This document shows positions 1 through 64,000 of a stretch of 64,000 bases of DNA, one piece after another. Source of the stretch: Lutimonas zeaxanthinifaciens (GTDB lineage: Bacteria > Bacteroidota > Bacteroidia > Flavobacteriales > Flavobacteriaceae); contig NZ_CP129964.1 of assembly GCF_030503675.1 (NCBI RefSeq), forward strand, positions 2,976,001 through 3,040,000, in the 5' to 3' direction. Under the pieces are notes generated by a model. That model ran no database searches and had not been told where the DNA came from. It saw only the letters and a list, made by a program, of their open reading frames with translations. Positions within the stretch are counted from its first letter, which is position 1, and the number at the start of each line of letters is the position of its first letter. A program made the translations under genes and the position numbers.

Positions 1-366
1 CCTTTTTTTCCATTGAACCACTACCAGTGTAAATGGTTCTATGTTATCAAGATTGATTTCCCCGCAGCTTTTTTCAAAATCCTCTGCAATTAAAAGATCC
101 AAAACAATATGTCCCCTACTCATTCTGTAAGGTTCATTTCTCACATGGTTCTCAAAAGCCCCGTTCAGCAGGCAAATTAAACGATTATCCCTACTTGTTC
201 CAATCCAGGTTCCTCCTGCTTTTCCATCTCTGGGGAAATGTAATGAAACATCATTCTTCACAACTGTTGCAGGGAATTCTGCATGTTCTCTTTTAAATCC
301 AACATCTCTGCTTGAGGTCAAAACAAAATCAGTTTCTGATAGTGGAAGAAAAGTAACTGTACACAT
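1..366 (-). CDS. NRDE/TANGO2 family protein, N-terminal part (partial)
   Basis: The gene runs off the left edge; only the first 122 codons are present. The reading begins Met-Cys-Thr-Val-Thr and contains FVLTSSRD near residue 15 and GGTWIGTS near residue 54, the layout of the NRDE family (transport and Golgi organisation 2 homologues). Members carry Cys at position 2, as in N-terminal nucleophile hydrolases, which fits here. The usual N-R-D-E is degenerate (S-R-D-V). The biochemical function of the family is not settled. It is transcribed away from pruA. The frame stays open to position 1 without a stop. Confidence 0.7.
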   Translation of the reverse strand, partial: MCTVTFLPLSETDFVLTSSRDVGFKREHAEFPATVVKNDVSLHFPRDGKAGGTWIGTSRDNRLICLLNGAFENHVRNEPYRMSRGHIVLDLLIAEDFEKSCGEINLDNIEPFTLVVVQWKKR

Positions 367-455
367 AAATATTGTGGATTACTGAATGAAAATGATCAAC
401 TGCTGCAAAGTTAACATTTAGCAACTACTACTATCTTAAAATCTTACATAATTCG

Positions 456-463
456 TACCTTTG
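456..463 (+). promoter_or_regulatory. candidate -7 promoter box of pruA (TAnnTTTG)
   Basis: TACCTTTG lies 43 nt before the pruA start and matches the Bacteroidota -7 consensus TAnnTTTG. No convincing -33 TTTG is seen at the usual distance. Confidence 0.4.
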
Positions 464-506
464 CCAACACTAAAAACGGATTTGTTCCATTATAAATTAA
501 AAACAT

Positions 507-2135
507 ATGTCAAACGGATTTTTTAAAGTGCCAAAAGCTGTGAATGAGCCGGTTAATTCATACGCTCCCGGGACACCAGAACACAAAGACTTAATAGCCA
601 CTTACAATAAAATGTTTAATGAAAAGGTAGATATTCCTTTTTATATTGGTAGTGAAGAATACAGAACAGGAAAAACAATCGATATTCATCCTCCCCACGA
701 CCATCAGCATAGTGTTGGACAGTATCATACGGCAGACAGAAAACATATTGAATTAGCCGTGGAAGAAGCGGCAAAGGCCAGAGTCAAATGGGCTAAAACA
801 AATTGGCAGGACCGAGCAGCCATCTTCTTAAAAGCGGCTGAATTGCTGGCGGGGCCGTTCCGATACAAAATGAATGCAGCGACCATGATCGCTCAGTCAA
901 AAAATGTAATGCAGGCAGAAATCGATTCAGCCTGTGAATTGATCGACTTTTTGCGATTCAATGTGGAATTTATGACTGAAATTTACAGCAACCAGCCTGA
1001 ATCAGCACCTGGCATATGGAACAGAATGGAATACAGACCTCTTGAAGGATTTGTTTATGCCATAACGCCGTTTAACTTTACGGCAATTGCTGGTAACCTT
1101 CCAGCGGCGCCTGCCATGATGGGTAATGTTGTTATCTGGAAACCGGCAAGATCACAGGTATATTCTGCAAATGTTATCATGGAATTGTTCAAGGAAGCAG
1201 GACTTCCTGATGGGGTCATCAATATGGTTACCGGTAATTCAAGTACCATTACAGACGTATTATTAAATCATAAAGATTTTTCAGGTGTTCATTTTACAGG
1301 TTCAACTCCTGTATTTGATGATTTCTGGAAAACCATTGGAGCAAATGTAAAACATTATCGTTCTTATCCGAGAATTGTTGGTGAAACAGGTGGAAAGGAT
1401 TTTATCTGGGCCCATCCCTCAGCGAATGCTCAGGAAGTAGCAACAGCCATCTCAAGGGGAGCCTTTGAATATCAGGGGCAGAAATGTTCGGCGGCCTCAA
1501 GAGCTTATTTACCAAAAAGTTTATGGAACGATATACGCGAGTCGGTCATAAAAGATGTGAATTCATTTAAAATGGGATCACCAGCAGATACAGGAAACTT
1601 TATCAATGCAGTCATTGACGATAGAGCCTTTAAAAAATTATCGGGATATCTGGATCAGGCAAAAAAAGACAATGATGCTGAAATTATTGTCGGAGGAGGA
1701 TATGACGATTCAAAAGGATACTTTATAGAACCTACTGTTATCGTTACAACTAACCCTCAATACGAAACCATGTGTACCGAGCTTTTCGGGCCTATCATCA
1801 CCGTTTATGTTTATGAAGATGCCGCGTGGGAAGAAGTACTTGATTTAGTAGATCAAACGGGAGAATATGCACTTACCGGTGCTATTTTTAGTCAAGACAG
1901 ATATGTAATTGCCACGGCTACCAGTAAGTTGGAAAATGCTGCCGGTAACTTTTACATCAATGACAAACCAACTGGTGCCGTTGTAGGTCAGCAACCTTTT
2001 GGAGGAGCCAGAGGATCAGGAACCAACGACAAGGCCGGGTCTGTATGGAATCTTTTAAGATGGGTTTCCAACAGGACGTTAAAGGAGACTTTTGTACCTC
2101 CAACAAATTACAGATACCCTTTCCTGGGAGAATAA
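507..2135 (+). CDS. pruA: L-glutamate gamma-semialdehyde (P5C) dehydrogenase
   Basis: 542-residue NAD(P)-dependent aldehyde dehydrogenase that oxidises delta1-pyrroline-5-carboxylate/glutamate semialdehyde to glutamate, the last step of proline catabolism, in the cytosol. Length and N-terminal sequence are those of the stand-alone bacterial/mitochondrial P5CDH type rather than the bifunctional PutA. Visible are the cofactor-site segment ITPFNFTAI, the GETGGKD motif and the catalytic Cys327 in YQGQKCSA. It is monocistronic, with a strong terminator directly downstream. Proline dehydrogenase is not in the window. It would receive carbon from the 3-hydroxyproline arm encoded near 35-37 kb. Confidence 0.95.
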   Translation: MSNGFFKVPKAVNEPVNSYAPGTPEHKDLIATYNKMFNEKVDIPFYIGSEEYRTGKTIDIHPPHDHQHSVGQYHTADRKHIELAVEEAAKARVKWAKTNWQDRAAIFLKAAELLAGPFRYKMNAATMIAQSKNVMQAEIDSACELIDFLRFNVEFMTEIYSNQPESAPGIWNRMEYRPLEGFVYAITPFNFTAIAGNLPAAPAMMGNVVIWKPARSQVYSANVIMELFKEAGLPDGVINMVTGNSSTITDVLLNHKDFSGVHFTGSTPVFDDFWKTIGANVKHYRSYPRIVGETGGKDFIWAHPSANAQEVATAISRGAFEYQGQKCSAASRAYLPKSLWNDIRESVIKDVNSFKMGSPADTGNFINAVIDDRAFKKLSGYLDQAKKDNDAEIIVGGGYDDSKGYFIEPTVIVTTNPQYETMCTELFGPIITVYVYEDAAWEEVLDLVDQTGEYALTGAIFSQDRYVIATATSKLENAAGNFYINDKPTGAVVGQQPFGGARGSGTNDKAGSVWNLLRWVSNRTLKETFVPPTNYRYPFLGE

Positions 2136-2158
2136 ATGTGATTTAATCTTGTAATTAG

Positions 2159-2191
2159 GCCCGAAAACTGAATAGTTTTCGGGCTTTTTTT
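2159..2191 (+). terminator. rho-independent terminator of pruA
   Basis: An 11-bp perfect stem (GCCCGAAAACT with its complement at 2174-2184), a 4-nt loop and seven T. The T run overlaps the stop codon of the small minus-strand gene ending at 2190. Confidence 0.93.
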
Positions 2192-2369
2192 ATACACCCT
2201 GCATCTTATCCGCATCGGGTAAAAACCCAACTAGCTTTTGCGGATCATGTATGAGTACCGGAATATGCTGGCAGCAGATAAAGAAACTTGACTCTTTGTA
2301 ATAAAACTGAGTCACCGGAATTTCTTCAGGCCCCTTATTACAAACCAGACAATTTTTATGATTTTCCAT
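2190..2369 (-). CDS. small Cys-rich protein at the end of the kynurenine operon
   Basis: A 59-residue frame starting at ATG (2367-2369) and ending with TAA overlapping the pruA terminator T run. It has a CxxC pair at residues 7 and 10 (NCLVCNKG) and a second Cys pair followed by His (ICCQH, residues 31-35), a spacing that could bind one metal ion. No signal peptide or membrane segment. It follows kynureninase on the same strand after 112 nt, so it is probably the last cistron of the tryptophan operon. I do not recognise a named family; the metal site is inferred from Cys/His spacing only. Confidence 0.6.
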   Translation of the reverse strand: MENHKNCLVCNKGPEEIPVTQFYYKESSFFICCQHIPVLIHDPQKLVGFLPDADKMQGV

Positions 2370-2481
2370 GTTCTATTTTTTTATCTCACAAAAATAAAAC
2401 CTGGCCAACCCTTAAACTATGACTTTCATTAGCTAATTGAAAAATCACGGATAAGGTTTAAAAATTTTGTACATCAGAAAA

Positions 2482-3747
2482 TTAACGTACCAATTCCTTT
2501 AGAATTTCTACAAATCTGAATACATCAGTAAAACTATTGTACAGCGGTGCAGGAGCGATTCGAATCACATCAGGTTCTCTCCAATCGGCAATAACCCCTT
2601 TGTTGCTTATAGCCTCGAACAGGGATTTATCACTTTTTAATACTCTTATGGAAAGCTGGGCTCCTCTTGCTTCCGGATCTTTTGGCGTTATGACCTGAAT
2701 CCGATCACTTCGGAGACCATCAATCAAAAATTCCAGATAACCCGTTAATTTTCTAGATTTCTCAATTAGTTTATCCATCCCAACCTGATCAAAAATATCC
2801 AGAGACGCTTTTAGGGCCGCCATAGAAAGGACCGTTTCATTGCTCATCTGCCATCCTTCGGCACCTTCAATCGGATCGAAGGTATCATCCATTAAAAATC
2901 TTGTTTCTTTTTTATTTCCCCACCATCCGGTGAATCTTGGAAGGTCCTTTCTTTTGATATGATCTGAATGAACAAAACAACCTGCAATACCTCCTGGCCC
3001 TGAATTCATGTATTTATAGGTACACCAAACGGCAAAATCAACCCCCCAGTCATGAAGAGACAATTTTAAATTCCCGGCACCGTGTGCAAGATCAAAACCC
3101 ACCTGGCAGCCCATAGCATGACCGGCTTTTGTTATGGATTCCATATCATAGGCCTGGCCGGTATAATAATTCAGGCCACTTAGCAAAACAAGGGCAATTT
3201 CATTTCCTTCACGCGCAATTAAATCTGTAATGTCTTCGGTTCTTAAGAGATCCTCTCCCTTTCTAGGCTCCACCTCTATTAAAGTTTCGTCAGGGTCATA
3301 GCCGTGGAACTCCAGTTGGGATTTAACCGCATACTGATCAGATGGAAAAGCATTTTTTTCGATCACGATTTTTCTTCTTTCACCCTCAGGCCTGTAGAAA
3401 GTTACCATCATCAAATGAAGGTTAACCGTTAAGCTGTTCATGGCAACTACTTCCTTATGCTTGGCTCCCACAATAGCAGCCATTTTCTTCCCAAGGTCCT
3501 CATGATATGTCGCGAAGGGGTTCTCTCCTTCAAAATGCCCTTTGACGCCGAGGTATTTCCAATCATCAAGGACGGCCTCGATATAAGTTTTTGTTGTTTT
3601 AGGTTGTAATCCCAGGGAATTTCCACAGAAATAAATGGATTCTTTACCATCAGTGTGTTTAGGAAAATAAAACTGATACCTGTAAGAGGCCAGGGAATCC
3701 TCTTTATCCATTTTTAATGCGAATTCTTTGTTATTATGGTATTCCAT
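2482..3747 (-). CDS. kynU: kynureninase
   Basis: 421-residue PLP enzyme of fold type I that cleaves L-kynurenine to anthranilate and alanine (3-hydroxykynurenine may also serve). The family signature is clear: an N-terminal FCGNSLGLQPK segment, FDLAHGAGN with the cofactor-binding Asp, and the PLP lysine K245 in CTYKYMNSGPGG. Length is normal. It lies 10 nt after the cyclase-family gene, in the order dioxygenase, formamidase, kynureninase, i.e. the full route from tryptophan to anthranilate. No kynurenine monooxygenase or 3-hydroxyanthranilate dioxygenase is present here. Confidence 0.95.
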   Translation of the reverse strand: MEYHNNKEFALKMDKEDSLASYRYQFYFPKHTDGKESIYFCGNSLGLQPKTTKTYIEAVLDDWKYLGVKGHFEGENPFATYHEDLGKKMAAIVGAKHKEVVAMNSLTVNLHLMMVTFYRPEGERRKIVIEKNAFPSDQYAVKSQLEFHGYDPDETLIEVEPRKGEDLLRTEDITDLIAREGNEIALVLLSGLNYYTGQAYDMESITKAGHAMGCQVGFDLAHGAGNLKLSLHDWGVDFAVWCTYKYMNSGPGGIAGCFVHSDHIKRKDLPRFTGWWGNKKETRFLMDDTFDPIEGAEGWQMSNETVLSMAALKASLDIFDQVGMDKLIEKSRKLTGYLEFLIDGLRSDRIQVITPKDPEARGAQLSIRVLKSDKSLFEAISNKGVIADWREPDVIRIAPAPLYNSFTDVFRFVEILKELVR

Positions 3748-3757
3748 TTTAATCGTT

Positions 3758-4594
3758 TTAATTGTTCAAATCCTTGTCCAAAGACTCAATGGGAAAAATG
3801 ATGGGCCTGCTTGGCGAAGCATCTAAAACAAATGGGGTTATTTGCAAATTGAGAAGATAATTCCCATCAGCTATTTCATCCTTAACGTAAATCATTTCAG
3901 TAATCGTCTTATGTAAATTACTATTCTCGGATTCTTTATGAGTTTCAGCTTTCATATTCCAATAAATACGATGTCCTGATAATTTGCCTTCGTCATTTGC
4001 CCTGTCCACAGAAGGAAGATCCACCAATAAATGATCCACACCCAATTCCGAAATATATTTCATAGCTTCCATCGAAAAGAAAGGAGTTTTATGATCGGAA
4101 TAGGACCTGTACATTTTTGAAAGATTATTTGGCAGTGTCCTGATTATCAATCCTTTTAAAAATTCTTTAGGCATCGAAGATAAACTTTCCTTTAGGGAGG
4201 CCAGGGTGATGAAAAGGTCTCCGTCTCCTTTATCAGGAGCATAGCTGTCAAAAGAGTTCAAAGCTATTTCAGGAGTCAGGGTGATAAGTGTTGCCGGGAT
4301 AAAGCTGTCTTTTAGCTGCTTTTGAACTGAAAATCTATGATCTGTAATATGTCCGATACACTCTGTATGAGTGCCGTTACAATGGGGAACCAACCGAAGT
4401 TCGTCAAAATTACAGGATCCGCCTCTTCGGGTATCTCCGATAACTGATCCATACTCAAAAGCCTTTGAAGTTGCTTTCGGAACTCCGAAAGCATTCGGCT
4501 GTTCCGCATTGAATTTCATAGGAATGGACAAGTCCTCATATTGATTTGAATCAAAGCAAAAGGTTTTTCCTTCAATTTTAAATTCCAGGTTCAT
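3758..4594 (-). CDS. cyclase-family metal-dependent hydrolase, probable kynurenine formamidase
   Basis: 278 residues of the cyclase family (KynB type, PF04199-like). The metal site appears as HCNGTHTE near residue 90; the usual family form is HxGTHxD, so the final acidic ligand is Glu rather than Asp. Position between tryptophan dioxygenase and kynureninase, 6 nt after the former and 10 nt before the latter, indicates hydrolysis of N-formylkynurenine to kynurenine and formate. The protein is longer than typical KynB (about 210 residues) and divergent, so the role rests mainly on the operon. No signal peptide, so cytosolic. Confidence 0.75.
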   Translation of the reverse strand: MNLEFKIEGKTFCFDSNQYEDLSIPMKFNAEQPNAFGVPKATSKAFEYGSVIGDTRRGGSCNFDELRLVPHCNGTHTECIGHITDHRFSVQKQLKDSFIPATLITLTPEIALNSFDSYAPDKGDGDLFITLASLKESLSSMPKEFLKGLIIRTLPNNLSKMYRSYSDHKTPFFSMEAMKYISELGVDHLLVDLPSVDRANDEGKLSGHRIYWNMKAETHKESENSNLHKTITEMIYVKDEIADGNYLLNLQITPFVLDASPSRPIIFPIESLDKDLNN

Positions 4595-4600
4595 AGGCGA

Positions 4601-5704
4601 TTATTTATTACTCTGCTTTGAAAAGTTAAAATCCAGTTTGCGCTTAAGTTCTTCAGGTAACTCAGGGAGAAATGATCTTGGAATCAATAAGGTTGACACA
4701 TTATGCAAATCATAAAAAATCCGGTGACGATCTGCCGTGGTCTTCAGGTAATCATATCCTGAGGAACCTCCTGTTCCAATTTTCTGTCCCAGTGTTCTGA
4801 GTACCATCTGAGCATGTCTATTTCTCCAGGTAGTCAGCAACTCATCCATATCAATAAGTTTCTGAAGGAACATAAAGGGTTGCCTCAAAAGGGGTTCATC
4901 CCTGTATAAATTTATCAATAAAGCACTAATTGTGGCTCTATATGAAAGTTTAAGTCTTCCTTCTTTAAGCTTCTCCTCGTGTTTATCCTTATTAAAGATC
5001 GAACTGAAATAGGTATTTGTCTCACCAAGCATTCTTATTCTTAAATTCTTTTCATGCTCAGAAATATAATCCGCATTTTTGATCGCTTCCTCTTCTCTTT
5101 TGAGCATTTTCATGACCGAATTCTGATATTCCTGAAGAAAATCAAACCGTTCAAACTGAAGAAACGGAGTTCGTTCCAACCATTTTTCAACCAACTGAAG
5201 CATGGAGTCTTCAGCCTCAAGTTTATTTAATATCTCTTGTTCTTCATCAGAAAAAACTCCTGAATAGGCGCATTGTGTGTAAGAAACTCTACTTTCTCTT
5301 TTCAGCCCTAAAGAAACCTCCAGTTGTCTGAACTGGAAGCTTTGAAATCCTGAAGCGGGAAGCAAATAATTTCTAAAATCCAAAAAGTCCAAAGGCGTCA
5401 TTGTTTCAATGATATCAATCTGATCAACCAGGATCTTTTGAATCTTTACGATTCTATCCAATCTTGAAATAGCAACTCCAATTTGAGCCTCTTCAACGGT
5501 TCCTTCACTAAACAGGTCCATGACAGAATTCAGGTCATGCAGAATCTCTTTAAACCAAAGTTCATATACCTGATGAACGATGATAAAAAGCATTTCATCA
5601 TGGGCCGGTTTTTTAAATTCCTCACTCCTGAGATGCTGTGCCTTGAGAATTTTTTGCAGCTGAAGATACTGATCATAGTGTATTGAAGAGAGTTCTTTGT
5701 CCAT
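4601..5704 (-). CDS. kynA: tryptophan 2,3-dioxygenase
   Basis: 367-residue heme dioxygenase that opens the indole ring of L-tryptophan to N-formylkynurenine. Diagnostic parts are the distal His44 in FIIVHQVYELW, the substrate region GFQSFQFRQLE, the proximal heme ligand His297 in WRNRHAQMVLR, and the C-terminal GTGGSSGYDYL loop. It is the first gene of a minus-strand operon with the formamidase and kynureninase. Length resembles animal TDO more than the shorter proteobacterial enzymes. The 228-nt divergent gap to the DUF502 gene should contain its promoter; I see no clean TAnnTTTG box there. Confidence 0.95.
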   Translation of the reverse strand: MDKELSSIHYDQYLQLQKILKAQHLRSEEFKKPAHDEMLFIIVHQVYELWFKEILHDLNSVMDLFSEGTVEEAQIGVAISRLDRIVKIQKILVDQIDIIETMTPLDFLDFRNYLLPASGFQSFQFRQLEVSLGLKRESRVSYTQCAYSGVFSDEEQEILNKLEAEDSMLQLVEKWLERTPFLQFERFDFLQEYQNSVMKMLKREEEAIKNADYISEHEKNLRIRMLGETNTYFSSIFNKDKHEEKLKEGRLKLSYRATISALLINLYRDEPLLRQPFMFLQKLIDMDELLTTWRNRHAQMVLRTLGQKIGTGGSSGYDYLKTTADRHRIFYDLHNVSTLLIPRSFLPELPEELKRKLDFNFSKQSNK

Positions 5705-5932
5705 GGAGTAAAAAAGATATGATTGCGAATATTCTAATTTTATCGCTAATTTAAGGAAAGAAAATCATCATTCCTTAAATATTTATAACATCGATTTTGA
5801 ATTCTTGAATTTTACAAGCATTTCCCTTTTGCAAATTCTAAGATAATTACAGCTTTTTTATCCCGTCGAACATGCCATCTTTTCTTCGTAATTTGGATGC
5901 TGAAAAAAGAAGAAACTTCAAAAAAATAAATC

Positions 5933-6511
5933 ATGAAAAAACTAGTCAACTACCTGCTCCAGGGACTACTTTATATTGCCCCACTGGGAATTACCGCTTA
6001 TCTGATCTATGCTTCGTTTAATTTTGTGGACGGATTATCTCAAAAATTACTAAATCGATTCTTTGACTTTGAAATCCCAGGACTTGGAATTTTATCGCTC
6101 ATGGTTTTTCTGATCTTTATTGGGTTTTTGGGGAGGACAATCATCGCTCAACCGCTTAAGAAAATATTTAAGCAAATTATTGACAAAGTTCCTTTACTCA
6201 ATTTTATCTATTCTGCGTTGAATGATCTTTTTTCAGCATTCGTTGGCAAGGAGAAAAAATTTAACCAGCCTGTTCTGGTTAGGGTTAACCTCAATTCAGA
6301 TCTCGAAAAACTGGGATTTGTTACCGAAGAGGACCTGGAGGTTATAAAAGCAGAAGGAAAGGTTGCGGTTTACTTTCCGCATTCCTATAATTTTTCAGGA
6401 GAATTGTTCGTGGTACCCAGGAATCAGATAAAACACCTGGACATAAACTCAAGTGAATTAATGAGGTTTATAGTTTCTGCAGGATTAACCGGTTGGGAAA
6501 AACACGATTAG
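5933..6511 (+). CDS. DUF502 family membrane protein
   Basis: 192 residues with two hydrophobic segments (about residues 8-30 and 45-70) separated by a short polar stretch, then a soluble C-terminal domain containing KVAVYFPHSYNFSGELFVVP, the typical DUF502 ending. Members are small inner-membrane proteins of unknown function. It reads toward rsmG; the two stop codons overlap (TAG at 6509-6511, TAA of rsmG at 6508-6510 on the other strand). Confidence 0.85.
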   Translation: MKKLVNYLLQGLLYIAPLGITAYLIYASFNFVDGLSQKLLNRFFDFEIPGLGILSLMVFLIFIGFLGRTIIAQPLKKIFKQIIDKVPLLNFIYSALNDLFSAFVGKEKKFNQPVLVRVNLNSDLEKLGFVTEEDLEVIKAEGKVAVYFPHSYNFSGELFVVPRNQIKHLDINSSELMRFIVSAGLTGWEKHD

Positions 6512-7137
6512 AGCCTGTATTTGATTGGGATATGGACCACCTTTTTGGTTTCAAAAAAGGGGTTGTCAAAAAAGTCGCTTAAATCAAAAAGCCTCGCGCT
6601 CGGGAAATTTTTTAGTTCTTCGGTAAGGTCTCCTCCCTTCAAATAAAGAATTCCGTTTCTTAATTCGTGACTATTCTTCTTTGCTATTTTCTTTCTTACC
6701 CATTTCACAAAATCATCCATTTTTGTGACCGCCCGACTCACAATAAAGTCATATTCGCCCTTCACCTTTTCCGCTCTTCCGTGAATTGCAGTGACATTTT
6801 CTAATCCAAGTTCCTGAGAAACTCCTTCTACTACTTTAATCTTTTTTCCAATGGAATCAACCAGGACGAATTCGGTTTCCGGAAACATAATAGCCAAAGG
6901 GATCCCGGGAAATCCACCTCCCGTACCCACATCAAGCACTCTGGAAGCAGGTAAAAATTTCTGCACCTTCGCTATTCCCAAGGAATGTAAAACATGCCGA
7001 AGATACAATGAGTCAATATCCTTTCTCGATACCACATTGATCTTTGCGTTCCATTCTCTGTAAAGATCCCCTAGATTTGAAAACTGTTCCAGTTGCTTAT
7101 CACTTAACTCAGGAAATTTTTCAGTAATGCAATCCAT
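6508..7137 (-). CDS. rsmG: 16S rRNA (guanine-527-N7)-methyltransferase RsmG
   Basis: 209-residue Rossmann-fold SAM-dependent methyltransferase of the GidB/RsmG family, modifying G527 in the 530 loop of 16S rRNA. The SAM motif VGTGGGFPGIPLA is near residue 70, and FIVSRAVTKMDDFVKW matches the conserved SRA segment. Length is typical. A TAnnTTTG box lies 13 nt before the start codon. Monocistronic. Confidence 0.93.
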   Translation of the reverse strand: MDCITEKFPELSDKQLEQFSNLGDLYREWNAKINVVSRKDIDSLYLRHVLHSLGIAKVQKFLPASRVLDVGTGGGFPGIPLAIMFPETEFVLVDSIGKKIKVVEGVSQELGLENVTAIHGRAEKVKGEYDFIVSRAVTKMDDFVKWVRKKIAKKNSHELRNGILYLKGGDLTEELKNFPSARLFDLSDFFDNPFFETKKVVHIPIKYRL

Positions 7138-7150
7138 GATAACTTTTTGA

Positions 7151-7158
7151 CAAAAATA
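7151..7158 (-). promoter_or_regulatory. candidate -7 promoter box of rsmG
   Basis: TATTTTTG on the minus strand, 13 nt before the rsmG ATG, matches TAnnTTTG and would give a very short 5' leader. Confidence 0.4.
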
Positions 7159-7287
7159 CGATTAATCTACGTTGGTATTTCTTCCTTAAGTACAAGACTG
7201 TTGAAATATTCACAACAATACAAATTTTAGTATAAATATTTGACAAGAATATGGCTCTTTTTTAACAATATTTAGCCAAAAAACAAT

Positions 7288-7295
7288 TAGCTTTG
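7288..7295 (+). promoter_or_regulatory. candidate -7 promoter box of the desaturase gene
   Basis: TAGCTTTG, 42 nt before the ATG, matches TAnnTTTG. No clear -33 element. Confidence 0.45.
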
Positions 7296-7337
7296 CAAAC
7301 TGAATTCTGTTACATTGACAAAAACTAAAGGAACCAT

Positions 7338-8429
7338 ATGCAAGGGATAAAATTTGTTACAAGAGATAAGACCAACTTCATCAAAACTCTGAATAAAAGA
7401 GTAAATAACTACTTCAAAGAAAATAATTTAAAGAAAACAGGCAATTGGAAATTGTATAGTAAAGCCATTGTGATGTTTACGCTTTTTATTGCACCAATGG
7501 TCATTTTACTAACGGTGAAACTACCGATCTGGGCCATGATCTTAATGACCATCACCATAGGAGTAGGAATGGCCGGTGTAGGTATGAATATTATGCATGA
7601 CGCAAATCATGAATCGTTCTCCAGTAAAAAATGGGTAAACAAAATCATGGGAAGCAGCATCTATATTCTTGCGGGAAATGTTTACAACTGGAAAGTTCAG
7701 CACAACGTCCTTCATCATACCTATACTAACATTCAGGGAATGGATGAAGACATAGATGCGGGTCGAATCATTCGATTTTCAAAACATGCAAAGTGGCTGA
7801 AAATTCACAAATTCCAGAAATATTATTCCATTTTCCTATATGGCTTGCTGACCATTAACTGGGCGATCACAACCGATTTCAAACAAATGCACAATTATCT
7901 CAAGCGTAAACTATCTTATGGGAAATTTCCGAATCCGGCTAAAGAATGGTCTATCCTGGTTATCACTAAACTATTGTACTACAGCCTTTGGATCGTTCTT
8001 CCGATCATGGTGATCGATGTACCTTGGTGGCAGGTTCTGATTGGTTTCTTTATCATGCATTATACTGCTGGAATGATTCTTAGTGTAGTATTCCAACTGG
8101 CACACGTGATGCCAAATACGGATATGCCAACTCCTGATGAAAACGGAGTGATGGAACATACATGGGCCATTCACCAACTATATACTACGTCAAATTTTGC
8201 CATTAACAATAAACTTGTCAATTTCTTTACCGGTGGACTGAATCACCAGGTAGAACATCATATTTTCCCGCACATTTCTCACATTCACTACAAGAAAATC
8301 TCAGAAATCGTTAAGAAAACCACGAGAGAATTCAATCTTCCTTATAATGAATACAAGACGATGATTGGAGCCTTTATTGATCATTTTAAACAGCTCGACA
8401 GCTTGGGAAAACATCCGGAATTCGCATAA
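7338..8429 (+). CDS. membrane fatty-acid (acyl-CoA/acyl-lipid) desaturase
   Basis: 363-residue integral-membrane di-iron desaturase. The three His boxes are HDANHE (about residue 93), HNVLHH (about residue 128) and HQVEHH (about residue 302). The last, with Gln replacing the first His, is the form found in front-end and linoleoyl-CoA type desaturases. Four hydrophobic segments lie between them. It inserts a double bond in acyl chains at the cytoplasmic membrane; the regiospecificity cannot be read from sequence. It stands alone, 23 nt before an aminotransferase gene on the same strand. Confidence 0.9.
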   Translation: MQGIKFVTRDKTNFIKTLNKRVNNYFKENNLKKTGNWKLYSKAIVMFTLFIAPMVILLTVKLPIWAMILMTITIGVGMAGVGMNIMHDANHESFSSKKWVNKIMGSSIYILAGNVYNWKVQHNVLHHTYTNIQGMDEDIDAGRIIRFSKHAKWLKIHKFQKYYSIFLYGLLTINWAITTDFKQMHNYLKRKLSYGKFPNPAKEWSILVITKLLYYSLWIVLPIMVIDVPWWQVLIGFFIMHYTAGMILSVVFQLAHVMPNTDMPTPDENGVMEHTWAIHQLYTTSNFAINNKLVNFFTGGLNHQVEHHIFPHISHIHYKKISEIVKKTTREFNLPYNEYKTMIGAFIDHFKQLDSLGKHPEFA

Positions 8430-8452
8430 ATCATAAATCATAAAGTTTTAAA

Positions 8453-9640
8453 ATGTCACAACTATTATCCGACAGAATCAACAGTTTACCCGTGTCGCAA
8501 ACTTTGGCTATGGCTGCCAAGGGAAGGGAATTAAGAGAACAAGGAAAAGACATCATCAGCCTTAGTTTGGGAGAGCCTGATTTCAATACGCCTGATTTTA
8601 TTAAAGAGGCTGCGATCCAGGCCATCAATGACAATTATAATTCTTACAGCCCCGTGAATGGGTATGCTGACTTGAGAGAATCAATTTGCAGAAAGTTCAA
8701 ACGAGACAACAACCTAGACTACAATATTAACCAGGTGGTTGTTTCCACAGGAGCAAAACAATCCATAGCAAATGTCGCAATGGTTTTACTCAATCCAGGA
8801 GATGAAGTGATCCTTCCGGCTCCATATTGGGTTAGCTATTCGGCAATAAGTATTCTGGCTGAAGCCAAGTATGTTGAAATTCCAACATCTATTGATACTG
8901 ATTTTAAGATTACTCCTGAACAGCTTGAGGCTGCCATAACGCCTAAAACCAAAATGATCTTCTTTAATTCACCGAACAACCCAAGTGGTACGGTATATAC
9001 TGAAGAAGAATACAGAGCTCTCGCCAAAGTTCTTGAAAAACATCCACAGATCTATGTTTTGTCTGACGAGATCTATGAACATATTAACTATGGCACTCCA
9101 AATTTTAGCTTTGCAGCCATTGAAAGCATGTATGACCGAACAATTACCGTAAATGGTGTTGCCAAAGCATTTGCCATGACGGGATGGCGTATTGGTTACA
9201 TAGGTGCTCCAGAGTGGATTGCAAAAGCCTGTAACAAAATGCAGGGACAAATAACTTCAGGAGCCAACTGTATCGCTCAGCGCGCTACAATTACAGCTCT
9301 GGACGAACCGGTTTCCAGAATTCAGTATATGGTTGACGAATTCAAGGTGAGAAGAGATTTAATTCTTGGTTTACTCGGCGAGATCAAGGGAATTAAAACG
9401 AATGTTGCTCAAGGAGCATTTTACGTCTTCCCTGACGTCTCTTACTATTTTGGAAAAACAATCGCAGGAACCAAAGTCGACAACTCATCAGATTTCGCGA
9501 TGCTGTTACTAGAAAAGGCGAATGTTGCTACAGTTACCGGAGAAGCCTTTGGTGCCCCTAATTGCATTCGTATCAGTTATGCTGCTTCTCAGGAAGAGCT
9601 AAAAGAAGCTGTGCGAAGAATTGCAGAACTTTTGGCTTAA
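8453..9640 (+). CDS. aspC: aspartate aminotransferase-like class I/II PLP aminotransferase
   Basis: 395-residue fold-type I aminotransferase interconverting aspartate/oxaloacetate and glutamate/2-oxoglutarate, of the prokaryotic Ib subgroup. Visible are LGEPDFNTP near the N-terminus, FNSPNNPSGT, SDEIYEHINY, the PLP lysine K238 in NGVAKAFAMTGWRIGY and C-terminal RISYA with the carboxylate-binding Arg. The subgroup includes enzymes with broader or aromatic specificity, so the exact substrate is a family inference. Confidence 0.88.
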   Translation: MSQLLSDRINSLPVSQTLAMAAKGRELREQGKDIISLSLGEPDFNTPDFIKEAAIQAINDNYNSYSPVNGYADLRESICRKFKRDNNLDYNINQVVVSTGAKQSIANVAMVLLNPGDEVILPAPYWVSYSAISILAEAKYVEIPTSIDTDFKITPEQLEAAITPKTKMIFFNSPNNPSGTVYTEEEYRALAKVLEKHPQIYVLSDEIYEHINYGTPNFSFAAIESMYDRTITVNGVAKAFAMTGWRIGYIGAPEWIAKACNKMQGQITSGANCIAQRATITALDEPVSRIQYMVDEFKVRRDLILGLLGEIKGIKTNVAQGAFYVFPDVSYYFGKTIAGTKVDNSSDFAMLLLEKANVATVTGEAFGAPNCIRISYAASQEELKEAVRRIAELLA

Positions 9641-9653
9641 GAAATCGTTTTTG

Positions 9654-10109
9654 ATGAGTTTCAGTTTTGAGTTCCCTACAAGATGGGCGGATTTTGACCC
9701 AAATAACCATATGCGGCATAGTGCATATAATGATTATGCTGCAGAAGCAAGAGTCCGATTGTTCAGAGCAAGCGGACTCTCGCTCGATAAATTGAACAGG
9801 TTAAATGTGGGGCCTGTTCTTTTTCAGGAACATACTAATTTTTTAAAGGAAATTGGAATTGGCCAGACTATAAAAGTAGAAGTATTGTTAAAGGGTTGCT
9901 CTGAATCTGGCGAACGATTTAAGTTTCTTCATAGAATCTATCGGGAAGATGGTAAATTATCGGCAGAAATAGAAATTTATGCTGCATGGCTCGATCTTAA
10001 AAAAAGAAAACTGACCCTGCCACCTGAAGAAATTCTCAAGGTACTTGATACCATGACCAAAACTTCGGATTTTGAGTCGATACAAATTTCAAGGGGTCAA
10101 GTGAAGTAG
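9654..10109 (+). CDS. acyl-CoA thioesterase (hot-dog fold, YbgC/4HBT-like)
   Basis: 151-residue hot-dog thioesterase. The N-terminal TRWADFDPNNHMRHSAYNDY carries the Asp and the Asn-His stretch used by the 4-hydroxybenzoyl-CoA thioesterase family for thioester hydrolysis. I chose ATG 9654 (MSFSFEF) over an in-frame ATG at 9621, because the family begins about 8 residues before the TRWAD motif and the earlier start would overlap the aminotransferase by 20 nt. The acyl substrate is unknown. Confidence 0.82.
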   Translation: MSFSFEFPTRWADFDPNNHMRHSAYNDYAAEARVRLFRASGLSLDKLNRLNVGPVLFQEHTNFLKEIGIGQTIKVEVLLKGCSESGERFKFLHRIYREDGKLSAEIEIYAAWLDLKKRKLTLPPEEILKVLDTMTKTSDFESIQISRGQVK

Positions 10110-10126
10110 TGACCAGGAAGTGCCAT

Positions 10127-11707
10127 CTAATCTTCCACCTCGATGTTATCCAGACTAAAAAATGCCCCTTTATTCTCCTTTCGTTCCATGGATTGACTCA
10201 CTATAAGATAGGCAACGGCATTAAGATTTCTCAGTTCGCATATTTGCGGAGACAGTTTTGACTTTTCATATGCCTTTTCAGTATCCTGATATAGATAGTT
10301 CAAGTGGTCTATAGCCTTTTCCAAACGTTCATTTGACCTGACGATGGCGACAAGATCGGTCATAATATTCTGAATGGTTTTTCTGTTGTGAGAAATCAGT
10401 ACATTCTCCCTGGGCACCATGGTGCCCTCTTCATTCCATTCAGGAATATCGGGAATAAGTTCCGGACCTAAATGAGATCTGTTATTTATAATTTCTTCAG
10501 CAATATTATTTCCGTACACCAAAGCTTCAAGCAACGAATTTGAGGCAAGCCTGTTGGCCCCGTGAAGCCCTGTTCTGGAACATTCTCCACATGCAAACAG
10601 ATTGCTTACTGAACTCTGTCCGGCCTTATCTACTTCAATTCCTCCCATAAGATAATGAGCGGCTGGTACAACAGGTATCCATTGAGTTTCCGGGTTGATC
10701 CCAAGACTCTGACACTTTTCAAATATATTCGGAAAATGCTTTTTGAATTCGGGCATGTCCAAGTGGGTGCAATCCAAATACACATGTGGGTCTCCAGTGA
10801 AAATCAGTTCGGAATTTATAGCTCTCGACACAATATCCCTGGGAGCGAGTTCTGCTCTTTCATCAATATCCAGCATAAAACGATCTCCCGCCTTGTTACG
10901 TAAATAAGCACCAAACCCTCTAACGGCCTCTGAAATCAAAAAAGATGGACTTTGACCCGGCTGATAGAGTGAGGTAGGATGAAATTGAACAAACTCCATC
11001 TCAGAGATTTTGGCTTTTGCTCTGTAGGCCATGGCGATACCATCACCTGTTGCGATCACAGGATTCGTCGTCGCGGCATAAACCTGCCCTATCCCACCTG
11101 TTGCCAAGACAACAGTGTTTGAAAGATAAGTGTCTATTTTATTTGTTTTCTGATCAAGTATATAGGCCCCGTAGCACGAAATAGCTTCCTTTGGATCCTT
11201 ACCCTCAATATGGTGGTCCGTAATCAGGTCTATCGCAAAATGAAAAGGCAACACCTGAATATTCTTCAGCTTTTCCACCTGTTCAAGAAGCGTTTTTTCC
11301 ACCTCCCAACCCGTAATATCTTTATAATGTAGAATCCTGTTTGCTGAATGCCCTCCTTCTTTTCCCAAATCGATTTCACCTTCTTTATTCTGGTCAAAAT
11401 CAGTACCCCATTCAATAAGTTGTTCCATACATCGAGGAGCCTCCTCAACAACCATTCTGACGACCTCATGATCACTCATAAAATCGCCTGCAACCAGAGT
11501 GTCTTTGACATGATCTTCAAAAGAATCCAGTTTATCCCAAACTGCTGCTATACCTCCTTGAGCATATTTAGTGTTCGATTCACTTTCTTCAGCTTTTGTT
11601 GCAACAATTATGGATTTGTCAGGCATCGCAGCCGCCGATTTAATCGCTATAGATAAACCTGCCACACCCGATCCTAAGATTAAAATATCCGAATTTATAA
11701 TACTCAT
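10127..11707 (-). CDS. nadB: L-aspartate oxidase
   Basis: 526-residue flavoprotein that oxidises L-aspartate to iminoaspartate in de novo NAD synthesis. The FAD dinucleotide motif GSGVAGLSIA is at residue 12, followed by NTKYAQGGIAAV and the HPTSLY and GLHGANRLASNSLLE segments shared with succinate dehydrogenase flavoproteins. Length is normal. It starts one nucleotide after the nadA stop, so translation is probably coupled. Confidence 0.95.
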   Translation of the reverse strand: MSIINSDILILGSGVAGLSIAIKSAAAMPDKSIIVATKAEESESNTKYAQGGIAAVWDKLDSFEDHVKDTLVAGDFMSDHEVVRMVVEEAPRCMEQLIEWGTDFDQNKEGEIDLGKEGGHSANRILHYKDITGWEVEKTLLEQVEKLKNIQVLPFHFAIDLITDHHIEGKDPKEAISCYGAYILDQKTNKIDTYLSNTVVLATGGIGQVYAATTNPVIATGDGIAMAYRAKAKISEMEFVQFHPTSLYQPGQSPSFLISEAVRGFGAYLRNKAGDRFMLDIDERAELAPRDIVSRAINSELIFTGDPHVYLDCTHLDMPEFKKHFPNIFEKCQSLGINPETQWIPVVPAAHYLMGGIEVDKAGQSSVSNLFACGECSRTGLHGANRLASNSLLEALVYGNNIAEEIINNRSHLGPELIPDIPEWNEEGTMVPRENVLISHNRKTIQNIMTDLVAIVRSNERLEKAIDHLNYLYQDTEKAYEKSKLSPQICELRNLNAVAYLIVSQSMERKENKGAFFSLDNIEVED

Positions 11708-11708
11708 T

Positions 11709-12707
11709 CTATCTGGAGGAAATATCTAACATTCTTTGAATCGGTATAAGCGCCTTTTTCTGGATCTCCTCAGGAACATGAATTTCAGGAAGTTCATATT
11801 CCATACACAAATACAGTTTCTTCATATTATTCATTTTCATATATGGACATTCACTACAGGCACAGGTATTGTCTTCAACGGCAGGTGCCGGATACAGTTT
11901 TTTATTGGGCACTTCTTTTTGCATTTCATGAAGGATCCCTGCCTCGGTAGCAACAATAAATTCTTGAGAAGGATCTGTTTTTGCAAAGTTTATAAGGCCT
12001 GAAGTCGAGCCAATATATGCCGCAGTCTTCAGTATATGCTCCTCGGATTCAGGATGAGCGATAATCTTTGCCTTGGGGTGCTCTTGATGCGTACTCAGTA
12101 ATTTATCAATAGAAAAAGCTTCATGAACAATGCAGGCTCCTTCCCACAACAGCATATTTCGGCCTGTCACTTTGTTAATATAGGCCCCAAGATTTTTATC
12201 GGGAGCAAAAATAATAGGCTGGTCTTCAGGAATTGAATCAATTATCTTTTTAGCATTGGAGGAAGTACAGCAAATGTCACTGATAGCCTTAACAGCTGCG
12301 GAAGTATTCACATAAGTCACTACAAGATGATCGGGGTGTTTCTTCTTAAATGCTGCCAGATCTTCTGCTTCGCATGCCTCAGAAAGAGAACAGCCTGCAT
12401 TGAGATCGGGCAGTACTACTTTCTTATCAGGATTAAGTATCTTGGCTGTTTCTGCCATAAAATGAACTCCCGCAAAGACAATTAAATCGGCATCGGCCTC
12501 AGCTGCCTTATATGAAAGCTGCAGACTGTCACCAACAAAATCAGCAATGTCCTGAATGGCAGGCTCCTGATAATAGTGTGCCAGAATTACAGCATTCTTT
12601 TCTTTTTTCAAGCGCTTAATTTCCTCCGCATAATCAATCTCATCTCCAACAGATATATCCAAAAACCCTCTTTCCTTTATATTCTTTTTTGCTTCTTGCA
12701 ATTCCAT
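11709..12707 (-). CDS. nadA: quinolinate synthase
   Basis: 332-residue [4Fe-4S] enzyme condensing iminoaspartate with dihydroxyacetone phosphate to quinolinate. The [19 protein letters not shown] opening and the Cys positions in [18 protein letters not shown] and [12 protein letters not shown] identify it; the last holds the third cluster ligand. First gene of the nadAB operon. nadC is not in the window. A TAnnTTTG box 20 nt upstream would give a leader of roughly 15 nt. Confidence 0.95.
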
Positions 12708-12727
12708 ATCGATAAGTTAAGTTCAAG

Positions 12728-12735
12728 CAAAATTA
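12728..12735 (-). promoter_or_regulatory. candidate -7 promoter box of nadAB
   Basis: TAATTTTG on the minus strand, 20 nt before the nadA ATG. It matches TAnnTTTG. No NadR-like operator was recognised. Confidence 0.45.
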
Positions 12736-12742
12736 CTACTTT

Positions 12743-12862
12743 TTAGCTAAACACTTCTTCAAATTCTTCCTTAGAATCAATCGGAATTGGCATTTTTATT
12801 TTCTGGGCAAATTTTACTTGCTGACCCACGATTCAGCCCGTTTTAATTCATCAAATACCCCC
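12743..12862 (-). pseudogene. possible decayed gene fragment (BRCT-like tail)
   Basis: Two short overlapping minus-strand frames look protein-like but are offset by one base. One reads VFDELKRAESWVSK then stops; the other continues VKFAQKIKMPIPIDSKEEF and ends at 12743. Joined by a frameshift they resemble the C-terminal pattern of BRCT domains (Lys/Ala-rich helix, hydrophobic-Pro-Ile, acidic EEF). No start codon or upstream domain remains. It precedes nadA on the same strand. The resemblance was judged by eye, so this is tentative. Confidence 0.3.
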
Positions 12863-13004
12863 TAAGCACACAAATCCTTGTGGCTCTTATCTAAATTTAC
12901 TATATTACACTAAATTCCAATTGCTTAGATACGAAAGAAAATCACTGAAAAAGTGGCATAGCTTAACAAATCAAAATTTCCCATTTATAAGTACTTAGTT
13001 CATA

Positions 13005-13745
13005 ATGAAATCACCTGCCAAAATCCTTATTGTTGAAGATGAAATGATTATTGGTGCCAATATTTCATTGCAGCTCTCCAAACTGGGCTATGATGTTACA
13101 GGAATTGTATCTCGAGGGGAAGAAGCGATAACTCATCTAAAGCAGAATCGTCCGGATATTGTATTGATGGATATTCAATTAAAGGGAAATATGGACGGCA
13201 TTGAAACTGCTAGTAAAATGCAAACTGAGATTGACATCCCCATAATATATCTCACTGCGAACGCTGACGATGAACATTTTGAAAGAGCAAAATCAACCCA
13301 TCCCTATGCTTTTATTTCAAAACCCTTTAAAAAACTTGATCTTCAGCACGCTATTGAACTGACCCTTGAGCGTCTAAACAATAAAAATAATAATGTGAAG
13401 CCCCTGGCAACAGGTAATTCCCCGTTCATTCTTAGCGACAGTATTTTCATTCGAAGAAATGAACGGATGATAAAAATACTTATCAAGGATATTTATTACT
13501 TCGAAGCAGACAGAAACTATTGTAAAATCTATGCGAAAAAGAAAGAGTGTCTCTTAGTGATGACCTTAAAAGAAATCAATGACAAGTTACCTCCTGAACA
13601 TTTCCTGAGAATACACCGGTCTTTCATTATCAACTTATCACATGTTGATGAGGTTGCCGGAACCCATGTTGTTATAGGTAAAAAAGCAATTCCATTGAGT
13701 AAAACCATGAGAAGCGAATTGATGAATCGCCTGCAAACTTTTTAG
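13005..13745 (+). CDS. LytTR-family two-component response regulator
   Basis: 246 residues. Residues 6-122 form a receiver domain with acidic pocket E11/D12, phosphoacceptor D56 in LMDIQLKG, and Lys in FISKPFKK. Residues about 145-245 form a LytTR DNA-binding domain (IKILIKDIYYFEADRNYCKIY, RIHRSFIINL). It acts as a phosphorylation-dependent transcription factor. The adjacent, convergent TPR histidine kinase is the likely cognate partner, judged from position (10 nt between stops). Confidence 0.9.
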   Translation: MKSPAKILIVEDEMIIGANISLQLSKLGYDVTGIVSRGEEAITHLKQNRPDIVLMDIQLKGNMDGIETASKMQTEIDIPIIYLTANADDEHFERAKSTHPYAFISKPFKKLDLQHAIELTLERLNNKNNNVKPLATGNSPFILSDSIFIRRNERMIKILIKDIYYFEADRNYCKIYAKKKECLLVMTLKEINDKLPPEHFLRIHRSFIINLSHVDEVAGTHVVIGKKAIPLSKTMRSELMNRLQTF

Positions 13746-13755
13746 ATCTTGTGTC

Positions 13756-15720
13756 TTAGTCCAAGGCAAATTCCATTCTTACCCGGGTACCATCGCCACT
13801 CATTGTCATGATCGATCCGTCGAGCTGAAGTATGAGTAATTCGATTAATTCCGTACCAAAACCCCTTCCATTTTTATCCTCTTGATCGAACTCAATCAGA
13901 CCAATTCCGTTATCTTCGATTTCAAGAAGTATTCGATCATCAGAAATGCGCTTACAAACCAGATTTATAAAACCTTTGCCATTATCAGGAAAAGCATGCT
14001 TGTAAGCATTTGTTAGTAATTCATTAGTGATCAAACCCATGGGAATGGCAGAGTCCACATCAAGCTCCATGTCTTCAAGATCATAGTTGTAGGCAATTCT
14101 GCCTTCCGCGCCAAATGAATCCGAGATATGTTTACTCAAATCAATGAGATATTCCCTCATCCCAATTGAAGTGAGGTTTTCACCCTGATAAAGATTCTGG
14201 TGAATCATGCTCATAGAATACACCCTGTTCCGACTTTCTTCTATGGCCTGGATTATCTTTGGATCCTTTATTTTTTCAGCCTGAAGATCTAGTAAACTGG
14301 AAACAATTCCAAGATTATTCTTAACCCGGTGATGGATTTCTTTCAGAAGGGATTCCTTTTCTTCGTTTTGCTTTTCCAGCAATTTATTCTTCTTTTTATT
14401 ATTACCATAGGTAACATATAAAACAAGCAGCAGAACAAGTAAAAGGCCGGCAATGATAGAAATAAGGGTCTGAGAAGAACTTTGCCTTTTTATCCTCTCT
14501 TCCATACCCCGTATCGTACTGTCTTTTTCTTCTAAATTTGTTTCCGTACCAGCCAAAATCATTCGCTGCTGGCTATTATCAAGGAATACTTCTTTTTTTA
14601 AAGAATCATAAATTGCTAGATTCAAGTGTGCCTCCTTATATTTATGGTTCTTTGCATAGGCCTTGCTTAACCTCTCATAAACCTGATACAAATAAAATTT
14701 ATCTCCGAACTCATCCGTAGCGACCTCGAGTGACCTGTTAAGCGTTTCAATTGCCTCGCTATACCTCCCCTGATAAAGTCTCAATCTGCCTATAGCAAGC
14801 CAGCTCCGCATTAATAAAAAATCATTATCGATTAAATTTGCATATCTCACAGCTTCCTTACCAGCTTTTTCTGCTTCCTGATACCTATTGGTTTCAGTGT
14901 AAAGATCAACAAGAGCGATATAGATATCGCTCAGATTGTTATAAAACCCATATCGTTCTCCAATAAATATGGCATGCTTAAAGTGTACAAGAGCCTCATC
15001 ATGTCTCCCTAAACTCATAAGATTATTTCCCAATACATACAGGGTGAAATCATAATCCATGTCCTTGAGATTCCGTTCCTCAAACAAACGTATTGAAGTC
15101 AGGGCATAAGTCAATCCAATTTGGAAATCTCCATATTTCCAGTAAAGATTGCTCATATCACTATAGGATTGGGCTATTGCTTTTTTATCATTAAGCTCAA
15201 CACCCAGACTTCTCACTTTAAGGGCATATTCAGCGGCCCTGTCTATTTTGGCTAATCTTTCATAAACGTAACCCAGTTGAGTGAACAAATGCGGTAGATC
15301 CTGTTTTTTTACTTTTGAACGGGCCTCGATAAGGACCTGCTCTGCTGAATCCAGCTCTTCCATTCTCAGAAGCGCAGCTCCCTCCGAAATTTGAAATCTT
15401 CCTTCCCACAAAAAATCATTTTTTTCTCTTGCGAGTTCGACGCCATAACGGGAAAGTTCCAGCGATTTGGAGAGATCTCTTGTATGCCAATAGTAGGCCA
15501 GGTCATTAAGGGCGGCAAATCTCAGGCTATCTTCTTTTATCTTGTCATAATTTTGCTCCAATTCATCCAGATAAGAGTACCCGAAATTATCAGTATCAAC
15601 AAAAACCCTTTTATAGGGAACAGGAGATTCAGGATCGATAAAGTCCTGTGCCATAGCCTGTATGCTAAAGCAAAACAGAACAATAAAAATTATCCTAAAA
15701 GTAAAAACCTGATGATTCAT
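13756..15720 (-). CDS. TPR-containing sensor histidine kinase (HisKA_2 type)
   Basis: 654 residues from ATG 15720; a longer frame begins at a TTG and would bury the signal peptide. Order: signal peptide (MNHQVFTFRIIFIVLFCF...), about 350 residues of tetratricopeptide repeats, one membrane helix (LISIIAGLLLVLLLVLYVTYG), a coiled linker, the HisKA_2 box EIHHRVKNNLG (His463/464), then an HATPase domain with NELLTNAYKHAF and GIGL. The sensory TPR part should be periplasmic. Typical Bacteroidota architecture; probably phosphorylates the LytTR regulator next door. Confidence 0.88.
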   Translation of the reverse strand: MNHQVFTFRIIFIVLFCFSIQAMAQDFIDPESPVPYKRVFVDTDNFGYSYLDELEQNYDKIKEDSLRFAALNDLAYYWHTRDLSKSLELSRYGVELAREKNDFLWEGRFQISEGAALLRMEELDSAEQVLIEARSKVKKQDLPHLFTQLGYVYERLAKIDRAAEYALKVRSLGVELNDKKAIAQSYSDMSNLYWKYGDFQIGLTYALTSIRLFEERNLKDMDYDFTLYVLGNNLMSLGRHDEALVHFKHAIFIGERYGFYNNLSDIYIALVDLYTETNRYQEAEKAGKEAVRYANLIDNDFLLMRSWLAIGRLRLYQGRYSEAIETLNRSLEVATDEFGDKFYLYQVYERLSKAYAKNHKYKEAHLNLAIYDSLKKEVFLDNSQQRMILAGTETNLEEKDSTIRGMEERIKRQSSSQTLISIIAGLLLVLLLVLYVTYGNNKKKNKLLEKQNEEKESLLKEIHHRVKNNLGIVSSLLDLQAEKIKDPKIIQAIEESRNRVYSMSMIHQNLYQGENLTSIGMREYLIDLSKHISDSFGAEGRIAYNYDLEDMELDVDSAIPMGLITNELLTNAYKHAFPDNGKGFINLVCKRISDDRILLEIEDNGIGLIEFDQEDKNGRGFGTELIELLILQLDGSIMTMSGDGTRVRMEFALD

Positions 15721-15982
15721 ATCCGGGAAATTAATCTCAAATCCTCCCAATTTATCAGATGCTATAAATCCATTTCAACCTTAGATATAGTCTTTTAAAC
15801 TTGATAGAAAAGAAACTCTTTGATGTAGAAAGTTACAAATTTTTATCAAAGTCCTTCGATAAAAAAAACAGTTGCTTCGAACAAGAATACGACTCATTAG
15901 TCCTAAATCACTTTTATTTAGCCCTAATCCAAACTAATTTTATTGAAACTTAGATTCATACTTTCTTCTAAAAAATACTCAT

Positions 15983-16489
15983 ATGCAAAAGTCGATCAGC
16001 ATACTGTTTTTATTTTTGATTTTCGGCTGTTGCACAGATTTAAACGAAAAAGAAAAAATTGAAAAAGAAAACAAGATCAGAGCAGAATCTTATGTTGAAA
16101 CAATTTGGAACAACAAGGATATTGACAGCCTGAACAATTTTTTCTCCGCAAACTTTATACGCAACGTAAATGATATTGATATGGCTTCTGACAATTCAGA
16201 ACTTGCAGCCAATATTCAAAACCTGTTCACAGCATTTCCGGACCTTCATCTGACCATTGATCAAATCAAGGCTTCAGAAGAAATGGTCTTGATAGATTTT
16301 AACATTAAAGGAACCAATACAGGCCCCTACGGAGACCTGGGAGTAACAGGTAAAAAAGTGGATGTCAATGGCGTGTCCAGAATTGATTTTAATGAAAACG
16401 GAAAAATCATCCATGAAACCATTTTTTACAATGAATTATCGCTCCTTCAACAACTTGGATACGAACTAAATGAACCAAAAATTGATTAA
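15983..16489 (+). CDS. SnoaL-like (ester cyclase family) lipoprotein
   Basis: 168 residues. A short signal peptide ends in a lipobox (LIFGCC), then a charged linker and an NTF2/SnoaL-like domain: WNNKDIDSLNNFFSANFI, a central LFTAFPDLHLTIDQI and GPYGDLGVTGKKV, the ester cyclase/SnoaL pattern. Many members are non-enzymatic or of unknown substrate. Predicted to be anchored in the periplasm or outer membrane. It is followed 30 nt later by another exported protein gene, possibly co-transcribed. Confidence 0.75.
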   Translation: MQKSISILFLFLIFGCCTDLNEKEKIEKENKIRAESYVETIWNNKDIDSLNNFFSANFIRNVNDIDMASDNSELAANIQNLFTAFPDLHLTIDQIKASEEMVLIDFNIKGTNTGPYGDLGVTGKKVDVNGVSRIDFNENGKIIHETIFYNELSLLQQLGYELNEPKID

Positions 16490-16519
16490 AACTCTAAATA
16501 TTAACCTAAAACCACAAAA

Positions 16520-17287
16520 ATGAAACTAGTTAAACTTTCAATTCTCGTAATGCTTATGATTGGCATGCCTCTTCTGTTAACCTCTCAGGAGGCCAAAAGT
16601 TATCAGGCCTATTGGATACATGAAGACAGAGTAAAACCCGGAATGACGGATGAATACGAGCAAATCTCAAAGGATCTGGTTGCTGCATGTAAAGAGCATA
16701 ATGTTACAGAAACAAAATGGCTGGCCATGGCTCTAAATGACAATTCCTATCTGTATGTCTCACCAGTTAATAAAATGGCTGACCTTGATATTGATGGATT
16801 TGCCACTTTATCAGAAAAAATGGGAAAAGACAAAGTATCGGAATTATTTGAGCGATACAATGCAACCTACAACGAACATGGAGACTATATTGTTTATCTC
16901 AACAAAGAACTTTCTTATATGCCGGGTGGAGTTAGCCAGACTGTTGAAGGACAAAATTACCGCACCTTGTATTACAATTACGTGACTCCTGAAAACGACA
17001 AAGGATTTGCAAAGGCTTTAAAAAATATCAAGGCCTCATTTGAAAAACACAATTCAAAAATGCATTACCGAGTTTACAAAACGGGCTTTGGGGTTATGGG
17101 AACCTATTATATGATCGCCGTTGCTGCTGAAAATGAGGCTAGTGGAGCTAAATTGGGTGATGAAAACTGGGAGGTTATGAAGGATGATTTTGGCCCATTG
17201 TTAAAAGAATTGAGCAAACATACCTGGAAGACAGATGAGAAGAGAGGATGGATGCGTGATGATCTGGCATACTGGCCGGCAGAATAA
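16520..17287 (+). CDS. exported protein of unknown function
   Basis: 255 residues with a cleavable signal peptide (MKLVKLSILVMLMIGMPLLLTSQ). The mature part appears to contain two similar halves, each with an Ala/Val-rich strand and a Lys-rich helix (YQAYWIHEDRVKPG...; YNYVTPENDKGFAKAL), suggesting a duplicated ferredoxin-like (dimeric alpha-beta barrel) fold; this is inference from pattern only. I do not recognise a named family. It follows the SnoaL-like lipoprotein at 30 nt. Confidence 0.65.
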   Translation: MKLVKLSILVMLMIGMPLLLTSQEAKSYQAYWIHEDRVKPGMTDEYEQISKDLVAACKEHNVTETKWLAMALNDNSYLYVSPVNKMADLDIDGFATLSEKMGKDKVSELFERYNATYNEHGDYIVYLNKELSYMPGGVSQTVEGQNYRTLYYNYVTPENDKGFAKALKNIKASFEKHNSKMHYRVYKTGFGVMGTYYMIAVAAENEASGAKLGDENWEVMKDDFGPLLKELSKHTWKTDEKRGWMRDDLAYWPAE

Positions 17288-17347
17288 ATCAAACTATACT
17301 AATTTAAAGGATTGAATTTTCGTTTTGACCTTTAGTTAACTGCAGGT

Positions 17348-17408
17348 ACATCTATTTTGAATATTTCATAAAGGGGAAAGGGTTCAAAATAGGTGTCCTG
17401 CTCTTTTT
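17348..17408 (+). terminator. candidate terminator hairpin
   Basis: A 14-bp stem with one G-T pair (ACATCTATTTTGAA at 17348-17361, complement at 17383-17396), 21-nt loop, then CTGCTCTTTTT. It lies 61 nt after the preceding gene. The T run is imperfect, so a different role for the inverted repeat is possible. Confidence 0.45.
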
Positions 17409-17505
17409 CAAATAACCTACTGGATTTAATTTAGTCTTAATCATATTCTTATTTTTAATGCTTCCATTGCGATCCGTTTCTTACTTGTAATCTATATTTA
17501 CTTTT

Positions 17506-18693
17506 ATGACTGAAAAAATTAAATCCTCCAGAATTGAATCCATTGATATTTTAAGAGGGCTGGTCATGGTGCTAATGGCCCTCGACCATGTTCGAGATTA
17601 TTTTCATTTAGGTGCCATCGTTTCGGACCCCCTGGACCTGGAAACTACTACACCTCTTTTATTTCTCACTCGTTATGTAACTCATTTCTGTGCACCGGTT
17701 TTTGTTTTCCTTACCGGAACTTCGGCCAGTTTGTACGGACAAAGCAGGAGTAAAAAACAATTATCCAGATTTCTTTTCACACGGGGATTCTGGTTGATTT
17801 TTGTAGAAATTGTCATTATGAATTTCTTATGGTGGTTTGATCCCAGCTACAGTTTTATAAATCTTCAGGTAATCTGGGCTATTGGTTTGTGTATGATTTT
17901 TTTATCAGCACTGATCTATTTGCCTTATAAATGGCTTCTGGCCTTGGCACTTATTATCGTTTTTGGACATAATACCTTAGATCCTATCATCACTTCAGGT
18001 TATAGCTTTAGCTCAATACTATGGTATATTTTCCATCAGCAACAGTTCCTTCCCTTAGGAGAAAACAGGATGATCGGATTCTTTTACCCTGTTCTTCCAT
18101 GGATCGGAGTGATGGCTCTGGGTTATAATTTTGGTTTCCTGTATCGAAAAGGATTTGACGCCGTTGTAAGAAAAAGATATCTTGTGTTCCTCGGGCTTTC
18201 AACAATTATCTTATTTCTCCTAATTCGATTCATCAATGTATACGGTGATCCTGAGCCTTGGAAGAGTCAAAAAAACGTTTTGTTTACCTGGTTCTCTTTC
18301 ATGAATGTCAACAAATACCCCCCGTCATTGCTTTATATACTTATTACAATTGGACCCACCTTTTTGGTGTTGTATCTCATTGAAGACATAAAATCAAAAA
18401 TAACAGATGTTCTGGTCGTATTTGGAAGGGTTCCTTTTTTTTATTACGTATTACACGTTTTTCTGATCCATACTGCTGCCTTATTGACTTTAATTGCCCT
18501 TGGAAAAGACTGGAAGTTAATGATTTTTGATTCGGCTTCGTTTACGACGGATAAAATGGTGAATTACGGATATTCATTAGGTGTTGTATATTTGGTTTGG
18601 GTACTGATTGTTGCAATACTATATCCTTTGTGTAAAAAATATATGATATATAAATTGGGAAACCCAAAAAAATGGTGGCTTAGCTATTTATAA
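17506..18693 (+). CDS. DUF1624/heparan-alpha-glucosaminide acetyltransferase-like membrane protein
   Basis: 395 residues with about ten hydrophobic segments. The N-terminal RIESIDILRGLVMVLMALDHVRDYF is the signature of the DUF1624/HGSNAT catalytic domain group, membrane acyltransferases related to acyltransferase-3 proteins; the His of DH is the supposed catalytic residue. The acceptor is unknown. It precedes a TPR lipoprotein gene by 14 nt, suggesting an operon. Confidence 0.8.
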   Translation: MTEKIKSSRIESIDILRGLVMVLMALDHVRDYFHLGAIVSDPLDLETTTPLLFLTRYVTHFCAPVFVFLTGTSASLYGQSRSKKQLSRFLFTRGFWLIFVEIVIMNFLWWFDPSYSFINLQVIWAIGLCMIFLSALIYLPYKWLLALALIIVFGHNTLDPIITSGYSFSSILWYIFHQQQFLPLGENRMIGFFYPVLPWIGVMALGYNFGFLYRKGFDAVVRKRYLVFLGLSTIILFLLIRFINVYGDPEPWKSQKNVLFTWFSFMNVNKYPPSLLYILITIGPTFLVLYLIEDIKSKITDVLVVFGRVPFFYYVLHVFLIHTAALLTLIALGKDWKLMIFDSASFTTDKMVNYGYSLGVVYLVWVLIVAILYPLCKKYMIYKLGNPKKWWLSYL

Positions 18694-18707
18694 AAACAGA
18701 TACTATT

Positions 18708-20243
18708 ATGAGAAACTTTTTAGTGTTGCTTTTTCTGATCACGGTTTCGTGTTCTGAAAAGAAACAAGATACGGCAAAAGATTACTTAGGGGTTGTAAAT
18801 ATTGAAGTAACAGGCAATGAAGAGGCGATCCCTCATTTTGAAAAAGGTTTGTTATTGCTTCACAGTTTTGAATACAGTGATTCCAGGGAAGCTTTCCGCA
18901 AGGCTCAGGAAGCGGACCCGAATATGCTCATGGCGTACTGGGGAGAAGCAATGACATATAATCACCCCCTTTGGACCGAACAGGATTTTGAAGAAGGGAA
19001 AGCCGCCCTGGAAAAAATAAGTGTGGTCACAAAAAATGTACAGGTGAATGAACTGGAAAAAGACCTTATCAAAAGTGTGCATGTTCTATATGAATCAGAC
19101 ACAATAAAAACAATACGTGATGATAATTATGCTGATTTTATGTCGGATCTCTACAAAAAATATCCCGATAATCATGAAGTGGCTGCATTTTACGCGCTGT
19201 CATTACTTGGATCTGTATCTGATGGAAGAGATGAAACCATCTATGGTCAAGGTGCAAAAATTGTCAGCGGGATCCTGAAAGAGAATCCCAATCATCCCGG
19301 AGCACTACATTATCTGATACACTCCTATGATGATCCAGGGCATGCCCAACTTGCCCTTTCTGCGGCTGATTCATATTCAATAGTCGCTCCTGATGCAAGT
19401 CATGCACTTCATATGCCTTCACATATCTATGTGGCTTTGGGAATGTGGGACAAAGTTGTCAGCAGTAATGAAAATTCATATCAGGCCAGTCTGAATCGAA
19501 TGGAAAGAAAAAATCTGGCTCCCAGAGGTAGGGGGCTTCATGCGTTTCATTGGCTGGAATACGGTTATTTACAGCAAAACAGGATCGAAGAAGCAAGAGA
19601 AATGGTTTTGGATTTGGAAGGATATGTAGAAGAAAACCCAAGTAAATACTACAGGTCACATCTTGTATTTTTAAAAGGAACCTACCTGGTGGAAAGTGAA
19701 GACTGGCAAGGTGTTGTCTCAAAAATTCCGGTTACTGTTTCGGATCTCAATGTTTCGACAAGATCACAGTATAATTTTATAGAAGGAATGGTGGCTTTCA
19801 AAAAAAAGGACACCAAATCACTGGAGAAGGCTATCTCAGTTATTAAAAAAGACCTGGACAAGGAACGCTATCTTGTGACCTACGAGGACGCGCCCTTTTG
19901 TTCCGGCGCCAACAGATATGCTACTTCTCCTTCAATGCTTCTTGAAACAGAGATTATGTTACATCAACTTTTGGCCCTGCAGTCATGGATGAAGGATGAT
20001 ACAGAAATGACCGAGCTCTACCTAAAAAAATCAATTGAAATTGAAAAAGACCTGAGCTATAGTTACGGGCCTCCCGTAATCCAGAAACCAACGACTGAAT
20101 TATATGCCGACTGGTTGTTTTCTCAGTCAAGGATTGATGAAGCCCTGGATCAATACAACGCAACCTTTACCAGAGCCCCTAAAAGGCTGAAAGCCGTAAA
20201 TGGCATTGAAAGGTGTAAGGAGAAGCTCGTAACAAATGCTTAA
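18708..20243 (+). CDS. tetratricopeptide-repeat lipoprotein
   Basis: 511 residues. Signal peptide with lipobox VSCS (Cys15), then TPR-like helices beginning HFEKGLLLLHSFEYSDSREAFRKA and AYWGEAMTYNHPLW. Proteins of this type are common in Bacteroidota; the repeats probably mediate protein contacts at the outer membrane or in the periplasm. Conserved HYLIHSYDDPGHA and HMPSHIYVALGMW near the middle are characteristic of this group. No catalytic domain is visible. Confidence 0.75.
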   Translation: MRNFLVLLFLITVSCSEKKQDTAKDYLGVVNIEVTGNEEAIPHFEKGLLLLHSFEYSDSREAFRKAQEADPNMLMAYWGEAMTYNHPLWTEQDFEEGKAALEKISVVTKNVQVNELEKDLIKSVHVLYESDTIKTIRDDNYADFMSDLYKKYPDNHEVAAFYALSLLGSVSDGRDETIYGQGAKIVSGILKENPNHPGALHYLIHSYDDPGHAQLALSAADSYSIVAPDASHALHMPSHIYVALGMWDKVVSSNENSYQASLNRMERKNLAPRGRGLHAFHWLEYGYLQQNRIEEAREMVLDLEGYVEENPSKYYRSHLVFLKGTYLVESEDWQGVVSKIPVTVSDLNVSTRSQYNFIEGMVAFKKKDTKSLEKAISVIKKDLDKERYLVTYEDAPFCSGANRYATSPSMLLETEIMLHQLLALQSWMKDDTEMTELYLKKSIEIEKDLSYSYGPPVIQKPTTELYADWLFSQSRIDEALDQYNATFTRAPKRLKAVNGIERCKEKLVTNA

Positions 20244-20384
20244 ATCACTTGTTGCTGAATTTCCCGGTATTGGGGATATATATTTTATCTATATTTACAA
20301 CCGGCAGATATCCCATCTATAAAATAAGTAATCCAAAATGGGGTCCTTTATAAATTAAAGTATAATTAGACGTTGTATCATTTT

Positions 20385-20942
20385 ATGGACAGAAGAAGAG
20401 CTCTTGTGAATTTAGGAATCATCTCCGGTGGATTGGTTCTTTTCCCTTCTTGCGAGTTTTCAAAAGAAAAAGCAACAATTGCGCTAAACAATCTGGAAAT
20501 CAACGCTTCTCAGGAAAACTTGCTCAAGGAAATTATAGCCTCCATAATACCAAATGGAGAAATTCCCGGAGCCATTGAGCTTAAAGTTGATGAATTCGTT
20601 TGGGTCATGCTTGACGATTGTTTTTCAAAAGAAGGGCAGCAAGATTTTCTCAAGGGTTTAAATTCTTTTAATGACGTGGTTGACAAAATAAGGGGCAAAT
20701 CCTTTCATAAACTTTTGGAGGAGGAACGATCAACGGTTTTAAAATCTATTGAAGAGGGAGATCAGTTTGATGAAAAAGACAAGGTTGGTGAGTTTTTAAG
20801 AACTTTAAAACAACTGTGTGTTTTTGGATTCATGCAATCTGAATTCATCATGACTGAAGTTATGCCTTATTCACTGGTCCCTGGAAAATACGGCACTTGT
20901 GAAACCATCGATCCCGAAAAAAGAATAAACGTGAATGGCTAA
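20385..20942 (+). CDS. gluconate 2-dehydrogenase subunit 3-like lipoprotein
   Basis: 185 residues from ATG 20385 (an in-frame TTG lies four codons upstream). The N-terminus MDRRRALVNLGIISGG followed by LFPSC looks like a Tat signal combined with a lipobox, so the protein may be exported folded and lipid-anchored. The body (LKEIIASIIPNGEIPGA... LNSFNDV) matches the small subunit 3 of gluconate 2-dehydrogenase-type complexes (PF13618-like). It overlaps the GMC oxidoreductase gene by 8 nt and very likely carries it through the Tat system. Confidence 0.82.
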   Translation: MDRRRALVNLGIISGGLVLFPSCEFSKEKATIALNNLEINASQENLLKEIIASIIPNGEIPGAIELKVDEFVWVMLDDCFSKEGQQDFLKGLNSFNDVVDKIRGKSFHKLLEEERSTVLKSIEEGDQFDEKDKVGEFLRTLKQLCVFGFMQSEFIMTEVMPYSLVPGKYGTCETIDPEKRINVNG

Positions 20943-22638
20943 TCTAAATTTAGACAACGAAAAAGATAACACCTATGATGTAATTGTCATCGGATCCGGA
21001 ATGAGCGGAGGATGGGCTGCAAAGGAATTTGCTGAAAAAGGGCTCAGAACTTTGGTCATTGAGCGCGGAAGAGAGGTAAAACACAATGTAAACTACCCAA
21101 CTACCAATTTAAATCCCTGGGAGTTTAAACATAGAGGGGTTATTTCTCAGAAATTGAGAGATGAAAACCCTATAGCAAGCAGATGCTATGTTTTCAATGA
21201 AGACGCCGAGCATTTTGTTTCAAAAGACAAGGAGCACCCCTATGTTCAGGAAAAACCTTTTGATTGGATCAAAGGGTATCAAACAGGGGGTAAATCACTA
21301 TTATGGGCCCGGCAGACTCAACGCTGGAGTCAATACGATTTTGATGGTCCGGGACGAGATGGATTTGCTGTAGAATGGCCCATTGGGTATAGGGATCTGG
21401 CTCCCTGGTACAGTTATGTGGAGAAGTTTGTAGGAATTGCTGGTAATTATGATGGTTTGGACATACTACCGGACGGGGAGTTTTTGCCCGGAATGGGGCT
21501 AAATTGTATTGAAGAACATTTTAAATCCTCGGTAGAAAAGAACTATTCAGGCAGACATGTTATCAGTGGGCGATGCGCACATATTACAGAGTACAGGGAT
21601 ATTTTTGCAAAGCAGGGAAGAGCCACTTGTCAGTATCGCAATTTGTGTCAGCGGGGCTGCCCGTTCGGAGGATATTTCAGCAGTAATTCAAGTACGCTTC
21701 CCTGGGCCATGAATACAGGGAATCTGACCATGATCCATCATTCTGTGGTCCATTCAATTATTTATGATGATAAAAAACAAAAGGCCAAAGGAGTCAGGGT
21801 TATAGATTCTTTAAATAAAGAAGACAAAGAATATTACGCTTCAATCATTTTTGTTAATGCCGGAGCTCTGAACACGAACCTGATTTTATTGAATTCGACC
21901 TCAGGTCGTTTTCCTCAGGGGCTAGGTAATGATAATGGCCTACTCGGAAAATTCATTGCTTTTCATAATTACAGAGCTACAGTTTCTGCTGAATATGATG
22001 GATATACTGACAAACACACCACGGGTAGAGAACCTACCACCTCTTACTTGCCAAGGTTTAGAAATGTTAAGAAACAGGAAACTGATTTCTTAAGAGGTTA
22101 TGCAGCCGGATTTGGTGCACGACGACAAATAATTACCGATTACAACGGTTATGGCGAAGAATTGAAAGAAAATCTTCTGAATCCTAAATATGGAGTCTGG
22201 CAAATGCGTTCGCATATGATGGGAGAAACCATCCCTAAGGAATCGAATCAGGTAAAACTTGATCTTTCAAAAACAGACGACTGGGGCATTCCATTACTAA
22301 GTATTGACGTGGATTACGATGAAAATGATGAAAAAATGGTCAGGGATTATCATGAACAGTTCACCGAAATGTTCGAAAAGGCAGGGTTCTCAAATATCAA
22401 AACTCACGATTCCAAACAAGCTCCGGGGCTGGATATTCACGAAATGGGTGGTGTAAGAATGGGAAAAGATCCAAAAACCTCACTGCTGAACAAATGGAAC
22501 CAAATGCACGCCTGTAAAAATGTTTATGTTACGGATGGGGCCTGTATGACCTCTACCTCGACTCAAAACCCTTCCCTGACTTATATGGCACTTACGGCAA
22601 GAGCCTGTGATCATGCAATCAAGGAAAGTAAAGTATAG
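20935..22638 (+). CDS. GMC-family FAD oxidoreductase (membrane dehydrogenase large subunit type)
   Basis: 567 residues. The FAD motif VIGSGMSGGWAAKEFAEKG is at residue 14, TGGKSLLWARQTQRW near 120, and a C-terminal GMC_oxred_C region with IHEMGGVRMG and DGACMTSTSTQNPSLT, holding the His and Asn expected at the active site. A Cys cluster CQYRNLCQRGCPFGG suggests an Fe-S site, as in some gluconate/sorbitol dehydrogenases. It oxidises a sugar or polyol hydroxyl; substrate unknown. No own signal peptide, so export with the preceding Tat subunit is likely. No cytochrome c subunit follows. Confidence 0.88.
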   Translation: MANLNLDNEKDNTYDVIVIGSGMSGGWAAKEFAEKGLRTLVIERGREVKHNVNYPTTNLNPWEFKHRGVISQKLRDENPIASRCYVFNEDAEHFVSKDKEHPYVQEKPFDWIKGYQTGGKSLLWARQTQRWSQYDFDGPGRDGFAVEWPIGYRDLAPWYSYVEKFVGIAGNYDGLDILPDGEFLPGMGLNCIEEHFKSSVEKNYSGRHVISGRCAHITEYRDIFAKQGRATCQYRNLCQRGCPFGGYFSSNSSTLPWAMNTGNLTMIHHSVVHSIIYDDKKQKAKGVRVIDSLNKEDKEYYASIIFVNAGALNTNLILLNSTSGRFPQGLGNDNGLLGKFIAFHNYRATVSAEYDGYTDKHTTGREPTTSYLPRFRNVKKQETDFLRGYAAGFGARRQIITDYNGYGEELKENLLNPKYGVWQMRSHMMGETIPKESNQVKLDLSKTDDWGIPLLSIDVDYDENDEKMVRDYHEQFTEMFEKAGFSNIKTHDSKQAPGLDIHEMGGVRMGKDPKTSLLNKWNQMHACKNVYVTDGACMTSTSTQNPSLTYMALTARACDHAIKESKV

Positions 22639-22692
22639 TTTCCCTTTTGCAACTGAATTCAATAATCACTAATTTTACGGAAAACGAACTCT

Positions 22693-23667
22693 ATGAAAAA
22701 AATATTTTTAGCTCTGACCGTGTTGCTCACCTTTGTTTCTTTTGGTCAAAAACAGGAATTAACACTTGGCGCAGATGTATGGCCTTTGTTCACCAATGTT
22801 GAAAATGAAAAATCAATTTTAACCGACCTGGTCAGAGAAGCTCTATCGAGATCGGAAATAAGTACCACCTTTGAGATTGATGAATTTTCGAAGGTTTTGA
22901 GCAATATTGACAACGGCGAATTAGACGGGAGCCCAGGCCTTTGGATCAGTGAGGCAAGAAAAGAGAAATACCTTTTTTCCAAACCTTATTTGTACAATCA
23001 GCTTATTCTGGTTGGGCTTCGGGGAAGCGACGTGAGTGCACAATCATTTTCTGAGCTGGAAGGAAAAAAAATAGGTGTGATCAACAATTATGAATATGGA
23101 GATTTTGACAGTACAAAAAATCTGATCATTGTACCCGATGTCAGCAATCAAAAGAATCTGGAAAATCTTTTGTCTGAGAACATAGATTATATGCTGGTCG
23201 ATGCCCTGTTGATACAATATATGTTAAAACATCAATTGAATGATGTCACAAAGTATCTTGCCATTGGCCAATCTCCGTTACTTGTAAAATCACTGCATCT
23301 TGCCCTGGGAAAAAATGTTGAAAATGCACAGGCCATCCTCGATGATTTTGATGAAAAGATTGAAGATATGATTGCGGATGAAAGTTTTAACAGGATCTTA
23401 GAGCTAAACTGGGTTAGAGCCGACGTGGATGGGGATGGAAAAACGGAATTGGTCTTAGGCAGTAATATGGCGGGATCATCGGCTCCAAAAAACATTTATG
23501 GATTAATGATGGATGACAGTTACAAATCAAATAACGGGCCACAGCGATATTATGTTGACGGCAAACTTTATGAAGACTGGGATAATGTTCCAAAAAGTTA
23601 TAAACTAGATTTGGTTGAGGACAAAACCCCAAGTGAACAGGATACTTATATTCGCCTGGATTTTTAA
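22693..23667 (+). CDS. orphan family-3 extracellular solute-binding protein with C-terminal calcium-loop-like tail
   Basis: 324 residues. Signal peptide MKKIFLALTVLLTFVSFG, then a bilobed periplasmic binding domain (LDGSPGLWISEARKEKYLFSKPY, GKKIGVINNYEYGDF), of the type used for amino acid uptake or ligand sensing. After about residue 238 comes DVDGDGKTELVLGSN, an EF-hand/FG-GAP-like acidic loop, and a tail of about 70 residues not normal for the family. No permease or ATPase gene is adjacent. Confidence 0.78.
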   Translation: MKKIFLALTVLLTFVSFGQKQELTLGADVWPLFTNVENEKSILTDLVREALSRSEISTTFEIDEFSKVLSNIDNGELDGSPGLWISEARKEKYLFSKPYLYNQLILVGLRGSDVSAQSFSELEGKKIGVINNYEYGDFDSTKNLIIVPDVSNQKNLENLLSENIDYMLVDALLIQYMLKHQLNDVTKYLAIGQSPLLVKSLHLALGKNVENAQAILDDFDEKIEDMIADESFNRILELNWVRADVDGDGKTELVLGSNMAGSSAPKNIYGLMMDDSYKSNNGPQRYYVDGKLYEDWDNVPKSYKLDLVEDKTPSEQDTYIRLDF

Positions 23668-23688
23668 AATATAAACCGACCCTCTTTT

Positions 23689-23725
23689 AACCTGCCACAC
23701 TTTTTGATTTGGCAGGTTTTTTTTT
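23689..23725 (+). terminator. rho-independent terminator
   Basis: A 9-bp stem (AACCTGCCA with its complement at 23710-23718), 12-nt loop, and nine T in a row, 21 nt after the binding-protein stop. Confidence 0.93.
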
Positions 23726-23769
23726 GCTAAATTAGAGGTAGCTACCAGTTTAACCTTAACCAAAAATCT

Positions 23770-24471
23770 ATGGAATTAAAAGAAGTAATGAAGGAGCTCG
23801 CATCTTATGCTGACCAGAGAACAAAAAATACATTGATGAATCATGGAGGGAGGGAACCTATTTTTGGCGTTAAAGTTGGGGATCTGAAGAAGATTTTAAA
23901 AAAAACAAGAAAAAATCATGGATTGTCACTGGCTCTTTATGATACCGGAAATTCAGATGCTATGTATTTAGCCGGACTGATGGCTGATGAAAAGCAAATC
24001 ACAAAAGATCAATTAAACAATTGGGTAGAAAAGGCCTATTGGTATTATTTAAGTGAATATGCTGTTGCCTGGGTAGCTGCCGAAAGCAAATACGGTTTTG
24101 ATCTTGGACTGGAGTGGATCAGATCCGATAAGGAGTCCGTTGCCTCCGCAGGATGGTCAACTTTATCTAATTACGCAAGTATAAACACCGTACTGGATCT
24201 CGATACATATTCCTCTTTACTCGATGAAGTGAATAAAACGATCCATGACGCAAAAAACAGAGTAAAATATACGATGAATGGCTTTGTTATTGCGGTCGGA
24301 AGTTATGTGCCTGAACTCTCAGAAAAAGCGAAATTAGTCGCCAAAAATATTGGTAAAGTGGATGTTTTTATGGGAGGGACCTCTTGTAAAGTGCCTCTTG
24401 CAACTGACTATATAGCCAAAGTAGAAAATCGAGGTTCAGTTGGTAAAAAAAGAAAACAAGCCAGATGTTAA
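23770..24471 (+). CDS. DNA alkylation repair protein (AlkD-like HEAT repeat)
   Basis: 233 residues, all-helical, with the AlkD/PF08713 features: GVKVGDLKKILKK near residue 32, LYDTGNSDAMYLAGLM and conserved Trp residues in WVAAESKYGFDLGLEWI. AlkD proteins are DNA glycosylases that remove alkylated bases without base flipping, but many homologues in this subgroup have lost activity. The C-terminus is Lys/Arg-rich (GKKRKQARC). It is followed 9 nt later by an epimerase-like gene, so they may share a transcript. Confidence 0.8.
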   Translation: MELKEVMKELASYADQRTKNTLMNHGGREPIFGVKVGDLKKILKKTRKNHGLSLALYDTGNSDAMYLAGLMADEKQITKDQLNNWVEKAYWYYLSEYAVAWVAAESKYGFDLGLEWIRSDKESVASAGWSTLSNYASINTVLDLDTYSSLLDEVNKTIHDAKNRVKYTMNGFVIAVGSYVPELSEKAKLVAKNIGKVDVFMGGTSCKVPLATDYIAKVENRGSVGKKRKQARC

Positions 24472-24480
24472 CATAATTAT

Positions 24481-25170
24481 ATGGGATATAAAGTTATTAT
24501 TACGGGTACGACCGGAATGGTCGGAAAAGGAGTATTGCTGGAGTGTATAGATCATGAAAAAATTGATCAGATCCTTATCGTGAACCGAAACACTGCAGGT
24601 ATTCATCACAAAAAACTTAAAGAAATTCTGATTCCGGATTTTTTTGACCTTTCCGGCCTAAAGGATCACTGGAAAGATTACGACGCCTGTTTTTTTTGTC
24701 TGGGGATTACCTCTCTGGGGCAATCCGAAGATTCTTATTCGAAAATAACCTGCGATCTTACCCTTAATTTTGCTCAAAATTTTTACGATCAAAACCAAAA
24801 TGGGATTTTTTGCTACGTAAGTGGTGCCGGTACGGACAGTTCTGAAAAAGGAAGGTCGATGTGGGCCAGAGTTAAAGGAAGAACTGAAAATGGTTTGTTA
24901 AACATGGGATTCAAGGGGGCATATATGTTCAGGCCAGGATATATTCAACCTCTAAGAGGAATTAAATCAAAAACGAAATGGTATGCACTTTTATATTTGA
25001 TATTTAAACCCATATACCTGTTATTAAAACATTTCCCTGCCACTGCGACAAATACGACCAATATGGGCCTGGCCATGATCAATATACTTTCAGGAAATTA
25101 CCAAAAGAAAATTCTTGAAAATACCGACATCAATGAACTTGCACAAAAAAATATTGAAAACCCGAATTAA
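24481..25170 (+). CDS. NAD(P)-binding Rossmann oxidoreductase (HTATIP2/epimerase-like)
   Basis: 229 residues of the extended/atypical short-chain dehydrogenase group. The N-terminal VIITGTTGMVGKGVL is the dinucleotide-binding loop; CFFCLGITS and YVSGAGTDSSEKG resemble HTATIP2-like oxidoreductases, and the Tyr-x-x-x-Lys pair of classical SDRs is not obvious. The hydrophobic segment YALLYLIFKPIYLLL may contact membranes. Substrate unknown. Confidence 0.75.
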   Translation: MGYKVIITGTTGMVGKGVLLECIDHEKIDQILIVNRNTAGIHHKKLKEILIPDFFDLSGLKDHWKDYDACFFCLGITSLGQSEDSYSKITCDLTLNFAQNFYDQNQNGIFCYVSGAGTDSSEKGRSMWARVKGRTENGLLNMGFKGAYMFRPGYIQPLRGIKSKTKWYALLYLIFKPIYLLLKHFPATATNTTNMGLAMINILSGNYQKKILENTDINELAQKNIENPN

Positions 25171-25180
25171 ATAGAAATAA

Positions 25181-25208
25181 AAAAAAGGCCTTGAGTGAGG
25201 CCTTTTTT
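25181..25208. terminator. bidirectional rho-independent terminator
   Basis: An 11-bp stem AAAAAAGGCCT/AGGCCTTTTTT with a 6-nt loop sits between the convergent genes ending at 25170 and 25213. A/T runs on both sides make it usable in both directions. Confidence 0.92.
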
Positions 25209-25212
25209 ATGA

Positions 25213-25866
25213 TTATTTCTTTCTTTCATCAAATTGTCCTGCAATTTTTTCAGCATATTTTGGTGCTACTTCCGAAGCCGATTTAGGATCAGTAATATTT
25301 ACAGAGATGACTGCAACCATTTGATCTCCTTTTCTGTCAAGGTCAAAAACCACTGTTTCTAATTTATAGATATCAGATTGATACGTTCTTGACGAAGCCG
25401 GCATATATGCTCCTCCGTAACCATAAGGAGAATAATATGAACCATAGTACCCACCAAAGTATGGGTAATAACCGCCCGCATAACCTCCGGAAGTTGTAGT
25501 ATTGATCTCCGTTTTCATATCCTTGATTACCGTCAGCACAATTCCATTAATTCCTTCACTTCTGAATTTACGTTCCAGTTCATCAATTTGATCAGGAGTC
25601 ATTTTCATATTGAGATTCAAATCAGGATATTTCTTATAACTCTCAACGGCATCAACACCTCGTGAAATAAGTTGCTTTACGATTTCCTGCTCAAATCTTT
25701 GCCTTCCGACAACATCATCCACACGGGCCATAACCACAAAATCATCAGATTTTGACTCAGCAATATCCGGAGCTTTCCATGAATCAGTTACAGATACAGA
25801 TGGGCCGCAACTAACCAGCACCATAATTAAACCAAAGAAAGCTATCAGGTTTGTTATTTTTTTCAT
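25213..25866 (-). CDS. Gly/Tyr-rich loop lipoprotein, copy A
   Basis: 217 residues from ATG 25866; the longer frame starts at a TTG. Signal peptide with lipobox LVSCG. Shared with the neighbouring copy: VDDVVGRQRFEQEI, AVESYKKYP, GINGIVLTVIKD, then a Gly/Tyr-rich insertion (GGYAGGYYPYFGGYYGSYY) and a C-terminal NITDPKSASEVAPKYAEK. The pattern resembles DUF4136-like lipoproteins, which combine paired strands with a variable loop. Probably outer-membrane anchored; function unknown. It has its own promoter-like box. Confidence 0.75.
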   Translation of the reverse strand: MKKITNLIAFFGLIMVLVSCGPSVSVTDSWKAPDIAESKSDDFVVMARVDDVVGRQRFEQEIVKQLISRGVDAVESYKKYPDLNLNMKMTPDQIDELERKFRSEGINGIVLTVIKDMKTEINTTTSGGYAGGYYPYFGGYYGSYYSPYGYGGAYMPASSRTYQSDIYKLETVVFDLDRKGDQMVAVISVNITDPKSASEVAPKYAEKIAGQFDERKK

Positions 25867-25899
25867 GTCTTCTTTATTTAGATTAATCAATGTTTTAAA

Positions 25900-25907
25900 C
25901 AAAAATA
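25900..25907 (-). promoter_or_regulatory. candidate -7 promoter box
   Basis: TATTTTTG on the minus strand, 33 nt before the ATG at 25866. It overlaps the TTG that would otherwise be taken as a start, supporting the later ATG. Confidence 0.45.
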
Positions 25908-25967
25908 CGAATTAATTGACGCTATTATCTCATAAGACTTTCTTAAAATCATTTCAGATATTTAATC

Positions 25968-26633
25968 TTATTCAAACTGCGCAAAAACTTTATCAGCATA
26001 TTTGGGTGCTACCTCGGCTGCCGATTTCGGATCAGTAATATCCACGGTTACGGCAGCAATCAATTGTTTGTTTCGTTCCCGTTCAAGATCATAGACCACC
26101 GATTCCAAATGGTAAGTTTCAGAGGTATAGGTTCTTTGTGACACAGGCACATAAGCACCGGAATATCCATAAGGAGAATACATAGAACCAAAATAATCTC
26201 CAAAATATCCATAACCGTCATAGTATCCCGGATAATATCCAACTCCTACCCCTACTCCTGAGGTTGAAGTTCTCGTTTCCTTTGAAGCTTCCTTGATCAC
26301 GGTGAGCACTATCCCGTTAAATCCTTCATTCTGAATTCCGGCAACCCATTTATCAATTTCTTCATCCGTTAATTGTATTAGAATATTTAAGGAAGGATAT
26401 TGCTTGTAACTTTCAACAGCCTTTATCCCTCCTGCTCTGAGTCGGGTTGAAATCTCCTGCTCGAATCGTTGTCTTCCTACCTGATCATCTACACGTGCGA
26501 TCACAAGGTATTGTTCCTCTCTGGCTTCGTCAATATCATCAGCCTGCCATGCATCTGTAACTTTTACGGACGTTCCGCATCCCAACAGAAGAAAAAGCAA
26601 AACAACAACTAAAAATCCATTTATATTTTTCAT
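25968..26633 (-). CDS. Gly/Tyr-rich loop lipoprotein, copy B
   Basis: 221 residues from ATG 26633. Lipobox LLGCG. Paralogue of the gene just downstream: VDDQVGRQRFEQEI, AVESYKQYP, GFNGIVLTVIKE and DITDPKSAAEVAPKYADK align along the whole length, while the central Gly/Tyr-rich stretch (GVGYYPGYYDGYGYFGDYF) differs in detail. The two copies are 101 nt apart in tandem and arose by duplication. Function unknown. Confidence 0.75.
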   Translation of the reverse strand: MKNINGFLVVVLLFLLLGCGTSVKVTDAWQADDIDEAREEQYLVIARVDDQVGRQRFEQEISTRLRAGGIKAVESYKQYPSLNILIQLTDEEIDKWVAGIQNEGFNGIVLTVIKEASKETRTSTSGVGVGVGYYPGYYDGYGYFGDYFGSMYSPYGYSGAYVPVSQRTYTSETYHLESVVYDLERERNKQLIAAVTVDITDPKSAAEVAPKYADKVFAQFE

Positions 26634-26704
26634 TATTTTCAATTTGGTTCATTTTTTATGCTGGTAAATTTACGCCAATTCCCTCAAAATAATTTTCAAA
26701 AGCA

Positions 26705-26712
26705 TACTTTTG
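26705..26712 (+). promoter_or_regulatory. candidate -7 promoter box
   Basis: TACTTTTG on the plus strand, matching TAnnTTTG. It lies inside a longer open frame that begins at 26658, so it argues for a start codon downstream, near 26757-26772. Confidence 0.4.
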
Positions 26713-26771
26713 TCTCTCGAGATTTGATCAAAGGATTTATGGCAGCAAAAAATAAGATGCTTTCATGCATA

Positions 26772-27308
26772 ATGATTACCAATAAATTTATTGTTTTCGG
26801 AATAGTTCTATTATTGCCCTCCGTTCTTTGGTCACAATTTTCTTCCAATATATCCCGAAATGAAAAAAAGAGGAGCTTCGTCAGTTTTTCCGCGAGCTAT
26901 GGAGAATTTATTGAAAGAGATGCCTGGTTTTACGGATTCAATGGAGAATTCAGCAAGAGACTGAAGAATGTACCAATAGGTATTGCAGGCAGCCTGATGT
27001 GGGACCAGGAAAAAGATGTTAAAAAAGATAAGATTGTCAGTACATTTACAGCTGCGGTTACCGGGTCCTATTTGATTAGCAATCGTTGGTCCGTAGGTAC
27101 AGGCCTTGGAAAAGGGTTTATGGATACAGATAATTCGAATAAAAAATACAAATGGGCTGACGGAGACTGGTCAACCGCGCTCTTTTTCGGGTACCAGATT
27201 CCGCTCAACCTAAAAAGTTCCATAGGTATCTCGGCGTCTTACGAGTACAATATGAGTGCAAATGAAACTTCATTAAGCCTTGATGTTTCTTATGGTTTCA
27301 GTCTTTAA
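26772..27308 (+). CDS. probable outer-membrane beta-barrel protein
   Basis: 178 residues from ATG 26772, chosen because it starts a clean signal peptide (MITNKFIVFGIVLLLPSVLWSQ); in-frame ATGs at 26658, 26739 and 26757 are alternatives, the first lying upstream of a promoter-like box. The mature part alternates polar and aromatic/hydrophobic residues in strands (FVSFSASYGEFIERDAWF, AAVTGSYLISNRWSVGTGL) and ends SLDVSYGFSL with a hydrophobic C-terminal residue, typical of small outer-membrane barrels. No specific family recognised. Confidence 0.65.
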   Translation: MITNKFIVFGIVLLLPSVLWSQFSSNISRNEKKRSFVSFSASYGEFIERDAWFYGFNGEFSKRLKNVPIGIAGSLMWDQEKDVKKDKIVSTFTAAVTGSYLISNRWSVGTGLGKGFMDTDNSNKKYKWADGDWSTALFFGYQIPLNLKSSIGISASYEYNMSANETSLSLDVSYGFSL

Positions 27309-27413
27309 AGTTGATTCTTATTTCTTTTGACACGAATCAGTTCATCACAAAACTTAATACCTTCTGAATAAAATTGACTACATTGAAACTACATTATTGA
27401 TTCCGTTAAAGTT

Positions 27414-28478
27414 ATGTGTGGGAAATTAAAAACAACAAAAAATGAAATAGGCCTTTCTCCTCAAGAAATGGTATTCCGTGGAAAAAAGAAGATGGACAAT
27501 ATCGGGCTTCGAATTATTGATTTTGATGAATCCAGGGTAGATGAAAAATCCATATCAGATGTAAACGAAATTGATTTTTATCTAAAAACAAAATCAATCA
27601 CCTGGTTCAATATTGACGGTTTGCATGACCTTGAATTACTGAGAAGTATTGGAGACAAATGTCAATTGAACAACCTGATCCTCTCTGATGTCCTTGAGAC
27701 TAATGCCAGGCCGAAAATTCACGAATATAAAGACTGGATCTATCTCTCTTTAAAAGTAATCCAATACAAAGAAGAGAACACTGGTTTTGCTATTGAAAAT
27801 TTAAGTATCATTTTTAACGATACCATGTTGATCTCCTTTCAGGAGAAGAGTGGAACTATTTTCGAACCTGTTCGTCAAAGGATTAGGAATCATAAAAGAA
27901 CTCTAAGAAGTTCTAAAACTGATTATCTGGCGTATGCCCTGGTGGATACCGTAATTGATCATTATCTTTATGAACTGAGTCGGTTTGGAGAAAAAATTGA
28001 AGCTATTGAAGAGGTCTTGCTTGAAAATCAGGACAATAAGGTTATCGAACAAATCAATCTATTCAAAAAACAACTGAATTATATCCGAAAAGGAATTAAG
28101 CCAGCAAAAGAAATGATTCTGTCTCTTTCTAAAATGGAGTCTGATTTTATAGATAAAAAAAATGAAATTCACTTTAAGGAACTGGTAAACAATTTTGATC
28201 TGGCAAGCGACACGCTTGACAGCTATAGAGAATTATTATCGGATCAGCTGAATGTGTATCATATGATACTAAGCAGCAGGCTGAATGATATCATGAAATT
28301 CTTAACTATTTTTTCAGTTATTTTCATACCCCTAACCTTTATAGCAGGTATATACGGTACTAATTTTGATTTCATTCCTGAACTACATTTCAAATTTTCC
28401 TATTTTATCATGTTAGGAATTATGGCATTGATAACGACCGTGATGTTGATCTATTTCAAAAGAAAAAAGTGGCTTTAA
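27414..28478 (+). CDS. corA: CorA-family divalent cation transporter with GTN instead of GMN
   Basis: 354 residues. A large N-terminal cytoplasmic domain and long helix are followed by two C-terminal membrane helices (FLTIFSVIFIPLTFIAGIYG and YFIMLGIMALITTVMLIY), the CorA Mg2+/Co2+ channel layout. The pore motif, almost always Gly-Met-Asn, reads Gly315-Thr316-Asn317 (codons GGT ACT AAT), followed by FDFIPEL where the family has an MPEL-like loop. The Met to Thr change may alter selectivity. Monocistronic. Confidence 0.88.
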   Translation: MCGKLKTTKNEIGLSPQEMVFRGKKKMDNIGLRIIDFDESRVDEKSISDVNEIDFYLKTKSITWFNIDGLHDLELLRSIGDKCQLNNLILSDVLETNARPKIHEYKDWIYLSLKVIQYKEENTGFAIENLSIIFNDTMLISFQEKSGTIFEPVRQRIRNHKRTLRSSKTDYLAYALVDTVIDHYLYELSRFGEKIEAIEEVLLENQDNKVIEQINLFKKQLNYIRKGIKPAKEMILSLSKMESDFIDKKNEIHFKELVNNFDLASDTLDSYRELLSDQLNVYHMILSSRLNDIMKFLTIFSVIFIPLTFIAGIYGTNFDFIPELHFKFSYFIMLGIMALITTVMLIYFKRKKWL

Positions 28479-28510
28479 AATAAAAGGGCTCGTATTGATT
28501 CTAAAATGTC

Positions 28511-29521
28511 TTAATGTCTAGTCGTACCTCTCTTTATCAAAGTAGTTTCAATCACAGTTGTTGTATATTCCAGCTTCGTATTGTTTAGCCTGTTCAGCAA
28601 TTTGTTTGTGGCTACCCGACCTATTTCCTTGCCATGCTGACTCATGGTTGTAAGCGGCGGATTGCTGTTCATCGATAGTAATCCATTTGTAAATCCTATA
28701 ATCGAAATATCTTCAGGGACCTTTAAGCCGTGTCTTGAAGCAATATTAACAGCTGAAATTCCGGTTAGTTCATTCGCGGCAATAATACCATCCACTTTTT
28801 CCGTGGAAAGTATTCTATTCAAATCTGCTGAAAAATCCTTGTATTCCTCGATTGATAAAACTTTTTCTTCCAGATTACCTTTTTCACGCAGTGCAAACGC
28901 ATATCCCCTGTATCGGTTCTTTCCAATTGTTGTCGTGCTTATCGGAGATATAAAAAGTATGTTGCGAGCCCCTGCTTTGAGTAATTCCCTGGTTGCAAAA
29001 TAAGTAGATTCAAAATCATTGATAATCACCTTATCACATTCAATCCTGTCATCTACCCGATCAAATAAAGTGACTGGAATTCCATTTGACATGATCTCAT
29101 TTACGTGATCTATCTGTCCCTGTTCCTGTGTTTCCTTGCTTAGAGACATCAATATCCCATCAACATTTCCCTGAGAAAGCATTTCGAGCGTTGCTTTTTC
29201 CTTTTCAAAAGACTCGTTGGAAAAACAAGTGAGAATATTATAGCCTTTTTCACTTGCCTCCTTTTCTATTCCTCTCAAAACACGAATAAAAAAGGGTGCC
29301 CTCATATCCGGAATTACGACTCCGATAATTTTGGTCCTCCTCGTTTTTAATCCTTGAGCCAATAAATTAGGTGAATAATTGTACTTTATTGCTGCTGTTT
29401 TCACCTTTTTCTTTGTAGCCTCGCTAATCTCATAGCTGTCATTTAAGGCTTTTGATACTGTTGAAACAGAGACTTTTAAAATACTGGCTAACTCCTTAAG
29501 GGTTATTTTTTTATTTCTCAT
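28511..29521 (-). CDS. LacI-family transcriptional regulator
   Basis: 336 residues. The N-terminal helix-turn-helix (ITLKELASILKVSVSTVSKALND) and hinge are followed by a periplasmic-binding-protein-like effector domain (KIIGVVIPDMRAPFFIRVLRGIEKEA; IDGIIAANELTGISA). Such regulators usually respond to sugars or nucleosides and repress adjacent genes. Here no carbohydrate operon is adjacent: upstream lies tRNA-Leu and a GH109-like gene on the same strand, downstream the convergent CorA gene. Its target is unclear. Confidence 0.9.
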   Translation of the reverse strand: MRNKKITLKELASILKVSVSTVSKALNDSYEISEATKKKVKTAAIKYNYSPNLLAQGLKTRRTKIIGVVIPDMRAPFFIRVLRGIEKEASEKGYNILTCFSNESFEKEKATLEMLSQGNVDGILMSLSKETQEQGQIDHVNEIMSNGIPVTLFDRVDDRIECDKVIINDFESTYFATRELLKAGARNILFISPISTTTIGKNRYRGYAFALREKGNLEEKVLSIEEYKDFSADLNRILSTEKVDGIIAANELTGISAVNIASRHGLKVPEDISIIGFTNGLLSMNSNPPLTTMSQHGKEIGRVATNKLLNRLNNTKLEYTTTVIETTLIKRGTTRH

Positions 29522-29640
29522 CCTATGGCTACATCTTTATCTTGGATTCTGTGGCCGAAAGTTAACAAAAAAACCAATGGGACTAACTTTCCTTGTTTTT
29601 AAAACAATTCTCCTCTTAAAATTCTAAAATTATCCATAAA

Positions 29641-29667
29641 AAAAGCCCTTCGAAATGAAGGGCTTTT
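29641..29667 (-). terminator. terminator of tRNA-Leu
   Basis: An 11-bp stem AAAAGCCCTTC/GAAGGGCTTTT directly after the tRNA 3' end on the minus strand, followed on that strand by a T run. Symmetric enough to act in both directions. Confidence 0.85.
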
Positions 29668-29670
29668 TTG

Positions 29671-29752
29671 TGCGGGCGGAGGGACTCGAACCCACACACC
29701 TTGCGGCACTAGATCCTAAGTCTAGCGTGTCTACCAATTTCACCACGCCCGC
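29671..29752 (-). tRNA. tRNA-Leu (UAG anticodon)
   Basis: 82 nt on the minus strand. The 7-bp acceptor stem GCGGGCG/CGCCCGC with discriminator A, T-arm GGGTTCGAGTCCC, anticodon stem CTAGA/TCTAG with loop CTTAGGA give anticodon UAG, reading CUA. A variable arm longer than in class I tRNAs confirms the leucine (class II) type. CCA is not encoded. It is followed closely by a hairpin terminator. Confidence 0.95.
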
Positions 29753-29823
29753 GAAAATTGGATTGCAAATATAATCATTTTTGCAAATTAGCAAACAATG
29801 TTTAAGAAATTTGTTCGCCCTTT

Positions 29824-31176
29824 TTAAAAAGTATCTTTGATCCAGTTATAAGGAACTCTCTTAACCCACAGACCTCGGGTAAAATCAGGAAAATCCTGAG
29901 GTTCCCCATTATTGGCTATAGATTGTTCCGAAAGTGGAGTTATGGAACTCCAGGCCGCAGCATCATAAACATCCATTGGAGGTGCTATTCGCTGTTTGAC
30001 AGATTCAACAAAGGCATTTATGACAAAGAAATCCATCCCTCCATGACCCGCTCCCATGGCGTGTTCTCCGTATTTAACCCAGAGCGGGTGGTCGTATTTC
30101 TTCAACCATTGATCGGCCTCATCCCATCTGTGAGGCTCTGATACGCCTTCTATATATATCCTGTTTCCATCAACTTCCCAAAGGCCTTTTGTGCCTTGCA
30201 CGCGAAACCCCAAAGAATAAGGCCTTGGTAAACTCGTATCATGGGTCACTATAATCGTTTCTCCGTTAGATGTTTCTATAGTGGAAGTAATTACATCTCC
30301 CATTTTAAAATTGAGTTTTGCATTCGGATGGTCCTCACCTCCGTGCTCAACGATGTAATTGTGTAAACCCCTGCTTTTTGTGGCATGGGAGGTCATTGAT
30401 AAAAATCGGTTCCCTCTGTTAATATTGGTCATCGCAGCTATAGGACCTACCCCATGTGTGGGATAAACATCTGCATTACGAAGAAGGGAATGCTGCGTTC
30501 GCCATCTTGCTTCGCTTATTCCTTTTTCTCCAAATTCAACTCCTTTGCCATAAGCTGTTTTTCCATCGTTTAGTTTAACAAAACGGAGATCATGCTGATA
30601 GCCACATCTGAAATGCATCAACTCTCCAAAAACATTTTGCCTTACCATATTCAGGACTGCCAAAATATCTCTTCTGTAGTTCACATTTTCCAGAATCATA
30701 AGATGCGTACCTGTCTGCTCATGAATATTTACCAGATCCCAGCATTCTTCCATTGTATTGGCGGCTGATACTTCAAGGCCCACATATTTACCCGCAAGCA
30801 TGGCATCTTTTGCCATCCGGGCATGCCAGAGCCAGGGTGTGGAAATAATAACGGCATCCAAAGATTCAAGTTCCAGAAGATTCTTGTAATCCAATTCATT
30901 TTTTCCAAAGACCTCAGGTTTTTTCTTACCACTCTTTTCTATAAGATCCAGATTGAGTGAAATCCTGTTTTCGTCAATGTCACAAATTGCCGTTACCGCC
31001 ACATCATCTCTAAGCAATAGGTTATTGAGGTGATTTGTTCCTCTTAATCCAACACCTATCAATCCAATATTGACCTTAGACTGACTTTTAGAATTTGCAA
31101 AACCAATATGCGGGAAAACCGAAAAGCCCACACCTGCAAGTGTTGTATTTTGTATAAATTTCCTTCTTGAACTCAT
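29824..31176 (-). CDS. GH109-like Gfo/Idh/MocA NAD-dependent glycosidase/oxidoreductase
   Basis: 450 residues from ATG 31176. A Tat-type signal (SSRRKFIQNTTLAGVGFSV) precedes the Rossmann motif IGLIGVGLRGTNHL. The segments ECWDLVNIHEQTGTHLMILENVNYRRD, GYQHDLRF and PTHGVGPIAAMTNINRGNRF are the hallmarks of glycoside hydrolase family 109 (alpha-N-acetylgalactosaminidases using NAD+ in a redox-neutral mechanism). Other Gfo/Idh enzymes share the fold, so the N-acetylgalactosamine specificity is a family inference. Periplasmic by its signal. Confidence 0.82.
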   Translation of the reverse strand: MSSRRKFIQNTTLAGVGFSVFPHIGFANSKSQSKVNIGLIGVGLRGTNHLNNLLLRDDVAVTAICDIDENRISLNLDLIEKSGKKKPEVFGKNELDYKNLLELESLDAVIISTPWLWHARMAKDAMLAGKYVGLEVSAANTMEECWDLVNIHEQTGTHLMILENVNYRRDILAVLNMVRQNVFGELMHFRCGYQHDLRFVKLNDGKTAYGKGVEFGEKGISEARWRTQHSLLRNADVYPTHGVGPIAAMTNINRGNRFLSMTSHATKSRGLHNYIVEHGGEDHPNAKLNFKMGDVITSTIETSNGETIIVTHDTSLPRPYSLGFRVQGTKGLWEVDGNRIYIEGVSEPHRWDEADQWLKKYDHPLWVKYGEHAMGAGHGGMDFFVINAFVESVKQRIAPPMDVYDAAAWSSITPLSEQSIANNGEPQDFPDFTRGLWVKRVPYNWIKDTF

Positions 31177-31242
31177 CAATTAAACTGTAATTAAATTTCT
31201 ATTAGATTTCCATTCTTTCAACATATAAATGCTTCTTTTGTC

Positions 31243-31250
31243 TATATTTG
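31243..31250 (+). promoter_or_regulatory. candidate -7 promoter box of the M20 dipeptidase gene
   Basis: TATATTTG, 23 nt before the ATG at 31274, matches TAnnTTTG. Confidence 0.45.
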
Positions 31251-31273
31251 TTTGCATCTAAAATTAGTGAAAA

Positions 31274-32674
31274 ATGTCAGGGGTAAAAAAATACATTGAT
31301 CAAAATAAAGACAGATTTATTGAAGAGTTACTTCATTTGTTGAGAATACCATCTGTTAGTGCCGATAAATCCTTTGAAAAGGATGTATTAAATACTGCCG
31401 AAGCCGTAAGTGATTATCTGCGAAAAGCAGGATGCAACAAGGTGGAAATATGTGAAACCCCGGGTTATCCGATTGTATTTGGAGAACATATTATTGATCA
31501 AAACCTGCCTACTGTATTAGTTTACGGGCATTATGATGTTCAGCCCCCCGACCCAATTGACCTCTGGGAATCTCCCCCGTTTGAACCGGTAATCAAGTCT
31601 ACCGACCTCCATCCTGAGGGAGCGATATTTGCAAGGGGTGCATGTGACGACAAGGGTCAAATGTTTATGCACTTGAAAGCCTTTGAGATTATGATGAAAT
31701 TGGGCACGCTTCCATGTAATGTCAAATTTATGATTGAAGGGGAAGAAGAAGTAGGATCAGAAAGCCTGGAGTGGTTCGTAAAAAGAAATCAGGATAAATT
31801 AAAAAATGATGTTATTCTAATCTCTGATACCGGTATGATCAGCAACTCACAGCCCTCGATTACCACAGGGTTGAGAGGGTTGAGTTATGTTGAAGTCGAA
31901 GTGACCGGGCCCAACCGAGATCTTCATTCGGGCCTCTACGGAGGGGCAGTGGCCAATCCGATCAACATCTTAAGCAAAATGATTGCTTCGCTCCACGACG
32001 AAAATAATCATATCACTATTCCCGGGTTTTACGACAAAGTTATAGAGGCAACCAAAGAAGAACGCAAAGAAATGGCAAAAGCACCTTTCTCACTGGAGGA
32101 CTATCAGAATTCATTGGATATTGAGGAAGTATTTGGGGAAAAAGGCTACACCACTAATGAAAGAAATTCCATCAGGCCCACGCTTGACGTAAACGGTATT
32201 TGGGGCGGATATACCGGAGAAGGTGCCAAAACAGTAATAGCGAGCAAAGCTTATGCTAAGATTTCCATGCGGCTTGTGCCGGATCAGCATCCGGATGAAA
32301 TCACTGAATTATTCAAAAATCATTTTGAAAAAATTGCCCCAAAGGCAGTCAAAGTCAAAGTAACACCTCATCACGGAGGTCATGCCTATGTGACGCCTAT
32401 TGACAATATTGGTTATCAGGCGGCAAACAAAGCCTATACCGATACCTTTGGGGTTCCGGCCATACCGCAGAGATCAGGTGGAAGTATTCCAATTGTAGCA
32501 TTATTTGAAAAGGAGTTAAAGAGTAAAACGATTCTTATGGGATTTGGATTGGACAGTGATGCCATTCACTCTCCTAACGAACATTACGGTATTTTCAATT
32601 ACCTTAAAGGAATAGAAACCATCCCTTTGTTTTACAAATATTATGTCGATTTATTTGTAGTGAATCCTTCCTAA
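31274..32674 (+). CDS. M20-family dipeptidase
   Basis: 466-residue zinc di-metallopeptidase of the CNDP/M20 type. Metal-site motifs appear in order: VYGHYDVQPPDP with the first His and Asp, RGACDDKGQ with the bridging Asp, MIEGEEEVGS with the general-base Glu, and SDTGM. A lid/dimerisation domain follows (GLRGLSYVEVEVTGPNRDLHSGLYGG) with its His, and the last His is in HSPNEHYG. No signal peptide, so cytosolic; it hydrolyses dipeptides taken up or produced in the cell. A weak short hairpin with a T run (32682-32703) may terminate it. Confidence 0.92.
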   Translation: MSGVKKYIDQNKDRFIEELLHLLRIPSVSADKSFEKDVLNTAEAVSDYLRKAGCNKVEICETPGYPIVFGEHIIDQNLPTVLVYGHYDVQPPDPIDLWESPPFEPVIKSTDLHPEGAIFARGACDDKGQMFMHLKAFEIMMKLGTLPCNVKFMIEGEEEVGSESLEWFVKRNQDKLKNDVILISDTGMISNSQPSITTGLRGLSYVEVEVTGPNRDLHSGLYGGAVANPINILSKMIASLHDENNHITIPGFYDKVIEATKEERKEMAKAPFSLEDYQNSLDIEEVFGEKGYTTNERNSIRPTLDVNGIWGGYTGEGAKTVIASKAYAKISMRLVPDQHPDEITELFKNHFEKIAPKAVKVKVTPHHGGHAYVTPIDNIGYQAANKAYTDTFGVPAIPQRSGGSIPIVALFEKELKSKTILMGFGLDSDAIHSPNEHYGIFNYLKGIETIPLFYKYYVDLFVVNPS

Positions 32675-32838
32675 GGAACTTTCAGTTTAACTGATTTTTT
32701 TTTGAGGCATCTGGTTCAGATTGCGATTTGAGACCTGAGTGCAAAAAAATTTTAACAAAACTTTATCATAACAAAGACAATATCTGAGCAACATATAGAA
32801 GGATTGTTACGTTCTCTTTAACTAAACCCTCCTCTATT

Positions 32839-33942
32839 ATGGTAAAAGAATTCTTCTGGATGTGCTCAGGCGCAGATACAGATCTACTTCAAGAAAGTCC
32901 AAAATCTGAGCAAATCAAATATGCAGGTATTGGCGGAACAGTATTTTTTACAGCGGTTATGGCATTTATTTCGAGTGCCTATGCCTTGTATACTGTATTT
33001 GACAACGTCTATCTATCGGTTGTTTTTGGATTGATCTGGGGACTCTTGATCTTTAATCTCGATCGCTTTATTGTTTCAACCATCAAAAAACGTGACAACT
33101 TCTGGCAGGAGTTATTGCAGGCTTCACCAAGAATTGTACTGGCCATAATTATAGCCATAGTGATTTCAAAACCACTTGAGCTAAAAATCTTTCAAAAAGA
33201 AATTGACCGGGTATTACTTGAGCAAAAAAATGAAATGACTTTGGCAAATCAAGTTCAGATTTCAGAACAATATACTCCTGAAATTGAACGTATCGAAAAT
33301 GAGATCGATGCTATAAAGGAAAATGTGAACATGAAAGAGACAGAAGTCAATGAACTGTACGACACCTATATTTCAGAAGCAGAAGGGACCAAAGGCACTA
33401 TGAAACTGGGGAAAGGACCGGTTTATAAGGAAAAAAGAGAAAAACATGATGCCCAACTCAAAGAATTGCAGGCCCTGAAAGAATCGAGCGCTGAAAAGAT
33501 AGAAGTCAAGGAATCTACACTCCTGGACTTGCGAGAAAAACAAAAAGCTCAGGTCATGAACAGTCAGCCCATAATCGATGGTTTCGATGGACTTATGGCC
33601 AGAATTAATGCCTTGAATGAATTGCCCGTAATTCCATCCTTGTTCATTCTATTGCTGTTTATGGCGATTGAAACCGCTCCTGTGTTTGCCAAAGTCATGG
33701 CCCCTAAAGGAGCCTATGACCTAAAATTTGAAGAGCAGGAAGACACTTTGAAAGTATGGGTTTCTCAACAGAAAAACCAGCGGGAAGCCGTTATGCAAAC
33801 GGACAATACGCTCAATGAAAAAGTATACTATGATGTGGCCGAAGATGAAGAAATCTATGAATACAAGCGAAGTAAAGCCAAGGATATACTCAAACTTCAG
33901 TCAGATTCTTTTTACAGGAAGCAGAAAGATGTTTTGGGTTAA
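32839..33942 (+). CDS. DUF4407 membrane protein
   Basis: 367 residues. Two N-terminal membrane helices and one near residue 90 (IVLAIIIAIVISKPLELKIF), then a long charged coiled-coil (about residues 110-250), a further helix (LPVIPSLFILLLFMAIETAPVFAKV) and a cytoplasmic tail. The NLDRFIVSTIKKRD segment after the second helix is characteristic of DUF4407. Function unknown. Confidence 0.85.
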   Translation: MVKEFFWMCSGADTDLLQESPKSEQIKYAGIGGTVFFTAVMAFISSAYALYTVFDNVYLSVVFGLIWGLLIFNLDRFIVSTIKKRDNFWQELLQASPRIVLAIIIAIVISKPLELKIFQKEIDRVLLEQKNEMTLANQVQISEQYTPEIERIENEIDAIKENVNMKETEVNELYDTYISEAEGTKGTMKLGKGPVYKEKREKHDAQLKELQALKESSAEKIEVKESTLLDLREKQKAQVMNSQPIIDGFDGLMARINALNELPVIPSLFILLLFMAIETAPVFAKVMAPKGAYDLKFEEQEDTLKVWVSQQKNQREAVMQTDNTLNEKVYYDVAEDEEIYEYKRSKAKDILKLQSDSFYRKQKDVLG

Positions 33943-33971
33943 AAATTAATCTAATAAAAGACAAATAAACT

Positions 33972-33979
33972 TATCTTTG
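33972..33979 (+). promoter_or_regulatory. candidate -7 promoter box of the GNAT gene
   Basis: TATCTTTG, 17 nt before the ATG at 33997, matches TAnnTTTG. Confidence 0.45.
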
Positions 33980-33996
33980 GGCCTTTAATTTTACAC

Positions 33997-34497
33997 ATGG
34001 CGATTCTTAGTACAGAAAGATTAGTTATCGAAAAAGTTACCCTCGAAGATGCTCCTTCTTTGATCAAATTGATGAATGATAAAGACTGGATACAGAATAT
34101 CGGAGACAGGAATATCAAAACGCTCGAAGCCGCTCACGAACATATAAAAGAACGTTTTTTCAAAAGTTATGAAGAATCCGATTTCGGGTTTTATGCGGTA
34201 AGGCTTAAAAATGATAAAACTTTTATCGGTGTAGCGGGACTCATTCACAGAGAAGGACTTGATCATGTTGATATCGGATATGGTTTCTTACCTGAATACA
34301 GAGGCATGGGCTATGCTTTTGAAGCGGCAAAATCCATTTTTGAATACGGCTTGAATGATCTTAAAATCGAAAAAATTCTGGCAATTGTGAACCCAACTAA
34401 TAAGGCCTCTATTCACCTTCTCGAAAAATTAGGACTACATTATGAAAAAATGATACGATTGCCTGATGAGGATAAAGATATCATGTTGTTTTCATGA
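33997..34497 (+). CDS. GNAT-family N-acetyltransferase (RimJ/RimL-like)
   Basis: 166-residue acetyl-CoA-dependent N-acetyltransferase of the Acetyltransf_3 group. LSTERLVIEKVTLEDAPSL is the usual start, IGYGFLPEYRGMGYAFEAAK holds the acetyl-CoA-binding loop (R-G-M-G-Y-A), and NPTNKASIHLLEKLG is the terminal motif. Substrate not predictable; some relatives acetylate ribosomal protein N-termini or amino acids. Confidence 0.88.
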   Translation: MAILSTERLVIEKVTLEDAPSLIKLMNDKDWIQNIGDRNIKTLEAAHEHIKERFFKSYEESDFGFYAVRLKNDKTFIGVAGLIHREGLDHVDIGYGFLPEYRGMGYAFEAAKSIFEYGLNDLKIEKILAIVNPTNKASIHLLEKLGLHYEKMIRLPDEDKDIMLFS

Positions 34498-34603
34498 GTC
34501 ACAAACTCACAACCTTGTTTGAAAATTTTATGAATTATTAATTAAACCCTCCCTCCTTAAAAAGGTCAAATAAGATAAATTCAATCTCAATTATCCAAGT
34601 ATC

Positions 34604-35155
34604 ATGAAAAAGTTTACAAATAGAAACATTCACAGAGACTTCGCTTATTTCTATGTTGGTTTACTCATTGCCTTCTCATTTTCCGGAATCATTTTGAATC
34701 ACAGGCAGGACTGGTATCCTATGGATTATACTTACGAATCCGTTGAAGTAAATATTCCCTTGCCTGATCCTGTTTCGAGCCTTGATGAGACCTATTTGAA
34801 AAAAGCCGTGCTGGAATGGGATAAAGAAGTTGAGTTTGATAGTTTTAGAATCAGAGGCGATGATCTGAGAATCTACTTTAAGGACAATGTAGTAGCGGAT
34901 ATTGATGCCAGTAGCGGAAAAGGAATTCTCGAATATAAAAAACGCACACCCTTTCTGGGCCATACCATGTATCTGCATAAAACCACAAACAAATTCTGGA
35001 TCTGGTACTCGGATATTTTTGGGGCGGCCATGATCTTGATCGCGGTAACAGGTATCTTAATTCCATCAGGAAAAAACGGTTTTAAAAGAAGAGGATGGAA
35101 ACTGGCACTGGCCGGTCTAATTTTCCCGCTTGTCTTTTTGTTCCTCCTTTCTTAA
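34604..35155 (+). CDS. PepSY-associated transmembrane protein
   Basis: 183 residues. An N-terminal helix (FAYFYVGLLIAFSFSGIILNHRQDW) whose NHR motif is typical of PepSY-associated TM proteins, a periplasmic domain of about 80 residues, LHKTTNKFWIWYSDIFGAAMIL as a second helix, and a third helix near the C-terminus. Relatives occur with iron-uptake systems or ferric reductases; no such gene is adjacent. Confidence 0.78.
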   Translation: MKKFTNRNIHRDFAYFYVGLLIAFSFSGIILNHRQDWYPMDYTYESVEVNIPLPDPVSSLDETYLKKAVLEWDKEVEFDSFRIRGDDLRIYFKDNVVADIDASSGKGILEYKKRTPFLGHTMYLHKTTNKFWIWYSDIFGAAMILIAVTGILIPSGKNGFKRRGWKLALAGLIFPLVFLFLLS

Positions 35156-35231
35156 TATGTAAGCTTCCATTAGTACTTTATTACGCTAAGAACATATTAT
35201 TTTATCTAATTTTAAGGTAATATAGGATTAG

Positions 35232-35259
35232 TTTGAACTTATATTTATTTTAGTTCAAA
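35232..35259. promoter_or_regulatory. inverted repeat at the promoter of the hydroxyproline/hydroxylysine operon
   Basis: Perfect 8-bp arms TTTGAACT (35232-35239) and AGTTCAAA (35252-35259) with a 12-nt spacer containing TATATTTA, a near match to the -7 box, ending 7 nt before the first gene. The geometry suits an operator overlapping a promoter, or a leader hairpin. No sequence match to the AraC intergenic region was found. Confidence 0.4.
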
Positions 35260-35266
35260 AAAATGA

Positions 35267-36226
35267 ATGGGTCCTACACCTTTTATTACGGATGATTTTA
35301 TTGAGTCTCATACTGACTTTGGACAATTGATCAATACCCTGAGATCGGGCTTTGCAGAACAGGGAGTTGAAACCCCTATGAGACATCATCATGACTATCC
35401 TAACCCAAAGGAGAATATTGATTCCACCCTGCTCCTTATGCCATCCTGGGAAGCAGGGAAAGATTTAGGTGTGAAAATAGTATCTGTAAATCCAAATAAT
35501 GGCAAATATGATCTACCCTCAATACAAGGCACCTATCTCTACCTTAACGCGCATACCGGTACTTTAAATGCAATTTTTGATGCCAAGGCACTGACTGCAA
35601 AAAGAACGGCGGCAGCCTCAGCTCTTGCAGCCTCCTATCTCGCCCACCCAGAAGCCTCAACTCTATTGATTCTGGGAACAGGAGTATTATCTGCCAATCT
35701 GATAAGAGCCCATGCTACGGCCAGGCCTGTAAATAAAGTATATGTCTGGGGAAGAAATTATGACAAAGCAGTACAAATTGCCGGATTATTTGATCAGGAC
35801 GATGTCGAAGTCATCCCCATTAAAGACTATGATTCCCTTATCCGTGAATGCGATATTATTTCAACGGCCACCCTGTCAAAAGATCCATTAGTTGACGGAA
35901 ACAAACTTCGAAAAGGTCAGCATCTTGATTTAGTAGGCGCCTATAAAAAAGGTATGAGAGAGGCCGATGATGCATGCGTATTGAGATCAAGTGTTTTTTT
36001 AGACACGTATCAAGGAGGATTAAAAGAATCCGGTGACATCGTGATACCACTTCAAAATGGAATTCTAAAACAAGAAGATATCCAGGCCGATTTATTTGAA
36101 TTATGCAGCGGTCAACATCCAGGGCGAAAAAATTCAGATGAGATCACTTTTTTCAAATCGGTTGGACACGCTTCAGAAGATTTATTTGGAGCCCGATATT
36201 ACTTTGAACAGTATAAAAAAAGATAG
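35267..36226 (+). CDS. lhpI: ornithine cyclodeaminase family; probable delta1-pyrroline-2-carboxylate reductase
   Basis: 319 residues of the ornithine cyclodeaminase/mu-crystallin family, with the Rossmann motif LLILGTGVLSANLIRAHA near residue 140, KRTAAASALAASYLA before it and DLVGAYKKGMREAD after it. In bacterial trans-3-hydroxyproline pathways this family reduces delta1-pyrroline-2-carboxylate to L-proline with NAD(P)H. The next gene, with no intervening base, is the dehydratase that makes that imine, which supports the role over ornithine cyclodeaminase or alanine dehydrogenase. The start is ATG 35267; an overlapping ATG at 35263 is out of frame. Confidence 0.8.
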   Translation: MGPTPFITDDFIESHTDFGQLINTLRSGFAEQGVETPMRHHHDYPNPKENIDSTLLLMPSWEAGKDLGVKIVSVNPNNGKYDLPSIQGTYLYLNAHTGTLNAIFDAKALTAKRTAAASALAASYLAHPEASTLLILGTGVLSANLIRAHATARPVNKVYVWGRNYDKAVQIAGLFDQDDVEVIPIKDYDSLIRECDIISTATLSKDPLVDGNKLRKGQHLDLVGAYKKGMREADDACVLRSSVFLDTYQGGLKESGDIVIPLQNGILKQEDIQADLFELCSGQHPGRKNSDEITFFKSVGHASEDLFGARYYFEQYKKR

Positions 36227-37297
36227 ATGAAAGCGAAGAAAACTTTCGACAGAATTCAGCAAAAAAAAAGCTATGAGCCCCGAAGTGAATGGCTTCAGAT
36301 CAAAACCATTGACATGCACACAGGAGGTGAACCTCTTAGGGTGATCACTGAAGGTTTTCCCGAACTCAAAGGGAATTCAGTGCTTGAATACAGACGTTAT
36401 TGCAAAGAAAACCTCGATCATTTGAGAACAGCGCTGATGTTTGAACCCAGAGGCCATGCCGATATGTATGGTTGTATTTTAACACCCCCTAACGATGAGG
36501 AAGGAGATTTTGGGGTTATTTTTCTACACAATGAGGGCTACTCCACGATGTGTGGACATGCTATCATTGCCTTGACTACACTTTGTGTTGAAATGAACTG
36601 GATCCAGGTAAAGGAGGGAGAGAATGAAGTGAAAATTGACGCCCCCTGCGGACGCATCAATTCTTATGCAAAGGTTAAAAGCGGAAAAGTAGAGGGTATA
36701 AGATTTCATTGTGTACCTAGTTTTGTTGCAGGACTGGACCAAACTGTTGAGGTCAATGGCATAGGAATCGTAACTTATGACCTTGCTTATGGAGGTGCAT
36801 TTTACGCTTATGTCGATATGGCAAAAAACAATTTTGATTTCGACCTGTCAAAAGCATCGTATCAAAAATTGATCAAAACCGGAATGGACATAAAAAAAGC
36901 TGTGATAAAAAAAGATGATTCGGTAGCGCATCCCTTTGAACAAGACCTGAGTTTCCTCTATGGAACCATTTTTACAGGAGAGTCAAATCATAAACATATT
37001 GACAGCAGGAATGTGTGTATTTTTGCTGATGGAGAAGTAGATCGCTGCCCAACCGGATCAGGGGTATCAGGAAGAATGGCTATCCATTATCTAAGAAATG
37101 AAATAAAGATCGGAGAAAGAATGAGTATCGAGAGTATAACCGATTCTGTTTTTAAAGGATCCGTAGTTGAAGAAATCGATTTTGGCCCGTTTAAAGCTGT
37201 AGTACCCCAGGTTGAAGGGACCGCCTATATAACAGGAATGCATACCTTTGTTATTGACCCTGATGATGCGATGAAATACGGATTCATACTTCGTTAA
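36227..37297 (+). CDS. lhpH: trans-3-hydroxy-L-proline dehydratase (proline racemase superfamily)
   Basis: 356 residues. The proline racemase fold is shown by IDMHTGGEPLRV and by Cys109 in TMCGHAII. At the second catalytic position the enzyme has Thr276 in DRCPTGSGVSG, where racemases and epimerases carry Cys (DRSPCGTG). Cys/Thr pairs mark trans-3-hydroxy-L-proline dehydratases, which form delta1-pyrroline-2-carboxylate. Thus it differs functionally from the Cys/Cys paralogue at 43.4-44.4 kb. It starts directly after the reductase stop codon (TAGATG), so the two are tightly coupled. Confidence 0.85.
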   Translation: MKAKKTFDRIQQKKSYEPRSEWLQIKTIDMHTGGEPLRVITEGFPELKGNSVLEYRRYCKENLDHLRTALMFEPRGHADMYGCILTPPNDEEGDFGVIFLHNEGYSTMCGHAIIALTTLCVEMNWIQVKEGENEVKIDAPCGRINSYAKVKSGKVEGIRFHCVPSFVAGLDQTVEVNGIGIVTYDLAYGGAFYAYVDMAKNNFDFDLSKASYQKLIKTGMDIKKAVIKKDDSVAHPFEQDLSFLYGTIFTGESNHKHIDSRNVCIFADGEVDRCPTGSGVSGRMAIHYLRNEIKIGERMSIESITDSVFKGSVVEEIDFGPFKAVVPQVEGTAYITGMHTFVIDPDDAMKYGFILR

Positions 37298-37300
37298 CAC

Positions 37301-40300
37301 ATGAACAATACAACGTATACTGACTTGCTGATAAGTACTAGAGAGGCACAAAAAGTGCTTTTGGAACTCTATGGAATTCAGGGAAAGGCCCAAAGGCTTC
37401 CCGGGGAATACGATATGAATTTTAAAATTACCCTGAAGGAAGGTGCCCGTTATATTCTTAAGATATCAAGACCTGATACGGATTTGGATTCACTCCATTT
37501 TCAACAAGAACTGTTGGATCATCTTAAGCACTCTGCAGCCGATTTAAAGGCTCCGGAAACATTTGCAGATCTGTCCGGAAATTCCATTGCTTTTTATACG
37601 GATCAAAACAAAAAACAAAGAGCCGTAAGGTTGTTGAGCTGGATACCCGGCCGGATTTATAACGAAGTTCATCCCAAAAATTCGAGCTTAAGACAAAGTC
37701 TTGGATTGTGTTGTGGAAGGCTAAGCGCAGCACTTGAAAATTTTGAGCACCCCTGTGCACACAGGACATTTGAATGGGACCTGTCTAATTCACTCTGGAC
37801 AGCAGATCATATTGAAATTTTTGAGCCACAGGAGCGAACCATCATCGAATACTTTCAAAAGAGGTTTAAATCATTTCAAGAAGAATATCAAAAACTTCCG
37901 AGATCAGTTATTCATAACGATGCAAACGATTTCAATATCCTGGTCAATGAAGATTTGAAAGAACCTCAAGTCAGAGCCGTTATCGATTATGGGGACTCCA
38001 TTTATTCTCAAACGATCAATGACCTTGCAGTGTGCTGTGCGTATGGAATAATGAATCTTAATGATCCGCTTTCAGGGGCCATTGACATTGTGAAGGGATA
38101 TCATGATGGAAGGGTAATTCAGCAGAAAGAATTATCATTTGTGTATGATTGTATTGCGATGCGGCTGATAATCACACTTACAAAGTCGGCCTTGAACAGA
38201 ATAAAGGAACCCGATAATGTATACCTTCAGATAAGTGCCAAACCGGCCTGGGAGCTTTTACGTTCCTGGAAAGAAATCAGCCCTGAATTTGCCCATTACA
38301 GTTTTCGACAAGCCTGTGGATATACTGGGCATCCAAATGAAAACAAGTTTAAAAAGTGGTCATCAGGCAAGAAATTTGAACTTCAAAATCTATTCCCTTC
38401 TGTTCCTGTAAAAAACTGTTATAATCTTGATTTAAGTGTCTCGAGCAAATGGTTGGGTCATCTTAGCGACTTTGCTGATTTTGAATATTTTGAATACAAG
38501 ATAAACAGGCTTCAAAAGAAACATCCGAAAAAAATAATTGCTGGCGGCTATCTTGAACCGAGACTTGTGTATAACACCGAGGCCTATCAAAAAAAAGGGA
38601 ATGAACGCAATGAAAACAGAACGATCCATCTTGGAATCGATTTTTGGCTTAGTCCCGGGACACCGGTTCACACGCTTCTTGACGGGGAGGTGATTGTCGC
38701 TGCAAATGATGAAGGAGACAAGGAATACGGAGGGCTGGTCATCTTAAAACACAGGGCTGAAGATTTTGAATTTTATAGCCTTTATGGCCATCTTTCGGTG
38801 AAAAGTGCCACTTCTTTAAAACCCGGAGAGCTTCTAAGGTCCGGGGATCGGGTAGGTATTCTTGGAAACTACCCTGAAAACGGGAACTGGCCTCCGCATT
38901 TGCATTTCGAAATCATGCTGTCCATGCTCGATTTTGAATTTGATTTTCCCGGGGTGGCATATCAGAGTGAAATCAAAACCTGGAAAAGTATTTGCCCTGA
39001 TCCAAATCTTTTATTCCAAATCGAATCCCTTAATCCGTACCAGAGCGAAAAGAATCAGGACCTTATAAAATTCAGGCAGGAATTTCTGGGAAAAGGAATG
39101 AGCCTGTCCTATGAGGAACCACTTCACATTGTCAGAGGAATGGGTCCTTACCTCATCGATCAGCAAGGTGTCATGTATCTTGACACGGTAAACAATGTGG
39201 CCCATGCCGGACATGAGCATCCCGCCGTAGTAAAAGCCGGCCAGGAACAGATGGCGCTGTTGAATACCAATACACGGTATTTACACAAGAATATCATCAG
39301 AGCAACCGAAACTCTTTTATCCACTTTCCCTCCGGAGCTGTGTGTTGTACATTTTGTAAATTCAGGAAGCGAAGCCAATGAACTGGCTATAAGGATGGCC
39401 AAAACCGTTACGGGAAAACAAGATATTATAGCCTCCGAAATGGGCTATCATGGAAATACAAATACGTGTATCGAAATCAGCTCGTACAAGTTTGATGGAA
39501 AAGGAGGTGCAGGTTGCCCGGAGCATACCCATATTTTTCCAATCCCCGATAAGTTCAGGGGGAAATACAGGGGGAAGAATGCAGGAGAGAAATATGCCCG
39601 GGAGGTAAACAGTATCATTGAGAAATTAAGAGCTGAAGAAAAATCTCCGGCAGCGCTTATTGTTGAACCCATAATTAGTTGCGGAGGACAGGTTGAATTA
39701 CCAAAGAACTTTTTAAAACATAGCTATAGATCAGTTAGAAAAGCAGGAGGTTTATGTATTTCTGATGAAGTTCAGGTGGGTTGCGGACGTGTTGGGTCGT
39801 CCTTTTGGGGATTTGAATTGTATGATGTAGTTCCGGATATCGTAACCATTGGCAAACCGCTTGGTAACGGACATCCTGTAGCAGCTGTAGTTTGTACCAG
39901 AGACGTTGCCGATAAGTTTGCCAATGGTATGGAGTATTTCAATACCTTTGGCGGGAATCCGGTTTCCTGCGCCATTGCAAATGCGGTACTTAAGGTGGTT
40001 AAAAATGAGAATCTTCAAAAAAATGCATTGCAAACCGGCGACTATCTCAAAGAAGAATTAACAAGACTAAGCCAATCTTATCCCATTTTAAAAGATATTA
40101 GGGGGCAAGGCCTGTTTTTAGGAATTGAGCTAACCGATGAAAACCTTAATCCATTAGCGGATAAGACAAAATACCTGGCCAATAGAATGAAGGACAAAGG
40201 TATCTTAATGAGCGTTGACGGACCGGATCACAATGTTCTCAAGATAAAACCACCCATGGTATTTTCCCCGGAAAACGCGAAAAGCCTTATAGATGCATTA

Positions 40301-40336
40301 TCCTTAGTCCTCGGAGAAGATTTTATAAAACTCTAA
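37301..40336 (+). CDS. trifunctional fusion: hydroxylysine kinase-like, M23 peptidase, phospho-lyase (class III aminotransferase)
   Basis: 1011 residues with three domains. Residues 1-340: APH-fold kinase with HNDANDFN (205-212) and DYGDS, closest in type to hydroxylysine kinase (human HYKK). About 430-560: M23/LytM metallopeptidase with H443 and D447 in HLGID, YGHLS, and H533/H535 in HLHFE, so the zinc site looks intact. About 575-1011: class III PLP enzyme with D822 in DEVQVGCGR and PLP lysine K852 in GKPLGNGHP, of the PHYKPL/ETNPPL phospho-lyase group. HYKK phosphorylates 5-hydroxylysine and PHYKPL converts it to 2-aminoadipate semialdehyde, phosphate and ammonia. The neighbourhood favours hydroxylysine over ethanolamine. 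No signal peptide, so cytosolic, which is odd for an M23 domain. It starts 3 nt after the dehydratase. Confidence 0.85.
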
Positions 40337-40347
40337 AATAATTATTT

Positions 40348-40776
40348 ATGAAAAATATAGTACTCTTATTGACTGTAGCTCTGCTTAGTTCCTTTAACGG
40401 AATTGATACTGAAGATGATAAAGATGCAATCAGAAAAGTAATGGCTGATCAACTGGAGGCCTGGAACAATTATGACCTCGAAGGTTTTATGCAGGGTTAT
40501 TGGAAATCAGAGGAATTGAAATTTTACGGAAGTAACGGGGTAACTTATGGCTGGAAAAACACTCTGGCCAGGTACAAAAAAGCCTATCCTTCTAAAGACT
40601 ATTCCGGAACTTTAAAGTTTGTCATTAATGACATATCAAAGATTTCCAAGGACGCCTACTATGTGATGGGGGAATACCATCTGGAACGATCTGTGGGAAA
40701 TGCTGATGGAATCTTTATGATAATCTTTAAAAAAATCAAAGGAGAATGGAAGATCATTTCAGATACCTCCTGCTAA
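40348..40776 (+). CDS. exported DUF4440/NTF2-like protein
   Basis: 142 residues. A short signal peptide (MKNIVLLLTVALLSSFNG) and an NTF2-like domain: AIRKVMADQLEAWNNYDLEGFMQGYW, FYGSNGVTYGWKNTLARYKKAYP, and a C-terminal GEWKIISDTSC, the usual DUF4440 pattern. It starts 11 nt after the fusion gene and is probably the last cistron of the hydroxyproline/hydroxylysine operon. Its ligand is unknown. It ends 34 nt before the convergent peptidase gene. Confidence 0.78.
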   Translation: MKNIVLLLTVALLSSFNGIDTEDDKDAIRKVMADQLEAWNNYDLEGFMQGYWKSEELKFYGSNGVTYGWKNTLARYKKAYPSKDYSGTLKFVINDISKISKDAYYVMGEYHLERSVGNADGIFMIIFKKIKGEWKIISDTSC

Positions 40777-40810
40777 ACTATCAGCTATCGTAAACCTTGG
40801 TAAAAAAACT

Positions 40811-42106
40811 TTAGCTTTTAGCCATTAATTTTTCAATTTCTTCAATTTCAATTGGCATTTCCTGGGTGAGATTGATATTTCCATCGATGGTGATGAGGTA
40901 ATCATTTTCCAACCGACAACCAATTCCTTCTTCAGCAATGTAAATGCCAGGTTCGCAGGTCAGGACCATTCCTCTTTCAAAAGGTCTTGAATATAATCCT
41001 ACATCATGAACATCAAGGCCAATGTGATGAGCTGTTCCATGCATAAAATACTTCTTATACAAGGGATGATCAGGATCCTGCTTATCAACATCTTCCTTAG
41101 AAATCAAACCAAGACCGATCAGTTCGGCTTCGACCAATTTAGCCATTTGCTCTTCATAATCTTTAGGTACAATCCCCGGCTTTAACAATTCAGAACCAGT
41201 TTTAAGACACCTTAATACTGCGGAATAAACTTCCTTCTGTCGCTTAGAAAATTTTCCATTTACAGGGAAGCAACGTGTCGTATCAGAATTATAATTACCA
41301 TAACAAACACCAAAATCCATTAAAATCATGTCCCCCTCTTTACAGACATCATCATTGTCGTTGTAATGTAAAGCACAGGCATTTGAACCTGAGGCAACAA
41401 TGGGTTTAAAGGCATGACGCTGGGCTCCCTCTTTAATGAGATTATAACTTAATTCAGCCTCCAAAGCGTATTCTTTAATTCCGGGCTCTACCTTTTTCAA
41501 TACCCTCTCAAACCCCTGAATACTAATTTTTGCCGCCTTCTTTATCATTTCCACCTCCTCCTTCGTCTTGATCTGCCTTAAGGACCTGGTAATTTTTGCA
41601 GCCCGAAAATAATCATGAAGAGGATACTTTTTTCTGCACCAGTTGATCAACCTGTCCTGTCGGGTTTCCATATCCTTGGTCACCCTTTTGATATGTTCGT
41701 TGTGGCCAAGATAGAATCCATCTGCCTCAAAGGCCATTAATTGAAGTATTTTTTCAAAATCATCAACCCATTCGACCCTGGAAATTCCTGATAATGCGCT
41801 AGCCTGTTCAGCCGTCAGCTTATCTCCTTCCCAGATCTTAATTTGTTCATTGGTTTCCTTTATGAATAAAATCTCTCTGTTTTCAGCCTTGTAGGCATCC
41901 GGATAGAGCAACAGGATCGTTTCCTCCTGATCAATACCCGACAAATAAAGGAGATCATTGTTTTGTGCAAAACCCATACTGTCATCCGCATTGGTAACCT
42001 GAATGTCATTTGAAGCGAGAAGGGCAATAGAGTTGGGAAGCATCTCTTTTGAAAATTCTTTCCTGTTCTTTTTATATACTGTCGAAGGTATGCTTTGATA
42101 TCTCAT
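40811..42106 (-). CDS. pepP: Xaa-Pro aminopeptidase (aminopeptidase P, M24B)
   Basis: 431 residues from ATG 42106; an in-frame ATG at 42145 would overlap the oxidoreductase gene by 32 nt. The N-terminal AMP_N domain is followed by the pita-bread M24 domain: LMDFGVCYGNYNSDTTRCFPV with the two metal Asp, HGTAHHIGLDVHD with the metal His, and LTCEPGIYI and GCRLENDYLI with the two Glu. It removes the N-terminal residue from peptides with Pro (or Hyp) in second position. As the last gene of the 4-hydroxyproline operon, 7 nt after the oxidoreductase, it probably feeds imino acids from collagen-like peptides. Confidence 0.92.
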   Translation of the reverse strand: MRYQSIPSTVYKKNRKEFSKEMLPNSIALLASNDIQVTNADDSMGFAQNNDLLYLSGIDQEETILLLYPDAYKAENREILFIKETNEQIKIWEGDKLTAEQASALSGISRVEWVDDFEKILQLMAFEADGFYLGHNEHIKRVTKDMETRQDRLINWCRKKYPLHDYFRAAKITRSLRQIKTKEEVEMIKKAAKISIQGFERVLKKVEPGIKEYALEAELSYNLIKEGAQRHAFKPIVASGSNACALHYNDNDDVCKEGDMILMDFGVCYGNYNSDTTRCFPVNGKFSKRQKEVYSAVLRCLKTGSELLKPGIVPKDYEEQMAKLVEAELIGLGLISKEDVDKQDPDHPLYKKYFMHGTAHHIGLDVHDVGLYSRPFERGMVLTCEPGIYIAEEGIGCRLENDYLITIDGNINLTQEMPIEIEEIEKLMAKS

Positions 42107-42113
42107 TCTTAAG

Positions 42114-43358
42114 TTAAAATTTTCTGGATGGATTATAGGGTTCAAGATCTATCGAGGATTTTCTATTCGATATAATTTCTGAAATTAATTTACCTGTTCC
42201 CGTTGCCATGGTCCAGCCCATCATGGCATGCCCTGTGGCTAAAACCAGATTGGGGCAATCATTGGTACGCCCTATAAAGGGAAGACCATCCGGAGAGAGC
42301 GGCCTTAAGCCCGAAGAAGCCTTTTGAAGTGATTTTTGATCAATGGCCAAACCTTTGTAATAATCGGCGGCAGCATCTGCAATTGCTTTCACTCGTACCT
42401 GGTTCACATCATCATTGATCCGGGCGATCTCCATGGTCCCGGCAAATCTCGTAAACCCATTCATTGGCGTAACGGCAACCTTCGATTCCACAAGAATGGC
42501 CGGAAGACTGATTCCTGTTTCTTCGTTCACGTCAATCCTGTATCCCTTTCCGGCCTGCAATAAGATTTTGACCCCAGCTTTTTCAGCAATCTTTGCGGTC
42601 CATGAACCTGCTGCTAGTATAAATTCTTCAGCTTCATATCTCGATCGAGTTGTTATTGCTGCTGAGATTCTGTTGTTTTTTAGTTCCAGGTCCTGAACCT
42701 CCTCATTGTGATGAATCCTTACCCCTTTTGACATCAGATAGTCTTTTAGATTCGTCATAAATTCTGTAGGGGTAGAGTGTGCATCACACTGGAAATAAGT
42801 GGCTCCAATCACATCGAGGTCTACATGGGGTTCAAGATTTTTCAGTTCTTCCAGATTGAGAACCTGAGCTGCAAGATTGACATCATTAGCCATCTTAACA
42901 ATTTTAGATTCTTCTTCGAGCATTTTTTCTGTCTTGCACAACATGAGTAGCCCTTTATTCTCAAAATGAAAATCGAATTCAGGATCCTTTCTGATTGATT
43001 CATACAATTCATGACTAAAAACAGAGATATCCCTGATGGCCGGGATCGCTTTTTTAACATGTGAATCTGTACAACTTTTATTAAAGGCCCAGGCCCATCG
43101 TAAAAAATCAGTATCCAATCGAGGTTTTACGTAGAACGGGCTGGCAGGATCAAACATCCACTGAATTCCTTTTTTTACAACCCCAGGTGCCGATAAAGGA
43201 ATTATATGGCTGGGTGAAATATATCCGGCATTGACATATGAGGCCCCGGAATCCATGTCGGACTGATCCAAGACGGTTACTTCATGCCCTTCTTTGTGGA
43301 GAAAATAAGCCGTACACAAACCTATAACTCCTCCTCCAATTACCACACATTTTTTCAT
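42114..43358 (-). CDS. FAD-dependent D-amino acid dehydrogenase, probable cis-4-hydroxy-D-proline dehydrogenase
   Basis: 414 residues of the DadA/DAO family. The FAD motif VIGGGVIGLCTAYFL is at residue 5; the C-terminal GLRPLSPDGLPFIGRT and ATGHAMMGWTMA are the DadA pattern. In bacterial trans-4-hydroxyproline pathways this enzyme oxidises cis-4-hydroxy-D-proline to delta1-pyrroline-4-hydroxy-2-carboxylate. The gene follows the 2-epimerase by 28 nt, which fixes the likely substrate. It seems to be a single-subunit type, without the small Fe-S partners of the heteromeric enzymes. Confidence 0.85.
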   Translation of the reverse strand: MKKCVVIGGGVIGLCTAYFLHKEGHEVTVLDQSDMDSGASYVNAGYISPSHIIPLSAPGVVKKGIQWMFDPASPFYVKPRLDTDFLRWAWAFNKSCTDSHVKKAIPAIRDISVFSHELYESIRKDPEFDFHFENKGLLMLCKTEKMLEEESKIVKMANDVNLAAQVLNLEELKNLEPHVDLDVIGATYFQCDAHSTPTEFMTNLKDYLMSKGVRIHHNEEVQDLELKNNRISAAITTRSRYEAEEFILAAGSWTAKIAEKAGVKILLQAGKGYRIDVNEETGISLPAILVESKVAVTPMNGFTRFAGTMEIARINDDVNQVRVKAIADAAADYYKGLAIDQKSLQKASSGLRPLSPDGLPFIGRTNDCPNLVLATGHAMMGWTMATGTGKLISEIISNRKSSIDLEPYNPSRKF

Positions 43359-43386
43359 AGTGATCTATTCAAACTTTAATCCATTC

Positions 43387-44397
43387 TCAAATTACCTGAA
43401 ATCCGAAGGCATAAGGATCATCTTCATCATCAATAATGATTGTATTGTGTCCAAAGACTTTGGCCCATCCCTGAATACTCGGAATGATCGCTTTCTTTCC
43501 CATAAGCTCCGTTTCTTCTTCGATCCTTCCGGTAAACCTTGATCCAATATAACTTTCATGTATAAAATCCTCTCCTTTTTTCAACAATCCTTTGGCATGT
43601 AGTTGAGCCATTCTTGCTGAGGTACCCGTACCACACGGAGACCGGTCAATCGCCTTATCACCATAAAAGACAGCATTTCTTCCGGAGGAGGTCTTGTGAA
43701 TGGTGTCTCCTGTCCATAACATATGGCTGACCCCATTTATAGATTCGTTCTCGGGATGTACAAAATAATCAGGGTAAAGCTCATTTATTCTGCTTCGAAC
43801 AACCTGAGAATATTGTATGATTTGAGAAGCCTTAAAATCCTGGATCCCAGAATAATTTTTCTGAGGATCAACAATGGCGTAAAAATTTCCGCCATATCCA
43901 ACATCAAAAACCAGTTCTCCCAATTCCGGGCAATCAACGGTCAGATTTTGAGCAGCGAGGTAACTTTTTACATTGGTTAATTTTACCCACTCCACTTTAC
44001 CGCTATTTTCTTTATAAGTTATATCAACGAGCCCCGCAGGTGATTCCATACGCACTCGGCCGGGAGTTTTTGGCCTTATTAATCCTTCTTCAATTCCTAT
44101 GGTGATCGTACCAATGGTACCATGGCCGCACATAGGCAAACATCCCGAGGTCTCAACAAATAAAATTGAAAAGTCATTCTCCGGATCATGTGGAGGGTAC
44201 AGGATACTGCCACTCATCATATCATGGCCACGGGGTTCGTACATCAAACCTTTTCTGATCCAGTCAAAATCCTTCATAAAATGAAGTCTTTTCTCATTCA
44301 TGGTATTTCCTTTTAATTCAGGAATACCAGTGGTGATGACCCTTACCGGGTTTCCACAGGTGTGACCATCAATACATTTAAATATGCTTTTCGCCAT
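43387..44397 (-). CDS. 4-hydroxyproline 2-epimerase (proline racemase superfamily)
   Basis: 336 residues. Both catalytic cysteines are present: C90 in MCGHGTIG and C255 in DRSPCGTGTSARMA, the arrangement of proline racemases and 4-hydroxyproline epimerases. The operon (D-hydroxyproline dehydrogenase, deaminase and semialdehyde dehydrogenase) indicates the epimerase role: trans-4-hydroxy-L-proline to cis-4-hydroxy-D-proline. The paralogue at 36.2 kb has Thr at the second position and acts as a dehydratase. It lies 79 nt after the aldehyde dehydrogenase gene. Confidence 0.9.
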   Translation of the reverse strand: MAKSIFKCIDGHTCGNPVRVITTGIPELKGNTMNEKRLHFMKDFDWIRKGLMYEPRGHDMMSGSILYPPHDPENDFSILFVETSGCLPMCGHGTIGTITIGIEEGLIRPKTPGRVRMESPAGLVDITYKENSGKVEWVKLTNVKSYLAAQNLTVDCPELGELVFDVGYGGNFYAIVDPQKNYSGIQDFKASQIIQYSQVVRSRINELYPDYFVHPENESINGVSHMLWTGDTIHKTSSGRNAVFYGDKAIDRSPCGTGTSARMAQLHAKGLLKKGEDFIHESYIGSRFTGRIEEETELMGKKAIIPSIQGWAKVFGHNTIIIDDEDDPYAFGFQVI

Positions 44398-44476
44398 TTT
44401 TCTTATCTCTCAAAAAGCTGGTATCTTCAGCTGTATATATGAATTGCATGCTTCATTTAAAGCACAGGTCGTTAAA

Positions 44477-46060
44477 TTAAAGAGGTTCCGAACTTAATTC
44501 ATTGTTCACTAACCTTACAATACCAAGAGGATTCTCGTTTTTTAGCGCATCCGGTAACAAATGATCCGGCCAGTCCTGAAAACTAAATGGCCTGACCCAT
44601 CTTTTTATGGCGTTGATCCCCACTGCTGTAAACCGGCTGTCGGTCGAGGCAGGATACGGACCCCCATGGACCATTGAAGGACATACTTCTACTCCGGTAG
44701 GCACTCCATTAAAGATGATTCTGCCTACTCTGTTCTTAAGTGCATTAACAATGCCATTATAGTCATTTGCCTCATTTCCTTCAGCTATCAAAGTTCCTGT
44801 TAACTGCCCTTCAAGCTTGTAAATGATCTCCTCAAGTTGTTTTTTATTTTCACATTGAACAACCATGGTAAAAGGGCCAAATACCTCCTGATGCAACAAC
44901 GGGTTTTCAAGAAAAGTTCTCCCCTGAACAGTGGTTACTGCCTGTCGAGCCACATTATTTCCGGTGGTATCATCGTATTGAGCCACTAAGGTAATTCCTT
45001 CCTGAGAAAGGGCTTTTTTCTTGTTGTTTTCATAAGCACCAATTATATTCGGATGCAACATACAACCCGGTTCGATGGCAGTGATCGCTTTGGCTAATTC
45101 TGAAATAAAATTGTCGAGCGAACTCCCCTTTATACCAAATAGAAGGCCCGGATTCGTACAAAACTGACCCGTTCCTAGCGTAACGGAACCGGCGTAGGTC
45201 TTAGCCAGGTCTGTTCCTCTTTGATCAAGTGCCTTAGGCAAAAAGACCACTGGGTTAACGCTTCCCATCTCCGCAAACACGGGTATGGGCTCCTCTCTTT
45301 TGGCAGCAAGATCGTAGAGGGCCCGACCTCCATTGATACTTCCCGTGAATCCAACTGCCTTTACTTTGGGATGCTGCACCAGCTGGACGCCAACTTCGAT
45401 TCCACTGCTGTTAAGATTTGAAAAAACCCCCACAGGCATTCCTGTTTTTTGAGCCGCTTTGATGATTGCTGAGGCCACCAACTCTCCTGTTCCTGCATGC
45501 ATTGGATGTGACTTCACGATCACAGGGCAACCAGCCGCTAATGCCGCCGCCGTATCCCCTCCTGCAGTTGAATAAGCCAAAGGGAAATTACTTGCTCCAA
45601 AAACCACAACGGGCCCGAGCGGTACCATCATCTTTCTTAAGTCAGGTTTTGGAATCGGGCTTCGGTCCGGAATAGCAGTATCGATATGAGCCTCAACCCA
45701 ATCTCCTTTTTTTACCAAATCGGCAAAACTCCTTAGTTGAAAAATCGTTCTGCCTCTTTCTCCCATTGCTCTTCCTGCAGGAAGCCCTGATTCAGCGCAA
45801 TAGGTTTCGATCAATTCCTCACCAAGAGCTTCAATTTCATCTGCTATCGCATTTAGGAATTCACTTTTGGATGCACCAGACACCAACTGATAACTACTAA
45901 ATGCCTCCCAGGCCAGATTCACTGCATTGTCTATTTCCTCATTGGAGGCTTCATAAAAATCATATTTATTTTCCTCGTTGCTGACAGGGTTAAAGGTCTT
46001 GAACAACTTCCCTCCTTTAGCAGACAATTGCCAGCCGATGTGATTTTTTCCTGTTATCAT
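44477..46060 (-). CDS. alpha-ketoglutarate semialdehyde dehydrogenase (NADP-type aldehyde dehydrogenase)
   Basis: 527 residues. The aldehyde dehydrogenase fold is shown by VPLGPVVVFGASNFPLAYS, AEMGSVNPV and the catalytic Cys301 in GTGQFCTNPG. The sequence has the character of KGSADH enzymes of hydroxyproline and sugar-acid pathways (FGASNFP, PVIVKSHPMHAGTGE). It oxidises alpha-ketoglutarate semialdehyde to alpha-ketoglutarate, the last step of 4-hydroxyproline catabolism. It might also act on 2-aminoadipate semialdehyde from hydroxylysine; that is speculation. Second gene of the operon, 39 nt after the deaminase. Confidence 0.88.
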   Translation of the reverse strand: MITGKNHIGWQLSAKGGKLFKTFNPVSNEENKYDFYEASNEEIDNAVNLAWEAFSSYQLVSGASKSEFLNAIADEIEALGEELIETYCAESGLPAGRAMGERGRTIFQLRSFADLVKKGDWVEAHIDTAIPDRSPIPKPDLRKMMVPLGPVVVFGASNFPLAYSTAGGDTAAALAAGCPVIVKSHPMHAGTGELVASAIIKAAQKTGMPVGVFSNLNSSGIEVGVQLVQHPKVKAVGFTGSINGGRALYDLAAKREEPIPVFAEMGSVNPVVFLPKALDQRGTDLAKTYAGSVTLGTGQFCTNPGLLFGIKGSSLDNFISELAKAITAIEPGCMLHPNIIGAYENNKKKALSQEGITLVAQYDDTTGNNVARQAVTTVQGRTFLENPLLHQEVFGPFTMVVQCENKKQLEEIIYKLEGQLTGTLIAEGNEANDYNGIVNALKNRVGRIIFNGVPTGVEVCPSMVHGGPYPASTDSRFTAVGINAIKRWVRPFSFQDWPDHLLPDALKNENPLGIVRLVNNELSSEPL

Positions 46061-46099
46061 TTAGTTTTCGTTTTTTAATTTTTCTATTTATTCAAATCG

Positions 46100-47017
46100 T
46101 TACAGATTTTTATAATCAGGTAGCAGGGGCCTGTTCTTGATGGCCTCATCAATAATGGCCAAAACTTTTTTCCTTTCTTCTCCAGCCAATGGTAATCGCG
46201 GTTCTCTTACATTCTCTGTCCCTATTCTGGTGGCTACTTCTGCCAGTTTGATATTCTGTACTAATTTAGTGTTTATATCTAATTCCAACAATGGTAAAAA
46301 CCATCTGTAAATCGCAATGGCTTCATCAGTTCTGCCAGCTTTTGCCAATTCGTAAATCGCAACCGTTTCGGCAGGAAACGCACAAACCAAACCGGCGACC
46401 CAACCATCAGCTCCGATCAAAAGGCTTTCCAGGGCCAAGGTGTCAACCCCGCATAAAATGGCCAGCCTGTTTCCAAATCGATTTCTGATTCTGCTGATGT
46501 TTGAAATATCTCTTGTTGATTCTTTTACGGCCTGAATATTGGGACACTCTCTTAAAAGTTCTTCAAACATATCCAGGGTGACCTCAATCCCATAATCAAC
46601 CGGATTATTATAGATCATGATCGGCAAACTGGTGCTTTGTGCAACCTTTTTAAAATAGGTGACGGTTTCCCTGTCATCTGCCTTGTAACGCATTGGAGGC
46701 AACATCATCAATCCGCTTGCTCCATCCTCTTCGGCCATTCTTGCAAGTTCAATGGCAGCTTTGGTAGATTGCTCCGCAATATTGATGATGACCGGCACGC
46801 TTCCTTTTACAAAAGCAACAGTTTCTCTTACCAGTGTTCTTTTTTCCAGTTCGCTTAATGTACTTGCCTCTCCCAATGTTCCTCCAAGAATAATACCGTG
46901 TACCCCTGCATCAAGTTGAGCCTGTATATTTACTTTAAAATTATCCAGATCCAATTCATCCTGATCCGTAAATTTGGTTGTTACAGCGGGCATAACCCCT
47001 TTCCATTGTATTGTCAT
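46100..47017 (-). CDS. lhpC: dihydrodipicolinate synthase family; probable delta1-pyrroline-4-hydroxy-2-carboxylate deaminase
   Basis: 305-residue TIM-barrel Schiff-base enzyme. GGTLGEASTLSE near residue 41 and QAVKESTRDISN, containing the Schiff-base Lys, are diagnostic of the DapA family, and IYNNPVDYG holds the Tyr. In hydroxyproline operons a DapA homologue deaminates and dehydrates delta1-pyrroline-4-hydroxy-2-carboxylate to alpha-ketoglutarate semialdehyde, and every other step of that route is here. First gene of the minus operon, with a TAnnTTTG box 19 nt upstream and a divergent AraC gene. Confidence 0.87.
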   Translation of the reverse strand: MTIQWKGVMPAVTTKFTDQDELDLDNFKVNIQAQLDAGVHGIILGGTLGEASTLSELEKRTLVRETVAFVKGSVPVIINIAEQSTKAAIELARMAEEDGASGLMMLPPMRYKADDRETVTYFKKVAQSTSLPIMIYNNPVDYGIEVTLDMFEELLRECPNIQAVKESTRDISNISRIRNRFGNRLAILCGVDTLALESLLIGADGWVAGLVCAFPAETVAIYELAKAGRTDEAIAIYRWFLPLLELDINTKLVQNIKLAEVATRIGTENVREPRLPLAGEERKKVLAIIDEAIKNRPLLPDYKNL

Positions 47018-47036
47018 AATTGAAATTGTTTTTATG

Positions 47037-47044
47037 CAAAATTA
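47037..47044 (-). promoter_or_regulatory. candidate -7 promoter box of the 4-hydroxyproline operon
   Basis: TAATTTTG on the minus strand, 19 nt before the deaminase ATG, matches TAnnTTTG. Confidence 0.45.
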
Positions 47045-47083
47045 TAGGAAGATTTGTATTGCTTTTTCATTTAAATTATCAAT

Positions 47084-47097
47084 ATGTAGTACTATAT
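47084..47097. promoter_or_regulatory. near-palindrome in the AraC/operon divergent region
   Basis: ATGTAGTACTATAT is a 14-bp palindrome with one mismatched pair, centred between the deaminase operon and the AraC gene. A possible regulator site; weakly supported because the region is AT-rich. Confidence 0.25.
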
Positions 47098-47152
47098 TAC
47101 CCCTATTTTCATATTAATTACTATTTTTGAATAATATTTGCCTAAAAATAAA

Positions 47153-47995
47153 ATGAAGGTATTTCCATTTAAGATTCCGAAGCCTGAAAATTCCACCCTG
47201 ATCGTGCAGAATGACAAAGTGGATATGCTCTATAATAAACTACATCAGCATCAAGAAATCCAAATCAGTTATGTTATAAAAGGTGAAGGCAATTGTATCA
47301 TTGGAGATTATGTTGGAGAATTCAAAAAAGACGATATTTTCATAATTGGTGAAAATGTACCTCATGTCTTCAATAATGACCCTTCAGATGAAGGGGTTCA
47401 TGTGATCTCATTATTTTTCACCGAGTCCAGTTTTGGTCAGCATTTTTTTGAGTTTCCCGAATTTAAAAGATTCAACAACATTTTCCAAAGGGCTTCCCTC
47501 GGCATAAAAATTAAACCTAAATCCGATCAACTTGTTTTACTTTTTTCCAAAATCGATTCAAAGACTAAATTTGAAAAATTTATCGATTTTATGCATATCC
47601 TTCAATTTATTTCCAGAGAAAAACTTGAAACCTTATCCTCTGAAATTCACAACAAATCTTATGGCGAGGAAGAGGGTAAAAGAATGAGAGATATTTTTGA
47701 ATTTTCGCTGTCAAAATACGATGAGAACATTTCGCTTGATCAAGTTGCTGAGATCGCCAATATGACGCCAAATGCCTTTTGCCGCTATTTCAAGCAGCGG
47801 ACAAACAAAACCTATATCAATTTCCTGCTCGATATCAGAATCGAAAACGCTTGTAAACTTTTAGCTAAAAAATCAGACCTTAGCATTGCCGAGATTTCGT
47901 ATCGGAGTGGATTTAATAATCTTACCAATTTCAATCGGAAATTCAAATCGATCAAAAGCATGACTCCTTCTGAATTCAGGAAAAGAGCGAAATAA
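47153..47995 (+). CDS. AraC-family transcriptional regulator with cupin domain
   Basis: 280 residues from ATG 47153 (an in-frame TTG occurs five codons upstream). An N-terminal cupin (KLHQHQEIQISYVIKGEGNCIIGDY) senses a ligand; the C-terminal double helix-turn-helix (SLDQVAEIANMTPNAFCRYFKQ and SIAEISYRSGFNNLTNFNRKFK) binds DNA. It is divergent from the 4-hydroxyproline operon, the usual position of a local activator. The likely inducer, a hydroxyproline-pathway compound, is inferred from position only. Confidence 0.9.
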   Translation: MKVFPFKIPKPENSTLIVQNDKVDMLYNKLHQHQEIQISYVIKGEGNCIIGDYVGEFKKDDIFIIGENVPHVFNNDPSDEGVHVISLFFTESSFGQHFFEFPEFKRFNNIFQRASLGIKIKPKSDQLVLLFSKIDSKTKFEKFIDFMHILQFISREKLETLSSEIHNKSYGEEEGKRMRDIFEFSLSKYDENISLDQVAEIANMTPNAFCRYFKQRTNKTYINFLLDIRIENACKLLAKKSDLSIAEISYRSGFNNLTNFNRKFKSIKSMTPSEFRKRAK

Positions 47996-48014
47996 TATTT
48001 GTATTAAATAAAAA

Positions 48015-48043
48015 TTCGCCAAACAGCATGACTATTTGGCGAA
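48015..48043 (-). terminator. hairpin between convergent genes
   Basis: A 9-bp perfect stem TTCGCCAAA/TTTGGCGAA with an 11-nt loop, 20 nt after the AraC gene. On the minus strand it is followed by a T-rich run. The rest of the gap to 48272 has short palindromes such as GAATGGACCATTC (48207-48219) but no gene that I can support. Confidence 0.5.
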
Positions 48044-48272
48044 AATTAACTTAACAAAAACAAATTACTTATATAAGTCAGATTTTTAAATGTTAAAAAC
48101 ATATTAGATTGTTACATTGAACTAACCTGAGTTATTTATCCTGTAATTTAAAACTTCCTGCTTTTTAGAAAAACAAGTTAAGGACGAAACTATCGAATTT
48201 CTTTTCGAATGGACCATTCTATTTATCGAAGAATTCCGGAAATTCATTTCGAACTTTCAGTTCTGAGGGAAC

Positions 48273-48626
48273 TCATTGGAAAAATTCCTCCCTGATCTTT
48301 TTAGGAAGACCTTTAATCACAAGTTCGTACGAATGATCTATCAGTTCACAAAATAGTTTGTCTGAAAAGGAACCATCTATGGTAAGGGTGTTCCAATGTA
48401 CCTTACTCATATGATATCCTTCATCAATACTATCGTACGATTCTCGTAATTCCAGGGCCCTGTCTGGATCACATTTCAAATTCACTTTAAATTCCGGGTT
48501 ATCAAGGCCAGTTAAAGCAAACATTTTTCCGCATACTTTGAAGACAAGTGTTGTCTCATCGAATGGAAATTCTTCCGTTACCTTATGCTTTGACAGGCAG
48601 TATATTCTGAATTCTTCTACATTCAT
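48273..48626 (-). CDS. MmcQ/YjbR family protein
   Basis: 117 residues, the normal length of the family, with FPFDETTLVFKVCGKMFALTGL and the C-terminal HWNTLTIDGSFSDKLFCELIDHSYELVI. The fold resembles a double-wing DNA-binding protein; the function is unproven. It follows the helicase gene by 19 nt on the same strand, suggesting one transcript with helicase, DUF4230 and hemW. Confidence 0.9.
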   Translation of the reverse strand: MNVEEFRIYCLSKHKVTEEFPFDETTLVFKVCGKMFALTGLDNPEFKVNLKCDPDRALELRESYDSIDEGYHMSKVHWNTLTIDGSFSDKLFCELIDHSYELVIKGLPKKIREEFFQ

Positions 48627-48645
48627 ATTTGATCCTAATTATGGC

Positions 48646-50328
48646 TCATACAAATACCAGGGCCAATTTTATCTGATCGTAACTAATTTCACCCTTTAGG
48701 ATTTCAAAGATAGGTTTTAAACTGACCCTTTCTCCGGCACCAGTGCCTTTTAACAATTGGCTTCTCGCTTTTTTAACTTTGTTCAAAACAGTTCTGTCGG
48801 GCTTGAAACGTGTCAGGTTGGTATTCGGATACATTTCCGAAATCTTGATCAGATGTGTGGAGATGGTGCCAATGGTCAGATCTCTATCAATCATAATATC
48901 CTCTAGGGAATACCCTTTATCGATAAGTTGTTTTGTTATCAGATAGGTAGATTTCTTAACTATTTTCTTTCCCTTTTCCAATCGATCAAGGTTCTCTTTA
49001 ATTTCGTCTTTATTGAGTACCCCACCGCTGGTTTTAATAAAGCTTCGGGCCTCCTTTTCCAGGCGATCGGCATCGAAAACCAATTCTAATTCCCTGGATA
49101 ATTCCTGAAACCTTTGATCGGCTCTCAAGGCCAGTCTGTCTACTTCCAGCGCCGTTCCGTTAAATCCTCTCAATTCAAGCCCATCCATCCTCTTTACCCT
49201 TGATAAGGCAACATAGCCTTGTCCTTTTTCAAAAGTTTTGCTCAGATCCATCACCGCACTGTCCAGTGTCATTCCCTGGCTCTTATGCACAGTAATGGCC
49301 CAGGCAAGTCTCAGTGGAACCTGAACATAACTTACCAGTAGTTTTCCTGCTTCATCTTCAATTCGCCAGTCCTCGGGAACTGCAGTAATTTCGTAACCAT
49401 TATTCAATCGAATCACCGGATAGCCCTCATCATCATAACGAAGAACGGTTCCTATCGTACCATTGAGATAACCTTTCTCATAATTATTTTTGACGAACAT
49501 TACCTTTGAATCTTTCTTTAATTCCAGAACTTCAGGAGCCATGATCGATTTTTTTATTGTTTCGGCAAGCTTCAGGTTTCCTTTGACTTTGGCCCGAAAA
49601 ATCTTTTTCCTTCCTTTGAGCCCTTTAATGTGTGTTGAATTAATTCTGTCGACGTCTATATTGTGCGTATATAGGGTTGTAGGTTCATTTTCTTCCAAGG
49701 GCTTTGTACAAGATTGAAGCAGTACTATAGAACTTTCAGATACAGCACCTGTTCTTATCTCATTCAGGACATCATTCAATTTACTGTCGGTTTGCCTGAA
49801 CTGTTCCGTCAGATAACAGATTGATAAATTTGCACCCAACCAGGACTGTGACATAAAGCAAAACTTATCTCTGTTTGTTTCCCCTGTATTACCGATTGGA
49901 GGAAGCTGAAAGAAGTCCCCGCAAAGTACCAGCTGAATGCCACCAAAAGGCTTATCCGTTTGCCTAAAATACTGAAGTACCTCGTTTACCAGATTGAACT
50001 GCTTTAGATGCAGCATCGATATCTCATCGATGATCAGCACTTTGGTTTTATCAATATGCTTCTTAAGGTACTTTTTTTCTTTTAATGCCTTCAGATTTCT
50101 TTGACTAAGGCTATCCTTGATGCCAATACCTGACCAGGCATGAATCGTGGTTCCCTGAAGGTGTGTTGCAGCAATACCGGTCGAAGCCGTTATGGATACC
50201 GGAATCTTTCGCGCTTTGAGGTACTGAATGTATTTATTGAGAACGAATGTTTTACCAGTACCGGCAGAACCCGTTAAAAAAACATTTCTACCTGATTTCA
50301 ATATTGCTAAGGCCTGATCTTGATTCAC
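48646..50328 (-). CDS. Pif1/RecD-like ATP-dependent helicase with C-terminal helix-turn-helix
   Basis: 560 residues starting at GTG (50326-50328); no in-frame ATG lies between the upstream stop and the Walker motif. Superfamily 1B helicase motifs: Walker A GSAGTGKTF near residue 18, IDEISML, GGIQLVLCGDFFQLPP, and the C-terminal UvrD-like AWAITVHKSQGMTLD and YVALSRVKRMDGL. Residues about 460-500 (YLITKQLIDKGYSLEDIMIDRDLTIGTI) form a helix-turn-helix of the kind found in RQC/HTH_40 tails. It unwinds DNA 5'-3' in repair or at G-quadruplexes by family inference. Confidence 0.88.
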   Translation of the reverse strand: MNQDQALAILKSGRNVFLTGSAGTGKTFVLNKYIQYLKARKIPVSITASTGIAATHLQGTTIHAWSGIGIKDSLSQRNLKALKEKKYLKKHIDKTKVLIIDEISMLHLKQFNLVNEVLQYFRQTDKPFGGIQLVLCGDFFQLPPIGNTGETNRDKFCFMSQSWLGANLSICYLTEQFRQTDSKLNDVLNEIRTGAVSESSIVLLQSCTKPLEENEPTTLYTHNIDVDRINSTHIKGLKGRKKIFRAKVKGNLKLAETIKKSIMAPEVLELKKDSKVMFVKNNYEKGYLNGTIGTVLRYDDEGYPVIRLNNGYEITAVPEDWRIEDEAGKLLVSYVQVPLRLAWAITVHKSQGMTLDSAVMDLSKTFEKGQGYVALSRVKRMDGLELRGFNGTALEVDRLALRADQRFQELSRELELVFDADRLEKEARSFIKTSGGVLNKDEIKENLDRLEKGKKIVKKSTYLITKQLIDKGYSLEDIMIDRDLTIGTISTHLIKISEMYPNTNLTRFKPDRTVLNKVKKARSQLLKGTGAGERVSLKPIFEILKGEISYDQIKLALVFV

Positions 50329-50348
50329 TTATTCTTACTATTCACGGA

Positions 50349-50993
50349 TCAATTTTCCTGTTCCAGTTTATTCATTAATTTTTCCTGTATAGCAATTCCT
50401 TTATTGTTTTTTGCAAGTAACAGGTCTTGGTAGTCAAGGGTCCATCCAATGGTTTCCACAATATTCTGGATAAGAAGAACCGCCTCCAGGGCTTCGCTTT
50501 TGGCCGTATCAAATAAACCGCTTTCCGGTATTTTTAACAATACGTATTCTTTGGCTTTAGAATTGACTTCAGTCAAATCAGTGGAGTCAAATTTGTTAAA
50601 CAGACCGTCTTTTTTGTCGTAGTATTTCAGATCCGTCTCCAAACTCAGAACCTGAGGATCAGGAAAATCTGTCAGTCTAATTACTTTTTTTTCGATATTA
50701 GGCTCCATATTGATTTTGGAAAGATCAAATCCTACGTGTGCCTTTGCATTAATTAACAAGATCGCTTTTTTCTTACTCGATACCATACTCATGAATCTTT
50801 CCTTTGTATTCTCGTAATGATATATTTCTGCAAACTCTCCCTCAACAGTTATCAGTTTCCAGACCTTTCTGATCTTTTCCATAAGAATAACTGACTGGGC
50901 ATTGGTAATATCTTTTCGCTTCTGAATTTTGATATACCGCATCACCCAATAGGTAATGATCGCTCCGAGAAAAAGTCCAAGTAAAGCTTCCAT
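50349..50993 (-). CDS. DUF4230 membrane-anchored protein
   Basis: 214 residues. A single N-terminal membrane helix (LLGLFLGAIITYWVMRYI) then a soluble domain with LITVEGEFAEIYHYENTK, AILLINAKAHVGFDLSKI and FPDPQVLSLETDLKYYDKKDGLFNKF, the DUF4230 signature (a SPFH-like or band-7-like fold has been suggested). Function unknown. It sits 33 nt after hemW and 20 nt before the helicase gene. Confidence 0.85.
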   Translation of the reverse strand: MEALLGLFLGAIITYWVMRYIKIQKRKDITNAQSVILMEKIRKVWKLITVEGEFAEIYHYENTKERFMSMVSSKKKAILLINAKAHVGFDLSKINMEPNIEKKVIRLTDFPDPQVLSLETDLKYYDKKDGLFNKFDSTDLTEVNSKAKEYVLLKIPESGLFDTAKSEALEAVLLIQNIVETIGWTLDYQDLLLAKNNKGIAIQEKLMNKLEQEN

Positions 50994-51026
50994 AGTATAG
51001 AATAAGCGTTAAAAATACTAAATAAA

Positions 51027-52154
51027 TCATACTTTGATCAAAAACATATCCGATGCAATTCCGTCCGCGAGAAAATATTTCTCAGGTCTTAAAACAAGTT
51101 GCTCTTCACGAAGGTACAGAATGCCAGATTGAAGGTGTTTTTGGGCTTGCTTCATCAGCTGTTCTTTGTAATCTTGACCAAACTCTGTAACGATATCCAC
51201 AATTGAGATTCCCCAGATTGTCCTTATTCCGGTCATGATCATTTCATTGATCCTGTCTTCAACGGTTAAATATTCAACTTCAATGGATAGCTCATCCTTT
51301 TCAAGTGATTTCAGGTACTTAGCATTGTTGGACACATTCCAGCTTCTTCGTGTTCCGTCAAAGGAATGTGCAGAAGGTCCAATACCCAGATATTTTAACC
51401 CTTTCCAATAAGAGGTGTTATGTCTCGAGAAATAACCTTTCTTTCCAAAATTTGAAATTTCATACTGGATAAATTCTTCTGCCTTTGTAAGTTGCTGAAG
51501 AATTTTAAAATGGCTTTCTGCCTTTTTTTCAGAGGGAGCTTTGTATGTTCCTTTCCGTATAAAATGATCCAAAGCGGTTCTGGGCTCAACCGTCAGGGCA
51601 TAACTTGAGATGTGATTGACATTAAAATCAAAGGTAAACTGAAGGTTTTCCTCCCATCGTTTTTCATTGAGAGTTGGCATTCCATAAATCAGGTCCATAC
51701 TGATATTCTCAAACCATTTTGAAGCATGCTCCATTGAATCTATGGCCTGTTTACTGTTATGTGCCCTGTTCATATACCTTAAGTCCTCGTCAAAAAAAGA
51801 CTGGACCCCAATACTCAATCTGTTGACAGGTGTCTTGCTCAATTCTTCTAACTTCTCTTTGGACAAGTCATCGGGATTCGCTTCAAGGGTAATCTCCGGA
51901 TTTTCAGTCACCTGAAAATGCATTCTGATCAAATCTATGATACTATCAATTTCCAAAGAGTTCAGCAACGAGGGCGTCCCACCACCAAAGTATATGGTTT
52001 CAATGGATTCTTTGAATTCGTTCTTTCGCAGTATCAGCTCCCTTTTAATGGCCGATAACATAGATTCCTTATTCCTAAGCGAGGTTGAAAAATGAAAATC
52101 ACAATAATAACATGCCTGTTTGCAAAAAGGTATATGTATATAGATACCGGCCAT
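51027..52154 (-). CDS. hemW: radical SAM heme chaperone HemW
   Basis: 375 residues from ATG 52154; the longer frame starts at a TTG. It begins MAGIYIHIPFCKQACYYCDFHFS, containing the radical-SAM CxxxCxxC, here with the CYYCDF form typical of HemW and no fourth Cys. IYFGGGTPSLL and LSIGVQSF follow. HemW was formerly called oxygen-independent coproporphyrinogen oxidase-like; it delivers heme to target proteins. Length is normal. First gene of the hemW-DUF4230-helicase-yjbR run. Confidence 0.92.
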   Translation of the reverse strand: MAGIYIHIPFCKQACYYCDFHFSTSLRNKESMLSAIKRELILRKNEFKESIETIYFGGGTPSLLNSLEIDSIIDLIRMHFQVTENPEITLEANPDDLSKEKLEELSKTPVNRLSIGVQSFFDEDLRYMNRAHNSKQAIDSMEHASKWFENISMDLIYGMPTLNEKRWEENLQFTFDFNVNHISSYALTVEPRTALDHFIRKGTYKAPSEKKAESHFKILQQLTKAEEFIQYEISNFGKKGYFSRHNTSYWKGLKYLGIGPSAHSFDGTRRSWNVSNNAKYLKSLEKDELSIEVEYLTVEDRINEMIMTGIRTIWGISIVDIVTEFGQDYKEQLMKQAQKHLQSGILYLREEQLVLRPEKYFLADGIASDMFLIKV

Positions 52155-52235
52155 AAGTCTAAGAATAAATCCGGGTGTAAGATACAAAGTAAGCTACACT
52201 TCTACTGCTTATTTGAGCACATGAATAAGCTCAGG

Positions 52236-52892
52236 TTATTGGGTTTTTTCAATACTTCTGTATTCCAGAGCAAGTCTGATTTTTCCTGTTTTCTGATCCG
52301 CTTCCCGCATCTTTTTACGGTCAATAGAGACATCGCTGCCCACAAAATTAAGTGGAATCCTGATGCGGTCCATTTCAAATGAAACGTCCAATTTAGTTGG
52401 AAGTATAGCCTGGTTATCCGGGTATGTGAGGTTCAATGTATAGGTACCATCCTTTTTTGTGTTGATTTCAGCCCATGTAATTCGTTTTTTCTGGGTATCT
52501 ATATGTAAATTGGCTATACTAAAATCTGCCTTGTTATCTGATGGTAAAATGGAAATTGCCAATTGCGATGTTGACTGTCCTTCTGCCTCACCTCTGTCTA
52601 CTACCATAAATGGATACTCAAACAGCTCACTAAACGACAGGTCTAATCCGCGTTTGGGAATTAGCACAAAATCTTCAGAATTGATGACCAAATCTTCACC
52701 CTTGTTAAATACTGCCAGTGCTTCCTTATCTGGCATATTAATGAATGATATATCAACATGTAACTTTATATCTGCCTGAAAGGTTTCAATACTATCCAAT
52801 CTGGATTTAACAAAAAGCACATGTTCTTCAGCTGTTTGACAAAAGCCATTAGCAGCAAATAAAAACAGTAAAAGTATTCCAAGTAGTTTCAT
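52236..52892 (-). CDS. exported LolA-like protein in an ABC operon
   Basis: 218 residues with a cleavable signal peptide (MKLLGILLLFLFAANGFCQ). The mature part looks all-beta with LDSIETFQADIKLHVDISFI and a late SFEMDRIRIPLNFVG, resembling the incomplete barrel of LolA/LolB or DUF4292-like lipid carriers. It overlaps the upstream permease gene by 4 nt (ATGA), so a role with the exporter is probable. It contains no catalytic motif. Family assignment is by pattern. Confidence 0.6.
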   Translation of the reverse strand: MKLLGILLLFLFAANGFCQTAEEHVLFVKSRLDSIETFQADIKLHVDISFINMPDKEALAVFNKGEDLVINSEDFVLIPKRGLDLSFSELFEYPFMVVDRGEAEGQSTSQLAISILPSDNKADFSIANLHIDTQKKRITWAEINTKKDGTYTLNLTYPDNQAILPTKLDVSFEMDRIRIPLNFVGSDVSIDRKKMREADQKTGKIRLALEYRSIEKTQ

Positions 52893-53719
52893 CCAATGTC
52901 ATTTTTCTGAAATAAAAATAGCCCTACAAGCATGGTCACTAAAATATAAAGACCCATTAAGACCGAATTGATCAAAATCGTATTCCATTCAATATCCTGG
53001 TTAAAAAAATATTGCCAGGTATTGTTCAATTTAAAAAAGGCTACCTGGTTCCATATTTCATGGCCCAGGTCTATTTTCAATAATAATGTAGAAACGATCA
53101 AAAACAACGAAGCTACAATCCAAGTTTTAAAACTTTCTTTCAACAAGACGGCTAAGGTTAAACTTACCACAGAAAAGTATACCAAAGAAAGGGTTCCGAC
53201 TAAAAAAGCAAACACCAATCTATACAAGGCATCATCGTGTTCAAAAAAAGTGAGTCCGTTGGTATAGACCACCAAGTCTCCTGTTCCAAAAATTCCGTAC
53301 GACAATATAAAGGATGTTAGGGCCAATAGCAGCACTAAAAAAATGGTAAATAAACTGGCAACGATATATTTCGCTAATAGATATTTCCACTTCACAACGG
53401 GTTGCATAAGCACCGTTTGTAAAGTTTTTTCTTGATATTCGACTGTAAGCATGCCAGATACAATTATCATGCAGAGTAAGGGCACATGAAACCAAAAGGA
53501 GTTCAGTATAAAGTATATGATCAGGTTTCCGTTAAGCAACTTGCCTTGAAAGTAGAACGTATCCTTCAAATTGGCCAACACAATGTCAATAATTCCTGTG
53601 CCCTGATAATAAGCACTTAATAGTACGATAGCTTCAATAAAAAAGAGAGCCAAAATAGCATAATAGGTGCGGCTTTGACGAAACAATTTAAAGGTTTCCA
53701 TATAAAGTAGTCGCATCAT
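52889..53719 (-). CDS. ABC-2 type transporter permease
   Basis: 276 residues with six hydrophobic segments, including an N-terminal FRQSRTYYAILALFFIEAIVLL and the middle VPLLCMIIVSGMLTVEYQEKTLQTVLMQPV, the usual ABC-2 permease pattern for self-export or multidrug systems. The two ATG codons at 53714-53719 are alternatives. It overlaps both neighbours by 4 nt. Cargo unknown. Confidence 0.87.
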   Translation of the reverse strand: MMRLLYMETFKLFRQSRTYYAILALFFIEAIVLLSAYYQGTGIIDIVLANLKDTFYFQGKLLNGNLIIYFILNSFWFHVPLLCMIIVSGMLTVEYQEKTLQTVLMQPVVKWKYLLAKYIVASLFTIFLVLLLALTSFILSYGIFGTGDLVVYTNGLTFFEHDDALYRLVFAFLVGTLSLVYFSVVSLTLAVLLKESFKTWIVASLFLIVSTLLLKIDLGHEIWNQVAFFKLNNTWQYFFNQDIEWNTILINSVLMGLYILVTMLVGLFLFQKNDIG

Positions 53720-54570
53720 TTCTCCTTCGGATTAAATAGTTGTTGCAAGTCAAGTACAGGCCTGCAAGAAGTGATTGCAATTTGCTGCTGTGATAATTTA
53801 AATATGATTTCAGAGATTTCAGCAGCCGATGCCGAAATAGTCATGCAATCTCCATTCGAAACCGTATCATAGTCGCTTAAAAAAGATGCTTTTTTAATAT
53901 CGCTTCCACATAAAGAATAACTTTTAGTGCAAGCAGCCAGAATTGTGCCGGTCGCTCCTGTTTGTATAATCTCTCCATTATGAATTATTGATAAATTCGT
54001 ACAAACCGTACTTAACACATCAAGGATATGAGAAGAGATTAATATGGTCATTTGGCTATCCTGTGTCAGGTCTAAAATAAGTTCTTTAAGTGCTTCAATA
54101 CCCAGAGGATCTAAACCTGAAAAAGGCTCATCCAACAACAAACAAGAGGGGTTATTAAGAAGGGCCACCGCGATACCCAGGCGTTGTTTCATTCCCATCG
54201 AGAAATGACGAACCGGGTCTGTTCTGTTTAATGGCAAACCAACTTTTTCAAGTGAGGCTTCTACAGCTTGTTTTGATGAGTTTGCTCCTTGAATTTTTGC
54301 AAATAATCGAAGATTTTCATGTGCATTTAAGTAGGGGTAGAGTGATGGTTTTTCGATGATACCTCCAATTTTCTTTGCACCCTCGCCAGTTATCTCAACC
54401 TTACCACTATCGGCAGAAACCAATCCCAGTAAAATTTTGAACAAGGTAGTTTTACCGGCTCCATTCGCACCAACCAAACCCAAAATTTCTCCCTTTCCAC
54501 ACGAAATACTAACGTTATGAAGGGCTCTTACTTTACCATACTTTTTATGCACTCCTTCGCAGTAAATCAT
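53716..54570 (-). CDS. ABC transporter ATP-binding protein
   Basis: 284 residues. Walker A GANGAGKTTLF near residue 36, a signature HFSMGMKQRLGIAVALL, Walker B CLLLDEPFSGLDP and H-loop SSHIL. The C-terminal extension after residue 215 is typical of ABC-2/DrrA/CcmA-like exporters. It powers the neighbouring permease. Overlaps on both sides by 4 nt. Confidence 0.92.
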   Translation of the reverse strand: MIYCEGVHKKYGKVRALHNVSISCGKGEILGLVGANGAGKTTLFKILLGLVSADSGKVEITGEGAKKIGGIIEKPSLYPYLNAHENLRLFAKIQGANSSKQAVEASLEKVGLPLNRTDPVRHFSMGMKQRLGIAVALLNNPSCLLLDEPFSGLDPLGIEALKELILDLTQDSQMTILISSHILDVLSTVCTNLSIIHNGEIIQTGATGTILAACTKSYSLCGSDIKKASFLSDYDTVSNGDCMTISASAAEISEIIFKLSQQQIAITSCRPVLDLQQLFNPKEK

Positions 54571-55109
54571 ACTATTTGCGATTTGGCGATAGCCCGGTAA
54601 TCAAATTTAGGTTCGTAATAGTCTTCCAGAAAAGTACGGGACCAAAACATTTTTTTGAACAGAAATAAGGGCTCCTTTACCATAAAATAAGGAATGTAAT
54701 GATACCATTTTACACCAAAATCACGATAACATTGTTGCACCTGATCCTTTATACCCAATTCTTCTGCAGCTGTTTCTGCAGCCATACGCTGACATTTAGA
54801 ACCTATATAGATGAGCGATATTCTTCTATTATAACCATGGATGAAAAATTGATCTTTTATTCGTTTATAATTCTGGTAACGCGACCAGCCATCCATGATA
54901 ACCAAATATATATGAACAAACGAAAACAGAAAAAATAAGGTCCAAAATACTATCCAAAACACTGATCCAGAACGAATTGATTTTATAAGCTGCACGCCAT
55001 AGATCCATGATTCTAAAATAAATAGTATCATTGAAGCATACAATAACCTCCCTACTCTGAGATAGGAAATGATTGGGCTAGGCTGTATGGGTAAAATTGT
55101 CTGATTCAA
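54567..55109 (-). CDS. two-helix membrane protein of unknown function, first gene of ABC operon
   Basis: 180 residues. Two hydrophobic helices in the first half (LYASMILFILESWIYGVQLI and VFWIVFWTLFFLFSFVHIYLVIM), then a basic cytoplasmic part with CQRMAAETAAEELG and YIPYFMVKEPLFLFKKMFW. No known family recognised. It heads the four-gene operon in which every cistron overlaps the next by 4 nt. A TAnnTTTG box lies 6 nt before the start codon, implying an almost leaderless mRNA. Confidence 0.65.
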   Translation of the reverse strand: MNQTILPIQPSPIISYLRVGRLLYASMILFILESWIYGVQLIKSIRSGSVFWIVFWTLFFLFSFVHIYLVIMDGWSRYQNYKRIKDQFFIHGYNRRISLIYIGSKCQRMAAETAAEELGIKDQVQQCYRDFGVKWYHYIPYFMVKEPLFLFKKMFWSRTFLEDYYEPKFDYRAIAKSQIV

Positions 55110-55114
55110 GTAAA

Positions 55115-55122
55115 CAAATATA
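55115..55122 (-). promoter_or_regulatory. candidate -7 promoter box of the ABC operon
   Basis: TATATTTG on the minus strand, 6 nt before the ATG at 55109. If real, transcription would start at or within a few bases of the start codon. Confidence 0.4.
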
Positions 55123-55229
55123 TAATTTCACGATTAAAATTTAAAATAAAAAACTAAATACTGTAAGTGAAAAGTATTGTTGAATCATAGGAGAGCCGTT
55201 GATTTTGAAACGATCGGGTCAATAATGTG

Positions 55230-55799
55230 TCAACCGATCCTTTTTTCGTTTTGCTTCACGAAGGAGCCCCAACCGGAATAGCTTTTCCCAGTTTGCTGTT
55301 TCCCATCATTATAAAAATGACAAACTGCTGCCGCCAGCCCATCAGTAGCATCCAGGTTTTTCGGAAGTTCCTTCAATCCTAAGGTGCTTTGCAGCATTTT
55401 CGCTACTTGTTCCTTAGAAGCATTTCCATTCCCGGTAATTGCCATTTTGATTTTTTTAGGCGAATATTCGGTAATCGCAACTTCACGAGACAGACCTGCA
55501 GCCATTGCAACGCCCTGAGCCCTGCCCAATTTAAGCATGGATTGAACATTTTTACCAAAAAAAGGGGCTTCAATGGCTATTTCGTCGGGATGATAGGTGT
55601 CAATAAGTTCGATGGTTCTTTCAAAAATCAACTTCAGTTTGGCGTAATGATCGCTGTATTTTTTTAGCATCAATTCATTGAGTTGCATAAAATGCATCCT
55701 CTTATCGATGACCTTGATAAGCCCATACCCCATTACAGTTGTACCTGGATCAATCCCTAAGATTATTTTTTCTTTTGGCAATGTAAATTGTTTAGACAA
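55230..55799 (-). CDS. ruvC: crossover junction endodeoxyribonuclease RuvC
   Basis: 189-residue Holliday-junction resolvase. The start ILGIDPGTTVMGYGL contains the first catalytic Asp; IAIEAPFFGKNVQSMLKLGRAQGVAM the catalytic Glu; ATDGLAAAVCHF the last Asp pair. The frame opens at TTG (55797-55799), with an in-frame TAA three codons upstream and no ATG before the domain, so a non-ATG start is required. A second TTG six codons later is the alternative. Confidence 0.93.
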   Translation of the reverse strand: MSKQFTLPKEKIILGIDPGTTVMGYGLIKVIDKRMHFMQLNELMLKKYSDHYAKLKLIFERTIELIDTYHPDEIAIEAPFFGKNVQSMLKLGRAQGVAMAAGLSREVAITEYSPKKIKMAITGNGNASKEQVAKMLQSTLGLKELPKNLDATDGLAAAVCHFYNDGKQQTGKSYSGWGSFVKQNEKRIG

Positions 55800-55841
55800 T
55801 TGGATTTAAATATCAGAATGATATTTTGTTTCTTTGTGTAA

Positions 55842-56822
55842 ATGTACAATATCTTGCAAAAATACTTTTCAAGTTTTCTCTTTATCATAAAACTCCTGAT
55901 TCTTTCAGGCGCCTATTATGTTATTTCTCAACAACTTTTTAACGAAAATAATTTTAACGGAAGGTTGTGGACGGATCAACTCGATGGCATGGGATCGGCA
56001 GGTTTGGCATTTATGCTATTGATTGTTTTTTTCACCTTGGTCAACTGGATACTGGAGATCAGTAAATGGAAAACATTAATGGAAGGCCTGCAAAAGATAT
56101 CTTTTTCAGAAGCACTGGAACAGAGTCTCGGATCCCTTACGGCCTCTTTAATCACTCCAAACAGAATCGGAGAGTATGGAGCAAAAGCAATCTACTATTC
56201 CCGAATACAGATGCCCGGGGTAATGATTCGGAACTTTATAGGTAATGCCAGCCAGATGTCGGTAACCGTCATTTTTGGAGTACTTGGTATTTTTGCATTT
56301 CGAAGCTATTTGACGCCACAAAACTTTCTGAGTACAGAATTATTGGTTACCATCGCTTTTATTGTTGTTGCTCTTTGCTTTTTATTTTATTGGATTCTCC
56401 TCAAAAAGGATCGCTTTTCCTGGTTGAAAAATATAAAAAGTTTATTTAAGATTCCGACGCCGGTGTATCAAAAGGCCCTGACGTATTCTGTCCTTCGCTA
56501 TCTTGTTTTTTCCCATCAGTTCTACTTGTTTCTGATTTTTTTCGAAGTAGATATTGCCTATCCCTTAGCACTTTCCGCAATCGCCTTGATGTATTTTATC
56601 TCTTCGGCCATTCCGGGCTTCGTGCTGTTTGACTGGCTGGTTAAAGGTTCTGTTGCGGTTACCCTGTTCGGATATCTCGGTGTGAGTGAAATTGTCATTT
56701 TATGCGTAACCACAACCATGTGGATTTTAAATTTTGCCTTCCCGGCCATGATCGGAAGTGTTTACGTGATCAGGTTTAATCCAAGATCTCTTGTGCCAAG
56801 TGAACGTAAACTTATAAAATGA
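55842..56822 (+). CDS. UPF0104/MprF N-terminal-like membrane flippase
   Basis: 326 residues with eight or so hydrophobic segments. SLGSLTASLITPNRIGEYGAKAI is the hallmark of the lysylphosphatidylglycerol synthase transmembrane (LPG_synthase_TM/UPF0104) family. Relatives act as lipid flippases or accompany glycolipid synthesis. The next gene, overlapping by 4 nt, is a GT2 glycosyltransferase, so the pair may make and move a glycosylated lipid; the product is unknown. Confidence 0.82.
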   Translation: MYNILQKYFSSFLFIIKLLILSGAYYVISQQLFNENNFNGRLWTDQLDGMGSAGLAFMLLIVFFTLVNWILEISKWKTLMEGLQKISFSEALEQSLGSLTASLITPNRIGEYGAKAIYYSRIQMPGVMIRNFIGNASQMSVTVIFGVLGIFAFRSYLTPQNFLSTELLVTIAFIVVALCFLFYWILLKKDRFSWLKNIKSLFKIPTPVYQKALTYSVLRYLVFSHQFYLFLIFFEVDIAYPLALSAIALMYFISSAIPGFVLFDWLVKGSVAVTLFGYLGVSEIVILCVTTTMWILNFAFPAMIGSVYVIRFNPRSLVPSERKLIK

Positions 56823-57958
56823 TTTTTGCAGGATTTGTCATAGCTGTTCTTTACGGAATACTGATCTTGTATTTGAGTCAGGGAATCGATCGACTTCCAT
56901 CATATAAACTTAAGGTTCAAAATTTCTTTCAAGGTTTTTCGATCATTATTCCTTTTCGAAATGAGGCACATAACCTCCCCAATCTGCTCGAGAGCCTAAA
57001 CGCTTTGAAATATCCCAAAGAAAATTATGAGATTATTCTGGTCAATGATAGTTCGACGGATAATTCAGTTGCAATCGTTCAAGATTTTTTAGCAGCAAAT
57101 CCATATCTTAAGCTTAAACTAATCGAACAAAAAGAGGTCCGCAAGGCTCCAAAAAAGGAGGCCATAAAAAAAGCTATTGAGGCCTCTTCTTTAGAATGGA
57201 TCATTACCACGGACGCGGACTGTACGGTTCCTGCACAATGGCTTCAGGCTTATAATCAGATGATCAACACAAAAGATACAAAGATGATCGTGGCTCCTGT
57301 TACTTATGAAGAGGATACCGGTTTTCTTCATCATTTTCAGGTATTGGATTTTCTGAGCCTGCAGGGAACCACTATGGGTAGTTTTGGACAAATAGATAAA
57401 GGGTTCTTAAATCCTTTTTTGTGCAATGGTGCGAATTTGTGCTATAGTAAAGATGCATTTAAATCAGTCGACGGGTTTAAAGGAAATGACCATGTTCCTA
57501 GTGGCGATGATGTTTTCCTCCTGGAAAAATTTCAGCATACATTTCGAGGCGAGGTCCATTTTTTAAAATCATATGAGGCCATTGTAAAAACTTCAAGTCA
57601 GAAAACCTGGAAAGCACTTCTTGCTCAAAGGGTTCGTTGGGCCTCTAAAACCAGTGCATATAATTCTTTAAAGGTAAAGATGATAGGTTTGTTGGTACTT
57701 GCATATAGCCTGGCACTCATCATTCTGTTTCTATTTGGTTTTGCAGGAAAGATCTCCTGGGGCAGTATTGGTTTGCTGTTTCTTATAAAATTCAATCTGG
57801 ATTTTTTCCTGATCTTCAAAACCTCAAAATTCTTCAGGCAGACTAATATCATGAGGTCCTATTTTATTTCATCCTTGATTCATCCGGTTTACACTGTCGT
57901 CGTAGGCCTGTTTTCCCTGAAAAAAAACTATCGTTGGAAGGAAAGGTCTTATGGTTAG
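56819..57958 (+). CDS. family 2 glycosyltransferase, membrane-bound
   Basis: 379 residues. An N-terminal hydrophobic anchor, then a GT-A domain with FSIIIPFRNEAHNLPNLLESL, VNDSSTDNS, the metal-binding DADCT, GDDVFLLEKFQ and a LLAQRVRWASK (QxxRW-like) motif, followed by two or three C-terminal membrane helices. Processive or lipid-directed GT2 enzymes have this build. It overlaps the flippase-like gene by 4 nt. The nucleotide sugar and acceptor are unknown. It ends 5 nt before the convergent TonB-like gene. Confidence 0.88.
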   Translation: MIFAGFVIAVLYGILILYLSQGIDRLPSYKLKVQNFFQGFSIIIPFRNEAHNLPNLLESLNALKYPKENYEIILVNDSSTDNSVAIVQDFLAANPYLKLKLIEQKEVRKAPKKEAIKKAIEASSLEWIITTDADCTVPAQWLQAYNQMINTKDTKMIVAPVTYEEDTGFLHHFQVLDFLSLQGTTMGSFGQIDKGFLNPFLCNGANLCYSKDAFKSVDGFKGNDHVPSGDDVFLLEKFQHTFRGEVHFLKSYEAIVKTSSQKTWKALLAQRVRWASKTSAYNSLKVKMIGLLVLAYSLALIILFLFGFAGKISWGSIGLLFLIKFNLDFFLIFKTSKFFRQTNIMRSYFISSLIHPVYTVVVGLFSLKKNYRWKERSYG

Positions 57959-57963
57959 TAGCT

Positions 57964-58449
57964 CTAACGACTTGGCGTAATTACTATAGGGAGTGTAAAT
58001 TTCGAATTCACAGGTATACCCCTTTTTAAGGAAGGCTGAACCGTATTCGGAAGGGCCGCGAAGCTGTCGAACAATAAACTGTCGATCTCTGAAAAATTAG
58101 CTTCCAGACTCTCAGGCTTGTTGATCTCGACGATGGATATTTTACCATTTGTATCCACCAGGACCTCCACGTTCAGGGTATCCCGGGATTTTAAGGACCC
58201 CTCAAGAATTTCTTCCCCCATTATTTTCTGAAGCCTTCTAATCAATTCCATTTCAAAACAAAGATTTTGCTTTTCGCTACTATCGCAATTATTGCAATCG
58301 AGAAATAAGGGGTAGACATCAACATCATTATAATCGATGACTGTATCCAGAAGGACAGTGTTTCTTAAAGCCATCTTTTTAGGCGATATAAAATCACAGG
58401 AATACGATACCAAAATAATGGATATGATAATGATCAGCCTAGAAAACAT
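57964..58449 (-). CDS. TonB C-terminal-like lipoprotein
   Basis: 161 residues. Signal peptide with lipobox VSYSC, then a domain ending LNVEVLVDTNGKISIVEINKPES and SKFTLPIVIT, the pattern of TonB_C energy-transducer domains. There is no N-terminal cytoplasmic anchor, so it is likely a stand-alone periplasmic lipoprotein rather than a full TonB. A small Cys cluster (DCNNCDSSEKQNLC) may form disulfides. Function unknown. Confidence 0.7.
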   Translation of the reverse strand: MFSRLIIIISIILVSYSCDFISPKKMALRNTVLLDTVIDYNDVDVYPLFLDCNNCDSSEKQNLCFEMELIRRLQKIMGEEILEGSLKSRDTLNVEVLVDTNGKISIVEINKPESLEANFSEIDSLLFDSFAALPNTVQPSLKRGIPVNSKFTLPIVITPSR

Positions 58450-58567
58450 TGTATTCGCTTATACCTTGTGAATGTACAAATATTTTTGAAACTCCTGCGG
58501 TATTGTACAAAACTTGAACAAATTGTTAATACTAATTCCTAAAAGAAAAAATAGCTTACATTCGTGT

Positions 58568-59074
58568 ATGGATTTATTCTTGACAATTTTAGGATTGTTA
58601 CTCGTTATTCTTGGCATATTAGGATCTATACTACCTGTCCTTCCCGGTCCAATTACGGGTTGGTTTGGATTGCTTTTACTCTTTCTGACCTCAGCTGTCC
58701 CAATGAATTATTATGTCCTGGGAATCACTTTCTTCATAGCGCTTTTGATCCTCGTTTTAGATTATCTGATTCCGGGAATCGGGGCTAAAAAATTCGGTGG
58801 ATCTAAAAAAGGTTCTACAGGCGCAACTCTTGGCCTGATCATAGGCTTAATTCTGCCTATTCCTTTGGGGTTTGTAGTCGGAGCCTTTGTTGGTGCCCTT
58901 ATTGGAGAATTGATTCATGACCCCAGGGACCTTAAGAGAGCTTTAAGATCAGCTTTCGGTTCCTTTGTTGGCTTTCTCGCGTCGACGACCATGAAGCTTT
59001 TTGTAAGTTTGATTTTCTTTGTTTTCTTCGTTTACGAACTGGTTGAAAACTGGACTGAAATAATGCCTTTTTAA
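58568..59074 (+). CDS. DUF456 membrane protein
   Basis: 168 residues from ATG 58568 (the longer frame starts at a TTG). Five hydrophobic segments with conserved small-residue motifs LGILGSILPVLPGPITGWFGLLLLF and ATLGLIIGLILPIPLGFVVGAFVGALIGEL, the DUF456 signature. Function unknown. Confidence 0.87.
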   Translation: MDLFLTILGLLLVILGILGSILPVLPGPITGWFGLLLLFLTSAVPMNYYVLGITFFIALLILVLDYLIPGIGAKKFGGSKKGSTGATLGLIIGLILPIPLGFVVGAFVGALIGELIHDPRDLKRALRSAFGSFVGFLASTTMKLFVSLIFFVFFVYELVENWTEIMPF

Positions 59075-59167
59075 TTTATTAGTTTCAGTTTTTTAATTGT
59101 AAATTTGATTAAGTCAGATCGTTTCTGATCATTCGGATCTTTGTTGAAATCTAAACTCAGTTTTTAA

Positions 59168-59878
59168 ATGACTTTCCCTTTTTTTGCAGGACTCTTGGCT
59201 TCAATGCTTCATGTAATCATGGGTCCTGATCACGTAGCGGCTGTCATGCCATTTATCATAGAATCCAAGCGTAAAGCCTGGAAAATAGGCTTATTCTGGG
59301 GTGTGGGGCATATTTTTGGAATGTTATTGATAGGCTCCTTGTTTTTATTTTTTAAAGAACTGATTCCGGTTGAAGAAATCTCTTCTTACAGCGAACAGCT
59401 GGTAGGACTGGTACTGATCATTATCGGGGTGTGGGCCTTTTATAAAATTTTGAAACCTAATCCGGACCATAGTCATTTGCATGTTCATACTGAAAATGAG
59501 CCTTTCATCCACAAACATCAACATGATCACAGCCAAAATCCGAATCATGAACACAGACATCAGCGCGACGATTCGAAAACTGAAAAACAAGGTTATCTCG
59601 CTTCATTCTGGATAGGAGTATTGCACGGACTGGCCGGAATTGCTCATTTTATTCTGTTTCTTCCCGTATTGGGATTTAAGGATAATTTTGATGCAGGTTT
59701 GTATATCGCAGGCTTTATTTCAGGAATACTGGTGGCCATGATTTTGTTTTCACTTATACTGGCTAAGGTAATCGATTTTGCCAAAAATGAACACAATCAG
59801 AATCTTTACAAGGGAATTCGAGTAACTGGAGGGATCTTTGCACTGGTCGTTGGAATATACTGGATACTGGGCCAATAA
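59168..59878 (+). CDS. UreH/NicO-like metal transporter with His-rich loop
   Basis: 236 residues with six membrane helices. The first helix ends HVIMGPDHVAAV, similar to the metal-binding His/Asp-His motif of nickel-cobalt transporters and UreH-domain proteins. The central cytoplasmic or periplasmic loop (about residues 98-140) has repeated His (HSHLHVHTE, HKHQHDHS, HEHRHQRDD) which could buffer metal. Convergent with hypF of a [NiFe]-hydrogenase cluster, so nickel uptake for the hydrogenase is the probable role; the metal is inferred from context. Confidence 0.8.
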   Translation: MTFPFFAGLLASMLHVIMGPDHVAAVMPFIIESKRKAWKIGLFWGVGHIFGMLLIGSLFLFFKELIPVEEISSYSEQLVGLVLIIIGVWAFYKILKPNPDHSHLHVHTENEPFIHKHQHDHSQNPNHEHRHQRDDSKTEKQGYLASFWIGVLHGLAGIAHFILFLPVLGFKDNFDAGLYIAGFISGILVAMILFSLILAKVIDFAKNEHNQNLYKGIRVTGGIFALVVGIYWILGQ

Positions 59879-59884
59879 ATTTCC

Positions 59885-62158
59885 TTATCGTTTTTGATCT
59901 GTTCCATGTAAATGATAAAAGAGTTGCCCATAGGCAATGTTTTCATCATTTGGTGAGAGATCCTTGTTTAGATAAAGTTCCATGTCTTCAGGCAGAAGAT
60001 CAATGATCATATCCACCAGCGTTGTATTTTGAAAAACGCCACCACTACATACAATCTTTTTTATTTTATAAAAACGAGCAACATTAAAAATCAATGTGGC
60101 CAAAGTGAATAGAAAATTTGAGATGATCGCTTTTCGATCTTCTCCATTGTAGTAATCTTTATAGATTTCATTCCAGATATATTGTGTTGGAATGCTATTT
60201 TCATTGACATTAGGGGTGTAGGATTTTAAATTTTTTAGTTCATAATCATCAATCGCATTTTCAAGTAGAATAGCTCCTTCTCCTTCATAGGAATTTACAT
60301 CACATAGGTCCAAAAGAGATGCCACAGCGTCAAAAAGCCTGCCTACTGAAGACGTTTTCAAGGTATTAGCCTTTTTTAATTTTTCATAAATTTTTAATTC
60401 CTGATCGGAGAATTTAGTTCGTAAAAAGTCGGCATCCTGATCCTCATTCAATGAAAAAAGAGATAACCTTGGTTCTCTCGACATTTTATCACCGGCCATC
60501 CAGTTAAAATACTGAAAATGATTTACCCGTTTCATGTAACTGTTTTTATAAGAGAAAAACTCCCCTCCCCAGATATGTCCATCCTCGCCATAACCCGTCC
60601 CATCCCATACAACACCCAAAATTTCTTCATTACTGTGCATAAGATCATGTTCTGCCAATACCGAGGCAAAATGAGCCTTATGGTGCTGAATTTCATGTTT
60701 TGGAACGCTAAGCTTTTCTGCCAGTTCAAGGGCAAAATGCGTACTGAGATATGAAGGGTGTTTGTCGCATAGAAGCTGATCCGGATCTTCCTTAAATATC
60801 TTTTTAAAAACATTCACCGTTTCAGTAAATCGCCTGTAAACCTCGTAGTGGTCCAGATTTCCAAGATACTGACTCAGGTATAAATAATCATTGGGTATAA
60901 AGGCAATGGTACTTTTTAAATGGGCTCCCAGAGCCATTATCTTCAATTCATGTTGCTTCTTAAAATTCAAGTAATTTGGTGCAAAACCTCTCGCTCTTCG
61001 AAAGAGGACCTTTTGATGGTTTTTAAAACTGTATTTAATTACTGAGTCGTCTTGAGCATTTGAAATCTCAAGATTATGATGTAAAAAATAATCCGCCACT
61101 CCAGAGATCAGATCTCTTGCCGTCTGTATATCGCTAATCACAGGGCTGCCATGAATGTTTCCGCTTGTTGCCACAAGAGGTGAATTCATTTCTTTTGCCA
61201 ACAAGTGAAGAATTCCTGAATAGGGTAGCATCACGCCCAACTGACTCAACCCAGGCGCAAGTTCCTGAAGAGCAAGTGGTCCCTTATACCCTTTACTCGA
61301 AACGATCACGATAGGTCGTTCGACACTTTGCAATGACTCTTCCTGAACCTCACTAATCTCTAACTCCCTTTGAAGCAGCTCTATCGAAGGATAAAGAACA
61401 GCAAAAGGTTTCTTAGGCCTTTGTTTTAATCGTCTTAATCGATTAACCACCTCTCTATTTGTTGCATCACAACATAATAAATATCCTCCCGTATTTTTTA
61501 AAGCCAAAATCTTTCCTTGTTTTATATGGCCCGAAATTTCCTTAAAAAGATCCTTTTCCTTAACAAGGATCCTGTTTGCCTTATTATCTTCAAGGCTCAA
61601 TTGAATGCCGCAATCAGAACAGGAGTTGGTTTGTGAATGAAATCTTCTGTTTGAGGAATCAGAATATTCAGTTTCACATTGGTGGCACATCTCAAAGTCA
61701 GAAACTGTGGTATTGACTCTTTCAAATGGAAATGTATTGGTTACGGCCCATCTGGGCCCGCAATTTACGCAGGTGATAAAAGGATATTCAAACCTCCTGT
61801 TCTCCTCATTATCTATCTCCTTTAAACATTCTCTGCAAATACCAAAATCTGGAGTTAAAGCCAAATTTAATTTTCTTTTTGTCACGGAAGGAATAATTCT
61901 AAAACCATCAAATAACTGGTATTCAATCTCCCGAAGTTTATGGTTTTTAATTTTTGAAACAGGGGGTGGGTTTTTGATCAGTGAATCATAAAATTCATGA
62001 ATCTTTTTTACCGGACCCGTAATTACAATGATAACCCCATTTTCATTGTTTGAAACGGTACCAGATAGTTCCATGGAAAGAGCCAGCTTGTTGACAAAGG
62101 GTCTAAATCCGACTCCCTGCACCCTTCCGGTACAAATTATTTCAAAAGTAGAAAGCAT
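59885..62158 (-). CDS. hypF: carbamoyltransferase HypF
   Basis: 757 residues, full length. Domains in order: acylphosphatase (GRVQGVGFRPFV), two zinc-finger-like Cys pairs (CRECL, CVNCGPRW, CHQCETEY, CSDCGI), a YrdC-like domain (LALKNTGGYLLCCDA), and a Kae1-like domain with HHKAHFASVLAEH and VVWDGTGYGEDG. HypF makes the thiocarbamate on HypE that becomes the CN ligands of the NiFe site. It follows the maturation protease gene by 21 nt. Confidence 0.95.
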   Translation of the reverse strand: MLSTFEIICTGRVQGVGFRPFVNKLALSMELSGTVSNNENGVIIVITGPVKKIHEFYDSLIKNPPPVSKIKNHKLREIEYQLFDGFRIIPSVTKRKLNLALTPDFGICRECLKEIDNEENRRFEYPFITCVNCGPRWAVTNTFPFERVNTTVSDFEMCHQCETEYSDSSNRRFHSQTNSCSDCGIQLSLEDNKANRILVKEKDLFKEISGHIKQGKILALKNTGGYLLCCDATNREVVNRLRRLKQRPKKPFAVLYPSIELLQRELEISEVQEESLQSVERPIVIVSSKGYKGPLALQELAPGLSQLGVMLPYSGILHLLAKEMNSPLVATSGNIHGSPVISDIQTARDLISGVADYFLHHNLEISNAQDDSVIKYSFKNHQKVLFRRARGFAPNYLNFKKQHELKIMALGAHLKSTIAFIPNDYLYLSQYLGNLDHYEVYRRFTETVNVFKKIFKEDPDQLLCDKHPSYLSTHFALELAEKLSVPKHEIQHHKAHFASVLAEHDLMHSNEEILGVVWDGTGYGEDGHIWGGEFFSYKNSYMKRVNHFQYFNWMAGDKMSREPRLSLFSLNEDQDADFLRTKFSDQELKIYEKLKKANTLKTSSVGRLFDAVASLLDLCDVNSYEGEGAILLENAIDDYELKNLKSYTPNVNENSIPTQYIWNEIYKDYYNGEDRKAIISNFLFTLATLIFNVARFYKIKKIVCSGGVFQNTTLVDMIIDLLPEDMELYLNKDLSPNDENIAYGQLFYHLHGTDQKR

Positions 62159-62179
62159 TTCTGGTCCTTGTAAAATGAT

Positions 62180-62722
62180 TCACACTAAATTATGATTTTT
62201 AGTGTTAATTTCATCCGCCAATTCCATAATTAGGTCGATAGTTTCGGGGATCGCTTTTGCAACTTCATAAGACAGGTCCAGCGTCATGGGTTTCATCTCA
62301 TCAATACTAATTGTAAAAAGATGTATTGTTGGTTTTTTATCCAGTAAATACAAGGCCTCAACCATATCTTTTAAACCGACATCGTGAACGCTTAAAGTTG
62401 ATGGAAAATCAGAAGCAAACCTGGGTTTGATCAGAGAAACAGTTCCTTGCCCTTTCCCGTCCATCGTTGCATCCACAAAAATTATATGTCCATAAGCCTC
62501 GATGCAACTCAGCAATAAAAATCCTCCGGTCCCTCCGTCCAGAATATCCATATAAGGAGGTAAATCCAATGAATTCATTTCCTGAATCAACTGCACACCA
62601 ACCCCTTCATCACCCATCAGATAATTCCCGATTCCAAGCACAAGAATACTTTGAGATTTGTCTTTCTCAAAAAAATATGCGTCGCTGCTGATGGCTAATT
62701 TATCTCCCCTATTGTCCTTCAT
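62180..62722 (-). CDS. hyaD: [NiFe]-hydrogenase maturation protease (HyaD/HybD family)
   Basis: 180 residues. LGIGNYLMGDEGVGVQLI carries the Glu metal ligand, IFVDATMDG the Asp and LSVHDVGLKDMVEAL the His. It cleaves the C-terminal extension of the large subunit after nickel insertion. A 25-residue N-terminal extension precedes the core; no internal Met gives a shorter start. An AGGA ribosome-binding sequence is close to the ATG. It lies downstream of the cytochrome gene beyond a large inverted repeat. Confidence 0.92.
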   Translation of the reverse strand: MKDNRGDKLAISSDAYFFEKDKSQSILVLGIGNYLMGDEGVGVQLIQEMNSLDLPPYMDILDGGTGGFLLLSCIEAYGHIIFVDATMDGKGQGTVSLIKPRFASDFPSTLSVHDVGLKDMVEALYLLDKKPTIHLFTISIDEMKPMTLDLSYEVAKAIPETIDLIMELADEINTKNHNLV

Positions 62723-62728
62723 TTCCTG

Positions 62729-62835
62729 AATTTAGTTTTTTAAGCTTGCCCAACGGTCAGTCTTGAGCCTAATATCACACACACTTCAGACTGCTTCCTG
62801 CGGGCAAGCTTAAATCCAATTAACACAACTAAATT
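62729..62835. repeat. 107-nt nested inverted repeat inside the hydrogenase operon
   Basis: Three nested perfect arms: AATTTAGTT (62729-62737) with AACTAAATT (62827-62835); TTTAAGCTTGCCC (62739-62751) with its 13-bp complement (62802-62814); CAGTCT (62758-62763) with AGACTG (62788-62793). It fills the gap between the cytochrome and protease genes. No T run follows on either strand, so it is not a normal terminator. Confidence 0.75.
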
Positions 62836-62858
62836 TTGATGATCCTTTAAACAGATTA

Positions 62859-63578
62859 CTAAATGTGATCATCATCTTTTAAACGTTCTTTTCTTACAAA
62901 TTTATACCCACTGATCATTGCAGAAGATTCGCCTCTGCCCTCAAGCCAGTCATGATAAAACACCAGATATACATGGATCAGTGTAAAAATGATAAACAGC
63001 CAGGTTGAGATATGATGTATGAATCTTGTTGTCATCTCATCTCCAAGGAAAGCCGGAACCCAGGAAAATAATTTGGGCAACCACCAGGATGATGTTGGAG
63101 CATACAAGCCGAATCCCGTAAAGATCTGAACAAGTGCCAGAAGAAACAGAATGATATAAGAGATTGCAGCCAGTGAATTGTGTCCAACGCTGATATTCTT
63201 AAGGACCTCTTTTTCTTCGTTCTGAAGTAGTACATCTATTTTCAACACATGCTTTATATTATCCCTTTGTTTTTTGGTCAGCGGAATGAATGCCCTCCAG
63301 TTGGAGTAATAATTACCTCTGAAAGACCAGTAGATCCTCGCTATTGCATTTAATAAAAAAAGGTAGGCCGTTACAAAATGGATCATTCTGACGGTTCCAA
63401 ACCAATAGGAATCGACTGCTTCAGCCGTAGACATTAACGCCGGCGGGTCAGCTATAATAAAACCAGTAATTGCCAACACAGTAATGCACAAGGCATTTAA
63501 CCAATGAAAAATCCTAACGGGTAGCTCCCATACCAGTACCCTTTTAAAATCATATGTTCTTCTCAATATGGAGTCCAT
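62859..63578 (-). CDS. hyaC: Ni/Fe-hydrogenase b-type cytochrome subunit
   Basis: 239 residues with four hydrophobic helices. It anchors an uptake hydrogenase and passes electrons to quinone by two hemes b. VLVWELPVRIFHWLNALCITVLAITGF, MIHFVTAYLFL, and RFIHHISTWLFIIFTLIHVYLVFYHD supply the expected His ligands. It follows the large-subunit gene by 15 nt. Confidence 0.92.
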   Translation of the reverse strand: MDSILRRTYDFKRVLVWELPVRIFHWLNALCITVLAITGFIIADPPALMSTAEAVDSYWFGTVRMIHFVTAYLFLLNAIARIYWSFRGNYYSNWRAFIPLTKKQRDNIKHVLKIDVLLQNEEKEVLKNISVGHNSLAAISYIILFLLALVQIFTGFGLYAPTSSWWLPKLFSWVPAFLGDEMTTRFIHHISTWLFIIFTLIHVYLVFYHDWLEGRGESSAMISGYKFVRKERLKDDDHI

Positions 63579-63593
63579 CTTTTTAATTTTAAA

Positions 63594-64000
63594 TTAAACG
63601 TCACAACTTCCCACATTGGTCACCCTTGAAATGTGGTTTCCTTTTTCATCGTAAAGATGTACGGCACAAGCCAGACATGGGTCAAAACTATGCACGGTTC
63701 GTATGATCTCCAGAGGAAGTTCCGGATCCGCAACCGGAGTATCCAATAAGGCAGATTCATAGGCAGATCGCTGTCCTTTCGGATCTCTTGGAGAAGCATT
63801 CCAGGTAGTCGGTACTACCTGCTGATAATTTTCAGTTTTACCGTCTTTTATTCTGATCCAGTGGGCCAATCCTCCGCGAGGGGCTTCCGTAAATCCAACT
63901 CCCTTTGCTTCAGCAGGCCATTTTGAAGGGTCCCACAATTCAGTATTGGCCATTCGGGAATCTCCGTTTTTAATATTTAATAATAACTGATTGTAGAACT
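63594..64000 (-). CDS. hyaB: [NiFe]-hydrogenase large subunit, C-terminal part (partial)
   Basis: The gene extends beyond the right edge: the frame stays open above the Met at 63953 to position 64000. The C-terminus contains [14 protein letters not shown], the last two Cys ligands of the NiFe centre and the protease cleavage site, followed by a 20-residue extension ending [32 protein letters not shown] is the conserved region of group 1 uptake enzymes. With the b-type cytochrome it is a membrane-bound, periplasmic H2-oxidising enzyme. Confidence 0.95.

What the first reader, a model, noticed from the sequence alone, without database searches (positions are those of the whole stretch)
35267..47995. 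Two convergent operons cover catabolism of all three hallmark collagen residues
In 12.7 kb there is a complete trans-4-hydroxyproline route (epimerase, D-Hyp dehydrogenase, deaminase, KGSA dehydrogenase), the two-step trans-3-hydroxyproline route, and a kinase/phospho-lyase fusion of the hydroxylysine type, plus an Xaa-Pro aminopeptidase and an AraC regulator. 4-Hyp, 3-Hyp and 5-hydroxylysine together are typical of collagen. The individual enzymes are known; their assembly in one bacterial island, with hydroxylysine included, is what is notable. No collagenase is in the window.
Basis: partly seen in the sequence, partly recalled or inferred. Interest (0 to 1): 0.85.

Follow-up and report, generated by a model that had tools for sequence, protein, structure and literature searches.

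The report
Bacterial island for eating collagen residues
A marine-type bacterium carries two neighbouring gene sets, apparently switched on together, that should break down the unusual amino acids of animal collagen, and relatives add enzymes that fit the sugar attached to one of them, which points to a fuller bacterial route for collagen that still needs laboratory proof.

Summary
In detail: ten genes at 35267-47995 form two convergent sets, one with the trans-3-hydroxyproline route and a kinase/M23/phospho-lyase fusion, the other with the 4-hydroxyproline route, an aminopeptidase and a divergent AraC regulator. The weak point was the fusion's substrate; comparative evidence favours hydroxylysine. 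Among 299 family genomes 72 have the fusion: 27 of 34 t3HypD carriers, 59 of 153 4HypE carriers, 27 of 30 carriers of a GH63 glycosidase. GH63 lies within 30 kb of the fusion in 25 of 27 genomes with both. In 18 of 80 relatives the order is GH63, fusion, GH2 beta-galactosidase, which fits collagen's Glc-Gal-hydroxylysine, not ethanolamine. Both operons share a promoter motif, and the genome has the next enzyme, P6C dehydrogenase. Against: this genome lacks GH63; no M9 collagenase was found; the closest solved lyases are phosphoethanolamine enzymes; 25 of 80 loci show neither gene group in the DNA held. No activity is shown. A Colwellia collagen cluster is published; its text does not mention hydroxylysine.

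The parts
35267..36226 (+). Delta1-pyrroline-2-carboxylate reductase (OCD/mu-crystallin family), second step of the trans-3-Hyp route
   Evidence: PF02423; NF004793 357.7 bits over cutoff 322
36227..37297 (+). [quoted passage not shown]
   Evidence: PF05544; best NCBIfam match t3HypD but below cutoff; C109/T276
37301..40336 (+). three-domain fusion: APH-type kinase (Pfam match 31-253, domain to about 345), M23 peptidase domain (Pfam match 442-539), class III PLP phospho-lyase (about 586-1004); proposed hydroxylysine kinase / 5-phosphohydroxylysine phospho-lyase
40348..40776 (+). DUF4440 protein, present in 21 of 80 related loci; role unknown
40811..42145 (-). M24 aminopeptidase P (Xaa-Pro aminopeptidase)
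   Evidence: PF00557, PF05195
42114..43358 (-). D-amino-acid-dehydrogenase-like FAD enzyme, proposed cis-4-hydroxy-D-proline dehydrogenase
   Evidence: PF01266; NF001933 284.6 bits, below cutoff 383; neighbourhood
43387..44397 (-). 4-hydroxyproline 2-epimerase, Cys/Cys pair
   Evidence: NF010578 576.8 bits over cutoff 376; C90/C255
44477..46060 (-). aldehyde dehydrogenase, proposed 2-oxoglutarate semialdehyde dehydrogenase
   Evidence: PF00171; solved relatives 3v4c and 1eyy; neighbourhood
46100..47017 (-). [quoted passage not shown]
   Evidence: PF00701; neighbourhood
47138..47995 (+). AraC-family regulator
   Evidence: PF12833 and cupin matches
47087..47101 (+). promoter motif TAGTACTATATTACC between the DHDPS gene and the AraC gene
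35216..35230 (-). same motif (TAATCCTATATTACC), inverted, upstream of operon 1
35171..35185 (+). weaker copy (2 mismatches) upstream of operon 1
507..2135 (+). Delta1-pyrroline-5-carboxylate dehydrogenase (proline catabolism, downstream of the trans-3-Hyp route); not adjacent
   Evidence: TIGR01236 777.8 bits over cutoff 613.6 (as L119)

Best explanation
The island is one regulon for collagen-derived residues in a Lutimonas-like flavobacterium. Operon 2 turns trans-4-hydroxy-L-proline into 2-oxoglutarate (epimerase, dehydrogenase, deaminase, semialdehyde dehydrogenase). Operon 1 turns trans-3-hydroxy-L-proline into L-proline (dehydratase, reductase), and its fusion phosphorylates 5-hydroxy-L-lysine and eliminates phosphate and ammonia to give 2-aminoadipate semialdehyde. 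Proline dehydrogenase, P5C dehydrogenase and P6C (aminoadipate semialdehyde) dehydrogenase elsewhere in the genome carry the products on. The M24 aminopeptidase frees residues from Xaa-Pro peptides, and the AraC protein, probably through the shared motif, turns both operons on. Shown: genes, domains, conserved catalytic residues, linkage, shared motif. Inferred: the substrates, the regulator-motif link, and that collagen is the natural source.
For: Domains and cutoffs. Co-occurrence in 299 family genomes: fusion in 27 of 30 GH63 carriers (OR 45, p 6e-16), 27 of 34 t3HypD carriers (OR 19, p 4e-13), 59 of 153 4HypE carriers (OR 6.4, p 1e-9). Linkage within 30 kb: fusion-GH63 25 of 27, fusion-t3HypD 14 of 27, fusion-4HypE 26 of 57. 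In 80 related loci: GH63 30, GH2 32, aldose epimerase 14, galactokinase 10, GalT 5; GH63 directly before and GH2 directly after the fusion in 18. The motifs holding the catalytic Asp and Glu of GH63 YgjK (which residues: recalled) align with invariant residues, the Asp segment only as a separate weak piece of 0.4 bits. On the fusion tree the Hyp linkage changes at least 10 and the GH63 linkage at least 8 times, so they recur. A homologue only 40% identical (L087) still lies beside DHDPS, 4HypE and D-Hyp dehydrogenase genes. Shared motif in both promoters; in 80 loci 6 of 7 exact hits lie at these two promoters. P6C dehydrogenase 830.6 bits over cutoff 730, proline dehydrogenase. Kinase model: homoserine kinase first by E-value, aminopropanol kinase rank 8.
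Against: The best solved relatives of the lyase domain are human phosphoethanolamine phospho-lyase (48% identity) and the A. aurescens phospholyase (40%). The kinase fold is also close to amicoumacin and N-acetylhexosamine kinases (ranks 2-7), and an ethanolamine kinase stands at rank 46, so the fold does not name the substrate. GH63 is absent from this genome. 25 of 80 loci show neither Hyp nor sugar genes in the DNA held, though many flanks are short. 13 of 72 fusion genomes lack 4HypE. M9 collagenase in 1 of 299 genomes and not in this one; none of the 14 control genomes rang, so sensitivity rests on that one hit. The one U32 gene is unlinked. No transporter was recognised in the island. 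P-values are not corrected for phylogeny. Motif controls are moderate: 10 of 200 and 4 of 100 shuffles reached the observed counts.
Confidence: 0.74

Rival explanations
1. The fusion is an ethanolamine (or amino-propanol) kinase / phospho-lyase that merely sits in a hydroxyproline island; the acetaldehyde or propanal formed is used elsewhere.
For: Lyase closest to solved phosphoethanolamine enzymes; kinase fold also near aminopropanol kinase 6ef6 (rank 8) and an ethanolamine kinase (rank 46).
Against: It does not explain why GH63 and GH2 glycosidases and galactose genes flank the fusion in many genomes, nor the repeated link to both hydroxyproline routes. No phosphohydroxylysine lyase is named among the rows shown (60 of 188; 50), so the nearest-structure argument is weak.
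Confidence: 0.14
2. The fusion recycles hydroxylysine from the bacteria's own amino-acid membrane lipids rather than from collagen.
For: Hydroxylysine lipids are reported in Pseudopedobacter saltans, a Bacteroidetes (PMC4484230, passages); many fusion genomes have no linked Hyp genes.
Against: That paper says the lipid head group is probably hydroxylated at another position than the 5-hydroxylysine standard; lipid turnover needs neither GH63/GH2 nor hydroxyproline genes.
Confidence: 0.06
3. The island serves hydroxyproline-rich plant or algal glycoproteins; the glycosidases act on their sugars and the fusion has an unrelated amino-alcohol substrate.
For: 4-Hyp also occurs in plant and algal cell-wall proteins (established knowledge, no call); GH2 is a broad family.
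Against: A trans-3-Hyp route and an amino-alcohol kinase/phospho-lyase would be unexplained. GH63 lies within 30 kb of the fusion in 25 of 27 genomes, but of t3HypD in 10 of 16 and of 4HypE in 9 of 23 (two more genomes, G231 and G270, have GH63 and 4HypE on different contigs).
Confidence: 0.06

Closest known systems
Colwellia BB5 collagen utilisation gene cluster (PMC7883544, passages seen)
   Same: 4HypE, D-Hyp dehydrogenase, KGSA dehydrogenase, pyrroline reductase/OCD protein and Pro/Hyp peptidases in one marine island
   Different: It has an M9 collagenase, a transporter and a TonB receptor; 'hydroxylysine' occurs 0 times in its main text; it is a gammaproteobacterium
Bacterial 4-Hyp and trans-3-Hyp gene neighbourhoods (PMC4113996, passages seen)
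   Same: Same enzyme families and the Cys/Thr signature; promiscuous family members with neighbours of both pathways are described there
   Different: No kinase/phospho-lyase: aminoglycoside, phosphotransferase, hydroxylysine and aminotransferase each occur 0 times in its main text
Vertebrate hydroxylysine kinase and 5-phosphohydroxylysine / phosphoethanolamine phospho-lyases (Veiga-da-Cunha 2012; title seen in a reference list, paper not held, content recalled)
   Same: Same kinase and lyase families; as recalled, bacterial kinase-lyase fusions gave the clue for the vertebrate enzymes
   Different: As recalled, vertebrates have separate proteins without an M23 domain, and the bacterial substrate was not tested
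E. coli YgjK, GH63 (3w7s and others)
   Same: Best solved relative of the GH63 protein beside the fusion in relatives
   Different: Natural substrate of YgjK not settled (PMC9061262, passage); 26 of 30 flavobacterial GH63 proteins match a loose lipoprotein pattern
Human PGGHG and the bacterial alpha-1,2-glucosidase FjGH65A, GH65 (PMC8626586, passages seen)
   Same: PGGHG does the reaction proposed here for the GH63 of relatives (glucose off Glc-alpha-1,2-Gal-hydroxylysine)
   Different: Another glycosidase family

Membership tests
4-hydroxyproline catabolic operon | 4HypE with two catalytic Cys | tested here: met
   NF010578 576.8 over 376; C90/C255
4-hydroxyproline catabolic operon | FAD D-Hyp oxidase/dehydrogenase, DHDPS-family deaminase and KGSA dehydrogenase in the same operon | tested here: met
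   Families and order met; no NCBIfam equivalog cutoff passed, so exact activities are inferred
trans-3-hydroxyproline route | Proline-racemase-family member with second Cys replaced by Thr, next to an OCD-family reductase | tested here: met
   C109/T276; the two genes abut without a gap; reductase over its cutoff, dehydratase below its own
Hydroxylysine kinase / 5-phosphohydroxylysine phospho-lyase | APH-type kinase motifs and class III PLP lysine conserved | tested here: met
   Of 81 sequences: H205 77, D207 80, N209 79, D229 81, K852 81; models pLDDT 93.4 and 89.9
Hydroxylysine kinase / 5-phosphohydroxylysine phospho-lyase | Acts on 5-hydroxylysine rather than ethanolamine | not testable with these tools
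   Only indirect: neighbours and co-occurrence
Hydroxylysine kinase / 5-phosphohydroxylysine phospho-lyase | Downstream aminoadipate semialdehyde (P6C) dehydrogenase in the genome | tested here: met
   NF050084 830.6 over 730, unlinked; may serve lysine as well
PRK06148 (NF004799) three-domain family | Full-length APH-M23-aminotransferase III above curated score | tested here: inconclusive
   1108.3 bits against cutoff 1128 over nearly the whole length
Collagen utilisation cluster of the Colwellia type | M9 collagenase in the cluster | tested here: not met
   None in this genome; 1 of 299 family genomes has one
Collagen utilisation cluster of the Colwellia type | Hyp genes with Xaa-Pro peptidases in one island | tested here: met
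Collagen-glycan (GH63-fusion-GH2) locus | GH63 and GH2 genes beside the fusion | tested here: not met
   Absent in this window; no GH63 in the genome; a GH2 40% identical lies unlinked beside a galactokinase-like gene. In relatives: GH63 and GH2 both in 27 of 80 loci, directly on either side of the fusion in 18

The most novel reading that the evidence does not exclude
Flavobacteria and some other Bacteroidetes own a dedicated locus for collagen's O-glycan: a GH63 lipoprotein removes glucose from Glc-alpha-1,2-Gal-hydroxylysine, a GH2 lipoprotein removes galactose, the galactose enters the Leloir route, and the fusion consumes the freed hydroxylysine; its M23 domain, with metal-ligand positions invariant in 81 of 81 sequences, may cut hydroxylysine out of short glycine-rich peptides inside the cell. 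The window's genus keeps the amino-acid half joined to both hydroxyproline routes as one regulon and has lost, or never had, the GH63 half.
Probability: 0.5. Interest if true: 0.82.

Novelty: new variant of a known kind. Interest (0 to 1): 0.68.

Why it matters
It would assign a substrate to a bacterial kinase/phospho-lyase fusion whose family model is still titled 'hypothetical protein' (NF004799), add hydroxylysine and its glycan to the bacterial collagen route described so far for hydroxyproline and proline, and give concrete candidates (GH63, GH2, fusion) for enzymes that release and use glucosyl-galactosyl-hydroxylysine. Each step can be tested with single purified proteins.

Tried and rejected
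Sought a collagenase: M9 absent here and in 298 of 299 genomes (no control genome rang, so the search's sensitivity rests on the one hit, G123); one U32 gene (428-aa frame) far away. Direct attack on collagen fibrils is therefore not supported. Sought alpha-glucosidases in the own genome: no GH63; one GH65 (PRK13807), unlinked, so not claimed. GH2 was not used for co-occurrence statistics because the family is broad. Kinase domain by sequence against the PDB: no hit up to E 0.1, hence the fold search. A residue-level distinction between phosphohydroxylysine and phosphoethanolamine lyases was not attempted because no phosphohydroxylysine lyase sequence was at hand.

Literature: ten searches in an open-access library. 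Among the rows listed, none describes by title or abstract start a bacterial hydroxylysine kinase/phospho-lyase with Hyp or glycosidase genes. Several lists were capped (20 of 38, 20 of 59, 20 of 134 and 20 of 102), and subscription journals are mostly missing, so this does not prove absence from print.

Limits of the counts: one search used lists transcribed by hand. The fusion set (72) includes fragments or split genes (for example G037, G206, G225, G277, G293); 2 genomes with a kinase-M23 form, 37 with a lyase match in a roughly 750-aa frame and 2 ambiguous ones were not counted as fusion. Only two candidates per genome were scored, so the finding that the 37 (one protein read) never share a genome with the fusion is provisional. 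In one search two of the 59 fusion+4HypE genomes (G216, G221) had no listed 4HypE position and were dropped. One search kept 80 of 133 relatives. Alignments used subsets: A1 18 of 30 GH63, A2 18 of 37 GH2, A3 16, A4 45 and A5 44 rows. The tree is a quick one; change counts use 48 labelled rows of 76 and cannot tell gain from loss. The motif was seen in the window first and then tested; the shuffles reached the observed counts in 10 of 200, 4 of 100 and 1 of 100; the shuffle gave 2 hits against 7. L010 is nearly identical to the window, and the whole DHDPS-AraC gap is well conserved, so only L027 is a distant witness.
Full report
What is there. Ten ORFs fill the stated interval in two convergent sets. 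Operon 1 on the + strand holds an OCD/mu-crystallin reductase (NF004793, 357.7 bits against cutoff 322), a proline-racemase-family protein with the Cys/Thr pair of trans-3-hydroxyproline dehydratase, the 1011-residue fusion and a DUF4440 protein. Operon 2 on the - strand holds a DHDPS-family protein, an aldehyde dehydrogenase, 4-hydroxyproline epimerase (576.8 bits against cutoff 376, Cys/Cys), a D-amino-acid-dehydrogenase-like protein and an M24 aminopeptidase P; an AraC regulator is divergent from it. The trans-3-Hyp dehydratase and the three later enzymes of the 4-Hyp route do not reach NCBIfam equivalog cutoffs; their assignment rests on family, active-site signature and neighbourhood. The window is at 2,976,001-3,040,000 of a 3.53-Mb single-contig genome. 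The nearest named relative of the fusion is in Lutimonas saemankumensis at 84% identity; a metagenome-assembled Flavobacteriaceae genome reaches 97%.

The fusion. It has an APH-type kinase, an M23 peptidase domain and a class III PLP enzyme. In 81 aligned sequences the M23 positions H443, D447, H533 and H535 are invariant, as are kinase D229 and the PLP lysine K852 (that these are the metal ligands and catalytic residues is recalled). AlphaFold models are confident (kinase alone pLDDT 93.4; whole protein 89.9). The kinase fold is nearest by E-value to homoserine kinase; ranks 2-7 are amicoumacin and N-acetylhexosamine kinases, rank 8 an aminopropanol kinase, rank 46 an ethanolamine kinase. The lyase domain is nearest to human phosphoethanolamine phospho-lyase (48% identity) and the A. 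aurescens phospholyase (40%). Sequence and fold alone leave ethanolamine open as substrate.

Neighbours in relatives give the direction. A scan of one genome per species found 133 relatives, of which the best 80 loci were kept. Of these 80, 29 have hydroxyproline genes, 44 have sugar genes and 55 have either in the DNA held; among the 47 with more than 8 kb on both sides the numbers are 21, 32 and 38. The sugar genes are a GH63/MGH1-like glycosidase (30 loci), a GH2 beta-galactosidase (32), aldose 1-epimerase (14), galactokinase (10), galactose-1-phosphate uridylyltransferase (5), SusC/SusD-type proteins (12/9) and a sodium symporter (7); one member of each group was named by Pfam. GH63 stands directly before the fusion in 23 of 80 loci, GH2 directly after it in 27, both in 18. 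Epimerase, GH63, GH2, galactokinase and GalT are all present in 4 of 80 (L018, L029, L032, L042); L032 has epimerase, GH63, fusion, GH2, symporter, galactokinase, GalT in a row. L044 (Polaribacter) combines both modules: reductase, t3HypD, regulator, aldose epimerase, GH63, GH2, fusion, GH2, DUF4440, M24, D-Hyp dehydrogenase, 4HypE, DUF885, KGSA dehydrogenase. By a loose pattern the GH63 and GH2 proteins look like lipoproteins (26 of 30 and 27 of 37) and the fusion mostly does not (7 of 80 match). The best solved relative of the GH63 protein is YgjK; the WESG.D and ENY.P segments, which hold its catalytic Asp and Glu (recalled), align with invariant residues, the first only as a separate weak piece. 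GH63 also contains the alpha-1,2-glucosidase of N-glycan trimming (recalled), and collagen hydroxylysine carries Glc-alpha-1,2-Gal (PMC8626586, passages). An alpha-glucosidase-type enzyme, a beta-galactosidase, galactose metabolism and an amino-alcohol kinase/phospho-lyase together fit Glc-Gal-hydroxylysine and do not fit ethanolamine.

Statistics. In 299 genomes of the family (236 genera) the fusion was counted in 72, GH63 in 30, t3HypD in 34 and 4HypE in 153. Joint presence: fusion and GH63 27 (OR 45, p 6e-16), fusion and t3HypD 27 (OR 19, p 4e-13), fusion and 4HypE 59 (OR 6.4, p 1e-9). Every one of the 30 GH63 and 34 t3HypD genomes has the fusion, a lyase match in a roughly 750-residue frame (37 genomes; the one read, L107, is kinase plus lyase without M23), a kinase-M23 form, or one ambiguous fragment. 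Within 30 kb: fusion-GH63 25 of 27, fusion-t3HypD 14 of 27, fusion-4HypE 26 of 57; 45 of 72 fusion genomes have at least one of the three that close. On a quick tree of 76 fusion proteins, with 48 labelled rows, the Hyp linkage changes at least 10 times and the GH63 linkage at least 8 times, so the associations recur, although the p-values are not corrected for kinship.

Telling arrangements. In G096 the GH63-GH2 pair sits inside the Hyp cluster without the fusion, while the M23-less kinase-lyase is on another contig (L094, L107). In G209 and G240 the GH63-fusion-GH2-SusCD locus and a Hyp cluster are separate in one genome (L108-L111). The fusion therefore goes with the glycosidases at least as tightly as with the Hyp genes.

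Regulation. The 120-bp gap between the DHDPS gene and the AraC gene and the gap upstream of operon 1 share the motif TARTMCTATATTACC: exact at 47087-47101 and, inverted, at 35216-35230, with a weaker copy at 35171-35185. Three matches with up to 2 mismatches in the window compare with 0.57 expected (4 of 100 shuffles reach 3); the narrower pattern gives 2 against 0.12 (1 of 100). The DHDPS-AraC site is kept in all 4 aligned species (in a gap that is conserved overall); the inverted site upstream of operon 1 is kept with at most one change in 4 of 5 and lost in L056. In 80 loci (1.5 Mb) seven exact 13-base hits occur, six of them at these two promoters (L009, L010, L011 twice, L012 and the more distant L027), one inside an ORF; a shuffle gave two. 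The two operons are thus probably one regulon; that the AraC protein binds there is inferred.

Completing the routes. The genome has a P6C/aminoadipate-semialdehyde dehydrogenase (830.6 bits against cutoff 730; related to antiquitin), proline dehydrogenase and P5C dehydrogenase at window 507-2135. These presumably also serve ordinary lysine and proline use.

Against. The window organism itself has no GH63, nor do the two other genomes of its genus; its GH2 relative is 40% identical and unlinked. No M9 collagenase is present and only one of 299 genomes has one; no control genome rang. 25 of 80 loci show neither module; in six of them (L047, L048, L058, L060, L064, L073) the fusion stands beside PNPase, sigma-70 and other general genes. 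Hydroxylysine lipids of Bacteroidetes are another possible source, though their hydroxyl is probably not where the 5-hydroxylysine standard has it (PMC4484230, passages).

Known and new. Hyp clusters of both kinds are known (PMC4113996, passages), and a marine collagen cluster with M9 collagenase is published for Colwellia without mention of hydroxylysine (PMC7883544, passages); [quoted passage not shown] Kinase-lyase fusions in bacteria were noted in 2012 (recalled; the paper is not held). What appears new, within the ten literature searches made and their capped lists, is the joining of the hydroxylysine step to both Hyp routes, the GH63-fusion-GH2 arrangement, and the shared promoter motif.

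Noticed in passing
window 37301-40336, residues 442-539: The M23 peptidase domain inside a protein with no recognised export signal keeps its metal-ligand positions in 81 of 81 sequences, yet a relative in another genome (L107) does without the domain. Its role is unexplained.
   Followed up: partly
window 40348-40776: DUF4440 protein at the end of operon 1 is found in 21 of 80 related loci; function unknown.
   Followed up: no
window 31274-33942: M20 peptidase and DUF4407 membrane protein upstream. DUF4407 recurs in 14 of 80 loci, and a 466-aa ORF that by place and length is the M20 peptidase in 8, so the conserved block may reach further left than the finding.
   Followed up: no
window 29824-31179: Protein with a GH109 C-terminal domain and a GFO/IDH/MocA oxidoreductase domain upstream of the island.
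   Followed up: no
L098:8852-10606 and L099:8757-10505: Two genomes (G033, G259) encode only the kinase-M23 part (585 and 583 aa); the next ORF of at least 120 aa has 153 and 157 aa, too short for a class III lyase. Both genomes also have t3HypD, on other contigs.
   Followed up: partly
L057:17214-18944 and equivalents: A DUF885 protein recurs in 11 of 80 loci, several times between 4HypE and the KGSA dehydrogenase; a peptidase role is only a guess.
   Followed up: no
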